DNA of 64,000 bases from a virus. A program made the position numbers and the translations under genes. This document shows, piece by piece, positions 1 through 64,000 of the stretch; within the stretch, counting starts at the first letter, position 1; every line of letters begins with the position of its first letter. The notes under the pieces are model-generated. The model saw only the letters and a program-made list of their open reading frames with translations. It searched no databases and was not told where the DNA came from. The DNA lies in IMG/VR virus record IMGVR_UViG_3300035698_012128, positions 30,672 to 94,671 of that record; one strand, written 5' to 3'.

Positions 1-94
1 TATTATATGGGGGTATTGGTTCTCAGATTTAGATACTGATGAGAGAGAAAGTTTGGGTGATGTATTAGATGATGAAATACAAAATAGAAAATAA
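1..94 (+). CDS. 3' end of an unidentified gene
   Basis: An open frame runs in from the left edge (codons counted from base 2) to a TAA at 92-94. About 30 residues are visible, acidic at the C-terminus (DEIQNRK). Too little remains to identify it. It ends just before a tRNA gene. Confidence 0.6.
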   Translation, partial: IIWGYWFSDLDTDERESLGDVLDDEIQNRK

Positions 95-101
95 ATTAAA
101 C

Positions 102-175
102 ACGTGCGAATGTTCCTTGGCTTGGCGAATTGGTCTCCAAAACCGATTGGGTTGGTTCGAAACCAACCGCACGTG
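102..175 (+). tRNA. tRNA-Trp (CCA)
   Basis: Acceptor ACGTGCG pairs with CGCACGT. The T arm is GTTGG-TTCGAAA-CCAAC and the anticodon loop CTCCAAA gives CCA. The D arm is weak. It lies apart from the main tRNA island and supplies the only Trp tRNA seen. Confidence 0.8.
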
Positions 176-201
176 CTGGTAACAGTAAATAATTATAATT
201 T

Positions 202-459
202 ATGAAAAACAAAAAATCAAAACACCTTAAAGAAGGTCGTACAAAAGGTAATAAAAAACCCAATGCAGAAACAAGTAGACAGGTATTACCCCCACCACCA
301 CCAAAACCTCCATTAAGTAGAATTACAAGAGAAGGAGTAATTAATACTTGTGGGATCTGTCATTCATCTGTTATAAAAGATGGGTTTATGGGTATGATTG
401 GAAGTTACGTATGTATTAATATAGAATGTAAAAATAGTAAAACATGGATGGTGAGATAA
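202..459 (+). CDS. Small zinc-ribbon-like protein
   Basis: 85 residues. The N-terminal half is lysine-rich with a proline run (PPPPPKPP, about residues 31-38). The C-terminal half carries CxxC (CGIC, about 50-53) and a second C(x4)C pair (CINIEC, about 71-76), an arrangement typical of a zinc ribbon. Family not recognised. The stop overlaps the start of the next small ORF, suggesting co-translation. Confidence 0.6.
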   Translation: MKNKKSKHLKEGRTKGNKKPNAETSRQVLPPPPPKPPLSRITREGVINTCGICHSSVIKDGFMGMIGSYVCINIECKNSKTWMVR

Positions 460-593
460 ATGAATTAAAAAACAAAACGTTAGAGTTGAAAAACAAAGAT
501 AAACCTACTATTAACGAAGTAGAGAATATATTAACTATAGTAGAAAAATTGATCGAAAAATTAAAAGTTACATTAAATGATAATAAGTTTTAG
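444..593 (+). CDS. 49-residue coiled-coil-like protein
   Basis: ATG at 444 opens a 49-codon frame ending TAG at 591-593. It overlaps the gene before it by 16 bases and the kinase gene after it by 17. The product is charged and heptad-like (LKNKTLELKNK, then VEKLIEKLKV), consistent with a short helix. Function unknown. The double overlap supports it being real. Confidence 0.55.
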   Translation: MDGEINELKNKTLELKNKDKPTINEVENILTIVEKLIEKLKVTLNDNKF

Positions 594-1437
594 TGGTAAA
601 ATTGGAAGTGGTAAAGATGAATGTGGTAGAATAGTTCAATTATTAACAGCAGATCCATATGATGACCCTGAGTTTTGGAAGGATGTTCTTGACCATCCCC
701 TGTTAATGCTAGATGAGTGGAATGGGAATTTTGATTTTGGTCCATTTAAAAACAAAAAATTCGGAGGAAAATTAAAAGATTGTGTATGTTTATTATTAGG
801 TTGCACAAGACATGATTTGGAAGATATAGAATTTAAAAACAAAGAATTAGGAGAAGGATGGTGGAAATATAAATTGCATGATGGAAGTGTATACAGATTT
901 GTAACTAAAAATCAGTATATGGAATCAAAAAATGAAAATAAATTTATAATTAAACTTACTCCTAGACTTTTCATGCAATTATTAGGTACTGAAGCAGGGA
1001 GAGATATAATCCATCCTGATATATGGGTTAATACTCTAATGGCTGAGTATAATAAAAATACATATATACGTTACAGAGAAGATAATACTACTTTACAAAA
1101 ACTTGATCCACCTAATTGGGTAATTACAGACTTAAGATTTATAAATGAGTTTGATAGAGTAGAAAAAGAAGGTATTACTATTAGAATTAATAGACATATA
1201 TCCCTACGGTATCCTGAACAATGGAATTTATATAAAAATAAAGATGATTTTGATGAAAAAGATTTCCTTAGTATATTAAAGGATAAAGATTTCGAATTAT
1301 ATGAGGTAATAACACATAGGGGAGAATGTGAATTAGATGATTGTTTTGCCTTCGATTATATAATCCAAAATGATGTAACCAAATTACAATTATTTAATGT
1401 TATTAAACAAATATTAGAAAAAGAAAAAATAATATGA
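577..1437 (+). CDS. Deoxynucleoside monophosphate kinase-like protein
   Basis: 286 residues with an N-terminal P-loop GKIGSGKD (about 7-14), which binds ATP phosphates. The segment LTPRLFMQLLGTEAGRD (about 130) resembles phage dNMP kinases that phosphorylate dNMPs for viral DNA synthesis. VITDLRFINEFD later may be the Walker B-like strand. It heads the deazaguanine gene run and overlaps the next gene by 4 bases, so a role in preparing nucleotides fits. The exact substrate cannot be read from sequence. Confidence 0.75.
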   Translation: MIISFSGKIGSGKDECGRIVQLLTADPYDDPEFWKDVLDHPLLMLDEWNGNFDFGPFKNKKFGGKLKDCVCLLLGCTRHDLEDIEFKNKELGEGWWKYKLHDGSVYRFVTKNQYMESKNENKFIIKLTPRLFMQLLGTEAGRDIIHPDIWVNTLMAEYNKNTYIRYREDNTTLQKLDPPNWVITDLRFINEFDRVEKEGITIRINRHISLRYPEQWNLYKNKDDFDEKDFLSILKDKDFELYEVITHRGECELDDCFAFDYIIQNDVTKLQLFNVIKQILEKEKII

Positions 1438-2231
1438 AAATATCACATGAAGTACCTTTATATCTACTAGAAGGTAGTAGGAATTTTAACGATTACCATT
1501 ATTGTTTGCCCCATTTTGTAAGTAATAGTATTTACAAAGAATTTTATGTAGCTGCTTCGAATAATGAAGAATTTACCATATTGGATAATGGTTTGTTTGA
1601 GGGCACTGTAGTTAATGATGCTGAATTAATTAAACTCATAAGTGATATTAAACCTGATATTTTTATAATACCTGATGAATGGAATGAACATCTTATATCT
1701 TCGGCTAATGCCAAAAGATGGGTAAATAATCATAAAAATAGAATACCCGATAAAACTAAACTAATGGGGGTACTACAAGGTAAAACCTATGCAGAACTTT
1801 TGTTGTGTTATGATTTATATGTTATGTTAGGGATTACACATATAGCAATCAATCATTCTTCGGAAGGATTTTTGGATCTGAGTAATAAAACCCCAAATAT
1901 AGCTTACAATAAGATGGTAGGAAGGAATAGATTTATGACCCTACTAGAACAAGATGATAATTTTAATCCAGATTTTTATTATCATCTATTGGGGATTAAT
2001 TTAAGTCAGGAAGGTCAGTTGTTAAGTAAATATAAATGGGTTAATTCAATAGACACATCAAATCCTATAATATATGCTATAACTAAAGGTAAGTATCCAC
2101 ACCATTTAGGTGGGGTTATAGCAAAACCTTCAACTAAGTTAGAAGCATTTTTCTACGATCACAGACATGATATTATCCATGATAATATAATATATAACGT
2201 AAATCAATTTAAAAAATCAATTAATGGGTAA
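1434..2231 (+). CDS. dpdA: DpdA/TGT-like deazaguanine DNA transglycosylase
   Basis: 265 residues resembling phage members of the tRNA-guanine transglycosylase superfamily, which exchange guanine for a 7-deazaguanine base. LDNGLFEG (about 50-57), MGVLQG (about 110) and IDTSNP (about 205) match the TIM-barrel landmarks where TGTs place the substrate pocket and catalytic aspartates. The usual bacterial TGT zinc cluster is not seen, as expected for DpdA-type enzymes. It sits directly before queD and near queC and queE. That context argues for insertion into phage DNA rather than tRNA. The subtype is uncertain. Confidence 0.7.
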   Translation: MKISHEVPLYLLEGSRNFNDYHYCLPHFVSNSIYKEFYVAASNNEEFTILDNGLFEGTVVNDAELIKLISDIKPDIFIIPDEWNEHLISSANAKRWVNNHKNRIPDKTKLMGVLQGKTYAELLLCYDLYVMLGITHIAINHSSEGFLDLSNKTPNIAYNKMVGRNRFMTLLEQDDNFNPDFYYHLLGINLSQEGQLLSKYKWVNSIDTSNPIIYAITKGKYPHHLGGVIAKPSTKLEAFFYDHRHDIIHDNIIYNVNQFKKSING

Positions 2232-2691
2232 ATTTACAGCAGAGAAAGTGTTTGATGGGTACACTACATGTTTTAGACAGTGGAAAGCCGTAAATACTCA
2301 TTGCAGTTTCTTACATGGTTATGGTGTATCATTTAAAGTATGGTATGAAGGTGAATTAGACTCTAATAATTGGGTATTTGATTTTGGTAGGGCTAAAAGA
2401 AGTGAGATAAAAATACAAGGTAAAAATCCCAAAGAATGGTTAGATTGGTTGTTAGATCATACTACTATAATAGCTAAAGACGATCCCGAACTAGGGGTAT
2501 TTTACGGATTAAACCATAAGAAAATTATACAACTAAGAGTAGTAGAAAATGTAGGTGCTGAGCGTTTTGCCGAATTTCTATATCATAAACTTAATGATTG
2601 GGTTGTAGAAGATTCTAATGGGCGTGTAAAAATAACGAAAATAGAATTTAGAGAAAATAACAAAAACAGTGCAACATATTATGGTATATAA
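2224..2691 (+). CDS. queD: 6-carboxytetrahydropterin synthase, QueD
   Basis: 155 residues of the QueD/PTPS family, which converts dihydroneopterin triphosphate to 6-carboxytetrahydropterin, the second step to preQ0. CFRQWKAVNTHCSFLHGYG (about 16-34) is the metal and active-site segment. It has HGY where E. coli QueD has HGH, a variant I recall from related phage and bacterial QueD proteins. NWVFDFGRAK (about 48) and the LLDHTT region are also family-typical. It overlaps dpdA by 8 bases. Confidence 0.85.
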   Translation: MGKFTAEKVFDGYTTCFRQWKAVNTHCSFLHGYGVSFKVWYEGELDSNNWVFDFGRAKRSEIKIQGKNPKEWLDWLLDHTTIIAKDDPELGVFYGLNHKKIIQLRVVENVGAERFAEFLYHKLNDWVVEDSNGRVKITKIEFRENNKNSATYYGI

Positions 2692-2827
2692 CAAAGAAGT
2701 AAACCCTCATTTCCAAGACGAATTAAAAAAAGTATTAGATAAAATATATGATAATAGTTCTAATGTTAGTTATAAAACCTTAGGTTATCTAAAAAATATA
2801 AGTAATAAAAGAACGATTATGAAATAA
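2681..2827 (+). CDS. 48-residue hypothetical protein
   Basis: ATG at 2681 overlaps the end of queD and gives 48 codons to TAA at 2825-2827. The product is basic at its C-terminus (NKRTIMK) with no recognised domain. Tight spacing to the next gene (3 bases) supports expression. Confidence 0.5.
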   Translation: MVYNKEVNPHFQDELKKVLDKIYDNSSNVSYKTLGYLKNISNKRTIMK

Positions 2828-2830
2828 ATT

Positions 2831-3049
2831 ATGGGACAAATTAAACAAGTATTAGATTTTTTAGATAGAAATATTTTGGTGGGGGATCAGGTAGTATATA
2901 CTACTTCCTCATCAGGGTGTTTACAATTAGGTAAAATTCTAGACACAAGACCAAATAAAGATGGTTTTGAGTATGGGGAAGTTAAAGTTATTGGCATACA
3001 TAACACTAAGGCTGGTTGGACTTACTCTGATAGATGTTATAGATTATGA
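2831..3049 (+). CDS. Small hypothetical protein
   Basis: 72 residues, predicted compact and beta-rich (GDQVVYTTSSSGCLQLGKI and GEVKVIGIH). It resembles small SH3-like or KOW-like folds only in general pattern. It overlaps the following P-loop gene by 4 bases. No function assigned. Confidence 0.6.
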   Translation: MGQIKQVLDFLDRNILVGDQVVYTTSSSGCLQLGKILDTRPNKDGFEYGEVKVIGIHNTKAGWTYSDRCYRL

Positions 3050-3471
3050 ATGAAAAAACAAAAACGATGATAATATCCGGATTTCCAGGAATAGGTAAAT
3101 CTTACCTATTTCATAACTCCTCATTAAATATATTAGATAGTGATAGTAGTAATTTTGATAAAAAATATTTCCCTGGTAATTACATAAAACACATAAAACA
3201 CAATATTATGCTTTATGATGTGATATTGGTGAGTAGTCACGGTATTGTACGGGAAGCTCTTGTTGGGGAGAAAATTGAATTTCTTTTGGTTTACCCCAAT
3301 ATCGACATGAAGGAGGAATTTATAGAAAGATACAAACTCAGAGGAAATAATGAGGGTTTTATTAATCTGTTGGATGTTAATTGGAATGATTGGATTACAC
3401 AAATGCAAAAACAAGATAGTTGTAAAAAAATTGAGTTAAGCACCGGACAGTATTTAAGTGACGTAATATAA
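3046..3471 (+). CDS. P-loop kinase-like protein
   Basis: 141 residues. GFPGIGKS (about 12-19) is a Walker A motif, followed by LDSDSSNF (about 30), typical of small nucleotide or polynucleotide kinases in which an Asp follows strand 2. LVYPN and ERYKLRG fit the lid region of adenylate-kinase-like proteins. Lying between queD and queC, it may act on nucleotides or pterins, but the substrate is unknown. Confidence 0.6.
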   Translation: MNEKTKTMIISGFPGIGKSYLFHNSSLNILDSDSSNFDKKYFPGNYIKHIKHNIMLYDVILVSSHGIVREALVGEKIEFLLVYPNIDMKEEFIERYKLRGNNEGFINLLDVNWNDWITQMQKQDSCKKIELSTGQYLSDVI

Positions 3472-3523
3472 GGATTAGCCTATATCCTAAACATACCTGG
3501 CAAAAACAATTATAGTAAAAACA

Positions 3524-4387
3524 ATGAAAAAAGAAAATGTTGTAGTCTCACTTTCTGGTGGGATGGATTCGAGTACCTTATTATTAAAAACTCTGGTAGA
3601 GTATAACAATGTAACCGCAATTAGTTTTGATTATGGGCAAAAACATAGGATAGAATTAAACAGAGCACAAAAATTAGTAGATTATATTAATTATACCAAG
3701 ATTAAAAAAGATGCCGAGGAACGTAATGTTTTATCCTATGTTCCTATTAAGTATCAAGTTATTAAATTAGATGGGTTATCAAACCTACTAGAATCAAATT
3801 TAGTAGAAGGTGGAGCAGATGTTCCTGAAGGTCATTATGAAAATGATAACATGAAAGAAACTGTTGTTCCTAACAGAAATAAAATGTTTTCATCAATAAT
3901 CCAAGCTATTGCTCTATCATTAACAAATAAAACAGGTCATGGTTGTGATATAGCATTAGGAATACATGCAGGTGATCATGCCGTCTACCCAGATTGTAGA
4001 CAAGAATTTAGAGACGCAGATGATCATGCTTTTAGAATGGGTAATTGGGATGCGGACGAAGTTAATTATTATACCCCATACCTTAACGGTAATAAATTAA
4101 GTATATTGAGAGACGGTCTTGAATTATGTAAGACGTTAGGATTAGATTTTGATGAGGTTTACCGTAGGACTAATACATCTTATAAACCATACCCTAGTGG
4201 TAATAGTGATTATAAATCCGCTTCTAGTGTTGAACGTATTGAAGCTTTTATAGCTTTAGGTCGACCTGATCCGGTACAGTATGAGGATGAAACAGGACCT
4301 GTGTCCTATGAAGTTGCAAGATTATCAGTAGAAAAGGTATTAATTGAAAAGTGTGAGGATGAAATTTCCTCATTATATTTGTACTAA
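3524..4387 (+). CDS. queC: QueC-like preQ0 synthase lacking zinc cysteines
   Basis: 287 residues. The N-terminal PP-loop LSGGMDSS (about 10-17) and the ISFDYGQKHRIEL segment identify the 7-cyano-7-deazaguanine synthase family, which uses ATP and ammonia to turn CDG into preQ0. AIALSLTN, HAGDHAVYPDCR and the C-terminal VERIEAFIALGRPDP are also family landmarks. Oddly, the stretch where QueC carries four zinc-binding cysteines (CxnCxxCxxC before VER) reads TNTSYKPYPSGNSDY then KSASSVER, with none. Flanked by queD and queE. It may still make preQ0 with a metal-free fold, or a different product. Confidence 0.8.
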   Translation: MKKENVVVSLSGGMDSSTLLLKTLVEYNNVTAISFDYGQKHRIELNRAQKLVDYINYTKIKKDAEERNVLSYVPIKYQVIKLDGLSNLLESNLVEGGADVPEGHYENDNMKETVVPNRNKMFSSIIQAIALSLTNKTGHGCDIALGIHAGDHAVYPDCRQEFRDADDHAFRMGNWDADEVNYYTPYLNGNKLSILRDGLELCKTLGLDFDEVYRRTNTSYKPYPSGNSDYKSASSVERIEAFIALGRPDPVQYEDETGPVSYEVARLSVEKVLIEKCEDEISSLYLY

Positions 4388-4671
4388 TGAAATTAAAAAA
4401 ACAAATAACCTCTATAGAACATCAAATAAGTAAAATTGAAGGGGAAGTAGAAAACTTTATAACAAAACACGTTTATGGTTTTACACAACCTGAAATGAAA
4501 ACATTATTACAATACTTCCCCTCATGTGATATTGCTCGATATAATGATGCTATGATAGGTAATACTGGAATGTTTATAGATGGTGAATTTATCACATACC
4601 GTGTAGATGTAATAACAGCCTTATATTGTGGTTTAGAAGACAGAAGTAGAAATTTTTTAGAATTTGATTAA
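4387..4671 (+). CDS. Hypothetical protein after queC
   Basis: 94 residues, starting on the last base of the queC stop codon. The N-terminus is heptad-like (ITSIEHQISKIEGEVENF) and suggests a short coiled coil. No family recognised. It ends on the first base of the next start codon. Confidence 0.6.
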   Translation: MKLKKQITSIEHQISKIEGEVENFITKHVYGFTQPEMKTLLQYFPSCDIARYNDAMIGNTGMFIDGEFITYRVDVITALYCGLEDRSRNFLEFD

Positions 4672-4865
4672 TGGCAAAACTAACAAAAGTAACAAGATTA
4701 GAAGTAATTAACCACCAAGATGGTATAGGAAGAGAGTACACCAAACATAATTGTGAGAGTGTAGAAATTAGCTTACAAGACGATGGTAGAACATTAAAAG
4801 TATTTATAAGTAAAAAACAAGATTTAAATGGCAGAATTCTCAAAACAATATTTAGAAAAAAATGA
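4671..4865 (+). CDS. Small basic hypothetical protein
   Basis: 64 residues, beta-rich in the middle with a basic tail (GRILKTIFRKK). It shares its first base with the previous stop and its last 38 bases with the following gene. The long overlap with a gene in another frame is unusual but both frames look coding. Unknown function. Confidence 0.5.
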   Translation: MAKLTKVTRLEVINHQDGIGREYTKHNCESVEISLQDDGRTLKVFISKKQDLNGRILKTIFRKK

Positions 4866-5073
4866 TCAAGGTAATGTAAAACCCTCTATTGACATAGATC
4901 TTATAGGTGAAGGGTTGGTACATGATCAATGGACCTCAGCCAAATGTGATGGGTATGGTTTCATTGGTATCGCAAAGTTAAATGGTAATTTATTATTAGC
5001 TATGCCTACCGGAGGGTATGAAGAAGGTGATCCTCTAGTACAATGGTTTCCATATTCTGATATAGTAAAATAA
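4828..5073 (+). CDS. Hypothetical protein
   Basis: 81 residues with the pattern DQWTSAKCDGYGFIGIAKLNGNLLLAMPTGGYEEGDP. It overlaps the preceding gene by 38 bases; a start further in is possible. No recognised family. The stop TAA overlaps the ATG of the next small gene. Confidence 0.6.
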   Translation: MAEFSKQYLEKNDQGNVKPSIDIDLIGEGLVHDQWTSAKCDGYGFIGIAKLNGNLLLAMPTGGYEEGDPLVQWFPYSDIVK

Positions 5074-5216
5074 TGAACGAAATAATACATAGTATGCACC
5101 ATTTACTTGGTATGTGTGGGGAATCTCACCTTAACATATTCACTTTTATATCTAGTGAATCTTCGAATTTCTTTCATATATTAAACCGAATAAAAAGTAT
5201 AATAAATGGATTTTGA
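5073..5216 (+). CDS. 47-residue hypothetical protein
   Basis: ATG at 5073 overlaps the previous stop (TAATG). The N-terminus (MHHLLGMCGESHLNIF) looks like a conserved phage/bacterial small protein. The C-terminal third runs through a promoter-like motif and into the duplicated queE start, so the original C-terminus may have been replaced by the rearrangement that placed the endonuclease gene here. Confidence 0.45.
   Translation: MNEIIHSMHHLLGMCGESHLNIFTFISSESSNFFHILNRIKSIINGF
5164..5205 (+). promoter_or_regulatory. Phage promoter motif (divergent copy)
   Basis: GAATTTCTTTCATATATTAA is followed further downstream by AAAGTATAATAA, the two halves of the recurrent motif separated by an extra stretch. 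It ends right before the truncated queE start copy. Confidence 0.4.
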
Positions 5217-5241
5217 TAAAGTAGTAATAAATCCAAAGTAG
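5206..5241 (+). repeat. Truncated duplicate of the queE 5' end
   Basis: ATGGATTTTGATAAAGTAGT nearly matches the first codons of queE at 5936 (ATGGATTTCGATAAAATAGT), then diverges and stops after 11 codons. The two copies flank the GIY-YIG gene, as expected if insertion of that gene duplicated or displaced the start of queE. Confidence 0.6.
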
Positions 5242-5288
5242 CATTTATGGTTTATCTCTACTCTTGTATATTTATCATCAAAAAATAA

Positions 5289-5936
5289 ATGAATAAAAAT
5301 ACAAAAATATATGCTGTAATTAATTGTTATAATAATTATAATGATGTATATGTAGGTAAAACAATAAACAATACTAGAAAAAACGATCATAAGATAAAAT
5401 ATGGCTATAATATCGATTTCGTGGTGTTAGATGAAATTAGTGGAACAGATAGAAAAGATTGGAAACCATTAGAAACTTATTGGATACATCAATTCTATCA
5501 ATGGGGTTTTAATGTTCAAAATAAGCAAATGATTGGGGGTTGTGGAGTGGAATTTCATTCACAAGAATCCAAAAATAAAATAAAATATTCTAAATCACAA
5601 AAGCCCCACCCACTACTAAATTTAAAAATTGATAAATATTATAAAGATATAATAAATATGTACACCATGGGGGTATGTCCCTCGAATATAGGGTTAAAAT
5701 ATAAATGTCATAGTGATGTTATTAAAAGGGTTTTGAAGAGTAAGGGTGTGGAGTTAAGAAGTGCATCTGATTCCCAAAAATTTAGAAGTGGGGAGAAGAG
5801 GAGAAAAGATTTATGGGGTAGTATGAATAATATATTAGACTTACATAACAAAGGTGAAAGTTATACTTATATTGGGAAATTGTATAATACCAGTGATGTT
5901 CAAATAAAATTAATGATAAATAAAAATAGATTATAA
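5289..5936 (+). CDS. GIY-YIG family endonuclease, probably homing
   Basis: 215 residues. The N-terminal domain carries the divergent core IYAVINCY then DVYVGKTINNTRKNDHK, the GIY/YVG strand pair and Arg of the fold, followed by ETYWIHQFYQWGFNVQN with its Glu (about 60-85). The C-terminal half has repeated helix-turn-helix-like NUMOD-type segments (IINMYTMGVCPSNIGLKY and ILDLHNKGESYTYIGKLY), the usual DNA-binding part of phage homing endonucleases. It ends one base into queE. The flanking queE duplication suggests a mobile intruder. Confidence 0.75.
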   Translation: MNKNTKIYAVINCYNNYNDVYVGKTINNTRKNDHKIKYGYNIDFVVLDEISGTDRKDWKPLETYWIHQFYQWGFNVQNKQMIGGCGVEFHSQESKNKIKYSKSQKPHPLLNLKIDKYYKDIINMYTMGVCPSNIGLKYKCHSDVIKRVLKSKGVELRSASDSQKFRSGEKRRKDLWGSMNNILDLHNKGESYTYIGKLYNTSDVQIKLMINKNRL

Positions 5937-6739
5937 TGGATTTCGATAAAATAGTACCCGTATTAGAGTTATATGGACCTGTGATACAATCAGAAGGGAG
6001 TAAGGTTGGTATACCTCACATTGTTGTTAGAACTACTGGTTGTGTTATGAGGTGTCATTTTGGTGAAGGTGGGTTTTGTGATTCATGGTACACTAGTATT
6101 CATCCCGAAAAAGGTAAATACACCATGAATGATATAGTAAAATTCATGATGAAATTTCCCGAATGTAATCATTTGATGTTGACCGGTGGTTCTCCTACTA
6201 TGCACCCCCAACTATGTGATACGATTGTCCAATATTTTAAGAACTTCCATAGAATTACTGATGATAATGGAACTATTATTCGTGAGGGGGTTGTAACCTT
6301 AGAAACTGAGGGTTCTCATATTATGGTGACTACATTTCCTATTGATTTGATATCACTTTCACCTAAATTCTCCAACAGTATTCCGGTTGAAGGGATGATG
6401 ACACCAATAGGTAAAAAAGTAACAGCTGGTATGGTGAGGCAACATAAAAAAAGTATGAGTAATACTAGAAATATGAGAATATTACTAGATAATCATACCG
6501 ATTACCACTTTAAACCTGTTGTAAACCCTACAGAAATGCCAGAGGTATGGGATGAAGTACTTGAAATGATTGAGGAGTTAAACATTCCCAAACATAAAGT
6601 ATGGATAATGCCTCCTGGAGATACTAAAGAAGAATTAATTAGGATATATCCTATGTTAATGGAATTCTGTGCAGAAAATGGATATAATTTTACAGGTAGA
6701 GATCACATTATTGCCTTTGGTGATAAAAGAGAAGTATGA
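5936..6739 (+). CDS. queE: 7-carboxy-7-deazaguanine synthase, QueE
   Basis: 267 residues. A radical SAM enzyme converting carboxytetrahydropterin to CDG. The cluster motif is GCVMRCHFGEGGFCDSW (about 36-52), with an extended gap between the second and third cysteines compared with the common CxxxCxxC. LMLTGGSPTMHP is the SAM-binding GGE-like strand (here GGS) and VTLETEGSH follows. The start overlaps the stop of the endonuclease gene. Together with QueD, QueC-like, DpdA-like and FolE it completes the deazaguanine route. Confidence 0.85.
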   Translation: MDFDKIVPVLELYGPVIQSEGSKVGIPHIVVRTTGCVMRCHFGEGGFCDSWYTSIHPEKGKYTMNDIVKFMMKFPECNHLMLTGGSPTMHPQLCDTIVQYFKNFHRITDDNGTIIREGVVTLETEGSHIMVTTFPIDLISLSPKFSNSIPVEGMMTPIGKKVTAGMVRQHKKSMSNTRNMRILLDNHTDYHFKPVVNPTEMPEVWDEVLEMIEELNIPKHKVWIMPPGDTKEELIRIYPMLMEFCAENGYNFTGRDHIIAFGDKREV

Positions 6740-6795
6740 TGATAAAAGATATATTGATGTGGGTAAGAATGTGGGTACTATCTTTTTGGGTATAA
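6736..6795 (+). CDS. Possible 19-residue membrane peptide
   Basis: ATG at 6736 overlaps the queE stop and encodes a tryptophan-rich hydrophobic peptide (ILMWVRMWVLSFWV). Overlap coupling is the only support; it may be non-functional spacer. Confidence 0.25.
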   Translation: MMIKDILMWVRMWVLSFWV

Positions 6796-6796
6796 T

Positions 6797-7051
6797 ATGA
6801 TAGAAAATTCAATGATGCCATTTACTAGATTTGAGACTAAATTGAAAAAACTAGGTATAAATATAACGTGTTGTAGTAATTACCCATGGGTGTATTTATT
6901 AACAGTAAATGGAGAAAAAGTAACAGAAAAATTCCATTCAAAGCACAATTTTACATTAGGTTACTATCCTATAAAAACAACAGAAAAATTTAAATTTTCA
7001 AATATCGATCAAATTTTTAAAACAATAAGAAAATATGTTTATAATAATTAA
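6797..7051 (+). CDS. Small hypothetical protein
   Basis: 84 residues, basic, with the pattern NYPWVYLLTVNGEKVTEKFHSKHNF. It resembles short phage-encoded proteins of unknown function with a WxYLxxxNGxxV core. It overlaps the next gene by 17 bases. Confidence 0.6.
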   Translation: MIENSMMPFTRFETKLKKLGINITCCSNYPWVYLLTVNGEKVTEKFHSKHNFTLGYYPIKTTEKFKFSNIDQIFKTIRKYVYNN

Positions 7052-7238
7052 TAATATTCTTACTTACATAAAATTAATCAGGGGTTTCATACGATTATGG
7101 ATATTCAGTTTCTGCCCCCAATGTAATAGCTCTGCACCTGAATTATATGATTGTAAGGTGTGTGAGTGGCCTCCTCCATATTCATTTTATGGAGATAAAT
7201 CACTAAAATCAAAAGCTTGGGGAAAATATATAAAATAG
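7035..7238 (+). CDS. Membrane-anchored zinc-ribbon-like protein
   Basis: 67 residues. A hydrophobic N-terminus (about 1-26) precedes CPQC (about 28-31) and CKVC (about 40-43), a four-cysteine metal site. Likely a small inner-membrane protein with a soluble Zn knuckle. Unknown role. Confidence 0.5.
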   Translation: MFIIINNILTYIKLIRGFIRLWIFSFCPQCNSSAPELYDCKVCEWPPPYSFYGDKSLKSKAWGKYIK

Positions 7239-7252
7239 AACAAAACAAAAAA

Positions 7253-7645
7253 ATGAAATTAAATAAAAATACACAATTTAAATTTATCTTAAGACTGAAT
7301 GAGGGGAGTTGGGGTAGTATGAGAAAAGGTGATACTACTGAAGCTACTATAAATTTATTAGATGATTATAATGGGTTAGCCCGATTCCCTATTGATAAAA
7401 GATGGGACATAATGCACTGCGAACTTGTAATTGATGAGGAATCAATGTATGGGGATGAGGAAGTAAGTTGTGTGGAAGAAAAGCCATGTTGTAACGATGA
7501 GCAAGTAGATGAGTTAGTAGAAGAAAAATTATGTGATGAAGACATATATGATAACATTTTGGGTCGTGAAGAAATAGAAAAACAAGAAGAAGATATTCTG
7601 GATATTTTTAAGCAGAATTTTTTCATCAGACAAATTTTGTCATGA
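7253..7645 (+). CDS. Acidic hypothetical protein
   Basis: I place the start at 7253 (MKLNKNTQ) rather than the upstream ATG at 7217 because the extra 12 codons overlap the gene before. About 130 residues. The N-terminal half is globular-like; the C-terminal half is strongly acidic with paired cysteines (SCVEEKPCC). No family recognised. Confidence 0.5.
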   Translation: MKLNKNTQFKFILRLNEGSWGSMRKGDTTEATINLLDDYNGLARFPIDKRWDIMHCELVIDEESMYGDEEVSCVEEKPCCNDEQVDELVEEKLCDEDIYDNILGREEIEKQEEDILDIFKQNFFIRQILS

Positions 7646-7680
7646 TCTACAAAATTAGATTGATAATTCTTTTAATTTAA

Positions 7681-7711
7681 GGTTTCTTTCGTATATTTAT
7701 GGTAGTAAAAA
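7681..7711 (+). promoter_or_regulatory. Phage promoter motif
   Basis: GGTTTCTTTCGTATATTTAT followed by GGTAGTAAAAA. It starts a short unit that ends at the terminator at 7858-7882. Confidence 0.6.
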
Positions 7712-7882
7712 ATAGAATAAAATGTCTAATAATAGAAAATGTAATTTTAGTATAATTTGTAGTGTGAGCTATTCGAGCTTATCACCGCAGCATAATTATC
7801 CTAATATATATACAGAGACTTAAGACAATCAAAATACATAATGTTTGTTGGTAAATTTAGGTCTCATTTGAGACCTATTTTT
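7712..7882 (+). ncRNA. Candidate small RNA unit before the tRNA island
   Basis: Between a promoter motif and a strong terminator lies about 150 bases with only a weak 33-codon frame (from 7722). It contains a small hairpin (GAGCT-ATTC-GAGCTT). A promoter-to-terminator unit of this size could be a small RNA or a leader peptide. Evidence is structural only. Confidence 0.4.
7858..7882 (+). terminator. Intrinsic terminator
   Basis: TAGGTCTC-ATTT-GAGACCTA is an 8-bp perfect stem followed by TTTTT. It separates the short unit from the tRNA island. Confidence 0.8.
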
Positions 7883-7904
7883 CTGTCTAAAAGGTAGTTT
7901 TAAT

Positions 7905-7932
7905 AAAAGTTTCTTATTATATTTAGTAATAA
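7905..7932 (+). promoter_or_regulatory. Phage promoter motif driving the tRNA island
   Basis: AAAAGTTTCTTATTATATTT followed by AGTAATAAG, 36 bases before tRNA-Ser(UGA). Confidence 0.65.
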
Positions 7933-7967
7933 GAGTATAGTTAATTGACGTATTAGAAATTTGTAAT

Positions 7968-8055
7968 AGAGGGCTGGCAGAACTGGCACAATTGCACTAG
8001 TCTTGAAAACTAGAGACCGGTAAACGGTTTATGGGTTCGAATCCCATGCCCTCTT
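7968..8055 (+). tRNA. tRNA-Ser (UGA)
   Basis: Acceptor AGAGGGC/GCCCTCT, anticodon loop CTTGAAA (UGA), long variable arm, T arm ATGGG-TTCGAAT-CCCAT. First tRNA of the main island. Confidence 0.9.
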
Positions 8056-8061
8056 CAATAA

Positions 8062-8132
8062 TGCCTTGTAGTGTAACGGCAGCACGCGTGGATTTGGCCC
8101 TCGCAGCATGGGTTCGAATCCCGTCAAGGTAT
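8062..8132 (+). tRNA. tRNA-Gln (UUG)
   Basis: Acceptor TGCCTTG/CAAGGTA, anticodon loop ATTTGGC (UUG), T arm ATGGG-TTCGAAT-CCCGT. The anticodon stem has one mismatch. Confidence 0.85.
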
Positions 8133-8133
8133 C

Positions 8134-8282
8134 TAAGTAGTAGAACAACTGATAGTTCAGCTTGCTAACAGATAAATTAAATTATAAGTCTGGTAAACAG
8201 GTTCAAAGTAGTTGAGAGAGGTTTAATATCAATAGTACGTAAATTCAACTTTGTGGTGTAGGTTTGAGTCCTACCTACTTAA
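8134..8282 (+). ncRNA. 149-nt tRNA-like RNA
   Basis: The ends form a perfect tRNA acceptor (TAAGTAG/CTACTTA) and a T arm (GTAGG-TTTGAGT-CCTAC). A GAAC/GTTC D-like stem follows the acceptor. In place of an anticodon arm there are about 100 bases with at least two further hairpins (CAGA/TCTG, and CAAA plus GTTGA pairing with TCAAC plus TTTG). No clean anticodon arm is seen. It could be a tRNA-like structured RNA or a tRNA interrupted by an insertion. Confidence 0.6.
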
Positions 8283-8302
8283 AACATTAATTAAAAACAA
8301 TT

Positions 8303-8623
8303 ATGGCATTAGATTTAGAAGTACTAAGAAAAAAACTAGATGATGCTTTAGTATCAGAAACAAAAGAGAGTTTTGAAAAATGGTTCGAAAAAACTAGAAT
8401 TGAAACTACTGAAAAAGATGTATTGAACCGTAACTACCATTTTCATATAGATGGTAATAAGTTAATTATCCAAAATTATTCTTATATGGATAGTGGGTGG
8501 TATGTAGAAGTAGATAGAAAAAAAGTATCGTTATATGAAGTATGGGAGGGTAATAAACCTCAAAAATACGGTGATTACGATACCATTTTAGAAGCTTTAA
8601 AAGATACGGTTAATTTAAGTTAA
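8303..8623 (+). CDS. Hypothetical protein inside the tRNA island
   Basis: 106 residues. The helical N-terminus (LRKKLDDALVSETKESFEKWFEK) is followed by a beta-rich part (HFHIDGNKLIIQNYSYMDSGWYVEV). No family recognised. It is the first protein gene among the tRNAs and probably shares their transcript. Confidence 0.6.
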   Translation: MALDLEVLRKKLDDALVSETKESFEKWFEKTRIETTEKDVLNRNYHFHIDGNKLIIQNYSYMDSGWYVEVDRKKVSLYEVWEGNKPQKYGDYDTILEALKDTVNLS

Positions 8624-8672
8624 GTTATGAATAGTTTACTAAACTTCTATTGAAAATAAAAAGTTTAAAATT

Positions 8673-8751
8673 CGGAATGTAGAGGAGTCAGGTTTATCTC
8701 GTCTGCTTTGGGAGCAGAAGCACGTGGGTTCAAATCCCGCCATTCCGACCA
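8673..8751 (+). tRNA. tRNA-Pro (UGG)
   Basis: Acceptor CGGAATG/CATTCCG, anticodon loop TTTGGGA (UGG), T arm GTGGG-TTCAAAT-CCCGC. An ACCA tail is encoded at 8748-8751. Confidence 0.9.
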
Positions 8752-8757
8752 AAAAAT

Positions 8758-8833
8758 GCCTTCGTAACTCAGTTGGTTTCAGAGTACCGTGCTTTTAACA
8801 CGGGAGTCGGGAGTTCGAATCTCTCCGGGGGCA
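8758..8833 (+). tRNA. tRNA-Lys (UUU)
   Basis: Acceptor GCCTTCG/CGGGGGC with G-U pairs, D stem ACTC/GAGT, anticodon loop CTTTTAA (UUU) on a perfect stem CCGTG/CACGG, T loop TTCGAAT. Confidence 0.9.
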
Positions 8834-8896
8834 CTAAAGTAGTATACGTTATGAGTCAAACAAACTTCACAGTAAATGAGATTAAAGAGTTAAAAT

Positions 8897-8971
8897 GCTC
8901 CCATAGCTCAGTTGGTATAGAGCGCTGATTTTACACGTCAGAGGTCACAGATTCGAATTCTGTTGGGAGTA
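8897..8971 (+). tRNA. tRNA-Val (UAC)
   Basis: Acceptor GCTCCCA/TGGGAGT, D stem GCTC/GAGC, anticodon loop TTTACAC (UAC), T arm ACAGA-TTCGAAT-TCTGT. Confidence 0.9.
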
Positions 8972-9047
8972 CGAGGCGGAACGAAAACCGAAAGAAAGAA
9001 ACAGGAAAAACTTCGTGAGTTGTGTATCTCATTAAAAATCCACAAAT

Positions 9048-9131
9048 GCCAGAGTTAAGCAGGTGGTGTGCTTAGTAGACTGTAAATCTATACTCATTGT
9101 GAGATTGGGGGTTCGATTCCCTTCTCTGGTA
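9048..9131 (+). tRNA. tRNA-Tyr (GUA)
   Basis: Acceptor GCCAGAG/CTCTGGT, D stem AAGC/GCTT, anticodon loop CTGTAAA (GUA), and a long variable arm as expected for bacterial tRNA-Tyr. Confidence 0.9.
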
Positions 9132-9149
9132 CTAAAACATATACAAAAC

Positions 9150-9218
9150 GGGATAGATTCTTCGGAGAAACCAGATCTGTAAAATCTCACCTAGTAGGTT
9201 CGATGCCTGCCTATCCCA
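9150..9218 (+). tRNA. Degenerate tRNA with GUA anticodon
   Basis: Perfect acceptor GGGATAG/CTATCCC and T arm GTAGG-TTCGATG-CCTGC, with anticodon loop CTGTAAA (GUA). The D arm is reduced to TTCT-TCGG-AGAA, the anticodon stem has four pairs and there is no long variable arm. A second Tyr-type or decayed tRNA, 69 nt. Confidence 0.5.
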
Positions 9219-9224
9219 CTAAAT

Positions 9225-9296
9225 TCCTCTCTCATATAATGGTAATTATTCCTAACTGTTAATTAGGCTATCGTGGTTCGAGTCCACGGAGGGGAG
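9225..9296 (+). tRNA. tRNA-Asn (GUU)
   Basis: Acceptor TCCTCTC/GAGGGGA, anticodon stem CCTAA/TTAGG with loop CTGTTAA (GUU), T arm CGTGG-TTCGAGT-CCACG. Confidence 0.9.
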
Positions 9297-9305
9297 CAAT
9301 TAAAC

Positions 9306-9379
9306 AGACATATAGCTCAGTTGGTTAGAGCACCTGGCTGATAACCAGGTTGTCGTGGGTTCAATTCCCCCTATGTCTA
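9306..9379 (+). tRNA. tRNA-Ile (GAU)
   Basis: Acceptor AGACATA/TATGTCT, D stem GCTC/GAGC, anticodon stem CCTGG/CCAGG with loop CTGATAA (GAU). Confidence 0.9.
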
Positions 9380-9404
9380 CAAAAATCATGGATATAACTA
9401 TATA

Positions 9405-9449
9405 ACGACAATACTAGTTATTGGATTATTCGAATATATTTATTGTTGT
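9405..9449 (+). ncRNA. Small stem-loop candidate
   Basis: ACGACAATA pairs with TATTGTTGT (9 bp, one G-U) around a 27-base AT-rich interior, just after tRNA-Ile. It could be a processing or termination structure, or chance in AT-rich DNA. Confidence 0.3.
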
Positions 9450-9466
9450 AATAAGTTAAAAAATTT

Positions 9467-9500
9467 AAAAGTTTCTTATTATATTTAATTAATTAGTAAA
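9467..9500 (+). promoter_or_regulatory. Phage promoter motif
   Basis: AAAAGTTTCTTATTATATTT then AATTAATTAGTAAA, about 17 bases before a small membrane-protein ORF and upstream of tRNA-Met. Confidence 0.6.
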
Positions 9501-9516
9501 AAATAAAAAAATAGTA

Positions 9517-9621
9517 ATGAGAAGACATATGTTAAAACATAAAACATTTTATTTATCTACACTTGTAACAATAGTGTTAGGTGTAGTAGCCAGAGGTGAG
9601 GTTTGGATTTGGCTAATGTAA
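9517..9621 (+). CDS. 34-residue single-span membrane peptide
   Basis: ATG at 9517 follows a promoter motif. The product has a basic N-terminus (MRRHMLKHK) and one hydrophobic segment (LSTLVTIVLGVVA). A small membrane peptide is likely; role unknown. Confidence 0.45.
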   Translation: MRRHMLKHKTFYLSTLVTIVLGVVARGEVWIWLM

Positions 9622-9629
9622 ATATAAAT

Positions 9630-9703
9630 CGACCCTTAGCTCAGTTGGTAGTAGCATCTCACTCATAATGAGAAGGTCACGAGTTCGATTCTCGTAGGGT
9701 CAA
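9630..9703 (+). tRNA. tRNA-Met (CAU)
   Basis: Anticodon stem TCTCA/TGAGA with loop CTCATAA (CAU), T arm ACGAG-TTCGATT-CTCGT. The acceptor CGACCCT/AGGGTCA has a C1-A72 mismatch, a feature of bacterial initiators, but the stem lacks the initiator's three G-C pairs. Probably the elongator. Confidence 0.8.
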
Positions 9704-9725
9704 CTAAAAGTAATGTATTAATTAT

Positions 9726-9914
9726 ATGTCCGAAAGTTTAGAAAATAAAGTACCTATACCTAGTATTCCCAAAGATGTCTTAGTTTTTGCCGAATGGGTC
9801 GATATTAACTGTATACGCGCTTGGAAACATGAGTGGACGTATAAAGGTGATAACTATAGTAAAAGGTATAGTACACAGGAAATATACAGTATATGGTTGG
9901 TAGTGAGGAGATAA
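9726..9914 (+). CDS. Small hypothetical protein
   Basis: 62 residues, tryptophan- and tyrosine-rich (FAEWVDINCIRAWKHEW). Its end overlaps the next gene by 22 bases. No family recognised. Confidence 0.5.
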   Translation: MSESLENKVPIPSIPKDVLVFAEWVDINCIRAWKHEWTYKGDNYSKRYSTQEIYSIWLVVRR

Positions 9915-10126
9915 CTAAAAAGTATAGTATGGAGGAAGTAATAATATACAGGTTTCAATTAGAATCAATACGAGATGCCTTGCAACTCACCAAGAGAATA
10001 ATGGTAGAAAGAGAAAAAAATACCGGAGAAAGTTGTTTTGACAGGGATGTTAAACAGTCATTGATCTGGTCAGAAAATGCATTGAACGGGAAAAAAGATG
10101 AAATAGTAGGAAGGTTTAATAAATAG
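9893..10126 (+). CDS. Small helical hypothetical protein
   Basis: 77 residues, predicted mostly helical (EEVIIYRFQLESIRDALQLTKRIMVEREK). A later start is possible because the first seven codons overlap the preceding gene. Unknown function. Confidence 0.5.
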   Translation: MVGSEEITKKYSMEEVIIYRFQLESIRDALQLTKRIMVEREKNTGESCFDRDVKQSLIWSENALNGKKDEIVGRFNK

Positions 10127-10137
10127 TCTTATATATA

Positions 10138-10431
10138 ATGAAAAAGATAATACTAAGTATAGTTTATCCTATCTGGTTTTTCTTCGCCAAAACCTGGTTG
10201 GGAGGTCTAGTAATGATACCTATAGTTATTATGCCTGTACCTACAGTAGTAAGTGTAGTATGTCCTGAGTCGATACCTACCAGTAAAGAGGCAGCTGAAG
10301 GACTAGGTTATATAGTAACTCTAGTAGCATTTATATGTGCTATACCTGTAGCAGGTCTTTTGATGGATTTATCAGATAGGATGGAAGATGAGTATAAAAA
10401 ACTAAATTATAGAACTAGGACAAGTTTTTAA
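10138..10431 (+). CDS. Two-span membrane protein
   Basis: 97 residues with hydrophobic stretches at about 5-37 and 56-76 and a short charged tail. Size and topology fit small phage membrane proteins such as holin or superinfection-exclusion types, but nothing decides between them. Confidence 0.55.
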   Translation: MKKIILSIVYPIWFFFAKTWLGGLVMIPIVIMPVPTVVSVVCPESIPTSKEAAEGLGYIVTLVAFICAIPVAGLLMDLSDRMEDEYKKLNYRTRTSF

Positions 10432-10458
10432 TTAAAATATGAAAAAGAATTAGAATAA

Positions 10459-10544
10459 AGAGGGTTACCTAAGCGGTCGAAAGGAACAGTTTGCTAAACT
10501 GTAGTTGAGAAATTGGCTCATGGGTTCGAATCCCATACCCTCTT
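10459..10544 (+). tRNA. tRNA-Ser (GCU)
   Basis: Acceptor AGAGGGT/ACCCTCT, anticodon stem ACAGT/ACTGT with loop TTGCTAA (GCU), long variable arm, T arm ATGGG-TTCGAAT-CCCAT. Confidence 0.92.
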
Positions 10545-10552
10545 CTTAAGAT

Positions 10553-10628
10553 GTTACGTATAGCTTAATCGGATAAAAGCGCCTGATTGTGGTTCAGGCA
10601 GATGCGAGTTCGAATCTCGTTACGTACC
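10553..10628 (+). tRNA. tRNA-His (GUG)
   Basis: Anticodon stem CCTGA/TCAGG with loop TTGTGGT (GUG). An extra 5' G can pair with C73, the His identity element. The next acceptor pair is a T-C mismatch. Confidence 0.85.
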
Positions 10629-10638
10629 AAAAATAACC

Positions 10639-10684
10639 TCGTAACAAAGGTTCCTTCTGTTAGGAGAAGTTTAGGATGTTACGA
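10639..10684 (+). ncRNA. 46-nt stem-loop between tRNAs
   Basis: TCGTAAC pairs perfectly with GTTACGA, with an inner TCCT/AGGA hairpin. It sits between tRNA-His and tRNA-Leu and has no T arm. It may be a small RNA or a processing spacer. Confidence 0.4.
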
Positions 10685-10687
10685 AAT

Positions 10688-10772
10688 GCCGGCATGGTGG
10701 AATGGCAGTCACGATAGGTTTAAGCCCTATTGATCAGTAATGGTCGTCCGAGTTCGAGTCTCGGTGTCGGTA
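10688..10772 (+). tRNA. tRNA-Leu (UAA)
   Basis: Acceptor GCCGGCA/TGTCGGT, anticodon stem ATAGG/CCTAT with loop TTTAAGC (UAA), long variable arm, T arm CCGAG-TTCGAGT-CTCGG. Confidence 0.92.
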
Positions 10773-10787
10773 CTAAATAGTAAAAAT

Positions 10788-10859
10788 ATCTTTATAGTTC
10801 AATGGATAGAACACTTAACTACGGATTAAGAGATGTGGGTTCGAATCCTACTAAGGATA
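10788..10859 (+). tRNA. tRNA-Arg (ACG)
   Basis: Acceptor ATCTTTA/TAAGGAT, D stem GTTC/GAAC, anticodon stem CTTAA/TTAAG with loop CTACGGA (ACG, read as ICG if the host deaminates A34). Confidence 0.9.
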
Positions 10860-10881
10860 CGGAAAATATATATTTATTGGT

Positions 10882-11280
10882 ATGAATAAAAAAAGAATGC
10901 AGGAACTGGCAGGTATTAAAGAAATTGATACTATAGATTCTAATGGTGATATTATATATGATATAACTGATGAATATGCAGAGTGGGATTTTAGTGAGAT
11001 AGAAACACTTAAAGTGACATATCGTGGGGAAGATGAAGAAGTAGATGATGGACTTTGGAATGATGATTCACATAGTATAGAAATAGAGATTAGTGATATA
11101 AAAGATGTATATAACAACCCTACACTAAAACCTCACAAACTTAAGGTTTATGATGGTTATGTAATAATAGACAAGAGGCTTGCATATACCATCCTAGATT
11201 CACATTATGGTAATTATCCAGATGATGAACCTTCATTGAATGAAATAAAATTAAATGAATCAATTATAAATTGTGATTAA
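10882..11280 (+). CDS. Acidic hypothetical protein
   Basis: 132 residues, strongly acidic, with a helical N-terminus (MNKKRMQELAGIKEID) and beta-rich middle. The opening resembles N-termini of many phage structural or scaffold-associated proteins but that is weak. Encoded between tRNA-Arg genes. Confidence 0.55.
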   Translation: MNKKRMQELAGIKEIDTIDSNGDIIYDITDEYAEWDFSEIETLKVTYRGEDEEVDDGLWNDDSHSIEIEISDIKDVYNNPTLKPHKLKVYDGYVIIDKRLAYTILDSHYGNYPDDEPSLNEIKLNESIINCD

Positions 11281-11287
11281 TAAACAT

Positions 11288-11361
11288 GCCTGCGTAGCTC
11301 AACTGGACAGAGCGTTGCACTTCTAATGCAAAGGTTTTGGGTTCGACTCCCAGCGCGGGTA
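11288..11361 (+). tRNA. tRNA-Arg (UCU)
   Basis: Acceptor GCCTGCG/CGCGGGT, D stem GCTC/GAGC, anticodon stem TTGCA/TGCAA with loop CTTCTAA (UCU). Confidence 0.92.
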
Positions 11362-11363
11362 CT

Positions 11364-11481
11364 AATGAGATACAGCTTTTAGCGAAGCGATGGTAGTTCG
11401 GGGAGGATGGTGTTGCGTCACTCGGCATGGTCGATCGGTTATACAAGAGTAAGCACACCTGAGTATAAACTGTATCTCATT
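11364..11481 (+). ncRNA. 118-nt structured RNA with a 12-bp terminal stem
   Basis: AATGAGATACAG (11364-11375) pairs perfectly with CTGTATCTCATT (11470-11481). Inside, GGTG-TGC pairs with GCA-CACC around a single-base bulge. It has neither T arm nor anticodon and no ORF. It lies between tRNA-Arg and tRNA-Phe. This is much stronger pairing than expected by chance; function unknown. Comparable in size and place to the stable RNAs of the T4 tRNA cluster. Confidence 0.65.
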
Positions 11482-11488
11482 TTTAACT

Positions 11489-11561
11489 GGTAATGTAGCT
11501 CAGAGCGTAGAGCACTGGATTGAAGTCCCAGGTGTCGGCGGTTCAATCCCGCCCTTTACCA
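11489..11561 (+). tRNA. tRNA-Phe (GAA)
   Basis: Anticodon loop TTGAAGT (GAA), D stem GCTC/GAGC, T arm GGCGG-TTCAATC-CCGCC, acceptor GGTAATG/CTTTACC with one T-T mismatch. One mismatch also closes the anticodon loop. Confidence 0.85.
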
Positions 11562-11647
11562 CTAGAATTTTTTATATATTTAATATATACTATTTATTAT
11601 GGTATAACAATGTTATATTTATGCAAGGACATTAATATAATATTAGA

Positions 11648-12292
11648 ATGAACAGTATGAATTGGGATTTAATAATAACAGGACTAGGATCTGCATTAGC
11701 TGCTATATTGGCTTCATTTCTTGTTTTTAAGGGAAATGAAAGAAAACAACACAGTAGCGAATTCCAGGAATTGATGGATCGGTACAAGTTGATGGTAGAT
11801 AAATTAGAAGCAAAGGTAGATTCTTTAAGTGCTGAAATGGAAGAAGTTAGAAAAGAAAAAGTAGAACAAAATCTATTAATTCTAAACTTAAAAAATCAAT
11901 TATTAATATTTGAGAGTTCCCATGTAGATATACCTTTACCAATGTGGATGAAAGATGTAAATGGAAAAATGATATTTGTAAATAGTTTCTATGAAGACCA
12001 ATTATTAATACCTAGAGGTTACAATACTCGAGATTATATAGGTTTTACTGATCATGCCGTATGGCCTAAAGAAACCGCAGATCAATATTCAACTAATGAT
12101 AAAAGAGTCCTTAAAACTAAAAGATCTCATAGAACCATAGAAAGTTTTGAAGAATCAGATGGTGTGTTATTATTTATGGATGTACTTAAATATCCTAGAA
12201 TGCTGAATAGAAACGTAATAGGGGTTAGTGGAATTATATTAAGAACATCATATAATAAGATAGATTTAAATATAGATTTAAAGATAAATTAA
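11648..12292 (+). CDS. Membrane-anchored coiled-coil PAS-like protein
   Basis: 214 residues. One transmembrane segment (about 8-27), a coiled coil (about 35-90), then a PAS-like domain (PLPMWMKDVNGKMIFVNSFY, about 98 onward; GFTDHAVWPKETADQY; VIGVSGII). The helix-coiled coil-sensor order is unusual for a phage protein. It could be a holin-like or spanin-like lysis protein with a sensor, or an effector at the host membrane. No catalytic output domain is present. Confidence 0.6.
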   Translation: MNSMNWDLIITGLGSALAAILASFLVFKGNERKQHSSEFQELMDRYKLMVDKLEAKVDSLSAEMEEVRKEKVEQNLLILNLKNQLLIFESSHVDIPLPMWMKDVNGKMIFVNSFYEDQLLIPRGYNTRDYIGFTDHAVWPKETADQYSTNDKRVLKTKRSHRTIESFEESDGVLLFMDVLKYPRMLNRNVIGVSGIILRTSYNKIDLNIDLKIN

Positions 12293-12320
12293 GTTTCCAT
12301 ATTATATTTAGTTATTAAAG
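12291..12320 (+). promoter_or_regulatory. Phage promoter motif (weak)
   Basis: AAGTTTCCATATTATATTTA then GTTATTAAAG, seven bases before the RNase H-like gene. Confidence 0.45.
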
Positions 12321-12326
12321 TTAGTT

Positions 12327-12827
12327 ATGAGAGTTTATAAAAATGTAGGTGGAGAAGTTATATCAGTGGTTGATTATACCACCGATATTGTTAAAAAACA
12401 CCCAAATGTAGAAATTCACATAGGTACAGACTCACAAAATATTAGAGTAAGTAAAAATAGGGAGGAAAGAAAACAAACTAGGGGGAGAAAGAAAAAAGTA
12501 TCTAAATATGCTATAGTAATAGCTTTCAGATATAGTACTAGGGGAGTACATTATATTTATACTACCGATTCATTTCCTAGGATAAAAGATAGATATGCTC
12601 GATTATATAAAGAAGCTGTTTTAACAATAGAGGAAGCTGAATGGTTTTCTAATAAAATGCCATCAATAAAAACTCAACTAGATTTTGATTTTAACGAAGA
12701 TGAAAAATACTTTTCACAAAGATTAGTTGATATTTCTAAAGGTTGGGCCACTGGATTGGGATACGAAGTTAATATGAAACCAAATAATCAAATTGCGACT
12801 AAAGCAGCAGATAAACACTGTAAATAA
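12327..12827 (+). CDS. RNase H-like (YkuK/DUF458-type) protein
   Basis: 166 residues resembling the YkuK family of predicted RNase H-fold nucleases. EIHIGTDSQN (about 30) gives the first strand with an acidic residue. DFDFNEDEKYFSQRLVDISKGWATGLGY and KPNNQIATKAADKHCK are family-like C-terminal landmarks. Activity is predicted only. In a tRNA island it might act on RNA. Confidence 0.6.
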   Translation: MRVYKNVGGEVISVVDYTTDIVKKHPNVEIHIGTDSQNIRVSKNREERKQTRGRKKKVSKYAIVIAFRYSTRGVHYIYTTDSFPRIKDRYARLYKEAVLTIEEAEWFSNKMPSIKTQLDFDFNEDEKYFSQRLVDISKGWATGLGYEVNMKPNNQIATKAADKHCK

Positions 12828-13018
12828 TGAGAATAGAAACTAATGAGTCAGGTGATATAAATTTAACTGAAGTTTATAATCCCGTTTTACTCACAACTAA
12901 TAGTGGGGAAAAATTGATGGTGGTAATGAGAGATTCTGGATTCGAAGTGTGTTATAATGATCAATACTTTTCATTGAATGAAAATAAAATAAGAAGATTA
13001 AGATTCACGTCCGTGTGA
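12827..13018 (+). CDS. Small hypothetical protein overlapping tRNA-Cys
   Basis: 63 residues, beta-rich, starting on the last base of the previous stop. The final codons and TGA (13016-13018) lie inside the 5' part of the tRNA-Cys gene, so processing of the tRNA would cut this mRNA's 3' end. Confidence 0.55.
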   Translation: MRIETNESGDINLTEVYNPVLLTTNSGEKLMVVMRDSGFEVCYNDQYFSLNENKIRRLRFTSV

Positions 13019-13081
13019 CTCGATTGGATAGGTGGATGGCTGCAAACCATCATGAAGCAGGTTCGATTCCTGCCGCGGACT
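13009..13081 (+). tRNA. tRNA-Cys (GCA)
   Basis: Acceptor GTCCGTG/CGCGGAC, anticodon stem GATGG/CCATC with loop CTGCAAA (GCA), T arm GCAGG-TTCGATT-CCTGC. Overlaps the end of a CDS by 10 bases. Confidence 0.9.
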
Positions 13082-13099
13082 CTAAATTAAATAACAGTT

Positions 13100-13417
13100 A
13101 TGAGAAGTATAGTAGAAGAATTATTTGGGAATAAAGGTAAGATGTTATCACTGTCAAAAAACACTTACCGTAGTAATTACCCTCAAGATTTGATAGTATT
13201 TAATGGTAACATCTGTACATCAGAAAAGAAACTATGGTATGGGGATTTAAATATAACCAAATCATTTGAACTATTAGGAAAATTATCAGAACACCTTGGT
13301 GAAACTATATATGTACTACGTGAAATGGACGCTAGATTTGAAAATGAAAATAATCCATTGATCGATAAATTTGTTTTAAAGATGGAGGTTGATGGTAGGA
13401 GTAAAGTAAACTCTTAG
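13100..13417 (+). CDS. Hypothetical protein
   Basis: 105 residues, mixed alpha/beta, with no recognised motif. It sits between tRNA-Cys and a promoter motif. Confidence 0.55.
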   Translation: MRSIVEELFGNKGKMLSLSKNTYRSNYPQDLIVFNGNICTSEKKLWYGDLNITKSFELLGKLSEHLGETIYVLREMDARFENENNPLIDKFVLKMEVDGRSKVNS

Positions 13418-13447
13418 ATAAAATAAATTATAAATATTTTTTAGTTT

Positions 13448-13480
13448 AAAGTTTCGTTTATATATTTATATATAGTAAAA
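13448..13480 (+). promoter_or_regulatory. Phage promoter motif for second tRNA block
   Basis: AAAGTTTCGTTTATATATTT then ATATATAGTAAAA, ending four bases before tRNA-Leu(UAG). Confidence 0.6.
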
Positions 13481-13483
13481 TTA

Positions 13484-13557
13484 GCCCGATTGGTGGAATT
13501 GGCAGACACGCTCGGTTTAGGACCGAGATGTTACGAGTTCGAGTCTCGTATTGGGTA
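13484..13557 (+). tRNA. tRNA-Leu (UAG), short variable loop
   Basis: Acceptor GCCCGAT/ATTGGGT, anticodon stem CTCGG/CCGAG with loop TTTAGGA (UAG), T arm ACGAG-TTCGAGT-CTCGT. The variable region is only ATGTT, whereas bacterial tRNA-Leu normally has a long variable arm. Confidence 0.85.
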
Positions 13558-13558
13558 C

Positions 13559-13706
13559 AAGAAAGTAGTATAGTATATGCGCAAAAGGTCGCAAGTCGGG
13601 AAAAGGGATAGAACTGAAACCGCTTAATGAAAATTAAGGACAGGAAAACGTACGAGAGCCCGATGTTTTGACCCTATCCAGCCTCTAAAAACTAGACTAC
13701 TATCTT
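13559..13706 (+). ncRNA. 148-nt structured RNA with possible pseudoknot
   Basis: AAGA-A-AGTAGT (13559-13569) pairs with ACTACT-A-TCTT (13696-13706). Inside are TGCG/CGCA, a GAAA tetraloop hairpin CTTAAT-GAAA-ATTAAG, and two helices TCGGG/CCCGA and GGATAG/CTATCC whose order makes them cross, a pseudoknot. It is not a tRNA and has no ORF. No known class recognised. It lies between tRNA-Leu and tRNA-Thr. Confidence 0.65.
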
Positions 13707-13710
13707 AATT

Positions 13711-13784
13711 GCCTCCATAGCTCAGTAGGTCAGAGCGTTTCATTTGTAATGAAGTTGTCGTCGGTTCGATTCCGGCTGGAGGCT
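13711..13784 (+). tRNA. tRNA-Thr (UGU)
   Basis: Acceptor GCCTCCA/TGGAGGC, D stem GCTC/GAGC, anticodon stem TTTCA/TGAAG with loop TTTGTAA (UGU). Confidence 0.92.
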
Positions 13785-13790
13785 CTAGAG

Positions 13791-13864
13791 TATTGGTGAT
13801 GTAGCGTAAGAGTTAAGAACAAGGTTACGCAGTGCCCTTAAACTGTTCACAAAATACACTAATA
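13791..13864 (+). ncRNA. 74-nt structured RNA
   Basis: TATTGGTG pairs with CACTAATA (8 bp, one G-U). Inside, GCGTAA pairs with TTACGC. It has tRNA length but no T or anticodon arm. It fills the gap between tRNA-Thr and tRNA-Gly. Confidence 0.45.
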
Positions 13865-13865
13865 A

Positions 13866-13937
13866 GCGGGTGTAGCTCAGAGGCAGAGCGCTAGTTTTCC
13901 AAACTGGAAGTCGAGATTTCAAAACTCTCCATCCGCT
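13866..13937 (+). tRNA. tRNA-Gly (UCC)
   Basis: Acceptor GCGGGTG/CATCCGC, D stem GCTC/GAGC, anticodon stem CTAGT/ACTGG with loop TTTCCAA (UCC). The T loop TTCAAAA is slightly atypical. Confidence 0.88.
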
Positions 13938-13943
13938 CAATTT

Positions 13944-14016
13944 GTTCGGTTCGTCTAGTGGCTTAGGATAACTGTCTTTCCAACAGTTGACACGGGTTCG
14001 ATTCCCGTACCGAATA
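13944..14016 (+). tRNA. tRNA-Glu (UUC)
   Basis: Acceptor GTTCGGT/ACCGAAT, anticodon stem ACTGT/ACAGT with loop CTTTCCA (UUC), T arm ACGGG-TTCGATT-CCCGT. Confidence 0.9.
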
Positions 14017-14035
14017 CAAAAAAATTAGGATTTCA

Positions 14036-14069
14036 ATAGTTTCTTTAGTATATTAGATTAATGAAAAAA
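14036..14069 (+). promoter_or_regulatory. Phage promoter motif
   Basis: ATAGTTTCTTTAGTATATTA then GATTAATGAAAAA, upstream of tRNA-Ala. Confidence 0.55.
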
Positions 14070-14098
14070 ATTGATGTTTTAAATATTAATTTTATAAT

Positions 14099-14171
14099 GG
14101 GGTTGTAGCTAAATTGGCTTAGCACCTGCTTTGCAAGCAGAAGTATATGGGTTCAAGTCCCATCTTCTCCA
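14099..14171 (+). tRNA. tRNA-Ala (UGC)
   Basis: Anticodon stem CCTGC/GCAGA with loop TTTGCAA (UGC). The acceptor GGGGTTG/CTTCTCC keeps the G3-U70 pair that marks tRNA-Ala but has two T-T mismatches. Confidence 0.85.
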
Positions 14172-14183
14172 CTTTTGTAGTAT

Positions 14184-14257
14184 GGTCTGGTAGCTCAGAT
14201 GTGTAGAGCAGCGGCTTTTAACCCCGTTGGTCGTGGGTTCGAGTCCCACACAGACCA
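14184..14257 (+). tRNA. tRNA with UUA or UUU anticodon (ochre suppressor or Lys)
   Basis: Acceptor GGTCTGG/ACAGACC, D stem GCTC/GAGC, T arm GTGGG-TTCGAGT-CCCAC. The anticodon arm GCGGC-TTTTAAC-CCCGT places UUA at positions 34-36 by length and gives four of five stem pairs. UUA would read UAA. Shifting by one gives UUU (Lys) with only three stem pairs. The call is ambiguous. Confidence 0.6.
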
Positions 14258-14312
14258 CTAAAATAAATTTTTTAACCATAAACATATAATATAATGAAAA
14301 AAGGATAAAGTA

Positions 14313-14635
14313 ATGAATTCATAACAATAATAACTAGGAAAGATCTTCAACCTGGATATAAAGTTGTTCAAAGTGCACACTCAATAGCAAATTTTGCAGT
14401 TGAATACCGAGAGCAATTTGATATTTGGCAATCAGAATCAAATTATTTATGTTGTTTAGAATTGGAGGAATTTAAATTTGATAGTTTATTTAGTAAATTA
14501 GACGAGTTAAAGATTAAATACAGTAAATTTAGAGAACCTGATGTAGGTAATCAAGTCACAGCAATAACTGTGGCTCCAATATCACGAGATTTACATAAAC
14601 AAATTTTTAAAAAATACAAATTAACACTATCATGA
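14313..14635 (+). CDS. PTH2-like peptidyl-tRNA hydrolase, start disrupted
   Basis: An open frame from ATA at 14321 to TGA at 14633-14635 encodes about 104 residues. TRKDLQPGYKVVQSAHS near the N-terminus, LCCLELEE and the C-terminal GNQVTAITVAP match PTH2 enzymes, which cleave peptides from stalled peptidyl-tRNA. No ATG, GTG or TTG lies in frame. ATG at 14313 is one base out of frame (ATGAATTCATAA), as if one T were lost from GAATTTCATA. Alternatively AUA is used as start. The stop overlaps the next ATG, so it was translated at least ancestrally. Its place among tRNAs fits. Confidence 0.7.
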
Positions 14636-14898
14636 ATGTATCAGATTTAAAAGAACGCATCAAGAGTTTAGCAAAAAAGCAAAACGAAATGAAAAACCAA
14701 AGAAAGACAGTAAATTTTTTTGGAATTAGAAGTACAAACCCTAATGAAGCATTTTATTTGGTTTGGTATAATAGGAATGAGTTAAGACATTTATATGAAG
14801 CTTATTCTATGTTACGTGGAAAGGAAAGACAAACATTTAAGAATGTTTCAGTTAAAGAAGATACAATAAATCAGTTAATTGAAAAATATAGTTCTTAA
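14632..14898 (+). CDS. Hypothetical protein coupled to PTH2
   Basis: 88 residues, helical and basic (LKERIKSLAKKQNEMKNQRKT). ATGA overlap with the PTH2-like frame suggests coupled translation. No family recognised. Confidence 0.55.
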   Translation: MNVSDLKERIKSLAKKQNEMKNQRKTVNFFGIRSTNPNEAFYLVWYNRNELRHLYEAYSMLRGKERQTFKNVSVKEDTINQLIEKYSS

Positions 14899-14905
14899 TG
14901 GCATT

Positions 14906-14977
14906 GGTTCTATAGTCAAATGGCAACGATACCTGACTGTCTATCAGGGGGTGGGGGTTCGATTCCCCCTAGAACCG
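14906..14977 (+). tRNA. tRNA-Asp (GUC)
   Basis: Acceptor GGTTCTA/TAGAACC with G73, anticodon stem CCTGA/TCAGG with loop CTGTCTA (GUC), T arm GGGGG-TTCGATT-CCCCC. Confidence 0.92.
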
Positions 14978-14993
14978 CACTTTAAAATAATAT

Positions 14994-15082
14994 CGCGGGG
15001 TGGAGAAGTGGTTATCTCACCTGTCTCATAAGCACGGAGTCCCTTATAAGGTTTAACGCTGGTTCGAATCCAGTCCCCGCTA
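14994..15082 (+). tRNA. Initiator-like tRNA (CAU) with long variable arm
   Basis: CGCGGGGTGGAG resembles the 5' end of bacterial initiator tRNA-fMet. The acceptor CGCGGGG/CCCCGCT has the initiator-type unpaired position 1-72 (C-T). The loop CTCATAA gives CAU. Unlike any usual initiator it has an extended variable arm including CCTTATAAGG, and the anticodon stem is imperfect. Confidence 0.7.
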
Positions 15083-15096
15083 CTAAATTAAATAAA

Positions 15097-15252
15097 TAAG
15101 TGTTATACCAGGAGGAAAAGTAATTTGGGTAGAGTAGGAAGGTGATTTTATTAAAAGTAGTAAGGGGTGGACATAAATGTTAGGTAAGCATTAGACGGTA
15201 CACAGGAAGTAACCTGAATAAAGACTTTGGTCTCTAAAACCAAAAACACTTA
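15097..15252 (+). ncRNA. 156-nt structured RNA at the end of the tRNA island
   Basis: TAAGTGTT (15097-15104) pairs with AACACTTA (15245-15252). Internal hairpins include CAGG-AAGTAA-CCTG and TTGGT...ACCAA. No ORF starts inside. It precedes the terminator that closes the island. Confidence 0.5.
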
Positions 15253-15291
15253 CAACTATTACCATTCATCTCAAGTATGAAACCAGATAAG

Positions 15292-15316
15292 GAGGAAATT
15301 TTTAATTTCCTCTTTT
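15292..15316 (+). terminator. Intrinsic terminator closing the tRNA island
   Basis: GAGGAAATT-TTT-AATTTCCTC, a 9-bp perfect stem, followed by TTTTCTT. Confidence 0.8.
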
Positions 15317-15340
15317 CTTATGTATATTAAAATAAAGAAG
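15312..15340 (+). promoter_or_regulatory. Phage promoter motif
   Basis: CTTTTCTTATGTATATTAAA then ATAAAG directly follows the terminator and precedes the start chosen for the next gene at 15350. Confidence 0.45.
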
Positions 15341-15349
15341 ATATTCATG

Positions 15350-15613
15350 GTTGAAAAAATATTAAATATAGTTAAATTTGTATCTGAATTACCTCGGGAG
15401 TATTACACCATAAGTTTATATGATGATGGTAAAGATATTTATGGTATAGATTTATTACATAATATTGTGTATTACACCTGCTCACAACCATTAGAGTGTG
15501 GTTGTTGTAGTCATATTGAACGAGCACAATGTTATTTTGATGATGTTCTTGATTCAATTCAATACGAAATTATAGTAGAATTATATAACAATTATAACAA
15601 TTATAAAAATTAA
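15350..15613 (+). CDS. Cysteine-rich hypothetical protein
   Basis: Start taken at 15350 (MVEKILNIVKF) because the upstream ATG at 15320 lies inside the promoter. About 87 residues with clustered cysteines (CSQPLECGCCSH) and an asparagine/tyrosine-rich tail. Unknown function. Confidence 0.5.
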   Translation, partial: VEKILNIVKFVSELPREYYTISLYDDGKDIYGIDLLHNIVYYTCSQPLECGCCSHIERAQCYFDDVLDSIQYEIIVELYNNYNNYKN

Positions 15614-15621
15614 GTTACAAT

Positions 15622-16884
15622 ATGTTTGGAATAGATATACCAACAATAGAAGATATAGTAAATTTTGTCAAAATTCAAATGACAACAAATCAATGGTTCC
15701 AAACCGTTGGTTTCTTTGGAGTTTTAGCGGCAGTATGGCAGTATGCCAGAGCATGGCCTTCATATATATGGACCCGAATAAGAAGGAAAATAGTATTTAC
15801 AGCACATATAGAGCAATATAGTGAGTTTTTTAAATACATGGAGAGGTATATTGATGATCACTACAAAAAATCATATAGGAATGTAGAGGTGTTAATTAAA
15901 AGACAACCAGCTCAAGAAGTATTTATTATAGGTTCAGATAATAACGAGAAAAATAAAAAAAGTTTAGTATATAAACATTTCCAAGATTTGTTTTTTATAC
16001 CCATTGGTCTTACTATTCTTAAAATTAGTAAAGATAGAGATAAACTAGAAAACGCTCACCATATAGATACTACTTTTATAAATAGTTACACTATAACTGG
16101 ATTATTTGCTCAGAAATCAATAGATGCATTATTAAAGAAAATATATGATTATAATATTGATTTAGAAGAACAGGAAGAAAATAGAACAAGAATCCACATT
16201 CATAATAAAGATTATTGGGAACCTATAAATAATATTGTCCCTAAAAATTTAAATAATATAATACTAGAAGGTAAACAAGAATTATTAGATGATCTTGACG
16301 CATTTCATAGTAATAAAAAATGGTATACGGATCGAGCAATTAAGTATAGTAGAGGTTACCTATTTGATGGTGAACCTGGTAATGGGAAGACATCATTAGC
16401 ATTAGCAATAGCCAAACATTACAATAAAGATATATTCATACTGAATCTGAATCAAGTAAATAATAGTGAATTGATATCATTATTTTCAGAAATAAATAGA
16501 GATTCATTACTATTAATAGAAGATATTGATGTTTTCTTCCAGCATGATAATACTCGAAAGTTAAGTAAGGGAGAATTAGATTTCTCAACATTACTTAATT
16601 GTCTTGATGGGGTATTTAGCGCCGATGATATTGTAACCATATTTACAACAAATCATAAAGAGGCATTAGATAGTGCATTAACTAGGAGTGGGAGAATTGA
16701 TTACCATAAAACTATAAATAACCCTAAATGTAAAGAGGTATCAGAGTACTTATCTATATTTTACGATACTGATATTAAAGTGAAAGTGGATAATAAAAAA
16801 TATTGTATGTCTGATATACAGAATTTTTGTTTATCGTTTAAAGAAAATCCGGATGCAGTTATTAGTATAATCAATAAACAATAG
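15622..16884 (+). CDS. BCS1-like AAA ATPase with N-terminal membrane anchor
   Basis: 420 residues. A hydrophobic segment (about 28-48) precedes a BCS1-type domain and then an AAA core: Walker A GEPGNGKTS (about 252-260), Walker B SLLLIEDIDVFF (about 294-305), sensor IFTTNHKEALDSAL and arginine-finger-like RSGRIDYH. BCS1 proteins are membrane AAA translocases; bacterial and phage members are poorly known and some sit in defence loci. The short N-terminal anchor, the middle region and the AAA order all match BCS1. Function in the phage unknown. Confidence 0.75.
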   Translation: MFGIDIPTIEDIVNFVKIQMTTNQWFQTVGFFGVLAAVWQYARAWPSYIWTRIRRKIVFTAHIEQYSEFFKYMERYIDDHYKKSYRNVEVLIKRQPAQEVFIIGSDNNEKNKKSLVYKHFQDLFFIPIGLTILKISKDRDKLENAHHIDTTFINSYTITGLFAQKSIDALLKKIYDYNIDLEEQEENRTRIHIHNKDYWEPINNIVPKNLNNIILEGKQELLDDLDAFHSNKKWYTDRAIKYSRGYLFDGEPGNGKTSLALAIAKHYNKDIFILNLNQVNNSELISLFSEINRDSLLLIEDIDVFFQHDNTRKLSKGELDFSTLLNCLDGVFSADDIVTIFTTNHKEALDSALTRSGRIDYHKTINNPKCKEVSEYLSIFYDTDIKVKVDNKKYCMSDIQNFCLSFKENPDAVISIINKQ

Positions 16885-16914
16885 CTTTCTTTCGTATATT
16901 ATAATAATTAAAAA
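16883..16914 (+). promoter_or_regulatory. Phage promoter motif before folE
   Basis: AGCTTTCTTTCGTATATTAT then AATAATTAAAAA, 20 bases before the folE start. Confidence 0.6.
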
Positions 16915-16933
16915 ATAAATAAATAAATATATA

Positions 16934-17623
16934 TTGGAAAATAGAAGAAAAGAAACAGACCCTAGATCCTTAGAAATTTCATCTAATGGGAACTCGAACG
17001 GGCTATCTAATATCCCTACACAAACTCAATCTCAAAAAGATAAGATGATTAAGAAAGCATCAAAGAAATTTGGTGAATTTTTAACTGAGTTGGGAGTAGA
17101 TTGGGAAAGCGATCCTAATAGTGCTGAAACACCCCAACGTGTGGCCAAAAAATATGTAAATGATTTATGGGCTGGGAGGTATGAATCACCACCTACTATT
17201 ACAAGTTTCCCAAGTGATGGATACACAGGTATGGTTTTAGAGGCAAATATACCTTTAACTAGTATGTGTTCACATCATCATGAATCTATATTAGGGGTGG
17301 CTCATGTAGCTTATATACCTGGGGGTGACAATAGGGTTATTGGGTTATCTAAAATTAATAGGTTGGTTGAGTATTTTGGAAGAAGAGGAGCCATTCAAGA
17401 GCAGTTAACTATGGCTATACATAATGCTATGGATATCGTGTGTGAAGGTAATATAGGAGTAGCTGTTAGTGTTGTTGCTAAACATCAATGTGTATCTTGT
17501 AGAGGAACTAAACATCAAGGTGCTTCTATGGTAACCAATCATATAACTGGGGTTTTTAAAGAAATAGCAGAAGTAAGAAAAGAGTATTTTGATTCTATTA
17601 TGATGTCTGAAAATTTAAAATAG
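16934..17623 (+). CDS. folE: GTP cyclohydrolase I, FolE
   Basis: 229 residues. Converts GTP to dihydroneopterin triphosphate, the first step to preQ0 (and folate). Zn ligands are visible in MCSHHHE (about 110) and in HQCVSCRGTKHQGA (about 185-198). GLSKINRLVEYFGRR is the family core. The frame opens with TTG at 16934, giving a 37-residue polar extension; ATG at 17045 (MIKKASKKFGEF) is an alternative. It supplies the precursor for QueD, about 14 kb upstream. Confidence 0.9.
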   Translation: MENRRKETDPRSLEISSNGNSNGLSNIPTQTQSQKDKMIKKASKKFGEFLTELGVDWESDPNSAETPQRVAKKYVNDLWAGRYESPPTITSFPSDGYTGMVLEANIPLTSMCSHHHESILGVAHVAYIPGGDNRVIGLSKINRLVEYFGRRGAIQEQLTMAIHNAMDIVCEGNIGVAVSVVAKHQCVSCRGTKHQGASMVTNHITGVFKEIAEVRKEYFDSIMMSENLK

Positions 17624-18064
17624 ATGAAATATAAAACAAAATATGATTGGGATTGGATTGAAAGTGCTTGTGCATTATTAGCTAAATCTGCTTTGGCAAA
17701 TGATATTAAATTTATATCGGGGATACCAAGAGGAGGACTTATTCCGGCCGTTATAGTTTCTCATAAAACCGGTATTCCATACCACCCCTTTGGAGAATTA
17801 AAGTCTCTTACTGATATTGAGGGTGTAGAAAAGCATAATATACTTGTGATAGATGACATAGTAGATAGCGGAAGGACTATGAGTAAACTTGATAAAGAAT
17901 ATATAACGGCAAGTTTGGTATATGTAGAAAACAAATTGTTTACCCCTTATATTTATTATTTCACTAAATATAGCAAGGATTGGGTTCAATTCCCGTGGGA
18001 GATCGATAGTTCAGAAACAATTCAAGATTATTTAAATAAAATAGATAAAATAAAAAATGGATAA
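17624..18064 (+). CDS. Type I phosphoribosyltransferase
   Basis: 146 residues. SGIPRGGLIPAVIVSHKTG (about 28) is the PPi-loop region and ILVIDDIVDSGRTM (about 72-85) is the PRPP-binding signature. It belongs to purine-type phosphoribosyltransferases, which join a base to PRPP. The base cannot be told. The gene follows folE with no gap, so it may salvage a purine or deazapurine base. Confidence 0.8.
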   Translation: MKYKTKYDWDWIESACALLAKSALANDIKFISGIPRGGLIPAVIVSHKTGIPYHPFGELKSLTDIEGVEKHNILVIDDIVDSGRTMSKLDKEYITASLVYVENKLFTPYIYYFTKYSKDWVQFPWEIDSSETIQDYLNKIDKIKNG

Positions 18065-18596
18065 TAATAGTAAATTAAGAATTTTAAGAGACATAAAACA
18101 GAATAAATATGTACCATTTGTCACTGAAGTGGAGAAGTTTAATAATAGTATGGGTAAACCAAATAACAATACCCCGAACATCCCTAACATAAAAGCTTGG
18201 GAATTTGTTTATAATTTTATTATAGAGGAAAATAATGAATACAAAGAGGCCTGTATTGATAAAGATATTGTGGGTGTTTTAGATGCATTATGTGATATTA
18301 TATACGTGGGTGTTGGTAATTTAGCTATGTTGCACGGCCTTAAAGATAAATTAATACCGGCATACGCCGAAGTTCAAGCATCTAATATGTCTAAATCATG
18401 CACTACAGAAGAAGAAGCCGCAGAAACTGTTAAAGAAAGGAGTGAAGAATTGCAAGTTGATTGTCATTACGAAAAGGTGGGAATGCACTGGGTAGTTTAT
18501 AGGAGTAGTGACAAAAAAGTGATGAAAAGTATAAAATACTTTGCACCAAACTTGAAACAATTTTTCACACAACAAGAATTAGATAATATAAAATAA
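18057..18596 (+). CDS. MazG-like nucleotide pyrophosphohydrolase
   Basis: 179 residues. The helices carry EENNEY (about 58-63) and DALCDIIYVGVG (about 76-87), the EExxE and (E/D)xxxD metal-binding pattern of all-alpha NTP pyrophosphatases, which hydrolyse (d)NTPs to monophosphates. The C-terminal part after about 130 is an extra beta-rich region. Nearby PurA-family and dNMP kinase genes suggest it shapes the dNTP pool. Confidence 0.7.
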   Translation: MDNNSKLRILRDIKQNKYVPFVTEVEKFNNSMGKPNNNTPNIPNIKAWEFVYNFIIEENNEYKEACIDKDIVGVLDALCDIIYVGVGNLAMLHGLKDKLIPAYAEVQASNMSKSCTTEEEAAETVKERSEELQVDCHYEKVGMHWVVYRSSDKKVMKSIKYFAPNLKQFFTQQELDNIK

Positions 18597-18616
18597 TTTA
18601 TTACTGTTATATACAC

Positions 18617-19882
18617 ATGAATAATAATAAAAACACAATATTCGTACAAATAGCATCCTATAGAGATCCTGAATTATATAATACATTGACTGATCTGTTG
18701 GAAAAAGCAAAATACCCCAATAACCTGCATGTATGTGTCGCCAATCAATTTGGTAGGGAAGATTCTGATGGTGATTTAGATGTTTTTCGCAAGATGAAAA
18801 ATTTCCTTATCATGGATATACCCTGCAGCCAGTCAAAAGGAGCTTGTTGGGCAAGAAACACGATCCAACAAGAATATGATGGTCAAAAATATACATTACA
18901 GTTAGATTCCCATCATCGATTTGTTGAAGATTGGGATGTTAAATGTATAAAAATGATTAAGGATTTACAAAAAGAGGGGAGTGAAAAACCACTATTAACT
19001 TCATACTTACCATCATATGATCCTGAAAATGATCCGAAAGGGAGGGTAATGGAACCTTGGTGGATGCAATTTGATAGATTTATACCTGAAGGTGCGGTAT
19101 TCTTCCTACCAGCAAATATACCAGTCGAGAATAGAAATAAACCAATTCCCGCCAGGTTTTACTCTGCTCATTTTTGTTTTACATTAGGACAGTTTGCCAT
19201 AGAGGTACAACATGACCCTGAATTCTACTTTCATGGTGAAGAAATAAGTATAGCAGTTAGAGCTTACACTCATGGGTATGATTTATATCACCCTCATCAG
19301 ATTATAGCATGGCATGAGTATACTAGGAAAGGTAGAACTAAGCAGTGGGATGATGATAAAGATTGGGGGAAGAAAAATACATTATCACATAAAAGGAATA
19401 GAATGTTGTTTGGGATGGATGGTGAATGTTCACCATGTGAACAAGCAACCTTAGGAAGATTTGGTTTTGGCATAAAACGAACATTAGATGATTATGAGAG
19501 GTATGCTGGGTTAAGATTTATGGATAGATCAGTTCAAATGTATACTGTTAACAATTATTTTGCCCCAAATCCAGTTATAGACGATTACGAAGAATACAAT
19601 AATTCATTTATCAATTTATTCAAACATTGTATAGATGTAGGGTTTGCTCAAGTCCCTAAAAATGATTATACATTTTGGGCAGTAATATTTGAGGATAAAG
19701 ATGGTAATTCATTATATAGAGAAGATGCAGATGAAGTAGAAATTAGAAAGGTAAAAAATGATCCTGATGGGTATTGTAAAATATGGAGGACATTTAATAC
19801 AGATATTAAACCACATAAATGGATAGTTTGGCCTTTCTCAGCTGAAAATGGTTGGGAAGACCAAATAACCGGATTATTATAA
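18617..19882 (+). CDS. GlcNAc-type glycosyltransferase
   Basis: 421 residues similar to the GlcNAc transferase family of which Skp1 glycosyltransferase is a member. FVQIASYRDPELYNTLTDLL (about 9-28) is the N-terminal landmark, LQLDSHHRFVEDWD (about 94) holds the DxH metal site, and FYFHGEEISIAVRAYTHGYD is a further landmark. GlcNAc or a related sugar is the family donor, but the acceptor here is unknown: DNA, virion protein or host surface. First of three adjacent sugar-transfer genes. Confidence 0.75.
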   Translation: MNNNKNTIFVQIASYRDPELYNTLTDLLEKAKYPNNLHVCVANQFGREDSDGDLDVFRKMKNFLIMDIPCSQSKGACWARNTIQQEYDGQKYTLQLDSHHRFVEDWDVKCIKMIKDLQKEGSEKPLLTSYLPSYDPENDPKGRVMEPWWMQFDRFIPEGAVFFLPANIPVENRNKPIPARFYSAHFCFTLGQFAIEVQHDPEFYFHGEEISIAVRAYTHGYDLYHPHQIIAWHEYTRKGRTKQWDDDKDWGKKNTLSHKRNRMLFGMDGECSPCEQATLGRFGFGIKRTLDDYERYAGLRFMDRSVQMYTVNNYFAPNPVIDDYEEYNNSFINLFKHCIDVGFAQVPKNDYTFWAVIFEDKDGNSLYREDADEVEIRKVKNDPDGYCKIWRTFNTDIKPHKWIVWPFSAENGWEDQITGLL

Positions 19883-19883
19883 T

Positions 19884-20768
19884 ATGAGAGGTAACACAGT
19901 ATTTGTAACATGCATATATAATAATTTATATGGTACTGAACTTGGAGGTAGAAATAATAGACAACATCATTATTTTCACTCACTGAACAATATTATAAAG
20001 AAGACCCCAAATTCAGATTTTATAATATATACCTCACCTGATGAGTATGAGGATATAAAATTATCATTCCCTTATAATAATTGTAAAATTCAACAGTATG
20101 ATCTGAATAATAATTATTTCCAAAAAGAGTTTGATAAATACAAAGACAGAAAATCGGCACAGACATCAGATAGATGCTTTGAAATACAATATTCTAAATT
20201 CTACTGGATGTATCTCGCCCTATATGATGAAAACATATATAAAAATATATATTGGATAGATGCGGGATTAAGCTATTCTGGATTAATACCTGATAAATAT
20301 CTAGAATGTAAAGGTTTAAGTTGGGGGGGTGATGATTACTACAAATCAGAATTATTTAACGATAAATTTACTTCCAATTTAAATAAATTTACAAAGTCAA
20401 AAATCCTATTTATTGCAAAAGAAAATATGAAAAATTTCTGGAGTCAGGAAATGGTAGAATATATGGATTATGATCAACAACACCATATTATTGGTGGATT
20501 ATTTGGTGGGAGGAGATCGAAAGTATTAAGTATGACTGCAGGTTTGATACCTCTTATTAAAGCAAAGATTAATGAGGAGAAAACCATACAATGGAGTGAA
20601 GAGCAATTCATGACATTGTATTATTATCTTAACAAATCTAGAGCAAGAATAAAAACATTTGATACTTGGTGGCATGAAAATAATTATGCTAATGCAGAAG
20701 AGATACCTTCTGATATATACTTTAGTGATAAAAAAAGTTTCTATAATATATTAGAAGAATTACAGTAA
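19884..20768 (+). CDS. HtrL/YibB-like glycosyltransferase
   Basis: 294 residues. FVTCIYNN at the start, DFIIYTSPDEYEDI, NIYWIDAGLSY (about 128) and IGGLFGGRRSKV (about 205) match the HtrL/YibB family, thought to be GT-A type sugar transferases. The DAG segment is the likely metal site. It directly follows a GlcNAc-type transferase and precedes a fusion containing the same domain. Confidence 0.7.
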   Translation: MRGNTVFVTCIYNNLYGTELGGRNNRQHHYFHSLNNIIKKTPNSDFIIYTSPDEYEDIKLSFPYNNCKIQQYDLNNNYFQKEFDKYKDRKSAQTSDRCFEIQYSKFYWMYLALYDENIYKNIYWIDAGLSYSGLIPDKYLECKGLSWGGDDYYKSELFNDKFTSNLNKFTKSKILFIAKENMKNFWSQEMVEYMDYDQQHHIIGGLFGGRRSKVLSMTAGLIPLIKAKINEEKTIQWSEEQFMTLYYYLNKSRARIKTFDTWWHENNYANAEEIPSDIYFSDKKSFYNILEELQ

Positions 20769-20774
20769 AATAAT

Positions 20775-22433
20775 ATGAGTAAAACAACAATAGTAACCTC
20801 TTTATATGATTTAAATAGAGGTGATTTAGATAATAATTTTAAACGCTCATTCGATGATTATGTAAATAATTTTAAAAAATTACTACTAGGTGATTATAAT
20901 TTATATATATATTTGGATCAAAAACTAGCAGATGAATTATCATTAATATTAACAAGTCCTAATATCTATCTGAAGATAATGGAGTTAGATGAATTGAAAG
21001 AATGGTTTGGGTTTTACAATGATGTTAATGAAATTAGAAAGAAAAATGATTGGAGATCACAGGCCGATTGGTTAAAAGATTCACCCCAAGCTAATTTAGA
21101 TATGTACAATCCATTAGTTATGTCTAAAATGTTTATGTTGAATGATGCTAGTATATATAATCCTCACCAATCTGAATATTTTTATTGGATAGATGCGGGT
21201 ATAAGTAATACTGTTCATCCCGGTTATTTCTATCACGATAAGGTATTTGGTAACTTAGAAAGTTATATTAAAAGTATAGACAATAAATTTACTTTTATAT
21301 CATATCCTTATGAAAACGATGTTGAAATTCATGGTTTCGAAAGAAAAGGTATGAATATATTCTGCCAATCAGACGATATAAATTATGTGTGTAGAGGAGG
21401 GTTTTTTGGTGGTAGGAAAAAAGAAATTAATGAATTAAATAGTCTGTATTGGAGTTTATTAAGTGATACTTTAGATAAAGGATATATGGGTACTGAGGAA
21501 AGTATATTTACCATAATGTCTTATTTATCACCCCATAACATACATAGATTTGAAATAAGTGGGGATGGTTTGGTTTGGCCCTTCTTCGAGTATATTAAAG
21601 ATAAAGAATGGGAAGATGTAAAAGTTGAGCATCCGTATTTGTATATATTAACTTATAATTCTCCAAATCAACTTCAAACATTACTTAATAGTTGTATTGA
21701 TTATGATCCTCAATTAATGGATATGAACTTGGTATTAATCAATAATTCAACAGATAGAAGTTTAGATGATAAATATAATGACATATGCGTAGCTTATGGT
21801 ATCGAAGAAATAAAATACGATAATATTGGGATATGTGGTGGACGGCAAGCAGTAGCCGAACATTTCAATAATACAGGATCTGATTTTTATTTGTTTTTTG
21901 AGGATGACATGAATTTTTACATAGAAAAGCCACCAAAACCATGTAAACTCGGGTTTAATAGATCGACACCTAATATTTTAAATCGCATATTAGAGATAAT
22001 GATCAAAGAAAAATATGACTTTATTAAATTATCATTTACCGAATTTTTTGGTGATAACTCGGTTCAATGGGCCTGGTATAACATACCTCAAGAAGTAAGA
22101 GATAAATATTTTCCTAATCAAAATAAATTACCTGAACATGGTTTGTCTCCAAATCCTCCATTAGTAGAATTTGATAATATTAATTTTATACATGATTTGG
22201 GGTATGTGAGTGGAGATGTTTACTATGATAATTGGCCTGCTATGTTTTCGAGAGAGGGGAACAGAAAAGTATTTTTAGAAACAAAGTGGGCACATCCATT
22301 CGAACAAACATGGATGTCTTATGTATTTCAGAAACAACAAGAAGGTGAAATAAATTCAGCAGTATTATTATTATCACCAATAGAACATGATAGATTTGAA
22401 CACTATCCTGCAGATGAAAGAAGAGAAAATTAA
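20775..22433 (+). CDS. HtrL/YibB-like and GT2 fusion glycosyltransferase
   Basis: 552 residues with two parts. Residues about 1-275 repeat the HtrL/YibB pattern (TIVTSLYDLNRGD; YFYWIDAGISN; CRGGFFGGRKKE). Residues about 285-550 form a GT2-like domain (YLYILTYNSPNQLQTLLNSC; FLFFEDDMNFYIEK with the acidic metal site). The fusion implies two sequential transfers by one protein. Acceptor unknown. Confidence 0.7.
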   Translation: MSKTTIVTSLYDLNRGDLDNNFKRSFDDYVNNFKKLLLGDYNLYIYLDQKLADELSLILTSPNIYLKIMELDELKEWFGFYNDVNEIRKKNDWRSQADWLKDSPQANLDMYNPLVMSKMFMLNDASIYNPHQSEYFYWIDAGISNTVHPGYFYHDKVFGNLESYIKSIDNKFTFISYPYENDVEIHGFERKGMNIFCQSDDINYVCRGGFFGGRKKEINELNSLYWSLLSDTLDKGYMGTEESIFTIMSYLSPHNIHRFEISGDGLVWPFFEYIKDKEWEDVKVEHPYLYILTYNSPNQLQTLLNSCIDYDPQLMDMNLVLINNSTDRSLDDKYNDICVAYGIEEIKYDNIGICGGRQAVAEHFNNTGSDFYLFFEDDMNFYIEKPPKPCKLGFNRSTPNILNRILEIMIKEKYDFIKLSFTEFFGDNSVQWAWYNIPQEVRDKYFPNQNKLPEHGLSPNPPLVEFDNINFIHDLGYVSGDVYYDNWPAMFSREGNRKVFLETKWAHPFEQTWMSYVFQKQQEGEINSAVLLLSPIEHDRFEHYPADERREN

Positions 22434-22450
22434 ATTATAAAATTAAATTA

Positions 22451-24238
22451 ATGTACCAGGCAATATACACCAATTCTTACCAAAAAACAGGTATAAATAG
22501 TTATGTTAGAGATGATAAAAGAGGGTGGTTAACATTCCAGTATAAACCTTCTATTTATAAAGTAACACCTAAGGGTGAATTCAATACATTAGATGGTAAA
22601 AAAGTTGATAGAGTTGATAGTCAAGTATATAAATGGGATAAAAATAAAAACCCACATGATTATTATGAAATAGATATACCTTGGGACACTAGAGTATTAG
22701 TTGAAGGCTATCTAGATCAAGATGAAGCACCTTCATTCCATAATATAATGTTCTTTGATATTGAAACAGAAATATTAGAGTCTTTAGATTTTGATAGTAT
22801 AAGAAATGCTGATAAACCAATAACATCAATAGCATTGTATGATGTCAATGCTAAAGAATATATTTGCTATGTGTTAGATAGTGAAGAAATAATGGTAAAT
22901 AGAAATTTAGATGGTAAAAAAATTATTAGAGCGAACAATGAGCAAAAGATGCTCGAGATGTTTTTAGAAAAATGGGTAGAAATAGACCCAACTATAACAT
23001 CTGGATGGAATAGTTATTTTTTTGATATCCCATACTTATATTACAGAATGAAACGTGTTCTCGGAGAAAAACAAGCATCACGTTTATCACCTATAGGTAT
23101 TATAAAAGAACAATATAGAGAAGGCTCTGAATTAATAATTGGTGGTGTTAATCATTTGGATTATATGTTGTTATTCAAGAAATATATAACAAAACAAGAA
23201 CCATCATATGCGTTAAATGCCATAGGTACTAAATACGTTGATTTAGGTAAATTAGAATATGAAGGTTCATTAGATAAACTTTTTAGGGATGATATAGATA
23301 AGTTTATTGATTACAATATACGAGATGTTGAAATATTAAAGGTGTTGGATGAAAAAATGCAATTTATATTATTAACAGTTAATATATGTCATTTATGTCA
23401 TGTACCTTACAATAATATATACCAAGCTACTTCATTAAATGAAGGTGCTATACTAACTTACTTAAAACGAAAAAATATAGTATCTCCAAATAAACCAACT
23501 ACATATAATCCTGGACTAAAGGAGTTAAATAAAAAACGTGCAGAACAACGATATAGTAACGGAGAAATAACAACAGAAGAACGAGACCGAATATTTGAGA
23601 TAGCAGATTATGCTGGTGGTTATCTACTAGAACCAGTACCTGGGTTGTATGAGTGGGTATCTGATTTAGATTTTACATCATTATACCCATCTATAATTCG
23701 TAATTTAAATATGGGTATTGAGACCCTATTATTTAGGGTTAAGAATAAAGATAAATACGACAATCAATTAGGATTGGATGATTTAAAACAATACCCCCCA
23801 GATGATATAGCTACCATTGAGAAAGTAGATGAAAAGTTTAATATTGTATCATCCACAATACCATACGGTACTTTAGTAAAGTTGATCGAAGATAATAAAT
23901 ATATAGTATCAGCAAATGGAACTATATTTAGATCTGATAAAAATAGTGTTATAGTTGATGTATTGAATGATTGGTTCAACAAAAGAAAACATTATAAAAA
24001 ACTTATGAAAGAATCTTACAAAGCGGGAGATAAGGAAAAAGGTGAGTATTATAATAGATTGCAATTCACCTATAAGATTAAGTTGAATGATGTTTATGGA
24101 GTTTTTGCTCAATCAGGTTGGAGATATACTGATGGTAATTTATTCATAAGTAAAGCGATTACATTAACCGGTCAAAGGTTAACCCAAGAAAGTATAAAAT
24201 TTGTTAATAACGAAATAAATAAAGAATTAAATGAGTGA
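22451..24238 (+). CDS. Family B DNA polymerase, N-terminal part (gp43A-like)
   Basis: 595 residues: 3'-5' exonuclease and the first half of the polymerase domain. Exo I FFDIETEI (about 101), Exo II SGWNSYFFDIPYLY, Exo III YNIRDVEIL. Polymerase motif A DLDFTSLYPSII (about 406) and motif B RLQFTYKIKLNDVYGVFAQSG (about 536). It stops before motif C, which is in the gene at 24421. It overlaps the following small gene by 8 bases. T4 gp43 is normally one chain; similar splits are known in some T4-like phages. Confidence 0.9.
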   Translation: MYQAIYTNSYQKTGINSYVRDDKRGWLTFQYKPSIYKVTPKGEFNTLDGKKVDRVDSQVYKWDKNKNPHDYYEIDIPWDTRVLVEGYLDQDEAPSFHNIMFFDIETEILESLDFDSIRNADKPITSIALYDVNAKEYICYVLDSEEIMVNRNLDGKKIIRANNEQKMLEMFLEKWVEIDPTITSGWNSYFFDIPYLYYRMKRVLGEKQASRLSPIGIIKEQYREGSELIIGGVNHLDYMLLFKKYITKQEPSYALNAIGTKYVDLGKLEYEGSLDKLFRDDIDKFIDYNIRDVEILKVLDEKMQFILLTVNICHLCHVPYNNIYQATSLNEGAILTYLKRKNIVSPNKPTTYNPGLKELNKKRAEQRYSNGEITTEERDRIFEIADYAGGYLLEPVPGLYEWVSDLDFTSLYPSIIRNLNMGIETLLFRVKNKDKYDNQLGLDDLKQYPPDDIATIEKVDEKFNIVSSTIPYGTLVKLIEDNKYIVSANGTIFRSDKNSVIVDVLNDWFNKRKHYKKLMKESYKAGDKEKGEYYNRLQFTYKIKLNDVYGVFAQSGWRYTDGNLFISKAITLTGQRLTQESIKFVNNEINKELNE

Positions 24239-24431
24239 TAAAGAACATTTAAAGTGGATGTATAATAAGTTATCCAAAATACACGGGGAACATATTGGGT
24301 TTGACTACATGATTAAATTTAAAAAAATTATTGATAATTATAATGTACCACAACTCATTGGTTTTGAAGAATTTTGGGTATTAGATGAAGATGGTAAATT
24401 AGATAGAATGGAAGAAGCTGATGGAAAATAA
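24231..24431 (+). CDS. Small ORF between the two polymerase parts
   Basis: 66 residues, charged, overlapping the upstream polymerase part by 8 bases and the downstream part by 11, each in a different frame. It lies exactly where the polymerase chain is cut, between motifs B and C. It could be a third polymerase segment filling an insertion, a bridging subunit, or what remains of an inserted gene. Confidence 0.6.
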   Translation: MSDKEHLKWMYNKLSKIHGEHIGFDYMIKFKKIIDNYNVPQLIGFEEFWVLDEDGKLDRMEEADGK

Positions 24432-25308
24432 AAGATATATTATAACAAGTGATACAGATTCATTGTTCTTCGAATTGAAGGACTTGATATTGAAACAATG
24501 TCCTGATATTGATATTAATTCAAGGGAAGATGTTATACCCATAGCACTAGATATAACAGATAAATATCAGAAAAAAACTATACCATTTTTAGAGGAACTG
24601 TCTAGTTCTTTATTTAACGTACCTAATAGCTATTTTGAATTAAAACAAGAAGTGATATTAGAACGTGGTTATTTTTCAAAGAAACGTAGATATGCCCAAT
24701 TTATAGTTAATAAAGAAGGCATACCAACAGAAGAATTAGATATGAAGGGGTTAGATTTAATGAAGTCTAATTTCCCTAAAATATTTAAGGATTTTGGGGA
24801 ACAATTATTAATTGATGTATTATATGGTAAAACAAAATTATATGTTGATAAAAAAGTACTAGCGTTTAAATCATCTATTAAAACAATGGATTGGAAAGAA
24901 CTACTCAAACCCACAGGATTAAAACATTTGGGTAAGTATATAGCATCCCCTCCCGAACCAGGTACTATATTTACTAAATTAAAAAGTAGATGTCCTATCA
25001 ACACACGATCCGCTATATACTATAATGATTTAATGAAATTTCACGGTTTAAACAAAATGTATCCATTATTTAATATAGGTGATAAAATGTATATTAGTTA
25101 TTTAAAAAATAATGAGTATGGTATTAAATGTATAGGATTTAATGGTTTTGATGATCCACCATTAATAAAGGAATTAATTAGTAAATATATTGACAAAGAT
25201 GAATTATTTGATAGTGCATTGAAGAATAAAATTGAGGGATTGTATAGTGATTTAAGCTGGGGTGTACCTGTATGGAACGAGAGATTTAATAAATTTTTTA
25301 AATTTTAA
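24421..25308 (+). CDS. Family B DNA polymerase, C-terminal part (gp43B-like)
   Basis: 295 residues. YIITSDTDSLFF (about 6-17) is polymerase motif C with the two catalytic aspartates, and GYFSKKRRYAQFIV (about 81) is the KKRY-type motif; thumb follows. It must assemble with the product of 22451-24238 to give an active enzyme. A promoter motif follows the gene. Confidence 0.9.
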   Translation: MENKRYIITSDTDSLFFELKDLILKQCPDIDINSREDVIPIALDITDKYQKKTIPFLEELSSSLFNVPNSYFELKQEVILERGYFSKKRRYAQFIVNKEGIPTEELDMKGLDLMKSNFPKIFKDFGEQLLIDVLYGKTKLYVDKKVLAFKSSIKTMDWKELLKPTGLKHLGKYIASPPEPGTIFTKLKSRCPINTRSAIYYNDLMKFHGLNKMYPLFNIGDKMYISYLKNNEYGIKCIGFNGFDDPPLIKELISKYIDKDELFDSALKNKIEGLYSDLSWGVPVWNERFNKFFKF

Positions 25309-25341
25309 AATTTTCTTTATTATATTTAATTATATTAAAAA
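25307..25341 (+). promoter_or_regulatory. Phage promoter motif
   Basis: AAAATTTTCTTTATTATATT then TAATTATATTAAAAA, ahead of the sliding-clamp unit. Confidence 0.5.
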
Positions 25342-25356
25342 AATAAAAACAAGATT

Positions 25357-25557
25357 ATGGAATTAGAGATAGTAAATAGTGAAGATAAAAAAAGTGATGA
25401 AACTAGGTCAAATAAATCTTTAATGGAAATGGTGTATATTAAAGGTATATCAACTCAAATAGACGAAATGAAATTCCCAAGAATTTCTAATTTAAATAGT
25501 CTATTAAATCAAATAGGTTATGAAATAAAAGAAATCAAGGTAAATGAAAGTAAATAG
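25357..25557 (+). CDS. Small hypothetical protein
   Basis: 66 residues, polar, no motif. It overlaps the clamp gene by 14 bases and is probably co-translated with it. Confidence 0.55.
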   Translation: MELEIVNSEDKKSDETRSNKSLMEMVYIKGISTQIDEMKFPRISNLNSLLNQIGYEIKEIKVNESK

Positions 25558-26308
25558 TAACCAATTATTATCAGTAATTAATAAATGCCATCTCAATGGA
25601 TTAACAACAAAATTTAAGATTAAAATCAAAGATAATGTATTATCCATTAATTTTCTCACAAATAATAATGAGATTGTTGGGGAGGTGATATGGAACGGTG
25701 TGCCATTAGATGATGCTATTTTGGGTATCGTTAATAGCGATGTTTTATTAAGTATATTAAAATCTGTAAAGGCTGATGGGTTAGTTGATATAACATACAA
25801 ATCTGTAAATAATAAGATTAATAAATTAGTATTAGCATCTGATATATTTAAAGCCTCATATGTTACAGCCGATGTGCTATTAATTAAAGATTCACCTGAA
25901 CCTATGGTTCCTGAAGATTATGATTTAGAGTGTGGGTTAAGTGAAGAATTTATTAATAATTATCATAGTATATCAAAAATTATAGGTTCAGGAGAAGAAG
26001 ATTTATGGGTCAGTGTAAAGGATAATAATCTGACATTTGCTTTAGGAGCCGATAATGCTTATTCTAATAATATAAATATTTCATTTCCTGTTAACTGTGC
26101 TAACATACCAAAAATATTATTCCCGTCTCTGCAAGTTAGGAATATATTTAATTCTAATAGTGATTTAAACCCTCCATTACTCACATTGTATGGTGATGGG
26201 TTGTTAGTATTAAATTATCAACTAGGGGATCTAGAATCAGGAGAAGACGTAAATAGTTCCATTTCATCACTGTATTACATATTAGCTAAAGAAGTTATTA
26301 ACGATTAA
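25544..26308 (+). CDS. Sliding clamp, gp45-like
   Basis: 254 residues. The order of strands and helices and the two-domain length (T4 gp45 is 228) fit a DNA sliding clamp, e.g. VNSDVLLSILKSVKADGLVD and the later EFINNYHSISKIIG helix before a second beta domain. Sequence similarity is modest. Placement between polymerase and clamp loader genes supports the call. The C-terminal tail differs from the gp45 polymerase-binding peptide. Confidence 0.6.
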   Translation: MKVNSNQLLSVINKCHLNGLTTKFKIKIKDNVLSINFLTNNNEIVGEVIWNGVPLDDAILGIVNSDVLLSILKSVKADGLVDITYKSVNNKINKLVLASDIFKASYVTADVLLIKDSPEPMVPEDYDLECGLSEEFINNYHSISKIIGSGEEDLWVSVKDNNLTFALGADNAYSNNINISFPVNCANIPKILFPSLQVRNIFNSNSDLNPPLLTLYGDGLLVLNYQLGDLESGEDVNSSISSLYYILAKEVIND

Positions 26309-26318
26309 TTTTTATTAT

Positions 26319-26350
26319 AAAAGTTTCTTTGTATATTAAAGTATAATAAG
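26319..26350 (+). promoter_or_regulatory. Phage promoter motif (consensus copy)
   Basis: AAAAGTTTCTTTGTATATTA then AAGTATAATAAG, with a leader TAACAAACAAACATTAA shared with the copies at 50603 and 51923. Confidence 0.7.
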
Positions 26351-26380
26351 ATAATAACAAACAAACATTAAACAAAAAAA

Positions 26381-26713
26381 ATGGATAATCAAGAAAGCAA
26401 TTTACCAAAAAGAAGAGGAAGAAAAGCAGGTGATACAAAAATCATTTCTAAAATCATTGATCCTTCTTTAGCACCGTATGAAATACATATCGAAGAAAAA
26501 GGATTTAATGTAGTCGACAGTAGAAAAGGAGATAGTAATGGGTTTGTAGGTGCTTTCACTAGTGTTGAGTATGCTGTTAAGAAAATACTAGATTTTAATG
26601 TAGCTAACAAAGGTAAAACATATACTATGACCGAGTATATTAGAGAAATTAAAGAAGTAAATAAACAATTAACAAGGATAATAAATGGGGAGGAAATTAA
26701 AAGCACGGAATAA
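26381..26713 (+). CDS. Hypothetical protein with basic N-terminus
   Basis: 110 residues. KRRGRKAGD near the start looks AT-hook-like; the rest is globular (YEIHIEEKGFNVVDSRKGDSNGF). It overlaps the groES-like gene by 29 bases. Could bind DNA; not assigned. Confidence 0.5.
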   Translation: MDNQESNLPKRRGRKAGDTKIISKIIDPSLAPYEIHIEEKGFNVVDSRKGDSNGFVGAFTSVEYAVKKILDFNVANKGKTYTMTEYIREIKEVNKQLTRIINGEEIKSTE

Positions 26714-26963
26714 TAATGTAATATGTACTACATTAGATCCGAAAAAATTTAAAAAAGTTGGTGCTATCATAGTTCCGGATATGGGGAGGGAAAAACCCAT
26801 GTTCGGAGTTATAGTATCCAAAGGTGAGTTAGTGACTAATTTTAGTGTGGGGGAGGAAATATTGTTACCTAAGATAGGAACCATGAGGTTCGAATTTGAA
26901 AGTCAAGAATATTACTCTATCGAGGCCATAAATATAACAGGAGTAATAACAGAAGAAAAATGA
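26685..26963 (+). CDS. groES: GroES-like co-chaperonin
   Basis: 92 residues, the usual GroES length (about 97). VGAIIVPDMGREKPMFGVIVSKG (about 27) covers the mobile-loop region, and VGEEILLPKIGT is the family barrel strand. It overlaps the groEL-like gene by 4 bases. Together they would form a phage-specific folding chamber, as T4 gp31 does with host GroEL. Confidence 0.75.
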   Translation: MGRKLKARNNNVICTTLDPKKFKKVGAIIVPDMGREKPMFGVIVSKGELVTNFSVGEEILLPKIGTMRFEFESQEYYSIEAINITGVITEEK

Positions 26964-28555
26964 ATAAAATAAAAAAAGGGAATGACGCCCGTAAGTCAAT
27001 TATTGATGGTGTAAAAATAGTTAGTGATGCTGTAGCGGCAACACTAGGACCCTCAGGTAGAAATGTTTTATATATGGATAACGGAGAGGTTAAGTCTACT
27101 AAAGACGGGGTGACTGTGGCTAAAAATATTCATGGGGTTGGCGATCCTTCCACGGATATGGGGATTAATTTAATTAAACAAGCTTCTATTAAAACATTAA
27201 ACGCAGTTGGTGATGGTACTACAACTACCACATTGATTACTAAAATGTTGGTAGAAGGTGGATTTAATAATTTTGATATTAAAAATAATCCCAATGAGAT
27301 AAAAAACAAACTCCAAGAACAAGCCCAAAAAGTAGATGATTATTTAGTATCAAAAACAACACCAATTAAGAATAATGCACAAATTAAAAATATAGCTACT
27401 ATTTCAGCTAATGGAGATGCATTTATTGGTGAGTTGATTACTCAAGCCATTACTAATGTTGGAATAGACGGGGTAGTAAATGTAGAAATTTCAGATTCTG
27501 GAGAGACTCATTTGGAAAATGTTGAAGGTATAGTCTTAGAAGATGGATTTAAATCCATATATTTTGTTACTGACAACGAAAGTATGATGTGTAAATATAA
27601 TGATCCTATAATATTATTATATAATGGGAAACTAAATTCAGTAGAATCATTATTACCATTAATGAACCATTGCTCTGAATTAGCACGACCGTTAGTAATT
27701 ATAGCAGAAGATATTGAAGGCGAAGCATTATCTACAATGTTGATGAATAAAGCTAAAAATATATTACCATCAGTAGCTATTAAATTATCAGATTATGGTG
27801 ATAGTAGAGCGTTGGTGATGGAAGATTTAGCGATTATGACTGGGGGGATGGTAGTAGATCCTAAAAGAGGACATGAATTATCAGATTTTGATGTCACCTG
27901 GTTAGGTAGTTCTCGAAGTATTAACATTGACAAGAAAAGTACAATAATTATTGATCCTAAGGGTGGTAAAGAAGCTATAATTGATAGGCAAAATCAATTG
28001 AAGACATTATTGGATAATTCTGCATCAGGTTATATGACTGAAAAACTACAAGAACGTATTGGAAAGTTGTGTGGGGGTATTAGTATCATACATATATGCG
28101 GTGATAGTAGGATTCAAATGAATGAAACTAAAGATAGAGTAGATGATGCATTACACGCAACAAAAGCGGCTATTGATGAAGGTATATCCGTAGGTGGTGG
28201 TATCGCTTTATTTAATGCTGCTCGTGTGATAGATATTATTGAAGAAGATTCAATTATGTATTCGGCTTTATTGTCTCCTTTTAGGCAAATACTTACTAAT
28301 GCTGGTTATACAGAAACAAGCATTAACTTTTACATAGGAGAACTTACTTCCCACCCAAGCCTTGATGTGGGTGTTGATGTTATTAATGGTGGTTTGATTG
28401 ATTATATGGACCGAGGTATTGTAGATCCTACTAAAGTGATAAGAACGGCATTAAAGAATGCGGTATCAATTGCTACTACAGTATTACTTACTGAATGTAT
28501 CATAGTGACCGAAGAATCAGAAGCACCAAACAATCTACCAGAATTTAATTTATAA
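26960..28555 (+). CDS. groEL: GroEL-like chaperonin
   Basis: 531 residues, near full length for HSP60 (about 545). VAATLGPSGRNVLY (about 26), STKDGVTVAKNI, and NAVGDGTTTTTLITKML (about 79-95) are the ATP-binding landmarks, including GDGTT; the C-terminal half has ATKAAIDEGISVGGG. The usual C-terminal GGM repeat is absent. A phage-encoded GroEL/GroES pair suggests that some virion or replication protein needs a tailored chaperonin. Confidence 0.9.
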   Translation: MNKIKKGNDARKSIIDGVKIVSDAVAATLGPSGRNVLYMDNGEVKSTKDGVTVAKNIHGVGDPSTDMGINLIKQASIKTLNAVGDGTTTTTLITKMLVEGGFNNFDIKNNPNEIKNKLQEQAQKVDDYLVSKTTPIKNNAQIKNIATISANGDAFIGELITQAITNVGIDGVVNVEISDSGETHLENVEGIVLEDGFKSIYFVTDNESMMCKYNDPIILLYNGKLNSVESLLPLMNHCSELARPLVIIAEDIEGEALSTMLMNKAKNILPSVAIKLSDYGDSRALVMEDLAIMTGGMVVDPKRGHELSDFDVTWLGSSRSINIDKKSTIIIDPKGGKEAIIDRQNQLKTLLDNSASGYMTEKLQERIGKLCGGISIIHICGDSRIQMNETKDRVDDALHATKAAIDEGISVGGGIALFNAARVIDIIEEDSIMYSALLSPFRQILTNAGYTETSINFYIGELTSHPSLDVGVDVINGGLIDYMDRGIVDPTKVIRTALKNAVSIATTVLLTECIIVTEESEAPNNLPEFNL

Positions 28556-28911
28556 TGGGACATTTACCTGAAATGGAAGGGGTGATGAAAAAGTGTTGTG
28601 GGTTATGTCCCTATAGTAGGGAGGGCACATTATTTTTACACCCGGAAAGAGCAGAAGAATTTGCTTATCAAGCTGACAACCCATATAATGATTTTGTATG
28701 TCATAAAACTGGTGTTGATTATGAAGGGAATGATTTTGATCATGATGGGGATATCGTTAGGGGTGTTAAGTCTTTAACGTGTATGGGTTTTGCCTCCATG
28801 CAACATAGTATTAACAATGGAGATAGTAGCTTTATAGTAGATATTGATGCCTTTGAAGATACTTGGGAAATGATAGAGTACCATACAGAAGCATACGATT
28901 CTAAACAATAG
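28555..28911 (+). CDS. Cysteine-containing hypothetical protein
   Basis: 118 residues. CCGLCPY (about 13-19), VCHKT (about 48) and TCMGF (about 80) could form an Fe-S or zinc site. The pattern HPERAEEFAYQADNPYNDF recalls small phage and bacterial proteins of unknown role. It begins on the last base of the groEL stop. Confidence 0.6.
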   Translation: MGHLPEMEGVMKKCCGLCPYSREGTLFLHPERAEEFAYQADNPYNDFVCHKTGVDYEGNDFDHDGDIVRGVKSLTCMGFASMQHSINNGDSSFIVDIDAFEDTWEMIEYHTEAYDSKQ

Positions 28912-28945
28912 GTTATTTTCTCATGTATATTATTATATATTTTTA
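28911..28945 (+). promoter_or_regulatory. Phage promoter motif (divergent copy)
   Basis: GGTTATTTTCTCATGTATAT then TATTATATATTTTTAA, before the clamp-loader gene. It keeps TTTTCT and GTATATTA but is otherwise loose. Confidence 0.35.
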
Positions 28946-28961
28946 ATTTAAACTAAAACAG

Positions 28962-29864
28962 ATGAAGGAATTATGGGTCGAGAAGTATAGACCGTTTGTA
29001 TTATCAGATTATGTTGGTAATACAGATATAAAAGATAAATTTAGTAAGTATATAGATGATGGGGTCATACCCCATCTTCTGCTATATGGTATACCAGGTA
29101 CTGGTAAAACAACGATGGCTAAAATATTATATAAAAATATTGAATGTGACCATTTATATATAAATGCATCGGATGAGAATGGAATTAATACTATACGAGA
29201 TAAGGTAAAAAATTTCGCATCATTCTCTAGCTTCAAACCACTCAAAATAATAGTGTTAGATGAGGCTGATAGGTTATCACCCGAAGCTCAAGATTCATTG
29301 AGGAATGTAATTGAAACATTTTCTCAAAAAACACGATTTATACTGACGTGTAATTACATAGATAGATTAATACCGGCATTACAATCCAGGATGCAATCAT
29401 TCAAAATTGAAACTTTAGCTAAAGAAACTATATTCGCCAGGGTTGAACACATAATGGGTGAAGAAGGGATAAAATTTGAATTTAAAGATTTGGTATCTAT
29501 TATAAAGATACATTATCCTGATATTAGGAAGATAACAAATACATGCCAGAAATATTCATTAAATGGGAGGTTAGATATATCTTCATTGTCCCATGGTATT
29601 GATATAAACTATATATCAACAGTAATAAAATCAACAAGTACTAAATCAAATAAGTTTATAAATATCAGAAAGTATATAGCTGAAAATAATTTGAGGGATT
29701 TTGCCTTGGTATATAATGAATTATTTAATGATATAGAAAATATATTCCCTGGTAAAGAAGCAAATGCGTGTCTTGTTATAGCTGAATACCAATTCAAAGA
29801 TATTACATCTACAGATAAAGAAATCAATGTTATGGCTATGTTCAGCCAATTAATACAATTATAA
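28962..29864 (+). CDS. Clamp loader ATPase, gp44/RFC-like
   Basis: 300 residues. ELWVEKYRP at the N-terminus is the RFC box. Walker A is GIPGTGKT (about 43-50), Walker B VLDEADRLSP (about 97), sensor 1 FILTCNY, and the SRC motif appears as SRMQSF. It loads the sliding clamp using ATP. Length matches T4 gp44 (319). The partner gp62-like gene is at 33803. Confidence 0.9.
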   Translation: MKELWVEKYRPFVLSDYVGNTDIKDKFSKYIDDGVIPHLLLYGIPGTGKTTMAKILYKNIECDHLYINASDENGINTIRDKVKNFASFSSFKPLKIIVLDEADRLSPEAQDSLRNVIETFSQKTRFILTCNYIDRLIPALQSRMQSFKIETLAKETIFARVEHIMGEEGIKFEFKDLVSIIKIHYPDIRKITNTCQKYSLNGRLDISSLSHGIDINYISTVIKSTSTKSNKFINIRKYIAENNLRDFALVYNELFNDIENIFPGKEANACLVIAEYQFKDITSTDKEINVMAMFSQLIQL

Positions 29865-29875
29865 TTTTTTATTAT

Positions 29876-29908
29876 AAAAGTTTCTTTTTAAATTAAGGTC
29901 TAATTAAA
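29876..29908 (+). promoter_or_regulatory. Phage promoter motif
   Basis: AAAAGTTTCTTTTTAAATTA then AGGTCTAATTAA, before the VWA gene pair. Confidence 0.55.
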
Positions 29909-29937
29909 AATACAAAAAACAATTAAAAATTGAGTTT

Positions 29938-30288
29938 ATGGCAGAATTAAAAAACAAAGGAACATTTGCTAGTATGCTGGTGCGTACAAATTCCAAACTA
30001 AGAACAGACAGAGGTCTTATCATAGTTGGTGCTACTGAGAAAAGTTATCGTAGAACTATTGAAGATTTGCAAGATGAGATGGACAATTTAACAATTGATC
30101 AATCTAGTATGATGGATATCAATCCTGGTAATACTCAGACTATCATAAACCCAACAGATTTTGATCATGCGGGTTATGTTAAAAGGGATTTGGAAATGGG
30201 GATTAGAATCAGAAATACCCAGATTAAATTAGAGGTAGCAAAAGAAAGATATGAAGCATTATTTACAGCACAAAAAGAAGAAGAATAA
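29938..30288 (+). CDS. Coiled-coil hypothetical protein
   Basis: 116 residues, with helical segments at about 37-52 and 82-116 (ELKNKGTF at start; KERYEALFTAQKEEE at end). It sits two bases before the VWA gene and is probably its partner. No family recognised. Confidence 0.55.
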   Translation: MAELKNKGTFASMLVRTNSKLRTDRGLIIVGATEKSYRRTIEDLQDEMDNLTIDQSSMMDINPGNTQTIINPTDFDHAGYVKRDLEMGIRIRNTQIKLEVAKERYEALFTAQKEEE

Positions 30289-30290
30289 TT

Positions 30291-31151
30291 ATGGGATCAG
30301 GGGGGTATAATTTTAACAGTAGAACAGCAAGAATAGATGATTTAGGGGTGATGGACCTAAGTATCGAACAAACATTTAAAAGCAGGGAAATACATGAATC
30401 CATGAAACCTGAAAATGCTTTGTTAAGAGAGAGTAGAGACTCTGACAATCATCCTAATAGTTTTCCAATCGTTATTGGATTAGATGTTACAGCATCCATG
30501 GGAAACATACCAAAACATTTTATGGATCATGGGTTACCAAAAATAATTTCTGGTTTGATGGAGGTAGGTATACCAGACCCACAAATATTACTGTTAGGTA
30601 TTGGAGATCATAAAAGTGATAAATCACCACTACAGGTAGGTCAATTTGAATCTGCTGATGAAGAGATGGATATGTGGTTAGAAAGAATATGGTTAGAAAG
30701 TGGTGGTGGTGGTAATGGTGGTGAATCATACAAACTAGCATGGTATTATGCCGCTAACCATATTGTGACTGATGCTTTTGAAAAACGTGGTCAGAAAGGT
30801 ATGATTATTACTATTGGTGATGAAGCGGCTCATGATGTAATCCCAAAAAGAGAGATAGAGAGGATATTTAATGGGAAGTTGAACATTGAAGATAATGATA
30901 ATTTGAAGACAACCGCAGAACATAAGTGGGATCTATTCCATATTAATGTAGCTGGTACGTACAACACTCAATACTCACAACCTTATTGGGATAAGGAGTT
31001 AGGAGAACGAGTAAAACACATCGAGGATATAAACGATATACCAATGATTATCAAGCATTTAGCTGTGGGTGTTTATGAAATCAATAACCCAGTTGTAATG
31101 CGGGGTGCTCCTGTACATCCCAACCAGGAGGATGAAGAAATTATTTTGTAA
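30291..31151 (+). CDS. VWA-domain protein
   Basis: 286 residues. IVIGLDVTASMGN (about 64-76) is a MIDAS-type metal site (DxTxS), and GMIITIGDEAAHD (about 172) fits the later VWA strand and Asp. VWA domains bind partner proteins through a metal; no catalytic domain is fused. Conserved glycine-rich loop ESGGGGNGGES. Role unknown; the small coiled-coil gene before it may be its partner. Confidence 0.7.
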   Translation: MGSGGYNFNSRTARIDDLGVMDLSIEQTFKSREIHESMKPENALLRESRDSDNHPNSFPIVIGLDVTASMGNIPKHFMDHGLPKIISGLMEVGIPDPQILLLGIGDHKSDKSPLQVGQFESADEEMDMWLERIWLESGGGGNGGESYKLAWYYAANHIVTDAFEKRGQKGMIITIGDEAAHDVIPKREIERIFNGKLNIEDNDNLKTTAEHKWDLFHINVAGTYNTQYSQPYWDKELGERVKHIEDINDIPMIIKHLAVGVYEINNPVVMRGAPVHPNQEDEEIIL

Positions 31152-31200
31152 TTAACTATGGGGGTGTAATTTTATACACCCCCAAAACCAAACAAACTAC

Positions 31201-32358
31201 ATGTCTAAAATAAATATAACTGTAGGCTTAGCTTATGGTGATGAGGGTAAAGGTATGGTTACTAACTCTCATTTCAATGATGGTTCTAATCATTTATCAA
31301 AAATTGGGGTTAGATTTAGTGGCGGTCATCAAGCAGGCCATAATGTTGTATTACCTAATGGTATAAAACACATCCATTCCATTTTTGCTAGTGGTGCTAT
31401 TTCAGGATATGAAAGTTACCTTACAGAGCATTGTGTATTTTGCCCGTTATCTCTACAAATAGAAAGCGCGATAATAAAAAGTAAGATTGGGAAGAAACCG
31501 AAAATATCAATTCACCCATTCGCTATGTTGGTAACTCCATTTGATATTGTATTTAACAAATTTAAGGAAAAATATCATAATATTCAAACATCTTGTGGTC
31601 AAGGTATAGGTGCAACCATGGAAAGGAATATACAGTCACATTATAGTTTGAGAGCGGTAGACGTATTACACCCACACGTTTTTCTAAGGAAGTTATCTAA
31701 TATTCAAAAATACTATAGTGATAAAATGGAAGAGTATGGAACCACTTTACATGAATGGATTAATGAATTTAATATGCTTGAAGAGATTGATGAATTCAAG
31801 AGCAAATATATGAACGATTGGCAACTAAGAGACTATAGTATGTTAAGCGGATATAGCCAAATAAACTTTGAAGGTAGTCAAGGATTAATGTTAGATCAGA
31901 ATTTTGGTATATTTCCTGAGGTGACATATGCCAATACTACTATCAAAAACGCATTGGAAGTACTTGATCATATGCATTCAGTAGATAGTTTAAAAGTATG
32001 GAACTGTAGTAGAGCATATACGACTAGACATGGTGATGGTTACATTAATGGTCATAGAGATATTGAAGTAGGAAATGTAAGTGAAACAAACCAAGATAAC
32101 GAAAATCAAGGAAAATTTAAAGTGCGACCATTAGACTATGATGTATTAAATTACGCACTCAAGGTAAATGGTACTTTACTAAAGGGATGGGTAGCTGGTC
32201 ATAAAGAATTGGCTCATGGTCAATGCCCACTATTCCTGTTAGTTATAACATGCATGGATCACATTCCGATAGACACCTTTGATGAGTGTAAATTACCATC
32301 ATATGTTTTAGACGATATATATTATTCTGATAATCCTCTCAGTACAATATATAGATAA
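31201..32358 (+). CDS. PurA/PurZ-family adenylosuccinate synthetase
   Basis: 385 residues, shorter than bacterial PurA (about 430). GLAYGDEGKG (about 9-18) is the GTP loop and keeps the catalytic Asp that PurZ enzymes replace with Ser. GGHQAGHN (about 40) has the catalytic His. FEGSQGLMLD and YTTRHGDG match PurA landmarks. The guanine-binding TKLD is TCMD here, so nucleotide choice may differ. It joins aspartate to IMP (PurA), or possibly to a guanine nucleotide as PurZ does for 2-aminoadenine DNA. The retained Asp favours PurA chemistry. Confidence 0.75.
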   Translation: MSKINITVGLAYGDEGKGMVTNSHFNDGSNHLSKIGVRFSGGHQAGHNVVLPNGIKHIHSIFASGAISGYESYLTEHCVFCPLSLQIESAIIKSKIGKKPKISIHPFAMLVTPFDIVFNKFKEKYHNIQTSCGQGIGATMERNIQSHYSLRAVDVLHPHVFLRKLSNIQKYYSDKMEEYGTTLHEWINEFNMLEEIDEFKSKYMNDWQLRDYSMLSGYSQINFEGSQGLMLDQNFGIFPEVTYANTTIKNALEVLDHMHSVDSLKVWNCSRAYTTRHGDGYINGHRDIEVGNVSETNQDNENQGKFKVRPLDYDVLNYALKVNGTLLKGWVAGHKELAHGQCPLFLLVITCMDHIPIDTFDECKLPSYVLDDIYYSDNPLSTIYR

Positions 32359-32361
32359 TAT

Positions 32362-32392
32362 AAAAGTTTCTTTTTAGATTAAAGTGTAATAA
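32362..32392 (+). promoter_or_regulatory. Phage promoter motif
   Basis: AAAAGTTTCTTTTTAGATTA then AAGTGTAATAA, 30 bases before the next gene. Confidence 0.6.
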
Positions 32393-32421
32393 AAAATAAT
32401 AAATTTAACTAACAAAAAAAG

Positions 32422-32802
32422 ATGAAAAACTTAACAATGTTCTTATTATTAATTATGTCATTCCAAGTGTATGCTTTTGAAAGTATGCCGAATGATACCG
32501 TAACTTTAACGACGTATAACGCCGTACCTGGACAAACTGATGACACCCCTGATATTACAGCTTCTGGGTTTAAACTCGATTTGATTAATCCATTTAAGCA
32601 TAAAATAATTGCTGTAAGTAGAGATTTGCTAAAAATATATTCATATGGTGATAAAGTAAGAATCACAGGTACTAAAATATATGATGGTATTTACTATATT
32701 GAAGACACCATGGCCAAACGGTGGGTAAAGAGAATAGACATTTTAATAAATATAAATGGATATCACACAAGATTAGAACAAATAATAATTACAAAAATAT
32801 GA
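32422..32802 (+). CDS. Secreted 3D-domain (double-psi barrel) protein
   Basis: 126 residues. A signal peptide (MKNLTMFLLLIMSFQVYA) is followed by TTYNAVPGQTDDTP, IAVSRDLL, YGDKVRITG and YYIEDTMAKRWVKRIDI, the pattern of 3D/RlpA-like double-psi barrels with three conserved Asp. Such domains act in the cell envelope on peptidoglycan. Probably exported to the periplasm; could assist lysis or block superinfection. Confidence 0.7.
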   Translation: MKNLTMFLLLIMSFQVYAFESMPNDTVTLTTYNAVPGQTDDTPDITASGFKLDLINPFKHKIIAVSRDLLKIYSYGDKVRITGTKIYDGIYYIEDTMAKRWVKRIDILININGYHTRLEQIIITKI

Positions 32803-33170
32803 GATTGATCAACAACAAAAAACCATTTAAAGCACATATAATCGATGTGTTCAACAACTCAGTAAAGGGTGGACATTTAGTCCACCCTAACGGGTTCAGT
32901 ATTTCATTAACACCGGGAACTTTATATAGGACCTTAAAACCAGTATTAACAAATGAAACACAAAATATGGGTTGGCAGAGTGGTGTGAGGTTTGTTAAAG
33001 AAGATATAGGACCTGAAGTGATAATTCCCGCAGATGCTACTATAAAGAAACCAGACACAATAGCTGGGATAACTGATAGATTTATCTTGCCTTTTCCTTG
33101 GTATATTATATTGGGGAGATTAATACTCCTTTATAAAAACCCAACTTACAACAATGAAAAATACATTTAA
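32799..33170 (+). CDS. Hypothetical protein with C-terminal hydrophobic segment
   Basis: Start at 32799 (MRLINNKKPFKAH) gives an ATGA overlap with the 3D-domain gene. About 123 residues. A soluble beta-rich body ends in a hydrophobic stretch (FPWYIILGRLILLY). No family recognised. Confidence 0.55.
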   Translation: MRLINNKKPFKAHIIDVFNNSVKGGHLVHPNGFSISLTPGTLYRTLKPVLTNETQNMGWQSGVRFVKEDIGPEVIIPADATIKKPDTIAGITDRFILPFPWYIILGRLILLYKNPTYNNEKYI

Positions 33171-33173
33171 ATT

Positions 33174-33545
33174 ATGAATGATTTTAATAGGTCAAAAAAT
33201 AAATTCAGAATTGGCTGGCGAAAGTTTTGGAGATCAAAAGTTAAGAAAACTGAATATGAAAGAATAATAAAAAGTATTATATCAGGATATATTTCATTTG
33301 AACATTGTATAATTATTCAATCTGATAATTACATTATTAAATTAGATGATAATATAATTGTTATTGATAGATACGAAAAGAGCGTTAAAATGGCTATTAG
33401 TGATATGTATACCGAAGTCAGTATTAGTTCACATACCTTAGATGAAATTATCCATGATGTTGATAAAAGTGTTAAATTATATATGAACCAGATAATAAAC
33501 ACTCTTAACGACGTTAGAATATACAAATTAAAACAACAATTTTGA
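33174..33545 (+). CDS. Hypothetical protein
   Basis: 123 residues, basic at the N-terminus (RSKNKFRIGWRKFWRSKVKK), then mixed alpha/beta with isoleucine-rich strands. No motif. It is followed by the next gene after one base. Confidence 0.55.
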   Translation: MNDFNRSKNKFRIGWRKFWRSKVKKTEYERIIKSIISGYISFEHCIIIQSDNYIIKLDDNIIVIDRYEKSVKMAISDMYTEVSISSHTLDEIIHDVDKSVKLYMNQIINTLNDVRIYKLKQQF

Positions 33546-33546
33546 A

Positions 33547-33798
33547 ATGAGTAAACCGTTAGATATATTAGATTTAAACGATTTGTATTGCGAGAATGAA
33601 ACCTGCATGAACATTATATTTGAACAATTATACACATTGAAAGTAGTTCCTAAAATGCTAAGTGGTACTGGGAAAGATGAAATAATTCCCGTCCCAACAT
33701 GGGAATGTTCTTCATGTGGTACTATACAACTTTCATTATTACCAAAACCTACCCCTAAAAAAGGTAAAGTAATACCTTTTCCCTCTAAAAAACAATAA
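33547..33798 (+). CDS. Zinc-ribbon-like protein before clamp loader subunit
   Basis: 83 residues. CENETC (about 15-20) and CSSC (about 55-58) make a four-cysteine site; a basic tail (KKGKVIPFPSKKQ) may bind nucleic acid. It precedes gp62-like and a nuclease gene, suggesting a replication or transcription role, but that is context only. Confidence 0.55.
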   Translation: MSKPLDILDLNDLYCENETCMNIIFEQLYTLKVVPKMLSGTGKDEIIPVPTWECSSCGTIQLSLLPKPTPKKGKVIPFPSKKQ

Positions 33799-33802
33799 AT
33801 AA

Positions 33803-34255
33803 ATGACAATATTTGATTGGTTAGATCATATATCTAATACTAAACGTAGTTGGGATTCATTTACTGAATCAGAACAGAATACTTTTAATGCATTCATGAT
33901 TAATCGTTTCATAAGTATGGAACCTAACTACGTGATATTGATCAATTACATTAAAAATCTTGGGTTGTCAAATAAAAATTTATATATAACTTACATACAA
34001 TTACTCCCGAAAGGTAAAAAATTTTATAAATATATAAAGCCTACTAAAAGTAAATGGAATAAAGAACAAATAATGTTTGTAGCTAACAAATTAGAATTAT
34101 CTAGTAGTGATATTATATCATATCTCGAAGTAACAGACGGAAAATTATTACTAAAATCAACTCTTAATGAGTTAGGATATAATGAAAAAAATACCAAAAA
34201 TACTAAAATTAATAAGGGAGTTAAAAACTCCAAGACCACATTACAGAAAAAATAA
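33803..34255 (+). CDS. Clamp loader small subunit, gp62-like
   Basis: 150 residues. LLPKGKKFYKYIKP (about 67) followed by helices and ISYLEVTDGKLLLKSTLNELG resembles T4 gp62 (residues around its PRGKRYGKW motif). It would complete the clamp loader with the gp44-like ATPase at 28962. It overlaps the following nuclease gene by 74 bases, a long overlap. Confidence 0.6.
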   Translation: MTIFDWLDHISNTKRSWDSFTESEQNTFNAFMINRFISMEPNYVILINYIKNLGLSNKNLYITYIQLLPKGKKFYKYIKPTKSKWNKEQIMFVANKLELSSSDIISYLEVTDGKLLLKSTLNELGYNEKNTKNTKINKGVKNSKTTLQKK

Positions 34256-35120
34256 AGTATTATCATTTTCACAATTCAGTAAATATAATACATGTAAACA
34301 TTCATGGGAATTACATTACGCTAAGAAATTAAGCGTATTCACTGACTCCATACATACAGTATTTGGTACGGCAATACATGAAACTGTCCAAAGTTACGTA
34401 TCCACCATATATAATATAAGTGGGACATTTGCTGATAAAACAGATCTTAACCAATTGTTTTATGACAACTTAGTTAATGAATATAAAGCTAAGGTCACCA
34501 AAAATAAAGGTGTACATTTCAGTAATAATGATGAATTCTTATCCTTCTATGAGGATGGAGTCAACATAATGAATTACATTAAGAAAAATCGTAATCTTTA
34601 TTTTCCTAAACGTGGTTACCATTTAGTGGGATGTGAATTCCCTGTACTCCAACTAGTAGATGGGAATAATGAAAAAATTCAATTCTACGGTAGTATAGAT
34701 ATTTTATTATATGATGAACGTTTAGATAGATTTATAGTAATTGATTTAAAAACATCAACACGTGGTTGGAAAGATTATGATAAGAAAGACAAGAATAAAA
34801 CAGACCAATTATTATTGTATAAGATCTTTTTAGCACAACAATATAGTTTAGATGTTAATAAAGTTGATGTTGAATATGTTATATTAAAACGTAAACTAAT
34901 TGAGAATTTAGACTATCCACAAAAACGTATACAATCTTTCAAACCTGTAGATGGTAAAACATCAGTAAGTAGAGTACAACGTGAATTTAAAGAATTTGTC
35001 GAATTTTGTTTTAGTGAAGATGGTAAACCATTAGATAAAACATACATGAAAGAACCAAGTGAGTGGAATTGTAGATTTTGTGAATTTGGAATGAATGAAA
35101 TGTGTGATAAGAAAAATTAA
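34182..35120 (+). CDS. PD-(D/E)XK nuclease, RecB/Cas4-like with Fe-S cysteines
   Basis: 312 residues. LSFSQFSKYNTCKHSWELHY (about 26-45) is the RecB/AddB N-terminal pattern with the first Cys. FYGSIDILL and FIVIDLKTSTRGW (about 184-196) supply the D and DxK catalytic residues. C-terminal CRFCEFGMNEMC completes a four-cysteine Fe-S site. Likely an exonuclease for replication or recombination. The start could be later (34257 region), which would remove most of the overlap with the gp62-like gene. Confidence 0.8.
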   Translation: MKKIPKILKLIRELKTPRPHYRKNKVLSFSQFSKYNTCKHSWELHYAKKLSVFTDSIHTVFGTAIHETVQSYVSTIYNISGTFADKTDLNQLFYDNLVNEYKAKVTKNKGVHFSNNDEFLSFYEDGVNIMNYIKKNRNLYFPKRGYHLVGCEFPVLQLVDGNNEKIQFYGSIDILLYDERLDRFIVIDLKTSTRGWKDYDKKDKNKTDQLLLYKIFLAQQYSLDVNKVDVEYVILKRKLIENLDYPQKRIQSFKPVDGKTSVSRVQREFKEFVEFCFSEDGKPLDKTYMKEPSEWNCRFCEFGMNEMCDKKN

Positions 35121-35126
35121 CGAATA

Positions 35127-35157
35127 TATTTTTGTTATATATTTATATACGAATAAA
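35127..35157 (+). promoter_or_regulatory. Possible promoter motif
   Basis: ATATTTTTGTTATATATTTA then TATACGAATAA precedes the next start. It lacks a clean GTTTCTT, so it is uncertain. Confidence 0.35.
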
Positions 35158-35170
35158 ACCGTATATAAAA

Positions 35171-35377
35171 ATGAAAGGAAGTAAAAATACAGAATTAAAA
35201 CGAACGAGCCTCATGGTTCATGAAAAAATGTTTGATGATTTTAAAACAAAATGTATTGTTGATAAATTTAATCTGCAGAAATTATCTAATAGAGCGATGC
35301 ATATGTATTTAGAAAATGAAGAATTTAGAGAGTTGATAAGAAATTATAATAAGTTAATAACATCAGGTAGTTTATAA
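35171..35377 (+). CDS. Ribbon-helix-helix-like DNA-binding protein
   Basis: Start at 35171 (MKGSKNTELKRTS). 68 residues: a strand-like LKRTSLMVHEKMFDDFKTKC then two helices, resembling Arc/CopG-type repressors. It directly precedes the second glycosyltransferase cluster and may regulate it. Fold inferred from pattern only. Confidence 0.5.
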   Translation: MKGSKNTELKRTSLMVHEKMFDDFKTKCIVDKFNLQKLSNRAMHMYLENEEFRELIRNYNKLITSGSL

Positions 35378-36760
35378 ATGAAGAAAGGTTATATAGAAAA
35401 AGATAAGAGAAAGACCATACTATTAATATGTGACGATATTAGAGATACCTCAGGTGTCGCCACTATGGCTCGTGAGATAGTAATGGGAACATGTCATGTA
35501 TTTAATTGGATTAATTTGGGGGGTAGAGTCCAACACGAAGATGTTGGTAAAGTATTAGACCTATCTAATGATTTATCAAGTATAAATAATATACCAGATG
35601 CTAATGTATTAATACACCCAGTTAATATGTTTGGTAATATTGAAGATGTGAGAAGAATATTAAATATACATAATGTTGATGGGATGATGATTTTCACTGA
35701 TCCAAGATATTTTGGTTATATATTTGATAACGAACGTGAAATTAGAAAAAGAGTACCATTAATGTATTACAACATATGGGACAACATGCCGGTACCTACA
35801 TATAATAAATCATTTTACAATTCATGTGATGCTTTATTCCCTATATCCAGACTAACAGAATATATTAATAATAGTTTGGCTACAAATGATCAAATAATAA
35901 AATATATACCTCATGGTGTTAATAAAGAAAATTTTAAACCACTACCTAATTCAGACGAATTAAAATTATTTCGTAAGAACATATTGCGAGGTCTAGACCC
36001 TGAATTTGTGTTACTATTTAATTCAAAAAACTTACTGAGAAAGAATGTTCCTAACACAATAAGATCATTCCATCACTTTCTTAATAATAATAGTCTTAGT
36101 GATGAAGAGAAAAAAAATTATGTACTATTATTACACACTAACCCTGCAGATAAAGCTGCAAGTAATTTAGTAGCAGTATGTGATTCAATATTTGGGGAAA
36201 AAGCATGGCTGGACAATATAGTATTCTCAACTAGTAAATTATCAGTTGAAGATATGAATATGATGTATAATATAGCTGATGCTACAATATTACTGTCAAA
36301 TACTGAAGGGTGGGGCTTATCAGTTAGCGAATCAATGATGGCTGACACGCCAGTTATTGCAACCGTAACAGGAGGGTTAAAAGATCAAATGGACCTCAAA
36401 TATATGGGTGATACTTTAACATTAAAACAAAATTCTGAATTAGGAGAATCAATTAACTTTGAATGGACTCAGCATGGTGGTTGGGTTATACCTATTAATC
36501 CCGTATCTCGTGTTATGGTTGGTTCTCAAGTCACACCATTCATATATGAAGATATAATAGACATTAAAAAGGTTTCCCTAGCAATAAGGGATATGTTTTA
36601 TTTTGTCAAAAACGAAAGCGTGGGTGGCAGTCGTGAGTGGTTATTAAGAAATGAAAGTAAACTAAATGCAGAAAGTATGTGTAAAGGTTTTATCGAAGGT
36701 ATAAATGAAACATTAGATAAATTCACACCCCGTTCTAATTTTGACATGATTAAAATATAA
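35378..36760 (+). CDS. GT4-family glycosyltransferase
   Basis: 460 residues, GT-B type. TEGWGLSVSESMMADTPVIA (about 307-326) is the donor-binding E-x7-E motif. RDTSGVATMAREIV near the N-terminus and FPISRLTEYI then YIPHGVNKENFKP are typical of family 4 retaining enzymes. First gene of the second sugar-transfer cluster. Donor and acceptor unknown. Confidence 0.8.
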   Translation: MKKGYIEKDKRKTILLICDDIRDTSGVATMAREIVMGTCHVFNWINLGGRVQHEDVGKVLDLSNDLSSINNIPDANVLIHPVNMFGNIEDVRRILNIHNVDGMMIFTDPRYFGYIFDNEREIRKRVPLMYYNIWDNMPVPTYNKSFYNSCDALFPISRLTEYINNSLATNDQIIKYIPHGVNKENFKPLPNSDELKLFRKNILRGLDPEFVLLFNSKNLLRKNVPNTIRSFHHFLNNNSLSDEEKKNYVLLLHTNPADKAASNLVAVCDSIFGEKAWLDNIVFSTSKLSVEDMNMMYNIADATILLSNTEGWGLSVSESMMADTPVIATVTGGLKDQMDLKYMGDTLTLKQNSELGESINFEWTQHGGWVIPINPVSRVMVGSQVTPFIYEDIIDIKKVSLAIRDMFYFVKNESVGGSREWLLRNESKLNAESMCKGFIEGINETLDKFTPRSNFDMIKI

Positions 36761-36763
36761 AAA

Positions 36764-38017
36764 ATGAAGAAAAGTTGTATAGTAAGTTGTCCTATAGATT
36801 GTTATGCCGGTTATGGTGCCCGATCTAGAGATTTTGTTAAATCATTAATATATCAACGCGGTCATGAGTGGGATATAAAAATCCTCCCTCAGCGGTGGGG
36901 TAATACATCACAAGGTTATTTAGTTAACCATAACGAGCAAGATTTGCTGAGTAGAGTATTAAGAAAAATGGAGTATCAACCTGATATTTGGTTTCAAATC
37001 ACAATACCTGAAGAATTTAATCCCGTAGGTAAACACTTAAATGTAGGAGTAACCGCGGGAATTGAAACTGATACATTCCCACCTAGTTGGTTTGAGGGTA
37101 TGAATAAAATGGATGTAAACATAGTATCATCTAATCATTCTAAAGACATGATACCTAAAGGTGCTGTTACTAAACCCGTTACTGTGTTATTCGAGGGTGT
37201 TGATTTAAGTAAATACCACGTGTCATTTAATAAACATGACACTGAACTGAATAAATCACTAGATACCATTAAAGAAAAGTTCTGCTTCCTATTTGTAGGG
37301 CAGTGGTTACCTGGTATAGAAGGTGAAGATAGGAAGAATATACCATTAACTGTAAGATTATTTTTGGAATCGTTCAAAGATAAAAAAGTACAACCCGCTC
37401 TTATATTAAAAACTAATATGAAGAATCCATCAGTTGGTGATGCAAATAATATTAAAGATATAATTGAAAGGATAAAATCAACCATAAGGTATAGTAAATC
37501 ATTACCTAATGTATACCACATCAATGGTAATTTGGATGATAGTAGTATGAACGAATTGTATAATCATATTAAAGTCAAAGCGATGATTAATTTAACCAAA
37601 GGTGAAGGTTTTGGGAGACCATTATTAGAATTTAGTACCTTAGGTAAACCTATAATAACTACCAATTACTCGGGACATACCGATTTTATAAAACCAACAC
37701 ATAATACGTTGTTGGATGGTAAAATGACTAAGGTTCATCCATCAGCTTCTAATAAATGGATATTACCTGAATCTAAGTGGTTTTCAGTTGACCCATCCCA
37801 AACTTTTAATGTACTGTGTGATATATTTACAGATTGTAAAAGCTATAAGAAAAAATCAAATCTCAGTAAGAGTTTTGTAATACAGAATTTTTCTTTACAC
37901 CATATGGGAAGAATGTTAGATAAAATTTTAAAAATATATACTCCAGAAATACCAAATGAAGTAATAATGGATATGAGTAAATTACAACTTAAAAGGGAAA
38001 TACCTATAGTAAAATGA
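36764..38017 (+). CDS. GT4-family glycosyltransferase
   Basis: 417 residues, GT-B type. GEGFGRPLLEFSTLGKPIIT (about 284-303) carries the E-x7-E motif, preceded by KAMINLTK. VLFEGVDLSKY matches the family linker. Three bases after the previous GT4 gene and overlapping the next by 4. The two GT4 proteins may act in sequence. Confidence 0.8.
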   Translation: MKKSCIVSCPIDCYAGYGARSRDFVKSLIYQRGHEWDIKILPQRWGNTSQGYLVNHNEQDLLSRVLRKMEYQPDIWFQITIPEEFNPVGKHLNVGVTAGIETDTFPPSWFEGMNKMDVNIVSSNHSKDMIPKGAVTKPVTVLFEGVDLSKYHVSFNKHDTELNKSLDTIKEKFCFLFVGQWLPGIEGEDRKNIPLTVRLFLESFKDKKVQPALILKTNMKNPSVGDANNIKDIIERIKSTIRYSKSLPNVYHINGNLDDSSMNELYNHIKVKAMINLTKGEGFGRPLLEFSTLGKPIITTNYSGHTDFIKPTHNTLLDGKMTKVHPSASNKWILPESKWFSVDPSQTFNVLCDIFTDCKSYKKKSNLSKSFVIQNFSLHHMGRMLDKILKIYTPEIPNEVIMDMSKLQLKREIPIVK

Positions 38018-38415
38018 ATGAAAAAGTAGAAAAATGTGAACTTTGTAAGAAAGAAGGAGCATATCGAATATCAAATAAAGGGATGTGGAGGAAATCATGC
38101 TATTTTTGTGGGTATGAAACTTCAAACACATTCAAACTTAATAGTAAAGAACTATTAAGTCATATCAAAACATTACCTGAATTATCTAAATCACTTAAAC
38201 GGTATGGTGATGATGGATATGTTTACTTTCCAGTTAATATTATTACTGAAAAGTATATGGTATTCGCCGATAGTATATCGAGTGGGTATTGTTGGAGATT
38301 TGTGCCTCTAATAATAGATGAAACTACAAAACAACCTCGTGCGGTATTTGAATCTTCAGTAACGTACCCTATAGATAATTTTTTCCAAATAATCCCACTT
38401 TTAGATAATGAATAA
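38014..38415 (+). CDS. Zinc-ribbon-like hypothetical protein
   Basis: 133 residues. CELCKKEG (about 8) and CYFCGYE (about 29) form CxxC pairs typical of a zinc ribbon; the rest is globular (YFPVNIITEKYMVFADS). It is embedded among sugar-transfer genes, overlapping both neighbours. Unknown role. Confidence 0.6.
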   Translation: MNEKVEKCELCKKEGAYRISNKGMWRKSCYFCGYETSNTFKLNSKELLSHIKTLPELSKSLKRYGDDGYVYFPVNIITEKYMVFADSISSGYCWRFVPLIIDETTKQPRAVFESSVTYPIDNFFQIIPLLDNE

Positions 38416-39037
38416 AGTATCATACGCAATTACAGTTAAAGATGAAATTGATGAAATTAAACATCTCGTTGATTTATTGATCAATAATAAGCGAGTAGAG
38501 GAAGAGATTGTAGTAATGATGGACAATGATGGGAGTGAAGAAGTCTGGGAGTATTTACTATCTGTTGAAGATAAATTAGGTATAATTAATAGATTAGTAT
38601 TTAATAGTGATTTTTCTGAATGGAAAAATAAACTTAACACATTATGTAGTGGAGAATGGATACTTAATATTGATGCTGATGAATTCATACATGAAGAATT
38701 AATGATCAACATGCCTACTCTACTAGAAAATGCTTCGAGAGAAAATATAGACGCATTTTCGTTATGTAGGAAAAATTTAGTAAATGGTTTAACAGCAGAA
38801 TGGATAAAAAAATGGAAATGGAGTGTAAACGAAGAAGGCTACATAAATTTTCCAGACCGACAATTTAGATTATACAAAAATACAAATGAAATTAAGTGGG
38901 AAGGTAAAGTACATGAAAAATTGGTTGGATATAAAAATTTCCATAACCTTAACGACCATGATTCACTATGTATTAGACACTTTAAACAAATTGATAAACA
39001 AATCAGACAAAATAAACTATATGAAGAAATTAAATGA
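38408..39037 (+). CDS. GT2-like glycosyltransferase
   Basis: 209 residues. VSYAITVKDEIDEIKHLVDLLI (about 4-25), WKNKLNTLCSGEWILNIDADEF (about 76) with the DxD metal site, and IKWEGKVHEKL are typical of short GT2 enzymes. Overlaps the methyltransferase by 17 bases. Confidence 0.75.
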   Translation: MNKVSYAITVKDEIDEIKHLVDLLINNKRVEEEIVVMMDNDGSEEVWEYLLSVEDKLGIINRLVFNSDFSEWKNKLNTLCSGEWILNIDADEFIHEELMINMPTLLENASRENIDAFSLCRKNLVNGLTAEWIKKWKWSVNEEGYINFPDRQFRLYKNTNEIKWEGKVHEKLVGYKNFHNLNDHDSLCIRHFKQIDKQIRQNKLYEEIK

Positions 39038-39569
39038 TATATATGCCAATTGGAACAGTTCTGATGGGCATGGAGATAAGGGTACCGCTCATTCATATAT
39101 AGAAATATATGAGCAGATCATGGAGTTATATAGAGGTAAGAGAATAAATATACTTGAAGTAGGATTAGCATATGGTGAATCATTAGAATTATGGAGTGAA
39201 TATTTCGGATCAAAAGCCAAAATATACGGTATCGACATCCGTGATACCGAAATTAAACCATATTTGGAAGATGAACGTTTTAAAATAGTAATTGATGACG
39301 CTACCAAACCTGAAATATTAAAGAATTACAAACGTAACAGATTTGATATAATAATTGATGATGGGAGCCACAAATTGCAGGACCAAATTGATACATTTAA
39401 TATATTCAAACCCCGAATGAAAGTAGGTGGTGTTTATATAATTGAAGATGTTAGTAATATTGATGACGTCGGCAATCAATTTAAATCATTACATCAAGAT
39501 TGCACAATAGTAGATAGAAGACGCATAAAAGGTAGGTTTGATGACGTGTTGGTTCTCTACAAATTTTGA
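39021..39569 (+). CDS. SAM-dependent methyltransferase (class I)
   Basis: Start at 39021 (MKKLNDIYANW); an upstream ATG at 38886 lies deep inside the glycosyltransferase gene. About 182 residues. INILEVGLAYGESLELWSEY (motif I), IYGIDIRDTE, FDIIIDDGSHKLQDQ and VGGVYIIEDV match the CmcI/methyltransferase-24 group, often found beside glycosyltransferases where it O-methylates sugars. Suits tailoring of a glycan. Confidence 0.75.
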   Translation: MKKLNDIYANWNSSDGHGDKGTAHSYIEIYEQIMELYRGKRINILEVGLAYGESLELWSEYFGSKAKIYGIDIRDTEIKPYLEDERFKIVIDDATKPEILKNYKRNRFDIIIDDGSHKLQDQIDTFNIFKPRMKVGGVYIIEDVSNIDDVGNQFKSLHQDCTIVDRRRIKGRFDDVLVLYKF

Positions 39570-39573
39570 TTTT

Positions 39574-39611
39574 AAAAAGTTTCTTATTATATTACACTAT
39601 ACGAGTAAAAA
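39574..39611 (+). promoter_or_regulatory. Phage promoter motif
   Basis: AAAAAGTTTCTTATTATATT then ACACTATACGAGTAAAAA, 18 bases before the next gene. Confidence 0.55.
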
Positions 39612-39629
39612 TAAATTATAATAAATGTT

Positions 39630-40223
39630 ATGAAAATAAGAAACCACAGAAACCGTAGTTGGTGTTTTTACCCGAATGATAATTCGAATATTGTTAACAA
39701 AAGTGCCTATATTTATAAGTATAAATCTGATCTTATGAATTTTTTAAATTCTAACATAGAAGGAGCTGTGAATGGATTAGTCGTGTTAGAAGAAAAATCA
39801 TTTAATCGTAGCGGGAGGATTAGATCGTGGTTCGTTTGGTGCAATAATTACAAGGAAGATAATGAAAAATTAAAGGTAAAATTGATCCAACAAGATTTTA
39901 GAGGTCATAAATTCTTCATTAGTAAAGAAGGTAGAAAAATTGATAAATATTCAAAGAAATATTTTGCATTTTCCGGTAAGGTTATAAATTTAATGTGTAG
40001 TATTGGTGATGATGGGTTTGTATCTAAGAATAAAGCACAACGTTTACTAAATTTATTTAAAAAAAGAGGATTTAAAGATTGGGAAGTTAATGATGATGAT
40101 GATAAACGATACATTGAATATCATATTGATAGAGGTATTGGTTTCTATCATTGGTCAGATAGATGTAATTGGTTGAGGACTAAAACTGTAATAGAATATT
40201 TAAAAAGAAAAGATTTAATATGA
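39630..40223 (+). CDS. Hypothetical protein in sugar-transfer cluster
   Basis: 197 residues, aromatic-rich (SWCFYPNDN; SWFVWCNNY; FYHWSDRCNWL) and basic. No motif recognised. It overlaps the next gene by 4 bases. Context suggests a link to glycosylation, not shown by sequence. Confidence 0.55.
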   Translation: MKIRNHRNRSWCFYPNDNSNIVNKSAYIYKYKSDLMNFLNSNIEGAVNGLVVLEEKSFNRSGRIRSWFVWCNNYKEDNEKLKVKLIQQDFRGHKFFISKEGRKIDKYSKKYFAFSGKVINLMCSIGDDGFVSKNKAQRLLNLFKKRGFKDWEVNDDDDKRYIEYHIDRGIGFYHWSDRCNWLRTKTVIEYLKRKDLI

Positions 40224-40966
40224 CGATAATATATAGATTATCAAGTGGGGGGTACCAAAAAGAAAAACCAGACTACATAAATAATATGTCATGTTTAGGA
40301 AACACATTTACTACATTGAGGGGTGGGGATGATAATATTATTATCATAGCTGACAAACTGAAAGATGATGAATTATCCCAAGTAAAGGATTTAATGGGAG
40401 ATTTATATGAAGGAGACAAAATCATAGAGGTGAATGAAGGTAATGGTGCCTCAACATTTAGATTAGCATTAGATGAAGCACTTAAACTACCAGACGATAT
40501 GATAGTGTATTTTGTTGAGAGTGATTACATACATAGAATTAATAGTATGGATATAATTCAAGATGCCATTAATATAGGTGCTAATTATGTAACACTTTAT
40601 TTACATCCTGATAAATTTATCCCACCAAATCTGGGTGGTAATCCGTTAGTATCAGAAGATGGTGGTTATCCTACTAAAATATACAAAGGTAAATGTGGTT
40701 TGTATGGTATATTTGATTCTACAACAATGACATTTGCCGCTGAGGTAAAGACATTACGTGAAGATAAAACCATAATTGATAAACATATATCGGGAACATA
40801 TCCTGCAGATGCTCCTATGTTTTGGGAGCTAATGAAAGAAAAACAACGAATGCTATTATGTCCTTTAACTACATATAGTACTCATGGTGAAACTAGATGG
40901 ATGGCACCGTTAGATATGGTAGATTCTGGTGATTTAGTTGATGAGTGGGAAAGTTATTTAAATTAA
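40220..40966 (+). CDS. Putative GT-A type glycosyltransferase
   Basis: 248 residues. IIYRLSSGGYQKEKP at the start, IIIIADKL, GNGASTFRLALDEALKLPDDMIVYFVESDYIH (with an acidic ESD where GT-A enzymes have DxD) suggest a Rossmann-like nucleotide-sugar fold. A TrbL-free, soluble protein. Assignment is by pattern only. Confidence 0.5.
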   Translation: MTIIYRLSSGGYQKEKPDYINNMSCLGNTFTTLRGGDDNIIIIADKLKDDELSQVKDLMGDLYEGDKIIEVNEGNGASTFRLALDEALKLPDDMIVYFVESDYIHRINSMDIIQDAINIGANYVTLYLHPDKFIPPNLGGNPLVSEDGGYPTKIYKGKCGLYGIFDSTTMTFAAEVKTLREDKTIIDKHISGTYPADAPMFWELMKEKQRMLLCPLTTYSTHGETRWMAPLDMVDSGDLVDEWESYLN

Positions 40967-40975
40967 ACATAAAAA

Positions 40976-41758
40976 ATGATAAAAAATTTATCAGTTATAA
41001 TACCTACGTATAAAGAACCTGAATATTTAGATTTATGTTTGAAATCATTAATTGATAATCAAACGGTTAAAAATGAGATAATTGTCGTGGTCGACGGCTT
41101 TTATGATCTTAATAAGAAGGTTTTAGATAAACATTCATCCCATATAAAAACTGTAATATTTAATAACAATCAAGGATTAAGTAGAGCAACTAATATGGGG
41201 GTTTATAATGCTTCGAATGAGTATGTTATGGTTATTAATGATGATAATGTTGCGGGATATAATTGGGATAAAAAATTAATACAGTATATTAATTCGTGTT
41301 GGGATAAATATGATATATGTTTATCCCCTAATCAAATTGAACCTAACCCCAGTATATTTAAACAATTTATTATTAAGAATTTTGGTCAAACTGCTGAGTC
41401 ATTTGATTATGATGCGTTTATAGCGTTTACTAAAGCATCTCGTGGTAGTATTAGTTCCGAAGGTTATACACTTCCTTTTGTAGTTAAGAAAGAAATATAT
41501 TTATCAGTAGGAGGTTGGGATGAAACATATCCAGGACCGTATGTAGTAGATTTAGAATTCTTCTATAAACTACAATTACAGGGCATTAGAATGTTAAGAA
41601 TGTATAACAATCCATTCTACCATTTCAGTGGTAAAGGTACTATAGATATAGATAAACGCACATCTGAATTAAAAAGTTGGGATTGGTTTTACTACAAGTG
41701 GGGTAAAATGGCAAAGAGAAACACATATAATAAAATAGAATTAATAAGTAAACAATGA
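40976..41758 (+). CDS. GT2-family glycosyltransferase
   Basis: 260 residues. LSVIIPTYKEPEYLDLCLKS (about 4-23) and IIVVVDG, then VMVINDDN (about 82) with the acidic metal site, and GGWDETYPGPYVVDLEF are classic GT2 features. Last gene of the cluster; overlaps the next gene by 4 bases. Confidence 0.8.
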   Translation: MIKNLSVIIPTYKEPEYLDLCLKSLIDNQTVKNEIIVVVDGFYDLNKKVLDKHSSHIKTVIFNNNQGLSRATNMGVYNASNEYVMVINDDNVAGYNWDKKLIQYINSCWDKYDICLSPNQIEPNPSIFKQFIIKNFGQTAESFDYDAFIAFTKASRGSISSEGYTLPFVVKKEIYLSVGGWDETYPGPYVVDLEFFYKLQLQGIRMLRMYNNPFYHFSGKGTIDIDKRTSELKSWDWFYYKWGKMAKRNTYNKIELISKQ

Positions 41759-42111
41759 AATTAAATATAGATAAAGAACTTAAAGAACTGTTAGATAGTG
41801 AGACTAGAAGTATAAACCCTAAATTAATAATAGATGTAAACAATAACCCAACTAAAAAAGGAATCAAAGTTCAGTTTAGGATGCCTAGTAACATGGATGA
41901 TATAAAAAAAGCAGAAATGACTACTAAGTTAAAAAGTAAATTGAATGGTGGTTTAGTAGAATTAGGATTAAGCGCAGATGAAGATATTGACGTACCATAC
42001 GAAGATGTAATTGGTTTTACAATATACTTATCACAATTTAAGGTTTTAATTAAAAATATTTTAACAAATCAAAACAAAGTAACAAATGGCGAGAAACCGA
42101 TGGGTACCTGA
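41755..42111 (+). CDS. Hypothetical protein
   Basis: 118 residues, with a beta strand pattern (GIKVQFRMPSNMDDIKKAEMTTKL) suggesting a ferredoxin-like or coiled fold. It overlaps the next gene by 26 bases. Not recognised. Confidence 0.55.
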   Translation: MKLNIDKELKELLDSETRSINPKLIIDVNNNPTKKGIKVQFRMPSNMDDIKKAEMTTKLKSKLNGGLVELGLSADEDIDVPYEDVIGFTIYLSQFKVLIKNILTNQNKVTNGEKPMGT

Positions 42112-42379
42112 TTTATACTTTAATACAAATTATAGGATGGAGGATATTAGTGGGGATCTGAGTGAAATAATACATAACAGTATGTTAGATGGTATTAAAG
42201 AAGGAATTAAGAAAGGTACCAAAACAGCTAAAATTATAGAAATAAACTCATCAGGCAATATTCTAGGTTTACATAGAAGAAATTGGGATGTAATTATGGC
42301 AAAACATGAAGCCGATTTAGTTACAAAAGAAGACTATCAGAATGCAATTTTAATCAGAGATTTAAGAAAAAAAATATAA
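42086..42379 (+). CDS. Hypothetical protein
   Basis: 97 residues, acidic and helical (ISGDLSEIIHNSMLDGIKEGIKKGTKT). Overlaps the gene before. No family recognised. Confidence 0.55.
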   Translation: MARNRWVPDLYFNTNYRMEDISGDLSEIIHNSMLDGIKEGIKKGTKTAKIIEINSSGNILGLHRRNWDVIMAKHEADLVTKEDYQNAILIRDLRKKI

Positions 42380-42381
42380 TT

Positions 42382-42843
42382 ATGGACCCAGAAAAACTAA
42401 ACCAAATCCAAGACAGTTTAACCGAATTGATTGGTGTAGATACTGTTATGTTGAGGAGATCTAAAACACAAGAAGACGAACAACGTGGTATTTTTACTAA
42501 AACTATTCTACTAACCCAATCTAACTTTAGAAAAACAAAATTAGCTAAAAACCAATTAGGGATTGATTTGATTGGATTCAATGAATCATTTTTCACAATG
42601 GTAGATAATCTGATAACACTAACGTACAGTGCGGGTTTAGCCAAATTTATATTACCTTATTGTTATGATATATGGGATGTGGATGATAGTGGTGACTCTA
42701 TTATTATAGGGGATGATGGCCAATCATATAAGATCCACAATCCTGAAGATTTATGGAATTTTATGAAAACTATGATATCATATCACCAAAATGTAATCAA
42801 AAATCCAAAAAATGGCAAGAGCAAAACCAATATCGAGGAATGA
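42382..42843 (+). CDS. Hypothetical protein
   Basis: 153 residues, N-terminal helices then acidic beta-rich part (DVDDSGDSIIIGDDGQSYKI). Overlaps the HNH-derived gene by 32 bases. May act together with it; unknown. Confidence 0.55.
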   Translation: MDPEKLNQIQDSLTELIGVDTVMLRRSKTQEDEQRGIFTKTILLTQSNFRKTKLAKNQLGIDLIGFNESFFTMVDNLITLTYSAGLAKFILPYCYDIWDVDDSGDSIIIGDDGQSYKIHNPEDLWNFMKTMISYHQNVIKNPKNGKSKTNIEE

Positions 42844-43459
42844 TTGCCTTAGGGCAATGAGGTATACTAAATCTAATTTAGCAGCATCCAAACATTTGGG
42901 ATGTTCATACCAACATTATAAGAGATTTGCTAAATCATACAAAGTTAACATTACAGGTGATGAAAATAGCCAAACATTATTTGAACAGCATTTAAACCAA
43001 CAAGGTAAAGGTATACCAAAATTCTTACCTAAAAATAAAAAATACCCAGCTATTAAAAAGATAGTAGAAACAGGTATGGGTTGGGAATCATTTGCTCTCG
43101 ATAAACTAAAAATAGCAATAATACATGAGGGGTTATTAGAAGATAAATGTTGTAATTGTGGGTTTAATGAACGTAGAGTTATAGATTATAAAATACCATT
43201 ATTAATATATTTCAAAGATAGAAATAAAACTAACTGGAAGTTAGGAAATTTAGGATTTCTTTGTTATAATTGTTATTATTTAACAATAGGAGATGTTTTT
43301 GATGTAAAAGAATTAAGAGAAATTGAAGAATTAGGAACACAAGCACCAACTGATACACCCACGTGGGAATTAGATGATGCCACCTTAGAAAATATGAAAA
43401 TGTTAGGTTTAATAGATGAGGAAGAAGAATTAGGGAGTGAGTTTATAGATAAAATTTAA
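42812..43459 (+). CDS. HNH-derived zinc-binding protein, probably inactive
   Basis: 215 residues. The N-terminus is helix-turn-helix-like (LAASKHLGCSYQHYKRFAKSY). A CCNCGFNER then LGFLCYNCYYLT pair (about 111 and 148) forms the zinc knuckle of HNH proteins. The catalytic His position reads IPLLIYFKDRN, with Tyr or Ile in place of HH. Probably a DNA-binding regulator derived from an HNH endonuclease; phages carry comparable proteins among late-transcription genes. Confidence 0.6.
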   Translation: MARAKPISRNDCLRAMRYTKSNLAASKHLGCSYQHYKRFAKSYKVNITGDENSQTLFEQHLNQQGKGIPKFLPKNKKYPAIKKIVETGMGWESFALDKLKIAIIHEGLLEDKCCNCGFNERRVIDYKIPLLIYFKDRNKTNWKLGNLGFLCYNCYYLTIGDVFDVKELREIEELGTQAPTDTPTWELDDATLENMKMLGLIDEEEELGSEFIDKI

Positions 43460-43473
43460 ATAAAAAAGCAAGT

Positions 43474-43686
43474 ATGATGTATTATGTAGTAAAAGTAGTT
43501 TTCACAGTAGAAGATGATAAGGGAAAAGTAAAAAAACAAATTGAATCGTATCTAGTCAATGCTATGAGTACAATTGAAGCTGATACTAGGACAACTGCAT
43601 TTCTAACAGAAAGAGGTGAGCTGGGTTTTGAAGTTAAATCAGTTAGTAAAAGTGCCATTTCTACCGTTATTAATGATGACAAGTAA
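43474..43686 (+). CDS. Small hypothetical protein
   Basis: 70 residues, beta-alpha-beta pattern (YYVVKVVFTVEDDKGKVKKQ; SVSKSAISTVIND) like small phage proteins that help fold or regulate. Overlaps the next gene by 14 bases. Confidence 0.6.
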   Translation: MMYYVVKVVFTVEDDKGKVKKQIESYLVNAMSTIEADTRTTAFLTERGELGFEVKSVSKSAISTVINDDK

Positions 43687-44050
43687 AGAATTCAAACCAC
43701 TTATTCTAAGATGTAATCAGATAAATGCCATTCATGATGTCATCATGGACAATGAATTATCGATATCCAAAAAAATCATAGAAGGTGTTAAGTATTGTTT
43801 GGACAATAAACTAAATGATCTTGAAGTATGTACTTATGTTAACAAGATGGGTAATCTAATAAACCAACAACCCATCTCTATCAGGAGAGATAACTTTAAA
43901 TCAATTATATCGAATCAAATAACAATATTCGAAGACCATAATGAATTTGAAATATGTGCTGATCTTCTGTTACTACATGAGCGTGTAAGTACAAATAATT
44001 TAGATATCTGGATAAAAACAAAGTTAGAGGAAGCCTTAATGGATTTTTAA
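43673..44050 (+). CDS. Helical hypothetical protein
   Basis: Start at 43673 (MMTSKEFKPLI) rather than the ATG at 43616 inside the gene before. About 125 residues, mostly helical, no recognised motif. Confidence 0.55.
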   Translation: MMTSKEFKPLILRCNQINAIHDVIMDNELSISKKIIEGVKYCLDNKLNDLEVCTYVNKMGNLINQQPISIRRDNFKSIISNQITIFEDHNEFEICADLLLLHERVSTNNLDIWIKTKLEEALMDF

Positions 44051-44090
44051 TAGTATATTACATATTTATCACAAATAAATATGATATATT

Positions 44091-44702
44091 ATGAGTTTAA
44101 AAAATTTTCAATTAAAAATAGGAACATCCCCTGATGGTGTATTCGGACCCAACACATTAAAAAAAGCACAAATACATTTAAATATAAATGATTTTGAAGC
44201 CGCTCATTTCTTCGGTCAAACAGGACATGAAACCGCACATTTTAAAACATTTAGTGAAAATCTTAAGTATGGCAGAAGTGGTTTACTAAGATATTTTAAA
44301 AGTTATTTTGATCACAAAAATGTAGATTTATACACTAGGCATGCCGTAAAAATAGCAAACCGAGTTTATTCTAACAGGATGGGTAACGGTAATGAAGCTA
44401 GTGGGGATGGGTGGAAGTATAGAGGTAGAGGAGCTCTTCAATTAACCGGGAAATATAATTACAAAGCTTTTAGTGCTTATATTAAAGACCCATCGATAAT
44501 GTATGATCCTAATTTGGTGGAATCCAAATATTCTTTTGAATCTGCATTATTTTATTTTGATGAACATGGTATATGGGATATATGTAGTAGAGGTATAGAT
44601 GATGATACTATAAAAAAAGTAACTAAAGTAATAAATGGTGGTTATAACGGATTAAAAGATAGAATAGTCTTAACTAATAAGTATTATAAGTATTTGAATT
44701 AA
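44091..44702 (+). CDS. Endolysin, GH19 chitinase/lysozyme-like
   Basis: 203 residues. A short N-terminal peptidoglycan-binding-like part (LKIGTSPDGVFGPNTLKKAQ) leads into a GH19 domain: FFGQTGHETAHFKTFSE with the catalytic Glu, then GDGWKYRGRGALQLTGKYNY. It cleaves peptidoglycan at the end of infection. No signal peptide, so it needs a holin for export. Small membrane-protein genes nearby are candidates. Confidence 0.9.
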   Translation: MSLKNFQLKIGTSPDGVFGPNTLKKAQIHLNINDFEAAHFFGQTGHETAHFKTFSENLKYGRSGLLRYFKSYFDHKNVDLYTRHAVKIANRVYSNRMGNGNEASGDGWKYRGRGALQLTGKYNYKAFSAYIKDPSIMYDPNLVESKYSFESALFYFDEHGIWDICSRGIDDDTIKKVTKVINGGYNGLKDRIVLTNKYYKYLN

Positions 44703-44708
44703 TATGTG

Positions 44709-44852
44709 ATGAGAAAAATTATAAATAGTCAAGGATATACATTGAAAGAACTATCTAATCAAGTAAGTAAAAAAATGACTATGAAAACCCATATTAGTAA
44801 AAAAACTTATAATAGAAAGATAACTAAATTTAGATGGAAGAATGCAGTATAA
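44709..44852 (+). CDS. 47-residue basic protein
   Basis: ATG at 44709 gives 47 codons to TAA at 44850-44852. Very basic (KTYNRKITKFRWKNAV). Possible nucleic-acid binder; unknown. Confidence 0.4.
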   Translation: MRKIINSQGYTLKELSNQVSKKMTMKTHISKKTYNRKITKFRWKNAV

Positions 44853-44866
44853 AAATTTGTATAATT

Positions 44867-44900
44867 AAAAATTTCTTTGTATATTAAGTCATAATAAAAA
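44867..44900 (+). promoter_or_regulatory. Phage promoter motif
   Basis: AAAATTTCTTTGTATATTAA then GTCATAATAAAAA, seven bases before the next gene. Confidence 0.65.
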
Positions 44901-44906
44901 ATAAAA

Positions 44907-45287
44907 ATGAATATTACTCACTATTTTAGTTATATCCCACTTATAATTGTGTTAATTCTATACATTTCATATAGAGTTAGAAGAGGTAGTGATGGTGATG
45001 ATGTAAATATGATAAACCTTCTGAAATTAGTTATTCAAGAACTAAATAAAGATCTTAAGACATGGGGTTTTGTTGATATTATAAAACTAATGCTCATAAT
45101 GGGTAAAATAAATGAGGATGAATGTGGTAAACTATTGCATTTTATCAAAGATAATAAACCATCGAAACATACCCACCCTACATTCTTTGAGATACATGAT
45201 TATGATGAAAATTGGTGGGATGGAGATGATGATCGGGTAAGAATACTTTTTATTCAAATGTTAATAAATAAACTAGAAGAATCATGA
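44907..45287 (+). CDS. Membrane-anchored hypothetical protein
   Basis: 126 residues with an N-terminal membrane segment (about 7-21, FSYIPLIIVLILYI) and an acidic soluble part. Overlaps a second small membrane protein by 4 bases. Lies close to the endolysin, so a lysis role (spanin or holin helper) is possible but not shown. Confidence 0.55.
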   Translation: MNITHYFSYIPLIIVLILYISYRVRRGSDGDDVNMINLLKLVIQELNKDLKTWGFVDIIKLMLIMGKINEDECGKLLHFIKDNKPSKHTHPTFFEIHDYDENWWDGDDDRVRILFIQMLINKLEES

Positions 45288-45406
45288 AAGGAATATATTT
45301 TTTGCTGTGGTGGTTAATTAAATTTGCCGCTGGTTTTTTCGCAATTATGTTTGGAACAATGGCTTTTTTCGGACTTTTAGCTGTTTTAGTACACAAATGT
45401 CAATGA
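45284..45406 (+). CDS. 40-residue membrane protein
   Basis: ATG at 45284 overlaps the previous stop (ATGA) and gives a highly hydrophobic chain (FAAGFFAIMFGTMAFFGLL). One or two membrane spans. Could be a small holin; context is only moderate support. Confidence 0.5.
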   Translation: MKGIYFLLWWLIKFAAGFFAIMFGTMAFFGLLAVLVHKCQ

Positions 45407-45606
45407 TATTAAATAGTAATCACTCGTTGTGTAAAAAATTAAGATCATTAGAAGTATTTCTACTAGAAAACAACATCACAGTGGGTTGGAATGGATATAG
45501 TCTTATAATTAGTGATGATGATGATGAAGCTAAAATATCGAGTTGTGATACCTGGCCTTTAGATACCATAGATGGAGTTGATAGAACTAAATTGGTGATA
45601 GAATGA
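45397..45606 (+). CDS. Small acidic hypothetical protein
   Basis: 69 residues with a run of acidic residues (SDDDDEAKI). Start at 45397 or 45403. No motif. Confidence 0.5.
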   Translation: MSMILNSNHSLCKKLRSLEVFLLENNITVGWNGYSLIISDDDDEAKISSCDTWPLDTIDGVDRTKLVIE

Positions 45607-45875
45607 TAGATAATATAATAGTAACAGGTAATATACACCTACCTCATGTTTCAATAAACCCAAAAGAAGTATTAATAGCCATGCGTACTCAATTGGGGTT
45701 CGGTAAAGAATGTTGGTTGACGATTATTCATGGTAGTTATTATAAAGTATATAATGAGCAATATACACAAGGTGATAAGAACCATTCAATATATATAGAT
45801 GAAGAATTAGGTGAAACAATCTCTCACCTCGACAGCTTAATCCATTATTTAGATAAACATGAGGTGGTAAATTAA
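45603..45875 (+). CDS. Hypothetical protein
   Basis: 90 residues, beta-rich, overlapping the gene before by 4 bases. No recognised family. Confidence 0.55.
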   Translation: MIDNIIVTGNIHLPHVSINPKEVLIAMRTQLGFGKECWLTIIHGSYYKVYNEQYTQGDKNHSIYIDEELGETISHLDSLIHYLDKHEVVN

Positions 45876-45878
45876 TTT

Positions 45879-45909
45879 AAAAGTTTCTTTGTATATTAAG
45901 TTATAATAA
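45879..45909 (+). promoter_or_regulatory. Phage promoter motif (consensus copy)
   Basis: AAAAGTTTCTTTGTATATTA then AGTTATAATAA, about 10 bases before the next ATG. Confidence 0.7.
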
Positions 45910-45919
45910 AAAATCAAAT

Positions 45920-46162
45920 ATGTTTTTAACAGATAAGCAATGTGCTCAATACGACTATATTCCAACAGGTGAAGTAGAAATGGATCTAATCATTACCCAA
46001 AGAGAAGTAGACCAACTTCAATCCGAAGTAGATGCTTTAAGAGGAGATATGATGGGGAATAGGATAGAAATATACATGAGGGAAGGGAAAATATCACAAC
46101 GATCAACATTTATATCTAAGTTAACTTCAATTATATCATACAGAATTAAAACCAAAACATAA
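45920..46162 (+). CDS. Small coiled-coil protein
   Basis: 80 residues with a heptad-like stretch (ITQREVDQLQSEVDALRGDM, about 30-49). Its stop overlaps a frame that starts with ATA. Confidence 0.55.
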   Translation: MFLTDKQCAQYDYIPTGEVEMDLIITQREVDQLQSEVDALRGDMMGNRIEIYMREGKISQRSTFISKLTSIISYRIKTKT

Positions 46163-46296
46163 AAACACTACTCGGAGAATATTTAGAAATACTGAGTGAT
46201 GAATTATCAGAAATAGATATTTTAGATATAACCACTACAGAAAATATTGGTCAAATGGGAGGTGTTCATGATGATACAAAAAGTGAGATAAAGTGA
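46159..46296 (+). CDS. 45-residue ORF without ATG start
   Basis: An open frame from ATA at 46159 (overlapping the previous stop as ATAA) to TGA at 46294-46296. If ATA is read as Met it begins MKTLLGEYLEILSDELSEID. The stop overlaps a GTG start of the next gene. The neat overlaps at both ends suggest a real gene with an AUA start or a mutated start. Alternative: non-coding. Confidence 0.4.
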   Translation: MKTLLGEYLEILSDELSEIDILDITTTENIGQMGGVHDDTKSEIK

Positions 46297-46754
46297 GCAT
46301 GTCACAACTCTACCCATTATGGGTAGATAATTTAAATAAATACAAAAAAATAATGGATAACGTAAAAATATTTAATAATTTACTAGAATTAAAACCTGAA
46401 GATCAACTACACAAACACTTTAATTTTGATGTGGTTAATGGGGGTAAGTGGGAAACTGTTAAAGGAATCCCACGATGTGGTACATTTGGGTGTTTAGCTG
46501 GTGAACTTCCTCAATTTTCTAAAGAATGGGCTTTTGATAAGGGTAATTTAAGATGGAGAAATATTAATACGTCGATGGGTCATGCTTTATCCGAATTTTT
46601 TAATTTACCATTGAATTGCATAGATGCTATATTTTACCCTAACTCACAGGAAGAATTGGGGTTAGTTGATGTAGGGGAAGAGGCAACGCTAAAGGAAGTG
46701 CAACATAACGCTAGATTAGTATTGGATGTAATTAAAAAGAATGGATTGTATTAA
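46293..46754 (+). CDS. Hypothetical phage protein (CGTxGC motif)
   Basis: 153 residues; start GTG at 46293 or ATG at 46299. RCGTFGCLAGELP (about 62-74) and the helices around it resemble a small protein family seen in phages and bacteria, of unknown function. C-terminal LVDVGEEATLKEVQHNARLVLD is helical. Confidence 0.6.
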   Translation: MSMSQLYPLWVDNLNKYKKIMDNVKIFNNLLELKPEDQLHKHFNFDVVNGGKWETVKGIPRCGTFGCLAGELPQFSKEWAFDKGNLRWRNINTSMGHALSEFFNLPLNCIDAIFYPNSQEELGLVDVGEEATLKEVQHNARLVLDVIKKNGLY

Positions 46755-46770
46755 CTAAATCAAATATATC

Positions 46771-47178
46771 ATGTCAAAAAAGAAAACAAAAAGTTATTTA
46801 ATTGAAGTTGAGAATGAAATAAAAAATATTAAAAAACATATACCTCTTGACCGTAGGTTACAACTAAATTTTGATACATTAAATCCTGCATTCCAATCTG
46901 ACTGTATATATGGACAAATGTATGGGGATTGTAATAATAATGAAGCTGTCCAAGCCATACGGATATGTGGGTCTACTAGTAAATCATTTACCTTATTGTC
47001 TAGACCTATAAGTGATATAGAAGAAATACCCCCCAGAACATATCCTTACTCTCACAGCTTCCTAGAACTTGCTAGTTTTAGTTACCTGGAACATTATATC
47101 TATAATTCCCCACAGGACAATAATAACATTATAGATTTTCTGAAAGGAAATACTGATTTTCTTATTTTAAGTAAATAG
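46771..47178 (+). CDS. Hypothetical protein, paralogue of 48404-48832
   Basis: 135 residues. CIYGQMYGDC (about 47), AIRICGSTSKSF, YPYSHSFLEL and LEHYIYNSP recur in the gene at 48404. The two copies flank an unrelated gene. Conserved cysteines and tyrosines suggest a common fold. Function unknown. Confidence 0.6.
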   Translation: MSKKKTKSYLIEVENEIKNIKKHIPLDRRLQLNFDTLNPAFQSDCIYGQMYGDCNNNEAVQAIRICGSTSKSFTLLSRPISDIEEIPPRTYPYSHSFLELASFSYLEHYIYNSPQDNNNIIDFLKGNTDFLILSK

Positions 47179-47188
47179 AAAAATAGCT

Positions 47189-47392
47189 ATGGCATTAATA
47201 ATAACAGCTAAAACAGATACACCAACCATATGCAGTGGTTGGTGTAGTAACTGTGGTGGGTATAATGAAGTACTATCTCAAAAAAAATACACAAGATGTA
47301 AATTATGTATGAGTAAGATGTACCATATTGGGGGTTATACTGTGGTTATTGGACTCGTTGTAATGTCAATATTAATAAAATATATGCTATGA
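47189..47392 (+). CDS. Zinc-ribbon membrane protein
   Basis: 67 residues. CSNCGGY (about 20) and CKLC (about 36) form a zinc ribbon; a membrane span follows (about 46-65). Overlaps the following small membrane protein. Confidence 0.5.
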   Translation: MALIITAKTDTPTICSGWCSNCGGYNEVLSQKKYTRCKLCMSKMYHIGGYTVVIGLVVMSILIKYML

Positions 47393-47484
47393 ATAAAAAT
47401 ACAATCAATAAGTTATTTTTTTTATTTTGTGCGCTTTTAGGAACTATCATAATGTTGGGGTTTATACTACTAGATAAATTTTAA
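47389..47484 (+). CDS. 31-residue membrane peptide
   Basis: ATG at 47389 overlaps the previous stop. The chain is one hydrophobic span (LFFLFCALLGTIIMLGFILL). Confidence 0.45.
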   Translation: MNKNTINKLFFLFCALLGTIIMLGFILLDKF

Positions 47485-47489
47485 AAGAT

Positions 47490-47520
47490 AAAAGTTTCTC
47501 TATATATTGATTGTAATAAA
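47490..47520 (+). promoter_or_regulatory. Phage promoter motif
   Basis: AAAAGTTTCTCTATATATTG then ATTGTAATAAA, 13 bases before the next gene. Confidence 0.65.
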
Positions 47521-47532
47521 TAAAAAAACATT

Positions 47533-48285
47533 ATGACAAGATTAGAAGAGTTAGAAGAAATGGAAATCTCCATCAAAACAGAAAAATCTTTATTATTCGA
47601 TGAAAACAAATATGTATTGGCTAAGTCAATCCGTATGGAGGAGTTAATTAAAGGTTTAAAAGATATCAATTATAGAGGTAGTGTACTCGAATCTATATTT
47701 ATGGATCTCAAGAAGGAATACCCAGATCACATAACAATAAGCCCACCATCCAAATCCAAAATTACTAAGTCTGAAGAAGACAACTTATTATTCAGTGAAG
47801 AAGAGTGGGATAAGAATGGAAGTACGGAAACACCATTATTTAAAATTAAAGGAATTTATCATGTATTTAATTACCGCGACATAGCAGAAGGGAAATTTGT
47901 AGGGTCCTCAATTCCAGAATGCCAGTATCGTTTGTACAAGATTGATTCTGCTATAAGTAAATTAAAAGAGTATATTAGTAGTACAATAAAAAACCAACAC
48001 AAATATGCTGAAATGGAAATGATTGGGGATGAATTGATCGGGAATTTTGAAGTTAAATTTCCCAACATACTTACCATTGAGAAAACCTTAAGGTGGAACT
48101 GGAATAAGCGTACTAAATTTAAAACCCTACATGCCAACATCATCATCAAATTCAACAATACTAATATGGTTGAGATAATGTATTGGGGTAATAAATCATG
48201 GAGTATACATAGAGTGGTGGAAAATAAAAAGAAAGTAGTAACAGAAGAAGAAAAAATAACAAAATTGGCTAGTTATGCTGATTGA
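47533..48285 (+). CDS. Hypothetical protein
   Basis: 250 residues. N-terminal coiled-coil-like part (LEELEEMEISIKTEKSLL), a middle charged linker and a beta-rich C-terminal domain (HANIIIKFNNTNMVEIMYWG). It is a single-gene unit with its own promoter and terminator. Not recognised. Confidence 0.6.
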   Translation: MTRLEELEEMEISIKTEKSLLFDENKYVLAKSIRMEELIKGLKDINYRGSVLESIFMDLKKEYPDHITISPPSKSKITKSEEDNLLFSEEEWDKNGSTETPLFKIKGIYHVFNYRDIAEGKFVGSSIPECQYRLYKIDSAISKLKEYISSTIKNQHKYAEMEMIGDELIGNFEVKFPNILTIEKTLRWNWNKRTKFKTLHANIIIKFNNTNMVEIMYWGNKSWSIHRVVENKKKVVTEEEKITKLASYAD

Positions 48286-48320
48286 AAGAGAAAATATCAC
48301 ATAACGTTTATTATACAGTT

Positions 48321-48354
48321 AGACCCTATATCTTATAGATTTAGGGTCTTTTTA
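48321..48354 (+). terminator. Intrinsic terminator
   Basis: AGACCCTA pairs with TAGGGTCT, followed by TTTTTA. The next promoter motif begins five bases later. Confidence 0.75.
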
Positions 48355-48358
48355 TTAT

Positions 48359-48390
48359 AAAAGTTTCTTTATATATTTAATTATAATAAA
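48359..48390 (+). promoter_or_regulatory. Phage promoter motif
   Basis: AAAAGTTTCTTTATATATTT then AATTATAATAAA, 14 bases before the next gene. Confidence 0.65.
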
Positions 48391-48403
48391 AAAACAAATC
48401 ATT

Positions 48404-48832
48404 ATGAGTGAAGTAAACAAAATATCTAACACATCGATACCTGACACATACATAGATGATGTTACTAATGAAATTAATAATATTAAACAGTATGTTCCCT
48501 TGGTAAATAGGAAATATCTGGATATTGACCGTCTTAATCCAAATCACACCAGCAAATGTATTTATGGATTAATGTATTTATATTGTTACTCAGGCGAAGC
48601 AGAGGATGCCATTAGAAAATGTTGTAAAGCACAATATTCATTCTCACAACCAGTATATGATAGTGCATTAAAATCTTATCCTGCTAGGGATAGGAGTTTA
48701 TTTTCTAATTCATTTTCATGTTTGGAACATTATATAGTCGCTTTCCCATCACAAAATAAAGATATTATTAGTTACATAAAAGATGAATTAGATGAGCTAC
48801 CTGAATTGACTATGGAAATTCTCATAAAATAG
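48404..48832 (+). CDS. Hypothetical protein, paralogue of 46771-47178
   Basis: 142 residues. Shares CIYGLMY, AIRKC, YSFSQPV, SFSCLEHYIVAFPS with the gene at 46771, and an extra N-terminal stretch. Likely a duplicated accessory gene. Unknown function. Confidence 0.6.
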   Translation: MSEVNKISNTSIPDTYIDDVTNEINNIKQYVPLVNRKYLDIDRLNPNHTSKCIYGLMYLYCYSGEAEDAIRKCCKAQYSFSQPVYDSALKSYPARDRSLFSNSFSCLEHYIVAFPSQNKDIISYIKDELDELPELTMEILIK

Positions 48833-48839
48833 GATTTAA

Positions 48840-48870
48840 GAAAGTTTCTTTATATATTAAATCATAATAA
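48840..48870 (+). promoter_or_regulatory. Phage promoter motif
   Basis: GAAAGTTTCTTTATATATTA then AATCATAATAA, 11 bases before the next gene. Confidence 0.65.
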
Positions 48871-48881
48871 AAAATAACATT

Positions 48882-49193
48882 ATGACATTACACGAAATTA
48901 ATTTAAAATTAGATCAATTACATCATTATGTACATCTTGATAGAATCAAGGTCGTAGATAAAGATGAAATCAGGTATGATGATTATCTAGAATTGGCAAG
49001 TGGTGATGTAGATTTAGGACGCATACCGTTTTTTGCAGTTAAATGTACATTCAAGTTAAGTGCTGTAAAAAATACTACAGGATTTATTGTTATAAAGTTA
49101 GAGTACAAGTATGAACACTTTAGTGGTGGTACTAATGGAGTAACACTACACTTTAAAAGTATAGATGGTGGGAAAACATTCGAAACAGCTTAA
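48882..49193 (+). CDS. Hypothetical protein
   Basis: 103 residues with alternating strands (FKLSAVKNTTGFIVIKLEYKY; VTLHFKSIDGGKTFE). No family recognised. Confidence 0.55.
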   Translation: MTLHEINLKLDQLHHYVHLDRIKVVDKDEIRYDDYLELASGDVDLGRIPFFAVKCTFKLSAVKNTTGFIVIKLEYKYEHFSGGTNGVTLHFKSIDGGKTFETA

Positions 49194-49213
49194 ATAATAA
49201 TAAAACAAACATT

Positions 49214-49597
49214 ATGATTAACGAAGCATTATTGAAATCAGTACGTAGCGACATGAAGAAAGCTATGGATGAAGTAGGTAAAAAACACAGCATTATATTC
49301 TCCATAGGTGTTATGTCATATAACGCTACTGAGTTTTCATTCAAAACCAACTCTACAGTATTAGGGGGGAGGAATAGAGGGGATTTAGCACGTGATCTAT
49401 GGAATGAGTGTTGTGATGGTTATGATTTAAAACCAGAATGGTTTGGGATGAAAGTTGTAGTTAGTCCTACAATATCAGGTACAATAATAGGTATTAAACC
49501 TAGAAGTAACAAATACCCTATACTAGTTGATTGTGGGGGGGGTAAAGTGTATAAATTGAGATCGTATACTGTTATACAACAATGTAGTAAATTATAG
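49214..49597 (+). CDS. Hypothetical protein
   Basis: 127 residues. The N-terminal helix is basic; the C-terminal part (SGTIIGIKPRSNKYPILVDCGGGKVYKLRSY) has a small SH3-like beta pattern. Not recognised. Confidence 0.55.
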   Translation: MINEALLKSVRSDMKKAMDEVGKKHSIIFSIGVMSYNATEFSFKTNSTVLGGRNRGDLARDLWNECCDGYDLKPEWFGMKVVVSPTISGTIIGIKPRSNKYPILVDCGGGKVYKLRSYTVIQQCSKL

Positions 49598-49602
49598 TTA
49601 TT

Positions 49603-49821
49603 ATGAAAATACAACAAATTACGAATCGAAGTAGAAGAGATTTTACCGCAGTAATGGAATGTGAACACTGTGGAGATACGATTGTAAATAATAGCGGGTA
49701 CGACGATGCGTACTACCATTCGAAAGTTATCCCTTCTATGAAGTGTAGTAAGTGTGGTGAGAAAGGTAAAAAAGATTCCATACCAGCGACCCCCAAATAT
49801 GGTTCTCACGAAATTATCTAA
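49603..49821 (+). CDS. Zinc-ribbon protein
   Basis: 72 residues. CEHCGDT (about 20) and CSKCGEK (about 47) are two CxxC knuckles. Single zinc-ribbon domain; unknown role. Confidence 0.6.
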   Translation: MKIQQITNRSRRDFTAVMECEHCGDTIVNNSGYDDAYYHSKVIPSMKCSKCGEKGKKDSIPATPKYGSHEII

Positions 49822-49838
49822 AGTAAACTAATAATTAT

Positions 49839-50168
49839 ATGAAGATCAAGAACATATTCCCTTTAATTACAATTATGTCACAAGATACAATAAATAAATC
49901 AAACATTATGGATCATAATGATTGTATCGGTCACCACCACCTCAAAAAAGGTCTGAGTGACAATGGTGTAATTGGTGTTGAAGATTGGGAAATTAAGTGG
50001 GGTGTATCTGCGGGGTACATAAGAGATATAAATACTGGTGAGATCATGTGTCTTCAATCCCAATATGTGGATGTAGAAACAAATAAAATAAAACAGTATA
50101 ACATGCTAAAGGCTAAAGCGGGAGATGATGTTATATTTGATACGCTATTTAAAACGATTAAACATTGA
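49839..50168 (+). CDS. Tandem paralogue family member 1 (divergent)
   Basis: 109 residues. NIFPLITIMSQDTI, then CIGHHHL and WEIKWGVSAGYI follow the order of the family signature at 50965-53852 (FPVTVxxTQ, CIGAxxL, W...G). The most divergent copy and the first of nine. Function unknown. Confidence 0.6.
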   Translation: MKIKNIFPLITIMSQDTINKSNIMDHNDCIGHHHLKKGLSDNGVIGVEDWEIKWGVSAGYIRDINTGEIMCLQSQYVDVETNKIKQYNMLKAKAGDDVIFDTLFKTIKH

Positions 50169-50169
50169 T

Positions 50170-50382
50170 ATGCCCTACACATTGACAACTATAGTTACAA
50201 ATAAAATATTTGGTAACGAAATACTATTAAATACAGAAGCCCAAGTAATGCATGAAGCATTGCTAAGACAAGGTGATACAAGACACAGTACCGAAATGTC
50301 TGCTAATTTTAACCAAGCTGTCAAAAACGAAGATACTATGTCAATATTAAAAAAGAAAGTATTAAAATTAAGATTGATATGA
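50170..50382 (+). CDS. Small hypothetical protein
   Basis: Start at 50170 (MPYTLTTIV), one base after the previous stop. 70 residues, helical C-terminus. No motif. Confidence 0.5.
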   Translation: MPYTLTTIVTNKIFGNEILLNTEAQVMHEALLRQGDTRHSTEMSANFNQAVKNEDTMSILKKKVLKLRLI

Positions 50383-50582
50383 AAAATAAAGAAAACACAC
50401 ATAGGCCATCTCGTAAGAATGCCGGGAGGTATATGATATTTATGACCTTAATAAGTGGTTTATTGGGTGGATTATTTTGGTACAATTTAAACTTTGAGGT
50501 GGCTTGTTTTACTTTACTCTTAGTGATTATTATGTTATTGTTATCAATCAGATATAACCAATATCTGATAGCATCCTTATAG
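50379..50582 (+). CDS. Small two-span membrane protein
   Basis: 67 residues. A basic N-terminus (KNKENTHRPSRKNAGR) precedes two hydrophobic segments (MTLISGLLGGLFW; FTLLLVIIMLLL). Overlaps the gene before by 4 bases. Confidence 0.5.
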   Translation: MKNKENTHRPSRKNAGRYMIFMTLISGLLGGLFWYNLNFEVACFTLLLVIIMLLLSIRYNQYLIASL

Positions 50583-50596
50583 ATTTAGGGTCTTTT
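50575..50596 (+). repeat. Half-terminator repeat
   Basis: TCCTTATAGATTTAGGGTCT and TT repeats the 3' half of the terminator at 48321-48354 (TTATAGATTTAGGGTCTTTT) without its 5' arm. It then runs into the same promoter sequence. Looks like a recombination joint. Confidence 0.45.
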
Positions 50597-50602
50597 TATT
50601 AT

Positions 50603-50634
50603 AAAAGTTTCTTTGTATATTAAAGTATAATAAG
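50603..50634 (+). promoter_or_regulatory. Phage promoter motif (consensus copy)
   Basis: AAAAGTTTCTTTGTATATTA then AAGTATAATAAG. The leader TAACAAACAAACATTAA is shared with 26319 and 51923. Confidence 0.7.
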
Positions 50635-50656
50635 ATAGTAACAAACAAACATTAAG

Positions 50657-50953
50657 ATGAGAAAATACAAAGAATTAGTCAACAATCCACCCGAAATAAG
50701 TGTACCAAAAGTTTGTAGAGAAGTAATATTTGGTGTAGTGTTTGAGATAGGTGATATCACAAATTTAATCAGATTTAAGAAAAATGTAGAAGGTGATTTT
50801 GTGATAAGTGGTGGTGGTTTATTATTTAAAAATTATAGAGGTAATTATGAAAGATTCGAACTTGAATGGGCCGCTGATGAGGGTGAGTGGGATTATGTTA
50901 TGAGATTAATTAATTCAGGACCTATGCAAATCGATTACGTTAGATTTAGATAA
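50657..50953 (+). CDS. Hypothetical protein heading the paralogue unit
   Basis: 98 residues, beta-rich (GVVFEIGDITNLIRFKKNVEGDF). First gene after a strong promoter. It lacks the paralogue signature. Unknown role. Confidence 0.55.
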   Translation: MRKYKELVNNPPEISVPKVCREVIFGVVFEIGDITNLIRFKKNVEGDFVISGGGLLFKNYRGNYERFELEWAADEGEWDYVMRLINSGPMQIDYVRFR

Positions 50954-50964
50954 AAACAATTAAC

Positions 50965-51273
50965 ATGGAAGGTTTAAAACCAATACAACATCTGTTTCCC
51001 GTTACTGTAAATGTAACACAAGAAATGATAGATAAAGGTAAAGCGAACATTACATCACCCTCCCATTGCATTGGGGCAATTGCTGTAAGAAAAGTAATAA
51101 CAGATAATAGATATGTATCATGGGCTAATAGTTGTGGATGTATAGAAACAAGAGATAGTTGGCCACACTATTATTTCCAGATACAATCATTTGATGCTAT
51201 TACCCATCTACCTGTAGTAATGGAACACATTATATCACCTCAAAACATAATATTAAAAGAATGGAAGATTTAA
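50965..51273 (+). CDS. Tandem paralogue family member 2
   Basis: 102 residues. LFPVTVNVTQEMIDKGK, CIGAIAVRKVI and WANSCGCIETRD give the family signature. Overlaps the next copy by 13 bases. Confidence 0.65.
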   Translation: MEGLKPIQHLFPVTVNVTQEMIDKGKANITSPSHCIGAIAVRKVITDNRYVSWANSCGCIETRDSWPHYYFQIQSFDAITHLPVVMEHIISPQNIILKEWKI

Positions 51274-51572
51274 AACCAATACAACATCTGTTTCCAGCTA
51301 CAATAGAAATAACACAAGAAGTGTTGGATAAAGGGAGAGAAAACTTAATGGACTGCAACCATTGTATTGGAGTGGTCGCCTTAAGAACAATAATAACAGA
51401 TGAAAGGTATATATCATGGGCTGGATATAATGGAAGTATAAGGCAATCAGTAAGTTTGAATATTGAGTACTTCAATGTACAATCATTTAATGAGGATGGT
51501 ACTGAATTAATATATATGGAATCAATTAGAGAACCACAAAAAATAGTAATAAAACCATGGAAAAAATACTAA
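51261..51572 (+). CDS. Tandem paralogue family member 3
   Basis: 103 residues. Begins DLKPIQHLFPATIEITQE, nearly as member 2; CIGVVALRTII and WAGYNGSIRQS follow. Members 2 and 3 look like a recent duplication. Confidence 0.65.
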   Translation: MEDLKPIQHLFPATIEITQEVLDKGRENLMDCNHCIGVVALRTIITDERYISWAGYNGSIRQSVSLNIEYFNVQSFNEDGTELIYMESIREPQKIVIKPWKKY

Positions 51573-51889
51573 AAAATCTATTCCCAGTTACAGTACAAAT
51601 AACTCAAGAACAAATAGATAGAGGTAGAGTACACATATATTCTACTACAAGATGTGTTGGTGCTTTAGTCCTTAAATCAATTGTTGGGGATAGAGCTGAT
51701 GTATCATTTGGGTGTAGTTCAGGTACTGTTATAAAATTAGATGGTTCTGACTGTTGGACGGTTAATGTGAAGAAGGATGGTATTAAATTCGACATGATGG
51801 AAGTGTTAAAACCAACTACAGTAACATTCGAACTTTATCAAACTGATATGGGAAGAGTAGACACATTTTCAACACACTTTACACAATAG
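51557..51889 (+). CDS. Tandem paralogue family member 4
   Basis: 110 residues. LFPVTVQITQEQIDRGR, CVGALVLKSIV and FGCSSGTVIK; C-terminal PTTVTFEL matches the PxxVxF end of the family. Confidence 0.65.
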   Translation: MEKILKNLFPVTVQITQEQIDRGRVHIYSTTRCVGALVLKSIVGDRADVSFGCSSGTVIKLDGSDCWTVNVKKDGIKFDMMEVLKPTTVTFELYQTDMGRVDTFSTHFTQ

Positions 51890-51922
51890 TGGATCAAATT
51901 TAGATATAATAGTTTTTATTAT

Positions 51923-51954
51923 AAAAGTTTCTTTGTATATTAAAGTATAATAAG
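51923..51954 (+). promoter_or_regulatory. Phage promoter motif (consensus copy)
   Basis: Identical core to the copy at 50603, including the leader, indicating duplication of the promoter segment within the array. Confidence 0.7.
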
Positions 51955-51976
51955 ATAGTAACAAACAAACATTAAA

Positions 51977-52285
51977 GTGGAGGAAAAAACAAAACAAGAA
52001 CTTGAAATTAGTAAACATTTTCCTGCTACCGTAGAGGTAACACAAGAAATGATTGATAAAGCAGACATTTATCATAAAGAAAAATGTATAGGAGCTATTG
52101 TACTAAAGAGCATATTGAAAGATGTAGTAGGAGAAGTACAAGTAAGATGGGGTAGTTATTATGGAAGTGTAGAATTCAACAACCGTGGTTATCTTCAATT
52201 TGAATCATTTAATGAAAGTGGAAAAATAAGGGGGATGATGAATATAAAACACCCCACAACAGTTGTAATAAAAATAAATTACTAA
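51977..52285 (+). CDS. Tandem paralogue family member 5
   Basis: 102 residues with a GTG start at 51977. HFPATVEVTQEMIDKAD, CIGAIVLKSIL and RWGSYYGSVEF; ends HPTTVVIKI. Confidence 0.65.
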   Translation: MEEKTKQELEISKHFPATVEVTQEMIDKADIYHKEKCIGAIVLKSILKDVVGEVQVRWGSYYGSVEFNNRGYLQFESFNESGKIRGMMNIKHPTTVVIKINY

Positions 52286-52307
52286 CATCATTAATCATAA
52301 AATAAAT

Positions 52308-52697
52308 ATGAAACATTCAACACAATTATTCAACCACCTCAAATCAATATATCATAACATTATTGCTAAACCTAAACCATTACGTCCACGTATAGTTGAT
52401 ATGTTCCCTGTTAAGGTTAGAATAACACAAGATATGCTTGACAATAATGATAGGTTAAATATCACAGATTGTGTTGGAGCTAAAGTACTAAAAAGTATAC
52501 TTGGTAATGATAGTAAATTAGATGGTAAGATCACACCATATTGGATTAATAATTCATGCGACATATACTTCGAATACCCCAATCATAATAAATCGAATGA
52601 AAAAGGTATTAATATAGGTTCGTTTGATGTAAATGATAGAGAGGTATATATATTAGATCTTCATGAACCATGTGATGTTATATTTAAAGTTATATGA
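52308..52697 (+). CDS. Tandem paralogue family member 6
   Basis: 129 residues. A basic helical N-terminus (about 1-30) precedes DMFPVKVRITQDMLDNND, CVGAKVLKSIL and the PCDVIFKV end. Confidence 0.65.
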   Translation: MKHSTQLFNHLKSIYHNIIAKPKPLRPRIVDMFPVKVRITQDMLDNNDRLNITDCVGAKVLKSILGNDSKLDGKITPYWINNSCDIYFEYPNHNKSNEKGINIGSFDVNDREVYILDLHEPCDVIFKVI

Positions 52698-52739
52698 ATG
52701 TGAATCCAAACACATAATATTATTTCAGAAAAAAAAACA

Positions 52740-53099
52740 ATGAACATACCACAAATACTCAAATCAATAAGATACATAACCAGACACAGCACCAGACAAG
52801 ACATGATGGATAAATTCCCATTAGTCATAAATGTCACCCAGAAAATGATCGACGCTGGTAGGGGAAAAAATATAATACAAAGTACGAGATGTGTAGGTGC
52901 TCAGGCGTTGAAAAGTAAGTTAAGTGGATGGGGTGGTTGGCATATAAGATGGGGTGATAATCAGGGTCATCTAATATATAGATCCGACCCATTTCATCCT
53001 AAAAAATATATAACATTAGGATCTGACACCAATATGATGATGGTTAAAAAACCATGTACTGTTACATTTACTCTTAGCACACCCTCAAATTTAAATTAA
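52740..53099 (+). CDS. Tandem paralogue family member 7
   Basis: 119 residues. Basic N-terminal helix, then DKFPLVINVTQKMIDAGR, CVGAQALKSKL, IRWGDNQGHLI and PCTVTFTL. Confidence 0.65.
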   Translation: MNIPQILKSIRYITRHSTRQDMMDKFPLVINVTQKMIDAGRGKNIIQSTRCVGAQALKSKLSGWGGWHIRWGDNQGHLIYRSDPFHPKKYITLGSDTNMMMVKKPCTVTFTLSTPSNLN

Positions 53100-53459
53100 A
53101 TGAAACACCTTGTAAAGTATATTAAATCATTATTAAACATTAAACCTTCATTAAACACCCAAAGGCAAAATATAATCGATATGTTCCCAGTTACGGTTCA
53201 TATAACGCAGGAAATGATCGATAGGAGTAATGTGCGGGATTTTAAAAATTGTATAGGAGCCATTGTTGTGAATGAAGTTATTAAAGATGTGAAAGGTTGG
53301 TCATGTGGGTGGTTTGATATTTTTGGAGATGTGAGTTGTGATTTTGGATCGAGTGAATATGACATACGTATTGAATCTAAAAATGTGGGTGGAGATGAGG
53401 AGTTTTTGGGTATGATAAGTGTTAAAAAACCATGTGATGTTATGTTAGTAGTCGAGTAA
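53100..53459 (+). CDS. Tandem paralogue family member 8
   Basis: 119 residues, directly after member 7 without a gap. QRQNIIDMFPVTVHITQEM, CIGAIVVNEVI, WFDIFGDVS and PCDVMLVV. Very close to member 9. Confidence 0.65.
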   Translation: MKHLVKYIKSLLNIKPSLNTQRQNIIDMFPVTVHITQEMIDRSNVRDFKNCIGAIVVNEVIKDVKGWSCGWFDIFGDVSCDFGSSEYDIRIESKNVGGDEEFLGMISVKKPCDVMLVVE

Positions 53460-53480
53460 CCAAATTAAATATTAAATTAT

Positions 53481-53852
53481 ATGAAACGCATAATAACATA
53501 TTTTAAATCATTATTGCACATTGATCATCCATTAAATAACGAAATGATTTCATTGGATGTACAACGACAAAATATAGTTGATATGTTTCCGTGTACTGTA
53601 TATGTGACACAAAATATAATTGATAATAGTGTATTATGTAGCTCAAATAGATGTATAGGAGCTAAAGTTGTGAATGAATTCCTTAGAGATAATTTGGGGT
53701 GGAAGTGTCAGTGGATGCGTAGTTGTGGTACTATATATGATAGTACCAATTCTGTAAATATATATATTGAATCCAAAAATATGAGTGGATGGGCTATTGA
53801 TATGATGGATATTACCGAACCGTGTTATGTTATGTTAGATGTAACCGAGTAA
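53481..53852 (+). CDS. Tandem paralogue family member 9
   Basis: 123 residues. QRQNIVDMFPCTVYVTQN, CIGAKVVNEFL, WMRSCGTIY, IYIESKN and PCYVMLDV. Last copy before a 0.5-kb non-coding stretch. Confidence 0.65.
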   Translation: MKRIITYFKSLLHIDHPLNNEMISLDVQRQNIVDMFPCTVYVTQNIIDNSVLCSSNRCIGAKVVNEFLRDNLGWKCQWMRSCGTIYDSTNSVNIYIESKNMSGWAIDMMDITEPCYVMLDVTE

Positions 53853-54348
53853 GAGGTGTAAAGGTCGTTTATTTCCGTAAATCGAGCAAAGGTGCATGTA
53901 ATTGTAATGATTATGTGCATTTTTTGTTATAGTTTTTTTCATACAATGTGTGGAATATAATATAATGTGTGATATAATAAGGTAATGTGATTGTGTTAAT
54001 GTAATATAGTATATGGAATGGGTTAGGGTGTGGGTGTGGTGAGGTGTGGAGATCCGCATTAATTTTGTCCCCCCCACTCCTATCTATACACTCGTACTCG
54101 TATATACTTATTAGGACGTTGATAATAAACGTGCTATATTTTTTTATGGGGGTAGGCACCCACATGATGTGGAATTCCACATACAGATACCTACATCATG
54201 CATAATATTCTGTCACAACGTGAATAACCAGACGAAAATACTGTGAATTGAAACATTTGTGACGGTAAGGTTAAGAAGACATTCATCATATGCGTCATTT
54301 ACAGCAGAAGATTCTGTTACAATAATTTTTTTTATGCTTGTTTTTTTT
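53853..54348 (+). other. Non-coding region with palindrome and C-rich motif
   Basis: No convincing gene on either strand; minus-strand frames here are low-complexity. It holds T/G-rich DNA, a CCCCCCC run near 54070, a CTCGTATATAC motif at 54097 also found twice near 57460-57493, and a 16-bp palindrome at 54167-54182. A regulatory, replication-origin or recombination site is possible. Confidence 0.45.
54167..54182 (+). repeat. 16-bp perfect palindrome
   Basis: ATGTGGAATTCCACAT, flanked by ATGATG and CATCATGC outside. Perfect symmetry in a non-coding stretch; candidate protein-binding site. Confidence 0.5.
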
Positions 54349-54380
54349 ATAGTTTCTTTGTATATTAAAGTATAATAAAT
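54349..54380 (+). promoter_or_regulatory. Phage promoter motif (consensus copy)
   Basis: ATAGTTTCTTTGTATATTAA then AGTATAATAAAT, seven bases before the next ATG. Confidence 0.7.
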
Positions 54381-54387
54381 AACCAAA

Positions 54388-54699
54388 ATGTACAATATGG
54401 AAAATATAGCATTAATAAAAGAGTTGGTAATAAAAGAAATGGAAGAAATGGCATCCATCAAGTTATTAAATGTACTGCACGGTCGACTTCACTTAAATGA
54501 GATAGCAGTGTTGGGGGATAACATATTAGTTGCAAAAAGTTGGAACGAAGATACTAAATTATCACAAATATCAGTTCTCATCGACAACATAGAATTGAAT
54601 GTATTTAGAGAAGAACAAGTGATACGTAAAGTTGTTGATCATTATTATGCTATACCTGAAGCTGTTGGTGTTGAAGTTGAATATGAAACTCATATGTAA
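54388..54699 (+). CDS. Hypothetical protein
   Basis: 103 residues; ATG at 54388 or 54397. Helical N-terminus (IALIKELVIKEMEEMASIK), then beta-rich. A single-gene unit with its own promoter. Not recognised. Confidence 0.55.
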   Translation: MYNMENIALIKELVIKEMEEMASIKLLNVLHGRLHLNEIAVLGDNILVAKSWNEDTKLSQISVLIDNIELNVFREEQVIRKVVDHYYAIPEAVGVEVEYETHM

Positions 54700-54718
54700 T
54701 TATTGCACGTTTTTTTAA

Positions 54719-54750
54719 TATTTTCTTCGTACATTATGGTATATTAATAA
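54719..54750 (+). promoter_or_regulatory. Phage promoter motif
   Basis: TATTTTCTTCGTACATTATG then GTATATTAATAA, seven bases before the next gene. Confidence 0.55.
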
Positions 54751-54757
54751 ATAACAA

Positions 54758-55003
54758 ATGTTAGACTTAAAAGTTTTAAAAGTAGGTGATGTTGTAAATG
54801 CCAACAGAACAATATGGTATTCCAACAAAGAATTATTATTGAAGGAAGGTTACACAGATGTAGAACCTGTACCTCCTATAATCAAAAAAGGTAGGTTTAC
54901 AGTAATAAAACATATTGATATGGACAACCTAACAGTTGATATGAAGGAGGGTACAGCCATTCCTATTAAGTGGTTCAATTCTACTGAATATCACCTAAAA
55001 TAA
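54758..55003 (+). CDS. Small beta-rich hypothetical protein
   Basis: 81 residues with GDVVNANRTIWYSNKELLLKEG and FTVIKHIDMDNLTVDM, an SH3-like pattern. Unknown. Confidence 0.55.
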   Translation: MLDLKVLKVGDVVNANRTIWYSNKELLLKEGYTDVEPVPPIIKKGRFTVIKHIDMDNLTVDMKEGTAIPIKWFNSTEYHLK

Positions 55004-55010
55004 ACAAATA

Positions 55011-55199
55011 ATGAAAGTTAAAGACGCAATCAAGTTATTGTCAGTAAAAGACCCAGATGCCGAACTTATAATCCAGAGTATCGATCCTAATGCTACCTTC
55101 ACTTACTCAATTACTAAAGATTTAATATTTTGGAATTCACATGGTGAAGGAAAAGAATACAGTGGTAAAAACGTAGTTATTGTTAATGTGAGTGTATAA
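55011..55199 (+). CDS. Small hypothetical protein
   Basis: 62 residues. VKDAIKLLSVKDPDAELII resembles a short phage family with KxAIxxLxxxxPDAEL, of unknown function. Confidence 0.6.
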   Translation: MKVKDAIKLLSVKDPDAELIIQSIDPNATFTYSITKDLIFWNSHGEGKEYSGKNVVIVNVSV

Positions 55200-55206
55200 A
55201 GGCTTA

Positions 55207-55240
55207 TTAGTTTCTTCGTATATTTAATTATAGTAAAAAA
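55207..55240 (+). promoter_or_regulatory. Phage promoter motif
   Basis: TTAGTTTCTTCGTATATTTA then ATTATAGTAAAAAA, 13 bases before the next gene. Confidence 0.65.
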
Positions 55241-55252
55241 TTAATAAACATT

Positions 55253-55462
55253 ATGTCAAAATTAGAAGCAAATAAGAAAAGTATTATTATTTCACCAGTT
55301 GACGGCGGAATTCTATGTTATTCAAATACATTGAATATTCAAGAACTGAAAGAAAAGCATAATATAATTGAAGAACCTGAAAATGATGCTTTCTTCGGTG
55401 AATTTACATTCGATGAATTAATTATTAGATTGAGAAGTGTAGATGCTGATTACTTTAATTAA
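55253..55462 (+). CDS. Small acidic hypothetical protein
   Basis: 69 residues, acidic, with no motif. Ends just before a terminator-like hairpin. Confidence 0.55.
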   Translation: MSKLEANKKSIIISPVDGGILCYSNTLNIQELKEKHNIIEEPENDAFFGEFTFDELIIRLRSVDADYFN

Positions 55463-55471
55463 AAAACAAAC

Positions 55472-55496
55472 AACAGCAGGTGTAATACCTGCTGTT
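55472..55496 (+). terminator. Terminator-like hairpin
   Basis: AACAGCAGGT-GTAAT-ACCTGCTGTT, a 10-bp perfect stem. The following T-run is weak (AATATAATT), so termination may be partial. Confidence 0.55.
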
Positions 55497-55505
55497 AATA
55501 TAATT

Positions 55506-55607
55506 ATGAGATTCAAAAAATTTGAAGATATGTCAGACGCCGAACATAATATACTAGGAAGTATTGTTATAGCCGCTGTTGGAATTATTATGATGTTAAA
55601 TATTTAA
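55506..55607 (+). CDS. 33-residue membrane peptide
   Basis: ATG at 55506, 33 codons to TAA at 55605-55607. Polar N-terminus then one span (ILGSIVIAAVGIIMML). Small membrane protein, unknown. Confidence 0.45.
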   Translation: MRFKKFEDMSDAEHNILGSIVIAAVGIIMMLNI

Positions 55608-55640
55608 TAAGTTTCTTCGTATATTAAATTATAATAAAAA
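55607..55640 (+). promoter_or_regulatory. Phage promoter motif
   Basis: AATAAGTTTCTTCGTATATT then AAATTATAATAAAA, just before the next gene. Confidence 0.7.
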
Positions 55641-55647
55641 AATAATA

Positions 55648-55932
55648 ATGAAAAAACTGAAATTCACTTCCAAAGGAAAAAAATTATATAAGCATGTGCA
55701 TCATCTGTTTGATAAAACAGACATGGCATTCAGCGACTTAGAAGAAAGATATCAAGATGTAGCATTTCTGTGGATTATGATTAATGAAACAGTTTTGGAG
55801 AATAAATTGAAAGATATCAAATCATATGCTTTACAGTATGATGAATTGAAAGAATACAGTTCAACATCTGTTAATGAAGCAATAAATAAAGGATTAAAAG
55901 CTGGAAACATAATTTTATTAAATATAGAATGA
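55648..55932 (+). CDS. Small helical hypothetical protein
   Basis: 94 residues, mainly helical (LYKHVHHLFDKTDMAFSDLE). No motif. Own promoter motif upstream. Confidence 0.55.
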   Translation: MKKLKFTSKGKKLYKHVHHLFDKTDMAFSDLEERYQDVAFLWIMINETVLENKLKDIKSYALQYDELKEYSSTSVNEAINKGLKAGNIILLNIE

Positions 55933-55942
55933 TTTGATATTA

Positions 55943-55977
55943 TAAAGTTTCTTCGTATATTTAAGTATTATAAATTT
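55943..55977 (+). promoter_or_regulatory. Phage promoter motif
   Basis: ATAAAGTTTCTTCGTATATT then TAAGTATTATAAATT. It precedes the AT-hook gene by about 40 bases. Confidence 0.65.
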
Positions 55978-56019
55978 TTAAACAATTATTAAATTTTTTA
56001 CAATTAAACAATCAAACAA

Positions 56020-56478
56020 ATGAAAAATTCTAAAAGTAAGTCTGCTGTTAAAGAAAATGTGAATGTTGAAGCAACTGTTGAAGCTCCAAAAGTGAACATA
56101 GTAAAGCAAATTCCGATGAAGAAAGCATCACCTGGAAGACCTGTTAATAAGAATTCTGTAAGACAAATACGTCTTGCCGACATTGCTGAAAGAAAAGAAA
56201 ACGGAACGTTCGGAAGAACCGGTAGACCTATTAATCCGAATTCAGTAAATCAAGCAAAGGTTAGAGCAACAGCTGAAAGAGTTGCAAACGGTGAAGTAAT
56301 TACTAGAGGAAGGCCGATTGATAAAACTTCAGCAAGACAAGTGTTTCTTGATGACATTGCAGAAAGAAAAGCAAACGGAACCTATAAATTAGGAAGACCT
56401 GCAGGAACAAAAAACAAAGTAGTAGAGATTGTTGAAGAAGCTGACATGATTGAAATGTCAGAGCAGACAGTAGATTAA
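56020..56478 (+). CDS. AT-hook-like repeat protein
   Basis: 152 residues. Three imperfect repeats of about 30 residues begin with GRP (GRPVNKNSVRQIRLADIAER; GRPINPNSVNQAKVRATAER; GRPIDKTSARQVFLDDIAER), and a fourth GRPAGTKNK ends the basic part. GRP cores are the minor-groove element of AT-hooks. Acidic tail. Probably binds the AT-rich phage or host DNA as a nucleoid-type protein. Followed by a triple terminator, suggesting strong expression. Confidence 0.6.
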   Translation: MKNSKSKSAVKENVNVEATVEAPKVNIVKQIPMKKASPGRPVNKNSVRQIRLADIAERKENGTFGRTGRPINPNSVNQAKVRATAERVANGEVITRGRPIDKTSARQVFLDDIAERKANGTYKLGRPAGTKNKVVEIVEEADMIEMSEQTVD

Positions 56479-56508
56479 GAGTAACAGTCGATCAATTAAA
56501 AACAAAAG

Positions 56509-56645
56509 ATGCCTTAAATGTTAAAACGTTTAAGGTATTTTTTTGTGAATTTTTAAAGGTATGCCTTAAATGTTAAAACGTTTAAGGTATTTTTTTGTGA
56601 ATTTTTAAAGGTATGCCTTGAACGTTGATACGTTTGAGGTATTAT
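56509..56645 (+). terminator. Tandem triple terminator, 52-bp repeats
   Basis: Hairpins start at 56509, 56561 and 56613, each 52 bases apart. The first two are identical (ATGCCTTAAATG-TTAAAA-CGTTTAAGGTAT then TTTTTT, split here by dashes). The third has several changes that keep pairing through G-U and compensatory pairs (CCTTGAACG/CGTTTGAGG). This isolates the AT-hook gene from the next unit. Confidence 0.8.
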
Positions 56646-56650
56646 TATTT

Positions 56651-56683
56651 ATGAGTTTCTTTGTATATTATAGTATAATAAAT
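56651..56683 (+). promoter_or_regulatory. Phage promoter motif
   Basis: ATGAGTTTCTTTGTATATTA then TAGTATAATAAAT, ten bases before the next gene. Confidence 0.7.
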
Positions 56684-56692
56684 AATTAAAAA

Positions 56693-56902
56693 ATGAATAC
56701 ACTTAAATTACTTACAATTGAATTACTTACAAAGAAAGAACAAAATGAAATAGAATTAAAAGTGGAAACATTTTTAAATAAATCTATTTATGATAGCCTG
56801 CTTTTAAGTAATGATTCTGAAGACATTTTTACTACTAAAGAAGAGGCTGTCATTAACTGTATTATAAAAACATTGGAAGATAAAATAGAACAATTTAAAT
56901 AA
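56693..56902 (+). CDS. Small hypothetical protein
   Basis: 69 residues, acidic and helical. No motif. Confidence 0.55.
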   Translation: MNTLKLLTIELLTKKEQNEIELKVETFLNKSIYDSLLLSNDSEDIFTTKEEAVINCIIKTLEDKIEQFK

Positions 56903-56911
56903 ATAAATAAT

Positions 56912-57280
56912 ATGAAAAATGTAACTGTTAATAATATTAAATATAGTGAAGCCCAGCTTCAAAAAATTAGAAATAGAAAAGAATTCACTACAAGAAGTCT
57001 TCTAGTGAAGCATGATGTTGAGAATGAATTCAATAGATTAAGTAATCTAAAAGATAAAAATTACAAACTTAACATTCACTACAATGACATTTATGCTATT
57101 AAAGGTGGGAATGTAAGAAGATTAAAATTGTTTGTAAACAATGATGTAAGATTAGAATTGCCGGCCATTAAAAAAGCAATTGAAAGTATGCCTAATAGAG
57201 GTTTTACAGTTGAATTTAAAGATCATAGAGACAAAGCATTTGGATGTTACAAAATAATTAAAATAACAGGACGAAATTAA
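56912..57280 (+). CDS. Hypothetical protein, last plus-strand gene
   Basis: 122 residues, basic, mixed alpha/beta (ITGRN end). No recognised family. Followed by a strong terminator. Confidence 0.55.
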   Translation: MKNVTVNNIKYSEAQLQKIRNRKEFTTRSLLVKHDVENEFNRLSNLKDKNYKLNIHYNDIYAIKGGNVRRLKLFVNNDVRLELPAIKKAIESMPNRGFTVEFKDHRDKAFGCYKIIKITGRN

Positions 57281-57306
57281 ATTAAATTGTTGCTGTTAAA
57301 AAAAAG

Positions 57307-57337
57307 ATGCGGCTGTTAAAAAAACAGCTGCATTTTT
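57307..57337 (+). terminator. Intrinsic terminator at the convergence point
   Basis: ATGCGGCTGTT-AAAAAAA-CAGCTGCAT type stem (11 bp) followed by TTTTT, closing the plus-strand units. Genes beyond run on the minus strand. Confidence 0.8.
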
Positions 57338-57499
57338 CTACCTGCGGTCGATCCGATATCGGACCGGGCCCACCATGACAGCGGTCCATCGACGGAATGC
57401 ATCCGTTCCGTAAAACTTCGATATATTCACAGATCGACCACGATCTTTAACCCCCTCCCCTCGTATATACAAACCCACATCACTCGTATATACAAACAC
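57338..57499 (+). other. GC-rich palindromic intergenic region
   Basis: About 100 bases far richer in G and C than the rest of the window, with the palindrome TCCGATATCGGA (57352-57363) inside GGTC...GACC, and ACGGA/TCCGT. Two copies of ACTCGTATATACAAAC (near 57459 and 57482) follow a C-rich run. No ORF. Candidate origin, recombination or packaging-related site, or a recently acquired fragment. Confidence 0.45.
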
Positions 57500-57691
57500 T
57501 TATATTTCAAATGACTCAATCACTTTTTTAGGAGCAGATATAGTTAAATCATATAATATATCATCTATTTCAGCTATGGATATATATTTATTATGTCTCA
57601 TCCCCCAAATTTTTATCCTTGCTTGCATAATTTCTTCATGGATTATACCATACAATTCAGTTGTTTTTTTATTTCCTAATTTCATTCCCAT
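57500..57691 (-). CDS. Small helical hypothetical protein
   Basis: 63 residues, with the pattern ELYGIIHEEIMQARIKIWGMR suggesting one long helix. Last gene of the minus-strand arm before the convergence. Unknown. Confidence 0.5.
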   Translation of the reverse strand: MGMKLGNKKTTELYGIIHEEIMQARIKIWGMRHNKYISIAEIDDILYDLTISAPKKVIESFEI

Positions 57692-57747
57692 TTTAGACCA
57701 ATTTACGATTTATTTATAATTCTTAAAAAAATATAGAAGAAAAATTT

Positions 57748-57948
57748 CTAAGGCACTCCACATATTTTAGCTAAATTAGATAGAATTACTCTGTTTAAGA
57801 TGCAATAACCATATATATTAGGTCCACTATGGTCAAGCATTCTATATTCGAGGTAAGGGCATTTAATCCACATCTTCATTTCAGAATTACTATATCCACA
57901 CTCATCTCCTATCGGTATAATTGTTAAATCACGTTTTACTAGTTTCAT
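57748..57948 (-). CDS. Cysteine-rich small protein, paralogue pair
   Basis: Start taken at MKLVKRDLT (57948). 66 residues: KLVKRDLT, CPYLEYRML, YGYCIL and LAKICGVP. The same order appears in the neighbouring gene at 57950. Four cysteines may bind metal. A tandem duplication. Confidence 0.55.
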   Translation of the reverse strand: MKLVKRDLTIIPIGDECGYSNSEMKMWIKCPYLEYRMLDHSGPNIYGYCILNRVILSNLAKICGVP

Positions 57949-57949
57949 A

Positions 57950-58135
57950 TTAAGGAGCGTCACATATTTTATCTAAATCCCAACCTACCACCCCACCACT
58001 TAAGTGGCAATCATAATTGTAGTTCCCTTTTTCTCTCCCTAAATAATGGCACTTATTATAGTCTTTACCTCTACCCTCTGTTGTACATTTAGGACCTTTC
58101 GGTATCCTGGTTAAATCACGTTTTACTAATTTCAT
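57950..58135 (-). CDS. Cysteine-rich small protein, paralogue pair
   Basis: 61 residues. KLVKRDLTRIPKGPKC, CHYLGREKG, YDCHLSG and LDKICDAP match the gene at 57748. Likely a small metal-binding protein; unknown role. Confidence 0.55.
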   Translation of the reverse strand: MKLVKRDLTRIPKGPKCTTEGRGKDYNKCHYLGREKGNYNYDCHLSGGVVGWDLDKICDAP

Positions 58136-58185
58136 TATCTATAATTTCTGATTACGGATTAAATAAACTCATCCTGCCACACCTT

Positions 58186-58368
58186 TTAATCCTTTATTAA
58201 TCTCTCAGCTTTATCTCGGTCTATTCTTTCAAATGTTTCAAATTCTAAGTTATCATATTTGATATAATAAACTCGGTGCTTACACTCAAACAAAATTGCT
58301 AATCCGTCTACTGTTCGGCTGTCGGTATATTCAACGATGTATGTATTTATTACCTTCATGTCTTCCAC
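58186..58368 (-). CDS. Small hypothetical protein
   Basis: 60 residues, beta-rich then helical. Overlaps the gene before it by 13 bases. No motif. Confidence 0.5.
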   Translation of the reverse strand: MEDMKVINTYIVEYTDSRTVDGLAILFECKHRVYYIKYDNLEFETFERIDRDKAERLIKD

Positions 58369-58586
58369 TTTTTGATAAATCCTTTACGATTATGGATTAA
58401 ATAATAATTAAGGATAGCTTTGAAGGATAGACGCTGAACTTGGGAGAATGGTAGGCTTTTTTTCTTCATCTCCCTTTTTAAAAGTTCTGATTTCTTCTCT
58501 AAACCTATTAATTCTTTTTCAAACCTTTTAACCCTACCAGCAAATAATAACTTGAAGGAATATTTTATCATATTTTTAATTATCAT
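58356..58586 (-). CDS. Small basic hypothetical protein
   Basis: 76 residues, strongly basic with coiled-coil-like heptads (VKRFEKELIGLEKKSELLKR). Unknown. Confidence 0.5.
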   Translation of the reverse strand: MIIKNMIKYSFKLLFAGRVKRFEKELIGLEKKSELLKREMKKKSLPFSQVQRLSFKAILNYYLIHNRKGFIKKWKT

Positions 58587-58598
58587 AATTTCTCGCTT

Positions 58599-58979
58599 TT
58601 AATATGAATCTAAGAGAGATTTTACTCTTTTCTCTTCCACCACCTCAGCTGCCGCTATCCTAAGTTTTCTATCATCCACATCTTTCTTTTTAAACCTTTC
58701 TGTTTTCATAACTAACCTATTAAAGTCTTCTTGCCATTCACCTTCATGTAGCCACCCATAAGATTCGGTCCAACCTGGATTTCCAGAAATTACCCCATAA
58801 ACCAATACAGCATTTGGATTTAAACATAAGTTATTACCCCCATTAATAAGGGCGTCTTCCCCATCAGGTAAAATTTGTATTCTAAATGTTTTACCCCGGG
58901 CATGTTCTCCACTCACAATATAAAGTTTACCATATTGTCCTGTTTTAAATAATTCTGAGTACTTTCTGGTTCCATTCAT
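58599..58979 (-). CDS. Phage hypothetical protein
   Basis: 126 residues. GKTFRIQILPDGEDA and VYGVISGNPGWTESYGWLHE recall a family seen in many phages, without known function. C-terminal helix is charged. A lone gene unit within the minus arm. Confidence 0.6.
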   Translation of the reverse strand: MNGTRKYSELFKTGQYGKLYIVSGEHARGKTFRIQILPDGEDALINGGNNLCLNPNAVLVYGVISGNPGWTESYGWLHEGEWQEDFNRLVMKTERFKKKDVDDRKLRIAAAEVVEEKRVKSLLDSY

Positions 58980-58983
58980 GTTT

Positions 58984-59184
58984 TTATATGTAATATTCGT
59001 TAGCTAATTCATTTAATACGTCAGGGTATATATCTGTCAATAGATCTAACTCATCATCATTTAATTCTTCTCCAGTATCAGTAAACAGGGCAAAACTAAA
59101 TGACGCGTCACAAAATTTAGGATAGTCATTCATGTCTACATTATCTATCTCTTCATTTTCTACTTCTCTATTGTTGATTTTCAT
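58984..59184 (-). CDS. Acidic hypothetical protein
   Basis: 66 residues, acidic (ELNDDELDLLTDIYPDVL). It follows a promoter motif on the minus strand. Acidic and small, a pattern common among phage inhibitors, but unproven. Confidence 0.5.
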   Translation of the reverse strand: MKINNREVENEEIDNVDMNDYPKFCDASFSFALFTDTGEELNDDELDLLTDIYPDVLNELANEYYI

Positions 59185-59187
59185 ATT

Positions 59188-59220
59188 TTTTATTTAACTA
59201 AATATACTAAGAAACTTTTA
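59188..59220 (-). promoter_or_regulatory. Phage promoter motif (minus strand)
   Basis: Read on the minus strand: AAAAGTTTCTTAGTATATTT then AGTTAAATAAAAA, just before the gene ending at 59184. Confidence 0.65.
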
Positions 59221-59239
59221 TATCTTCTAGGGATATAAA

Positions 59240-59434
59240 CTATTTATTGTATATTATTTCGTGTGGTATATTAAACCAATTTTCGTTAGAAATAATCCAA
59301 TGTATTATGGGTATCACAATAGTAGATGTTATTATACCGAATACTAACAATAAAGGTAATACTTTTAGTACTCGTTTAATCTTATTTGTCATTTTTTCTC
59401 CAAATAAAATAACTTCGATCTGTCTTTTTAACAT
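59240..59434 (-). CDS. Small membrane protein
   Basis: 64 residues with a hydrophobic segment (LPLLLVFGIITSTIVIPIIHWII). It overlaps the secreted protein gene by 53 bases, so a start further in is likely. Unknown. Confidence 0.45.
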   Translation of the reverse strand: MLKRQIEVILFGEKMTNKIKRVLKVLPLLLVFGIITSTIVIPIIHWIISNENWFNIPHEIIYNK

Positions 59435-59621
59435 ATATTTTTAAAACCATTCCTCTGGCGTTGTGTACTCTAACATATCTACCTTTGTTATCAGCATACA
59501 CCATATATGCCACACTATCAGTTTTATGTGATGTGTGTGTTGGTCTTGCATTATTGTAAGGTTTTAATTGTCCTACTGCGCTGAATGAATAGAGTAATAA
59601 AATTATTAGGTATTTTTTCAT
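59382..59621 (-). CDS. Small secreted protein
   Basis: Start at MKKYLIILLLYSFSAVGQ (59621), a clear signal peptide. 79 residues; the mature part is basic and beta-rich (YADNKGRYVRVHNARGMVLKIY). Exported; role unknown. Confidence 0.55.
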   Translation of the reverse strand: MKKYLIILLLYSFSAVGQLKPYNNARPTHTSHKTDSVAYMVYADNKGRYVRVHNARGMVLKIYVKKTDRSYFIWRKNDK

Positions 59622-59668
59622 ATTTACATTATCTATTAATTTTTTCCACATTTGATTGGTTTAAAAAT

Positions 59669-59926
59669 TCACAACCTGAGTTTTATGCATAAAAATGAGC
59701 AAAATAAAAGTACTAATTGCCATCGCCATGCTGATATACCCATTAAAATACCAGTGAAATAATAATCTATCCACATTATTTTAAAGTTACCCCAAAATCC
59801 AAATTTTGTTTCAAAGCCTAGTATTCCACACGCAATAATATTAATTATTGTTAAAGACATGGGTAATACTAAAGTTATTGCATATAGTTTGAATGCCCAC
59901 TTTATATTACGTTTTATTTTATTCAT
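59669..59926 (-). CDS. Membrane protein
   Basis: 85 residues with two or three hydrophobic segments (LYAITLVLPMSLTIINIIAC; YYFTGILMGISAW; LVLLFCSFLC). Unknown. Confidence 0.5.
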   Translation of the reverse strand: MNKIKRNIKWAFKLYAITLVLPMSLTIINIIACGILGFETKFGFWGNFKIMWIDYYFTGILMGISAWRWQLVLLFCSFLCIKLRL

Positions 59927-59928
59927 TT

Positions 59929-60063
59929 TTATAAAGTTTCTAATTTAATTATTTCTTTTTTAGTCATTTCATTCCAATAACAATTAATTAAATTTCCCCA
60001 CCTATCTCTAATAAATGATCTTTCCCATTTCGCAATTTTTATTTTAACTTTAATTTGTTTCAT
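59929..60063 (-). CDS. 44-residue basic protein
   Basis: ATG at 60063 on the minus strand gives 44 codons (MKQIKVKIKIAKWERSFI...) to TAA at 59929-59931. Spacing of two bases to the next gene supports it. Unknown. Confidence 0.45.
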   Translation of the reverse strand: MKQIKVKIKIAKWERSFIRDRWGNLINCYWNEMTKKEIIKLETL

Positions 60064-60096
60064 AATCTATAGGTAAGCTACTTAATGAAGTCCAAT

Positions 60097-60294
60097 TTAG
60101 TAGGTGTAAAAATGGAAACGAGTATTTTTAACTTCTTTACCATTATTTTGCATTATGTTCTTATCCATATGGTCGTCTACCATACTTTTACTAACTCTCA
60201 GGAACCTTGTATGATCTATATCATTATACTGTCTTACAGTTTCACCATATTCAATAATTCTAAGCACAAAGCTTGTTGATTTTATAACATCCAT
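60097..60294 (-). CDS. Small hypothetical protein
   Basis: 65 residues, charged, no motif recognised. Confidence 0.45.
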   Translation of the reverse strand: MDVIKSTSFVLRIIEYGETVRQYNDIDHTRFLRVSKSMVDDHMDKNIMQNNGKEVKNTRFHFYTY

Positions 60295-60312
60295 TTTATA
60301 TTATTTTATTTA

Positions 60313-60642
60313 TTACAGATTAATCCCTAAATGTTTGAACCAGTTGTATATTGATAGGTGTGTTTTCTTTAACGAGTAACCCCAACACCCTGTGAATATA
60401 AAATTGAACGGCAATCCTAAAAACATCAGAAGTAAAAACACCAACGCAAATGGTAATGTTAATCTTACCCAACCGACAACAGGTATTCTCTCCGTAGTGT
60501 AAAAATCTAAATCCAGTTCAATAAACCGGTCACACAGTTCTTCACTATCTACTCTTGATAGTTCAGGAAATACCTTTTTAAATTCAGGCATGTATGTAGA
60601 ATACCCATTTGACCAAGTTCGTTTTAATTTTTGATACATCAT
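60313..60642 (-). CDS. Membrane-associated hypothetical protein
   Basis: 109 residues: a soluble helical N-terminal half (ELSRVDSEELCDRFIELD) and a hydrophobic C-terminal region (VRLTLPFALVFLLLMFLGLPF). Unknown. Confidence 0.55.
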   Translation of the reverse strand: MMYQKLKRTWSNGYSTYMPEFKKVFPELSRVDSEELCDRFIELDLDFYTTERIPVVGWVRLTLPFALVFLLLMFLGLPFNFIFTGCWGYSLKKTHLSIYNWFKHLGINL

Positions 60643-60768
60643 ACTATATTTGTTTAGTTTAGTTTATAATAAGGTAGGGACGGAGAGAATAAACGGTATT
60701 TTAAAAACTCCAACAAGCCGATTCTTTTAATTTAATTGTACTAGGACGAGCCCTAACCTATTTACCAG

Positions 60769-60892
60769 TCCGTAGGGTAGGAATCGAACCTACTTACTCT
60801 TATTAAACTCGGATAGGCTATTCACGTTTTATCGTGTCCTATCAGGCGGTTTAATCGTCAAAGTGTCTTAACCAGCGTCAAACGACCTACGA
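60769..60892 (-). ncRNA. 124-nt tRNA-like RNA
   Basis: On the minus strand the ends form an acceptor TCGTAGG/CCTACGG and a perfect T arm GTAGG-TTCGATT-CCTAC. A D-like stem GTTT/AGAC has GG in its loop. In place of the anticodon arm is one long rod: ACTTT/AGAGT, ATTAAAC/GTTTAAT, GATAGG/CCTATC and CACG/CGTG stacked with small internal loops. No anticodon loop. It stands alone in the minus-strand arm. Confidence 0.65.
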
Positions 60893-60898
60893 ATATAT

Positions 60899-61126
60899 TT
60901 ACTGATCATCTAAACGATCCATACTTTCATACTCTGGAATATTTTCTATACTGCCATACTTTTCTAATAATGGCTCTACCTCAGTCCAAATGCCATACCC
61001 TTTATCTAAAAGTTCAACAGCATTATTTAATTGTTCCCTTACCATTGGCATAAGCATTGGCATTTTAATAGCATTATCTAAATTATAGTTAGCATTTTGC
61101 AAACATTCAATAATTGATACACTCAT
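60899..61126 (-). CDS. Small helical hypothetical protein
   Basis: 75 residues, helical (AIKMPMLMPMVREQLNNAVELLDKG) with an acidic tail. First gene after a minus-strand promoter motif. Unknown. Confidence 0.5.
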   Translation of the reverse strand: MSVSIIECLQNANYNLDNAIKMPMLMPMVREQLNNAVELLDKGYGIWTEVEPLLEKYGSIENIPEYESMDRLDDQ

Positions 61127-61141
61127 AGTTATTTTTATATT

Positions 61142-61172
61142 TTAATACTCTAATATACAAAGAAATTTTTCA
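61142..61172 (-). promoter_or_regulatory. Phage promoter motif (minus strand)
   Basis: Read on the minus strand: AAAAATTTCTTTGTATATTA then GAGTATTAAAA, about 16 bases before the gene. Confidence 0.6.
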
Positions 61173-61203
61173 AGCCCCAAATAAGAATTAATATTTAATC
61201 CTT

Positions 61204-61458
61204 CTATCCAAAAGCGTATGCCTCCCCGATAACATCTGATGCTATAGTTACTGTATGTGTCGGGACATATACTTTCTTTGCACCATCATTTTCTAAAATA
61301 CTAATCGCTCGGTTCAAGTTGGATATTTCACCTAAAAGATAATTGGGATCGATACCTTTTCCTCCATTTTTGTTATTTTTTTCATTGAGGCAGACTTCAA
61401 TGAAATCTTCTTTAACCTTAACTCTTTGTTCTTTCAGTTGTTGAATAATTTTTTCCAT
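61204..61458 (-). CDS. Small coiled-coil hypothetical protein
   Basis: Start taken at MEKIIQQLKEQRVKVKEDF (61458). 84 residues; N-terminal helix, and GKGIDPNYLLGEISNLNRAI. Unknown. Confidence 0.5.
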   Translation of the reverse strand: MEKIIQQLKEQRVKVKEDFIEVCLNEKNNKNGGKGIDPNYLLGEISNLNRAISILENDGAKKVYVPTHTVTIASDVIGEAYAFG

Positions 61459-61675
61459 AATTTTGTTTTTGTTTATTAATTTCTTAGGTTTTGGTTTTAC
61501 CAATGACTTTACCAGCTAAACTTAATTGCTCATTACTGTAATTTTCCATAGCTTGTAAAATATCGTTAAGTATATTGGAGTATACATCATATTCTATCTT
61601 AGGTCTCATTGCTAATAAATGTTGTTTTTTAGTATTTATTGTTTTTTGATTAGTAAAATTTTATAATAGAACTCT

Positions 61676-61846
61676 TCATAAAATAAGTATCAGTATATTC
61701 TTGAATTCTTTTGTTTCCTTATCAAGCCTCCTCTCTTCTAAAAGCCTTCTCTCTTCTTTATCTTTACCTGTGCAATAAAAGCAACCACAATATTTTCCGT
61801 AGCTCTTTTGCTCTCTCTGTCCTCTATATGTCTTCCTTTTACCCAT
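61676..61846 (-). CDS. 56-residue basic cysteine-containing protein
   Basis: ATG at 61846 on the minus strand gives 56 codons to TGA at 61676-61678. Very basic, with CGCFYC (about 18-23) and a charged helix (EERRLLEERRLDKETKEF). Possible nucleic-acid binder; unknown. Confidence 0.45.
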   Translation of the reverse strand: MGKRKTYRGQREQKSYGKYCGCFYCTGKDKEERRLLEERRLDKETKEFKNILILIL

Positions 61847-61926
61847 AATTAAAAACGTTATTTATACTTAGCCATTACCATTCATTAAAACGCCACTTCG
61901 TTAATGGTAACACGTAATAAAAACAA
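61847..61926 (-). repeat. Cassette-junction-like inverted repeat
   Basis: On the minus strand TTACCATT pairs with AATGGTAA between ACGTGTTACC and ATAACGT-type ends. Between two small genes; resembles the junctions at 62152, 62864 and 63214. Confidence 0.35.
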
Positions 61927-62151
61927 TTAAAAATTATACTTATCCCTGCTTTTAAGAAAGTTCAGTAATGTCCGTCCGCAAAATAGACGTTTATACCAAG
62001 GCATATCTATAATATCAATTATCTTCTTTTCTGCTTCCATATATCTTTCAGAAGTACATTCCATTTTGCTCATTAGCCAGTTTAAATCGGCTTTACTATA
62101 TTCCATATCGTATAATTTTAAAAAGTTCTTATTACTATTCGTTAGCCACAA
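61927..62151 (-). CDS. Small hypothetical protein
   Basis: 74 residues, helical and charged (ADLNWLMSKMECTSERYMEAE). No motif. Confidence 0.5.
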   Translation of the reverse strand: MWLTNSNKNFLKLYDMEYSKADLNWLMSKMECTSERYMEAEKKIIDIIDMPWYKRLFCGRTLLNFLKSRDKYNF

Positions 62152-62249
62152 TTATTTTGTTTGCATAGTTTATTTTTACAAACTCTTTATCTACTTAGTT
62201 CTGTATGGGCTACTTGCCATATTCAGAACGTTATATGCAATTACTAATA
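62152..62249 (-). repeat. attC-like junction
   Basis: On the minus strand TTGCATA...TATGCAA bound a region with the hairpin GTTCTG(A)ATATGG-CAAGTAG-CCCATACAGAAC (split by dashes). Paired outer cores around an imperfect hairpin are typical of integron attC sites. No integrase gene is in the window. Confidence 0.35.
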
Positions 62250-62495
62250 TTATAGTGATGGCTTTAGGTTTTTTAAAAATTCTATTAAATCATCTACTTG
62301 GTTCTTACCTGTAATTTGTATATCATCTAATAAAACTCTATCTACTTTATGAGAAACAGTGCAAACTTTCATGTCGTCATCCATATCTTCCGCTTCGTAT
62401 GTTTTCCATTTACTGTACCAAGTAGCACACGTTACATCGCTCTTTTCATCTTGTTTTGGCTGTTCTCTGTTTAAATAATTTACTTGTATTTTCAT
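62250..62495 (-). CDS. Small hypothetical protein
   Basis: 81 residues. Contains VTCATWYSKWKTYEAED and a C-terminal acidic helix. Not recognised. Confidence 0.5.
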   Translation of the reverse strand: MKIQVNYLNREQPKQDEKSDVTCATWYSKWKTYEAEDMDDDMKVCTVSHKVDRVLLDDIQITGKNQVDDLIEFLKNLKPSL

Positions 62496-62545
62496 TTTAA
62501 TTTATTTTAATCAGTTAATAAAAAGCATATAACCGTTATGCCCCA

Positions 62546-62863
62546 TTAAGAGAGCCTTGATTTAATTATCCCTTTATAGTGCTTCGTAAATGATTCAACT
62601 TCTTTCCGTAATTGTTCAAGTGTTGTACACTCAAATTCCTTTTCTAAAATGCAATTTCCCAATACATTTACTCGCATTTTACCATCCCAAAAGTCACCGT
62701 TGCTTTGGTAATGTGGTGGATAAAAACGGCTCTCAACAGAAACCAAGTCACCATCAAAATCAAGTTTAAAATTACAATCCCAATTCCATTTAGGTTCGTT
62801 ATCTTCTTTTTTACTATTTGCTTTTTCTTGCCATTCTTTGGCATTATCCCAATTTAACTCCAT
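62546..62863 (-). CDS. Hypothetical protein
   Basis: 105 residues, aromatic-rich (WNWDCNFKLDFDGD; FYPPHYQSNGDFW). Typical of cassette-borne hypothetical proteins in general appearance; no family recognised. Confidence 0.5.
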   Translation of the reverse strand: MELNWDNAKEWQEKANSKKEDNEPKWNWDCNFKLDFDGDLVSVESRFYPPHYQSNGDFWDGKMRVNVLGNCILEKEFECTTLEQLRKEVESFTKHYKGIIKSRLS

Positions 62864-62958
62864 AATTCAGTGTTTAAAAACGGTGCATAACACCACCTAA
62901 TAATTAATAATTTTCGTTCCTCAAATGACTAATCATAGCCATAACGTTATGCGAAAAA
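62864..62958 (-). repeat. attC-like junction (GCATAAC...GTTATGC)
   Basis: On the minus strand, right after a stop codon, GCATAACGTTATGG begins and GGTGTTATGCACC ends a stretch of about 70 bases. The outer GCATAAC and GTTATGC are exact inverted repeats, as R'' and R' cores of attC sites are. Confidence 0.4.
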
Positions 62959-63213
62959 TCACAAGCCGATAACTTGACCCTTAGCTGAATCATTTGTTTT
63001 TATTTTCTTAAACAACTCAACATCCGCCTTACTTAAAAGTAAATTCATTGTACTAACTAATTCATTTTTACGTATTCGTTCAGCGTTTAACATTTGTAAT
63101 ATAATTGGCACTACATTTTCATCTTTAGAAATCTCGTTAATAATTAAACTTTCTTTATCCGCTTCACTAATCAACGGTAGTTCAATAATTTCTTTAATTT
63201 TATTTAAGTTCAT
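62959..63213 (-). CDS. Small helical hypothetical protein
   Basis: 84 residues, helical (LNKIKEIIELPLISEADKES). No recognised motif. Flanked by two attC-like junctions. Confidence 0.5.
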   Translation of the reverse strand: MNLNKIKEIIELPLISEADKESLIINEISKDENVVPIILQMLNAERIRKNELVSTMNLLLSKADVELFKKIKTNDSAKGQVIGL

Positions 63214-63361
63214 TTTTATAAAGTTTGTGGCTTAAATTACATACTACACACAACACTGTATATAGTCTATAAGCCTACTTAATATTCGTTTTTAATTGTA
63301 AATTTATGCTATGGCTTACAAAACCGTATACTAACCGTTAGCAAACATTAAAAGAGGTGTG
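63214..63361 (-). repeat. attC-like junction (GCTAACGG...GTGTTGTG)
   Basis: On the minus strand GCTAACGGTTAGTATACGG, then TGTAAGCC pairing with GGCTTATA, then TATATACAGTGTTGTG. The nested pairs (GTATA/TATAC outside TGTAAGCC/GGCTTATA) and end cores look like Bacteroidota-type attC sites. Confidence 0.4.
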
Positions 63362-63607
63362 TCAATAATACGACTCTTCCCCATTTTCGTCTATAATGTA
63401 ATAACCTGTACTTTCACTTTCAATTCTAAATGCTTCGCAATCGCAATTAACAGGTTTGCTAACATTGTGTATAGGTGATTTTTGCCCTACATTTAGTCTG
63501 TTCAAGTACATTTCTGCCTTTCTTTCAACTCTTGCTCTTATGTTGTGCTCATAATCATTTTCTTGCATCCACATATAAAAGTCTGTAAATTCTTTAATCT
63601 TATCCAT
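63362..63607 (-). CDS. Small hypothetical protein
   Basis: 81 residues. Helical N-terminus (FTDFYMWMQENDYEHNIRAR) and CDCEAF then beta strands. Unknown. Confidence 0.5.
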   Translation of the reverse strand: MDKIKEFTDFYMWMQENDYEHNIRARVERKAEMYLNRLNVGQKSPIHNVSKPVNCDCEAFRIESESTGYYIIDENGEESYY

Positions 63608-63610
63608 AAT

Positions 63611-63811
63611 TTAAGCTTCATATTGGTTATAACAAGCTTCGCAATCAACAAAAACACTTAGTGTTTCTAATGTTTTTTCATCGGATAATCTCATAGCAAA
63701 TGATTGTCCGCAATCACAATTACAAGAACTATTCTCTAAATATGTAAAAGCAATATTTGCTTCTTTAGCTGCTAATTCTAATTCTTCTGTGTTTTTAAAA
63801 TAATAAGTCAT
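63611..63811 (-). CDS. Small cysteine-rich protein
   Basis: 66 residues. SCNCDCGQ (about 29-36) and CEACYNQYEA (about 57) suggest a small metal site. Unknown. Confidence 0.5.
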   Translation of the reverse strand: MTYYFKNTEELELAAKEANIAFTYLENSSCNCDCGQSFAMRLSDEKTLETLSVFVDCEACYNQYEA

Positions 63812-63841
63812 AATATTTTTATTAATTAGTTTTTATGTTCT

Positions 63842-63884
63842 GTGAACTACCCACCCATCGTTTTTACGTGGGTGGGTAGTTCAC
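63842..63884. terminator. 16-bp hairpin after a minus-strand gene
   Basis: GTGAACTACCCACCCA (63842-63857) pairs perfectly with TGGGTGGGTAGTTCAC (63869-63884). It overlaps the stop codon of the gene running in from the right. There is no T-run on the minus strand, so termination is a guess. Confidence 0.5.
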
Positions 63885-64000
63885 GTTCTATAAATAAAGT
63901 ACCATGCACAGAAATAAAATCCGTAGAATAATACACCTGCTATTAGTGAGTTTAATCTCTCTCTCCTTTTCTCTGGTAAGGCGAAATACCATATTTTAAC
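63881..64000 (-). CDS. 3' end of a membrane protein gene (partial)
   Basis: The minus-strand frame enters from the right edge and stops at TGA (63881-63883). The visible 39 residues (LPEKRRERLNSLIAGVLFYG then FYFCAWYFIYRT) include a C-terminal membrane segment. Too short to identify. Confidence 0.5.
   Translation of the reverse strand, partial: VKIWYFALPEKRRERLNSLIAGVLFYGFYFCAWYFIYRT

Follow-up and report, generated by a model that had tools for sequence, protein, structure and literature searches.

Nine diverged paralogues of a small protein in a T4-like phage: a remote link to PHROG 19191 and a candidate role against the host

What are nine related small proteins, encoded almost side by side by one phage, and what might they be used for? 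The question was raised by positions 49839-53852 of a stretch of 64,000 nucleotides (the window; positions 30,672 to 94,671 of IMG/VR record IMGVR_UViG_3300035698_012128), where nine ORFs of 102-129 aa on the + strand form one diverged paralogue family. The phage carrying this array is T4-like and its host probably belongs to the flavobacteria (Bacteroidota); no DNA similarity to it was detected among deposited phages. The array is located in a region of small accessory or hypothetical genes, outside the replication block. A sequence-only reading had described nine tandem paralogues of no known family, which keep a few motifs while the rest varies widely, and had considered them either arms-race inhibitors or parts of a multi-subunit assembly. 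Structure prediction, an HMM search and dN/dS across relatives were among the checks it proposed.

Paralogy was confirmed for all nine copies, since each was detected among the 503 ORFs of the window by an HMM of the eight remaining copies, with E-values from 4.8e-13 to 1.2e-28. A tenth copy above threshold was not found with the nine-sequence HMM in the window or in the rest of the 94,671-bp record. The copies do not all adjoin one another, because three unrelated ORFs in a gap of about 800 bp separate copy 1 from copy 2. Copy 1 (49839..50168, +, 109 aa) is the most divergent and accounts for the E-value of 4.8e-13. It is followed by a small ORF (50170..50382, +) that scored nothing above threshold with the family HMM; its start was taken as the in-frame ATG after copy 1, while the ORF list places it at 50125. 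The other two non-members are a 67-aa membrane-like ORF (50379..50582, +), whose weak similarity to SdpI (E=0.022) was below the cut-off, and a 98-aa ORF (50657..50953, +). Copies 2 (50965..51273, +, 102 aa), 3 (51261..51572, +, 103 aa) and 4 (51557..51889, +, 110 aa) overlap one another, the start of copy 3 lying 13 bp inside the end of copy 2. Copies 5 (51977..52285, +, 102 aa, GTG start), 6 (52308..52697, +, 129 aa), 7 (52740..53099, +, 119 aa, pI 10.2), 8 (53100..53459, +, 119 aa) and 9 (53481..53852, +, 123 aa) complete the array.

The pairwise identity between copies was 20-49%, and the closest pairs were copies 2/3 (49%) and 8/9 (47%). Invariance across the nine copies is limited to M1, F, P, Q, C and G. 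The proposed motifs were therefore kept in part: CIGA is replaced by CVGA in copies 4, 6 and 7, by CIGH in copy 1 and by CIGV in copy 3, the W is missing from copy 4 and the terminal PxxV from copy 1. The wide variation elsewhere was borne out, as the segments of β1, α1 and the CIGA helix share 47-54% identity within the array versus 16-28% in the other domain segments. Copies 6-9 carry an N-terminal extension of 20-30 residues, mostly basic, which the other copies lack; the domain of the extended copies starts at FPVTV. The net charge of the copies ranges from -4 to +11, which rules out acidic DNA mimicry for the array as a whole.

Two identical 63-bp repeats, each a promoter-like element with a leader, flank copies 2-4. 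Repeat A (50593..50655, +) precedes the 98-aa ORF, the first gene downstream of it, and copies 2-4, and repeat B (51913..51975, +) precedes copies 5-9. Together with the next promoter of the same class downstream of the array (54344..54379, +), they belong to 22 such sites in the record. None of these sites occurs in the first 31.9 kb, where the virion genes lie, but the replication genes within the same 31.9 kb also lack the class, so that virion genes are not alone in this. The repeats presumably act as promoters for early or middle expression. About 490 nt without an obvious + strand gene precede the promoter at 54344.

No match above threshold was obtained for the array in Pfam, NCBIfam or the sequences of solved structures, and PHROGs gave only sub-threshold matches. 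The sole relative among deposited phages, in tblastn searches with copies 2, 4, 5 and 8 and with the Larrie protein itself, was the hypothetical protein UXQ88782.1 of Tenacibaculum phage Larrie (ON950054.1, 18253-18606; copy 5, tblastn E=4e-7, HMM E about 1e-17). Judged by its sequence, this protein is a direct homologue of the array proteins. It contains CIGA and ends in PTTVYLEV as they do, but the F of the FP motif is missing. Larrie is a siphovirus (Cbastvirus) with one copy, whereas the array phage is T4-like with nine. The Larrie gene is found among small hypothetical genes downstream of terminase. No relatives came from viral scans in which the array or Larrie served as query, or from a scan of bacterial genomes, and in a search with a positive control the family was absent from all 39 T4-like relatives sampled.

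A remote relationship emerged from structure, profile-profile comparison and unbiased HMM ranking. The array very probably represents a divergent branch within a superfamily of small phage proteins, here called CPIALA, which includes PHROG 19191; the relationship is well supported. The AlphaFold2 model of copy 5 (pLDDT 90.8, pTM 0.83) was compared with viral models by Foldseek, giving six matches with a probability of 0.97-1.0, followed by one at 0.69 and then values of at most 0.33. The top matches included Gordonia phages Yvonnetastic and Volt, at TM-scores of only 0.51-0.58 (query-normalised). Yvonnetastic gp183 (AMS02727.1) was assigned to PHROG 19191 with E=8.6e-38. PHROG 19191 itself matched two array copies below threshold in the library scan (E=0.1-0.14), and across the whole record it matched two places only, both array copies (E=0.0075); no single copy attained a confident PHROG E-value. 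With an expanded CPIALA HMM of 92 sequences, from which the array phage was left out, eight of the nine copies ranked as the top eight among the 567 ORFs of this phage. Copy 2 scored best (E=6.9e-6), the seven others ranged from 0.0013 to 0.85, and copy 1 was not listed. In the reverse test, the top nine matches of the array HMM among 8299 other ORFs were all CPIALA members. The CPIALA HMM did not detect the Larrie protein. Alignment of the two profiles by hhalign gave a probability of 89-94% (E 2e-6 to 9e-8), mainly over some 42 N-terminal columns, where both groups share a strand [IV]xVT followed by an xxxI helix (TVxVTQEMID in the array). The V, T and I of these columns are conserved in 92%, 90% and 94% of the superfamily, respectively, and the Cys that opens the second helix is present in 100% of 72 diverse members, in the nine copies and in Larrie.

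The array proteins share further features with CPIALA proteins such as Yvonnetastic gp183 and Gibbles gp102, 104 and 105, namely their size without extensions, order of elements, nearly phage-only spread (59 viral contigs versus one bacterial MAG contig for the superfamily), small-gene neighbourhoods and frequent tandem copies. They differ in that C-P-[IV]-A-x-A is missing, with CP[IV] replaced by C[IV]G and A-x-A kept only in copy 7 (CVGAQAL), and in that the C-terminal FIxxFDxGxxVxPFxF is reduced to traces (SFD/SFN, PxxV). N-terminal extensions occur in some array copies, while the superfamily is mostly without them. More than one copy was present in 14 of the 30 records checked, with a maximum of four per phage, and nine copies are the largest expansion seen in the superfamily. 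No neighbour gene was broadly common to the CPIALA loci, and none of the papers in the searched library combines the CPIALA motif with phage. On profile evidence the array belongs to no named family, as had been stated, and the uncharacterised PHROG 19191 is its remote link.

The element order of the array domain (β-α-α-β-β-β-short turn-β) and that of a CPIALA member (β-α-α-β-β-β-α-β; model pLDDT 97.2) are predicted to represent the same fold apart from the third helix. In the array model, a strand and a 3-residue turn take the position of this 11-residue CPIALA helix, LPxxAxxFIxxFD, which has no regular counterpart. A PDB fold search with the array and CPIALA models gave no match. Each array protein is predicted to form a small compact domain, in which β1 (FPVTVxxTQ), a short helix α1 and a Cys-initiated helix (CIGAxxLK) come before three strands and a terminal one (PxxVxxx). 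Its opening part would be the conserved scaffold, and sequence variation falls on strands and loops in the second half.

Because the array is distantly related to a widespread, nearly phage-only and often duplicated family, its products are good candidates for a use against the host. The products would be non-virion accessory proteins expressed from two transcription units, not counting copy 1, under a promoter class that appears to be used by non-structural genes. The diverged copies would most likely bind different host or defence proteins. We place this counter-host role, whose targets are presumed, somewhat short of an even chance. In archaeal viruses, anti-defence genes have been sought among co-regulated early genes (PMC11065993). 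The class of target is guesswork, since no function was found for any member of the superfamily. A PADLOC scan of the CPIALA relatives gave one match, to PDC-M02B (E=0.015), and says little because PADLOC collects defence rather than counter-defence proteins. A wider version of the counter-host reading is possible, although we would sooner doubt it: the CPIALA/CIGA superfamily may be a general phage inhibitor scaffold against host or defence proteins, with a β-α-α core and a variable sheet and loops retargeted after duplication, so that the nine-member set would have different targets. A confidently predicted fold without a detectable solved relative, shared by many unrelated phages and subject to recurrent tandem duplication, could be a natural source of new host-takeover or counter-defence proteins. 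The nine copies offer ready-made sequence diversity, each can be expressed and tested singly, and the contrast between a conserved N-terminal core and a variable half points to a candidate target-binding face.

Accessory factors of DNA replication, recombination or nucleotide metabolism, with copies that tune partners or doses, are an unlikely alternative. Several phages have, no more than a few kb from a CPIALA member, genes resembling DNA polymerase A, a PD-(D/E)XK/Cas4-type exonuclease or a DUF932-type protein (families read by eye); the Guey18 member is near a Cas4 family exonuclease and that of Tunturi_3 adjoins a MazG-like gene. However, the neighbours vary by phage and none is universal, the array itself stands among small hypothetical genes away from replication, the sampled T4-like relatives do without the family, and a core replication factor would hardly explain nine diverged copies.

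The multi-subunit assembly of the sequence-only reading, with the paralogues as subunits of a hetero-oligomeric structure in the virion or inside the cell, is improbable. Nine related small β-rich domains in one array would suit it, and the overlaps between copies 2-4 are of a kind frequent among translationally coupled subunits. About half of the superfamily phages have one copy only, though, which makes an obligate hetero-oligomer unlikely. The structural module lacks this promoter class, no match to an assembly subunit was found among solved structures, and the members in annotated phages have small hypothetical or DNA-metabolism genes around them: those of Gordonia phages are not in a virion-gene neighbourhood, and the Larrie gene, downstream of terminase, also has small hypothetical neighbours.

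The copies are products of tandem duplication followed by divergence, and recombination between repeats such as the 63-bp promoter-leader probably drove the expansion. Adjacent copies are 34% identical versus 29% for non-adjacent ones (permutation p = 0.016), and the 5' DNA of copies 2 and 3 is near-identical. In T4, the toxin-inhibitor gene tifA was amplified when selected by the defence system ToxIN (PMC9391042). The parallel is one of working only, with no relation in sequence or structure claimed: tifA too belongs to the accessory genes of a T4-like phage, and segmental amplification driven by recombination raises its copy number; the tifA copies are recent and identical, whereas those of the array are old and diverged. 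Selfish or neutral amplification, in which repeat recombination produced mostly drifting copies with one or two functional, has a similarly small chance as the hetero-oligomer. The identical repeats around copies 2-4, the low identity between copies and the loss of PxxV in copy 1 would agree with it. However, nine intact frames, F, P, Q, C and G invariant at such low identity, and dN/dS below 1 (0.3-0.9 in the closest pairs within the array, with dS near saturation) indicate purifying selection. The dN/dS values thus gave no sign of positive selection in these pairs, although dS was near saturation, and do not favour the arms race that had been proposed. Inhibitors of host defence are still compatible with the accessory region, the promoters of its own, the patchy spread, the recurrent expansion and the scaffold with a variable half.

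Finally, copies 6-9 may, with a very slight probability, be attached to the membrane through the basic segment at their N-terminus (e.g. MKHLVKYIKSLLNIKP), with a role at the envelope such as superinfection exclusion or lysis control, while the others are cytosolic. The segment occurs in four of nine copies and is conserved at the DNA level between copies 8 and 9, but it could equally be a linker or processed leader and is mostly missing from the superfamily. An origin of this extension from the MKLxxILKEI leaders of the genome was unsupported, only copy 7 fitting a loose pattern. The DNA-level conservation between copies 8 and 9 extends over 73 nt at 77% identity.

Nine homologous ORFs, encoding proteins of 102-129 residues with pairwise identities of 20-49%, were located on the + strand at 49839-53852, as the sequence-only reading had claimed. 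In a leave-one-out HMM search with eight copies as the query, the ninth was recovered at E values of 5e-13 to 1e-28 among 503 window ORFs. Exactly nine family members, and no tenth, were detected in the whole 94,671-bp IMG/VR record. The supposed tandem arrangement held for copies 2-9, but three unrelated ORFs separate copy 1 from copy 2, and the array is therefore better described as one plus eight. Copies 2, 3 and 4 overlap each other by about 13-16 bp, and copies 5-9 follow in succession with short gaps. The stretch 3' of copy 9 (53853-54343, about 490 nt) has no obvious + strand gene, contains a GT-rich stretch and had no Rfam match.

Copy 5 was modelled with AlphaFold2 from the nine-sequence alignment (pLDDT 90.8, pTM 0.83). 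The model begins with a helix (2-12), a strand (17-21, TVEVT) and a second helix (23-28); a further helix (38-46) lies directly behind the invariant Cys37, and the remaining strands are 55-59, 62-67, 71-78 and 94-101. Identity within the array was 53% in the first strand, 54% in the first helix and 47% in the helix at the CIGA motif, compared with 16-28% in the remaining domain. We infer from this difference that the conserved part may serve as a scaffold, with the second half presenting a variable face. No fold match to the model was found in the PDB.

Comparison of the copy 5 model with predicted viral structures gave six matches at probability 0.97-1.0, followed by a sharp drop. Two of these carried names and came from the Gordonia phages Yvonnetastic and Volt. 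Yvonnetastic gp183 (MIVEVTAEDIEKG...CPIALAI...FDYG...) is a member of PHROG 19191, which was also a sub-threshold match of two array copies. A profile of the CPIALA superfamily, the phage small proteins including PHROG 19191, was built from 92 sequences from annotated phages and 59 viral contigs, leaving out this phage and Tenacibaculum phage Larrie. Among the record's 567 ORFs its top eight matches were all array copies (eight of nine; E = 6.9e-6 for copy 2), a strong ranking, although the copies are mutually dependent and do not amount to eight separate tests. In the reverse search, the array profile placed CPIALA members at ranks 1-9 of 8299 ORFs. Alignment with hhalign gave a probability of 89-94% over the N-terminal 42 columns. 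The model of a CPIALA member (pLDDT 97.2), for which no PDB match was found, showed the same order of elements but included a third helix without counterpart in the array. The CP[IV]AxA and FIxxFD...PF motifs of PHROG 19191 are not followed by the array, which therefore falls outside its regular membership; a divergent branch of the CPIALA superfamily is well supported. To our knowledge this relationship is new. The earlier statement that no known family was involved remains correct in the sense that the proteins do not belong to a named family of ordinary role, yet they are not categorically new.

A genome-contig scan with one of the two patterns used found CPIALA on a single bacterial MAG contig, indicating rarity in bacteria. 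Of 30 records, viral or genomic, that contain the family, 14 had more than one copy (maximum four), and copies lay side by side in several unrelated phages. The closest counterpart of the nine-copy array in an unrelated phage was a 1.3-kb stretch of IMGVR_UViG_3300019458_000002 (171.7 kb) that includes four CPIALA genes, three in direct succession. Among T4-like relatives found through UvsX, the array family was absent (0/39; many contigs were fragments, four exceeded 120 kb), as was the CPIALA family (0/33 of these relatives); the control for the array search recovered the expected matches in its own record and Larrie. The patchy presence and the recurrence of tandem copies are compatible with an accessory gene for which demand varies.

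The 63-bp blocks at 50593-50655 and 51913-51975 show 100% identity to each other, while the genes downstream are unlike. Both blocks carry a promoter-like element, TTTCTTTGTATATTAAAGTATAATAA, with 22 sites in the record and none in shuffled sequence. Example sites (AAAGTTTCTTTGTATATTAAAGTATAATAA) lie at window positions 26315, 45875, 50599, 51919, 54344, 55603 and 56647, that at 54344 being the next 3' of the array. In record coordinates all 22 sites fall within 31.9-91.8 kb, and the part that carries tail and other virion genes has none. Replication genes also occur in this first, element-free part, so the lack of elements does not single out virion genes. No sigma-70-type -35/-10 spacing was seen in the element, which is possibly a phage-specific promoter, perhaps of the MotA-like middle type. 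The elements would be promoters of early or middle class. The array may comprise two transcription units, the 98-aa non-family gene (50657-50953) with copies 2-4, and copies 5-9. Unequal recombination could plausibly act on the identical blocks.

Several features are consistent with binding to host or defence proteins: the location among small genes, promoter-like elements belonging to the array, absence of the family from the relatives, a conserved core that bears a variable face, and expansion through duplication. Amplification of a counter-host gene has a precedent in the toxin inhibitor gene tifA of T4, amplified by recombination in hosts with ToxIN (PMC9391042), to which the array is likened by analogy. 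In archaeal viruses, anti-defence genes were found via co-regulated early genes (PMC11065993). The arms-race role proposed from the sequence is compatible with setting and duplication, but dN/dS of the closest copy pairs was <1, which counts against it. A role in DNA metabolism is a serious rival, since several relatives in other phages lie near polymerase- or exonuclease-like genes, as read by eye, and Cas4 is annotated close to one of them. The virion or multi-subunit assembly also suggested earlier is unlikely, given the genomic setting and the frequent single copy in other phages.

The phage encodes a T4-type DNA polymerase, a clamp loader, a GroEL homologue and 25 tRNAs (ARAGORN), and a UvsX-like recombinase query found hundreds of related contigs. 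A Bacteroidota host is suggested because the sole deposited phage with an array homologue infects Tenacibaculum. The ARAGORN call at 14184-14258 has anticodon UUA and an unusual loop (CTTTTAACC). It would read UAA, although TAA ends 53 of 77 long ORFs and is this phage's most frequent stop codon; possible explanations are an ochre suppressor or a misread tRNA of Lys type. QueC-like and QueE-like proteins, scoring under NCBIfam cut-offs, and several glycosyltransferase-like proteins are encoded at 3524-4384 and 5936-6736, with 18617-22430 and 35378-38014; 7-deazaguanine and/or glycosylated DNA is possible. A PurA/PurZ-like adenylosuccinate synthetase (31201-32355) scored 106 of 402 bits, far under every curated cut-off.

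Six consecutive genes just upstream of the window (record 24999-28089) have near-identical starts, M(K)KLxxILKEIxL, and then diverge. By analogy with the internal proteins of T4, these starts look like a common leader, or a peptide that targets different cargo proteins to the capsid. In the array's accessory region, 46771-47178 and 48404-48832 form another apparent paralogue pair with a common CIYGxMY...EA...I core and LEHYI, by eye. A third apparent pair, also by eye, lies on the - strand at 57748-57963 and 57950-58135.
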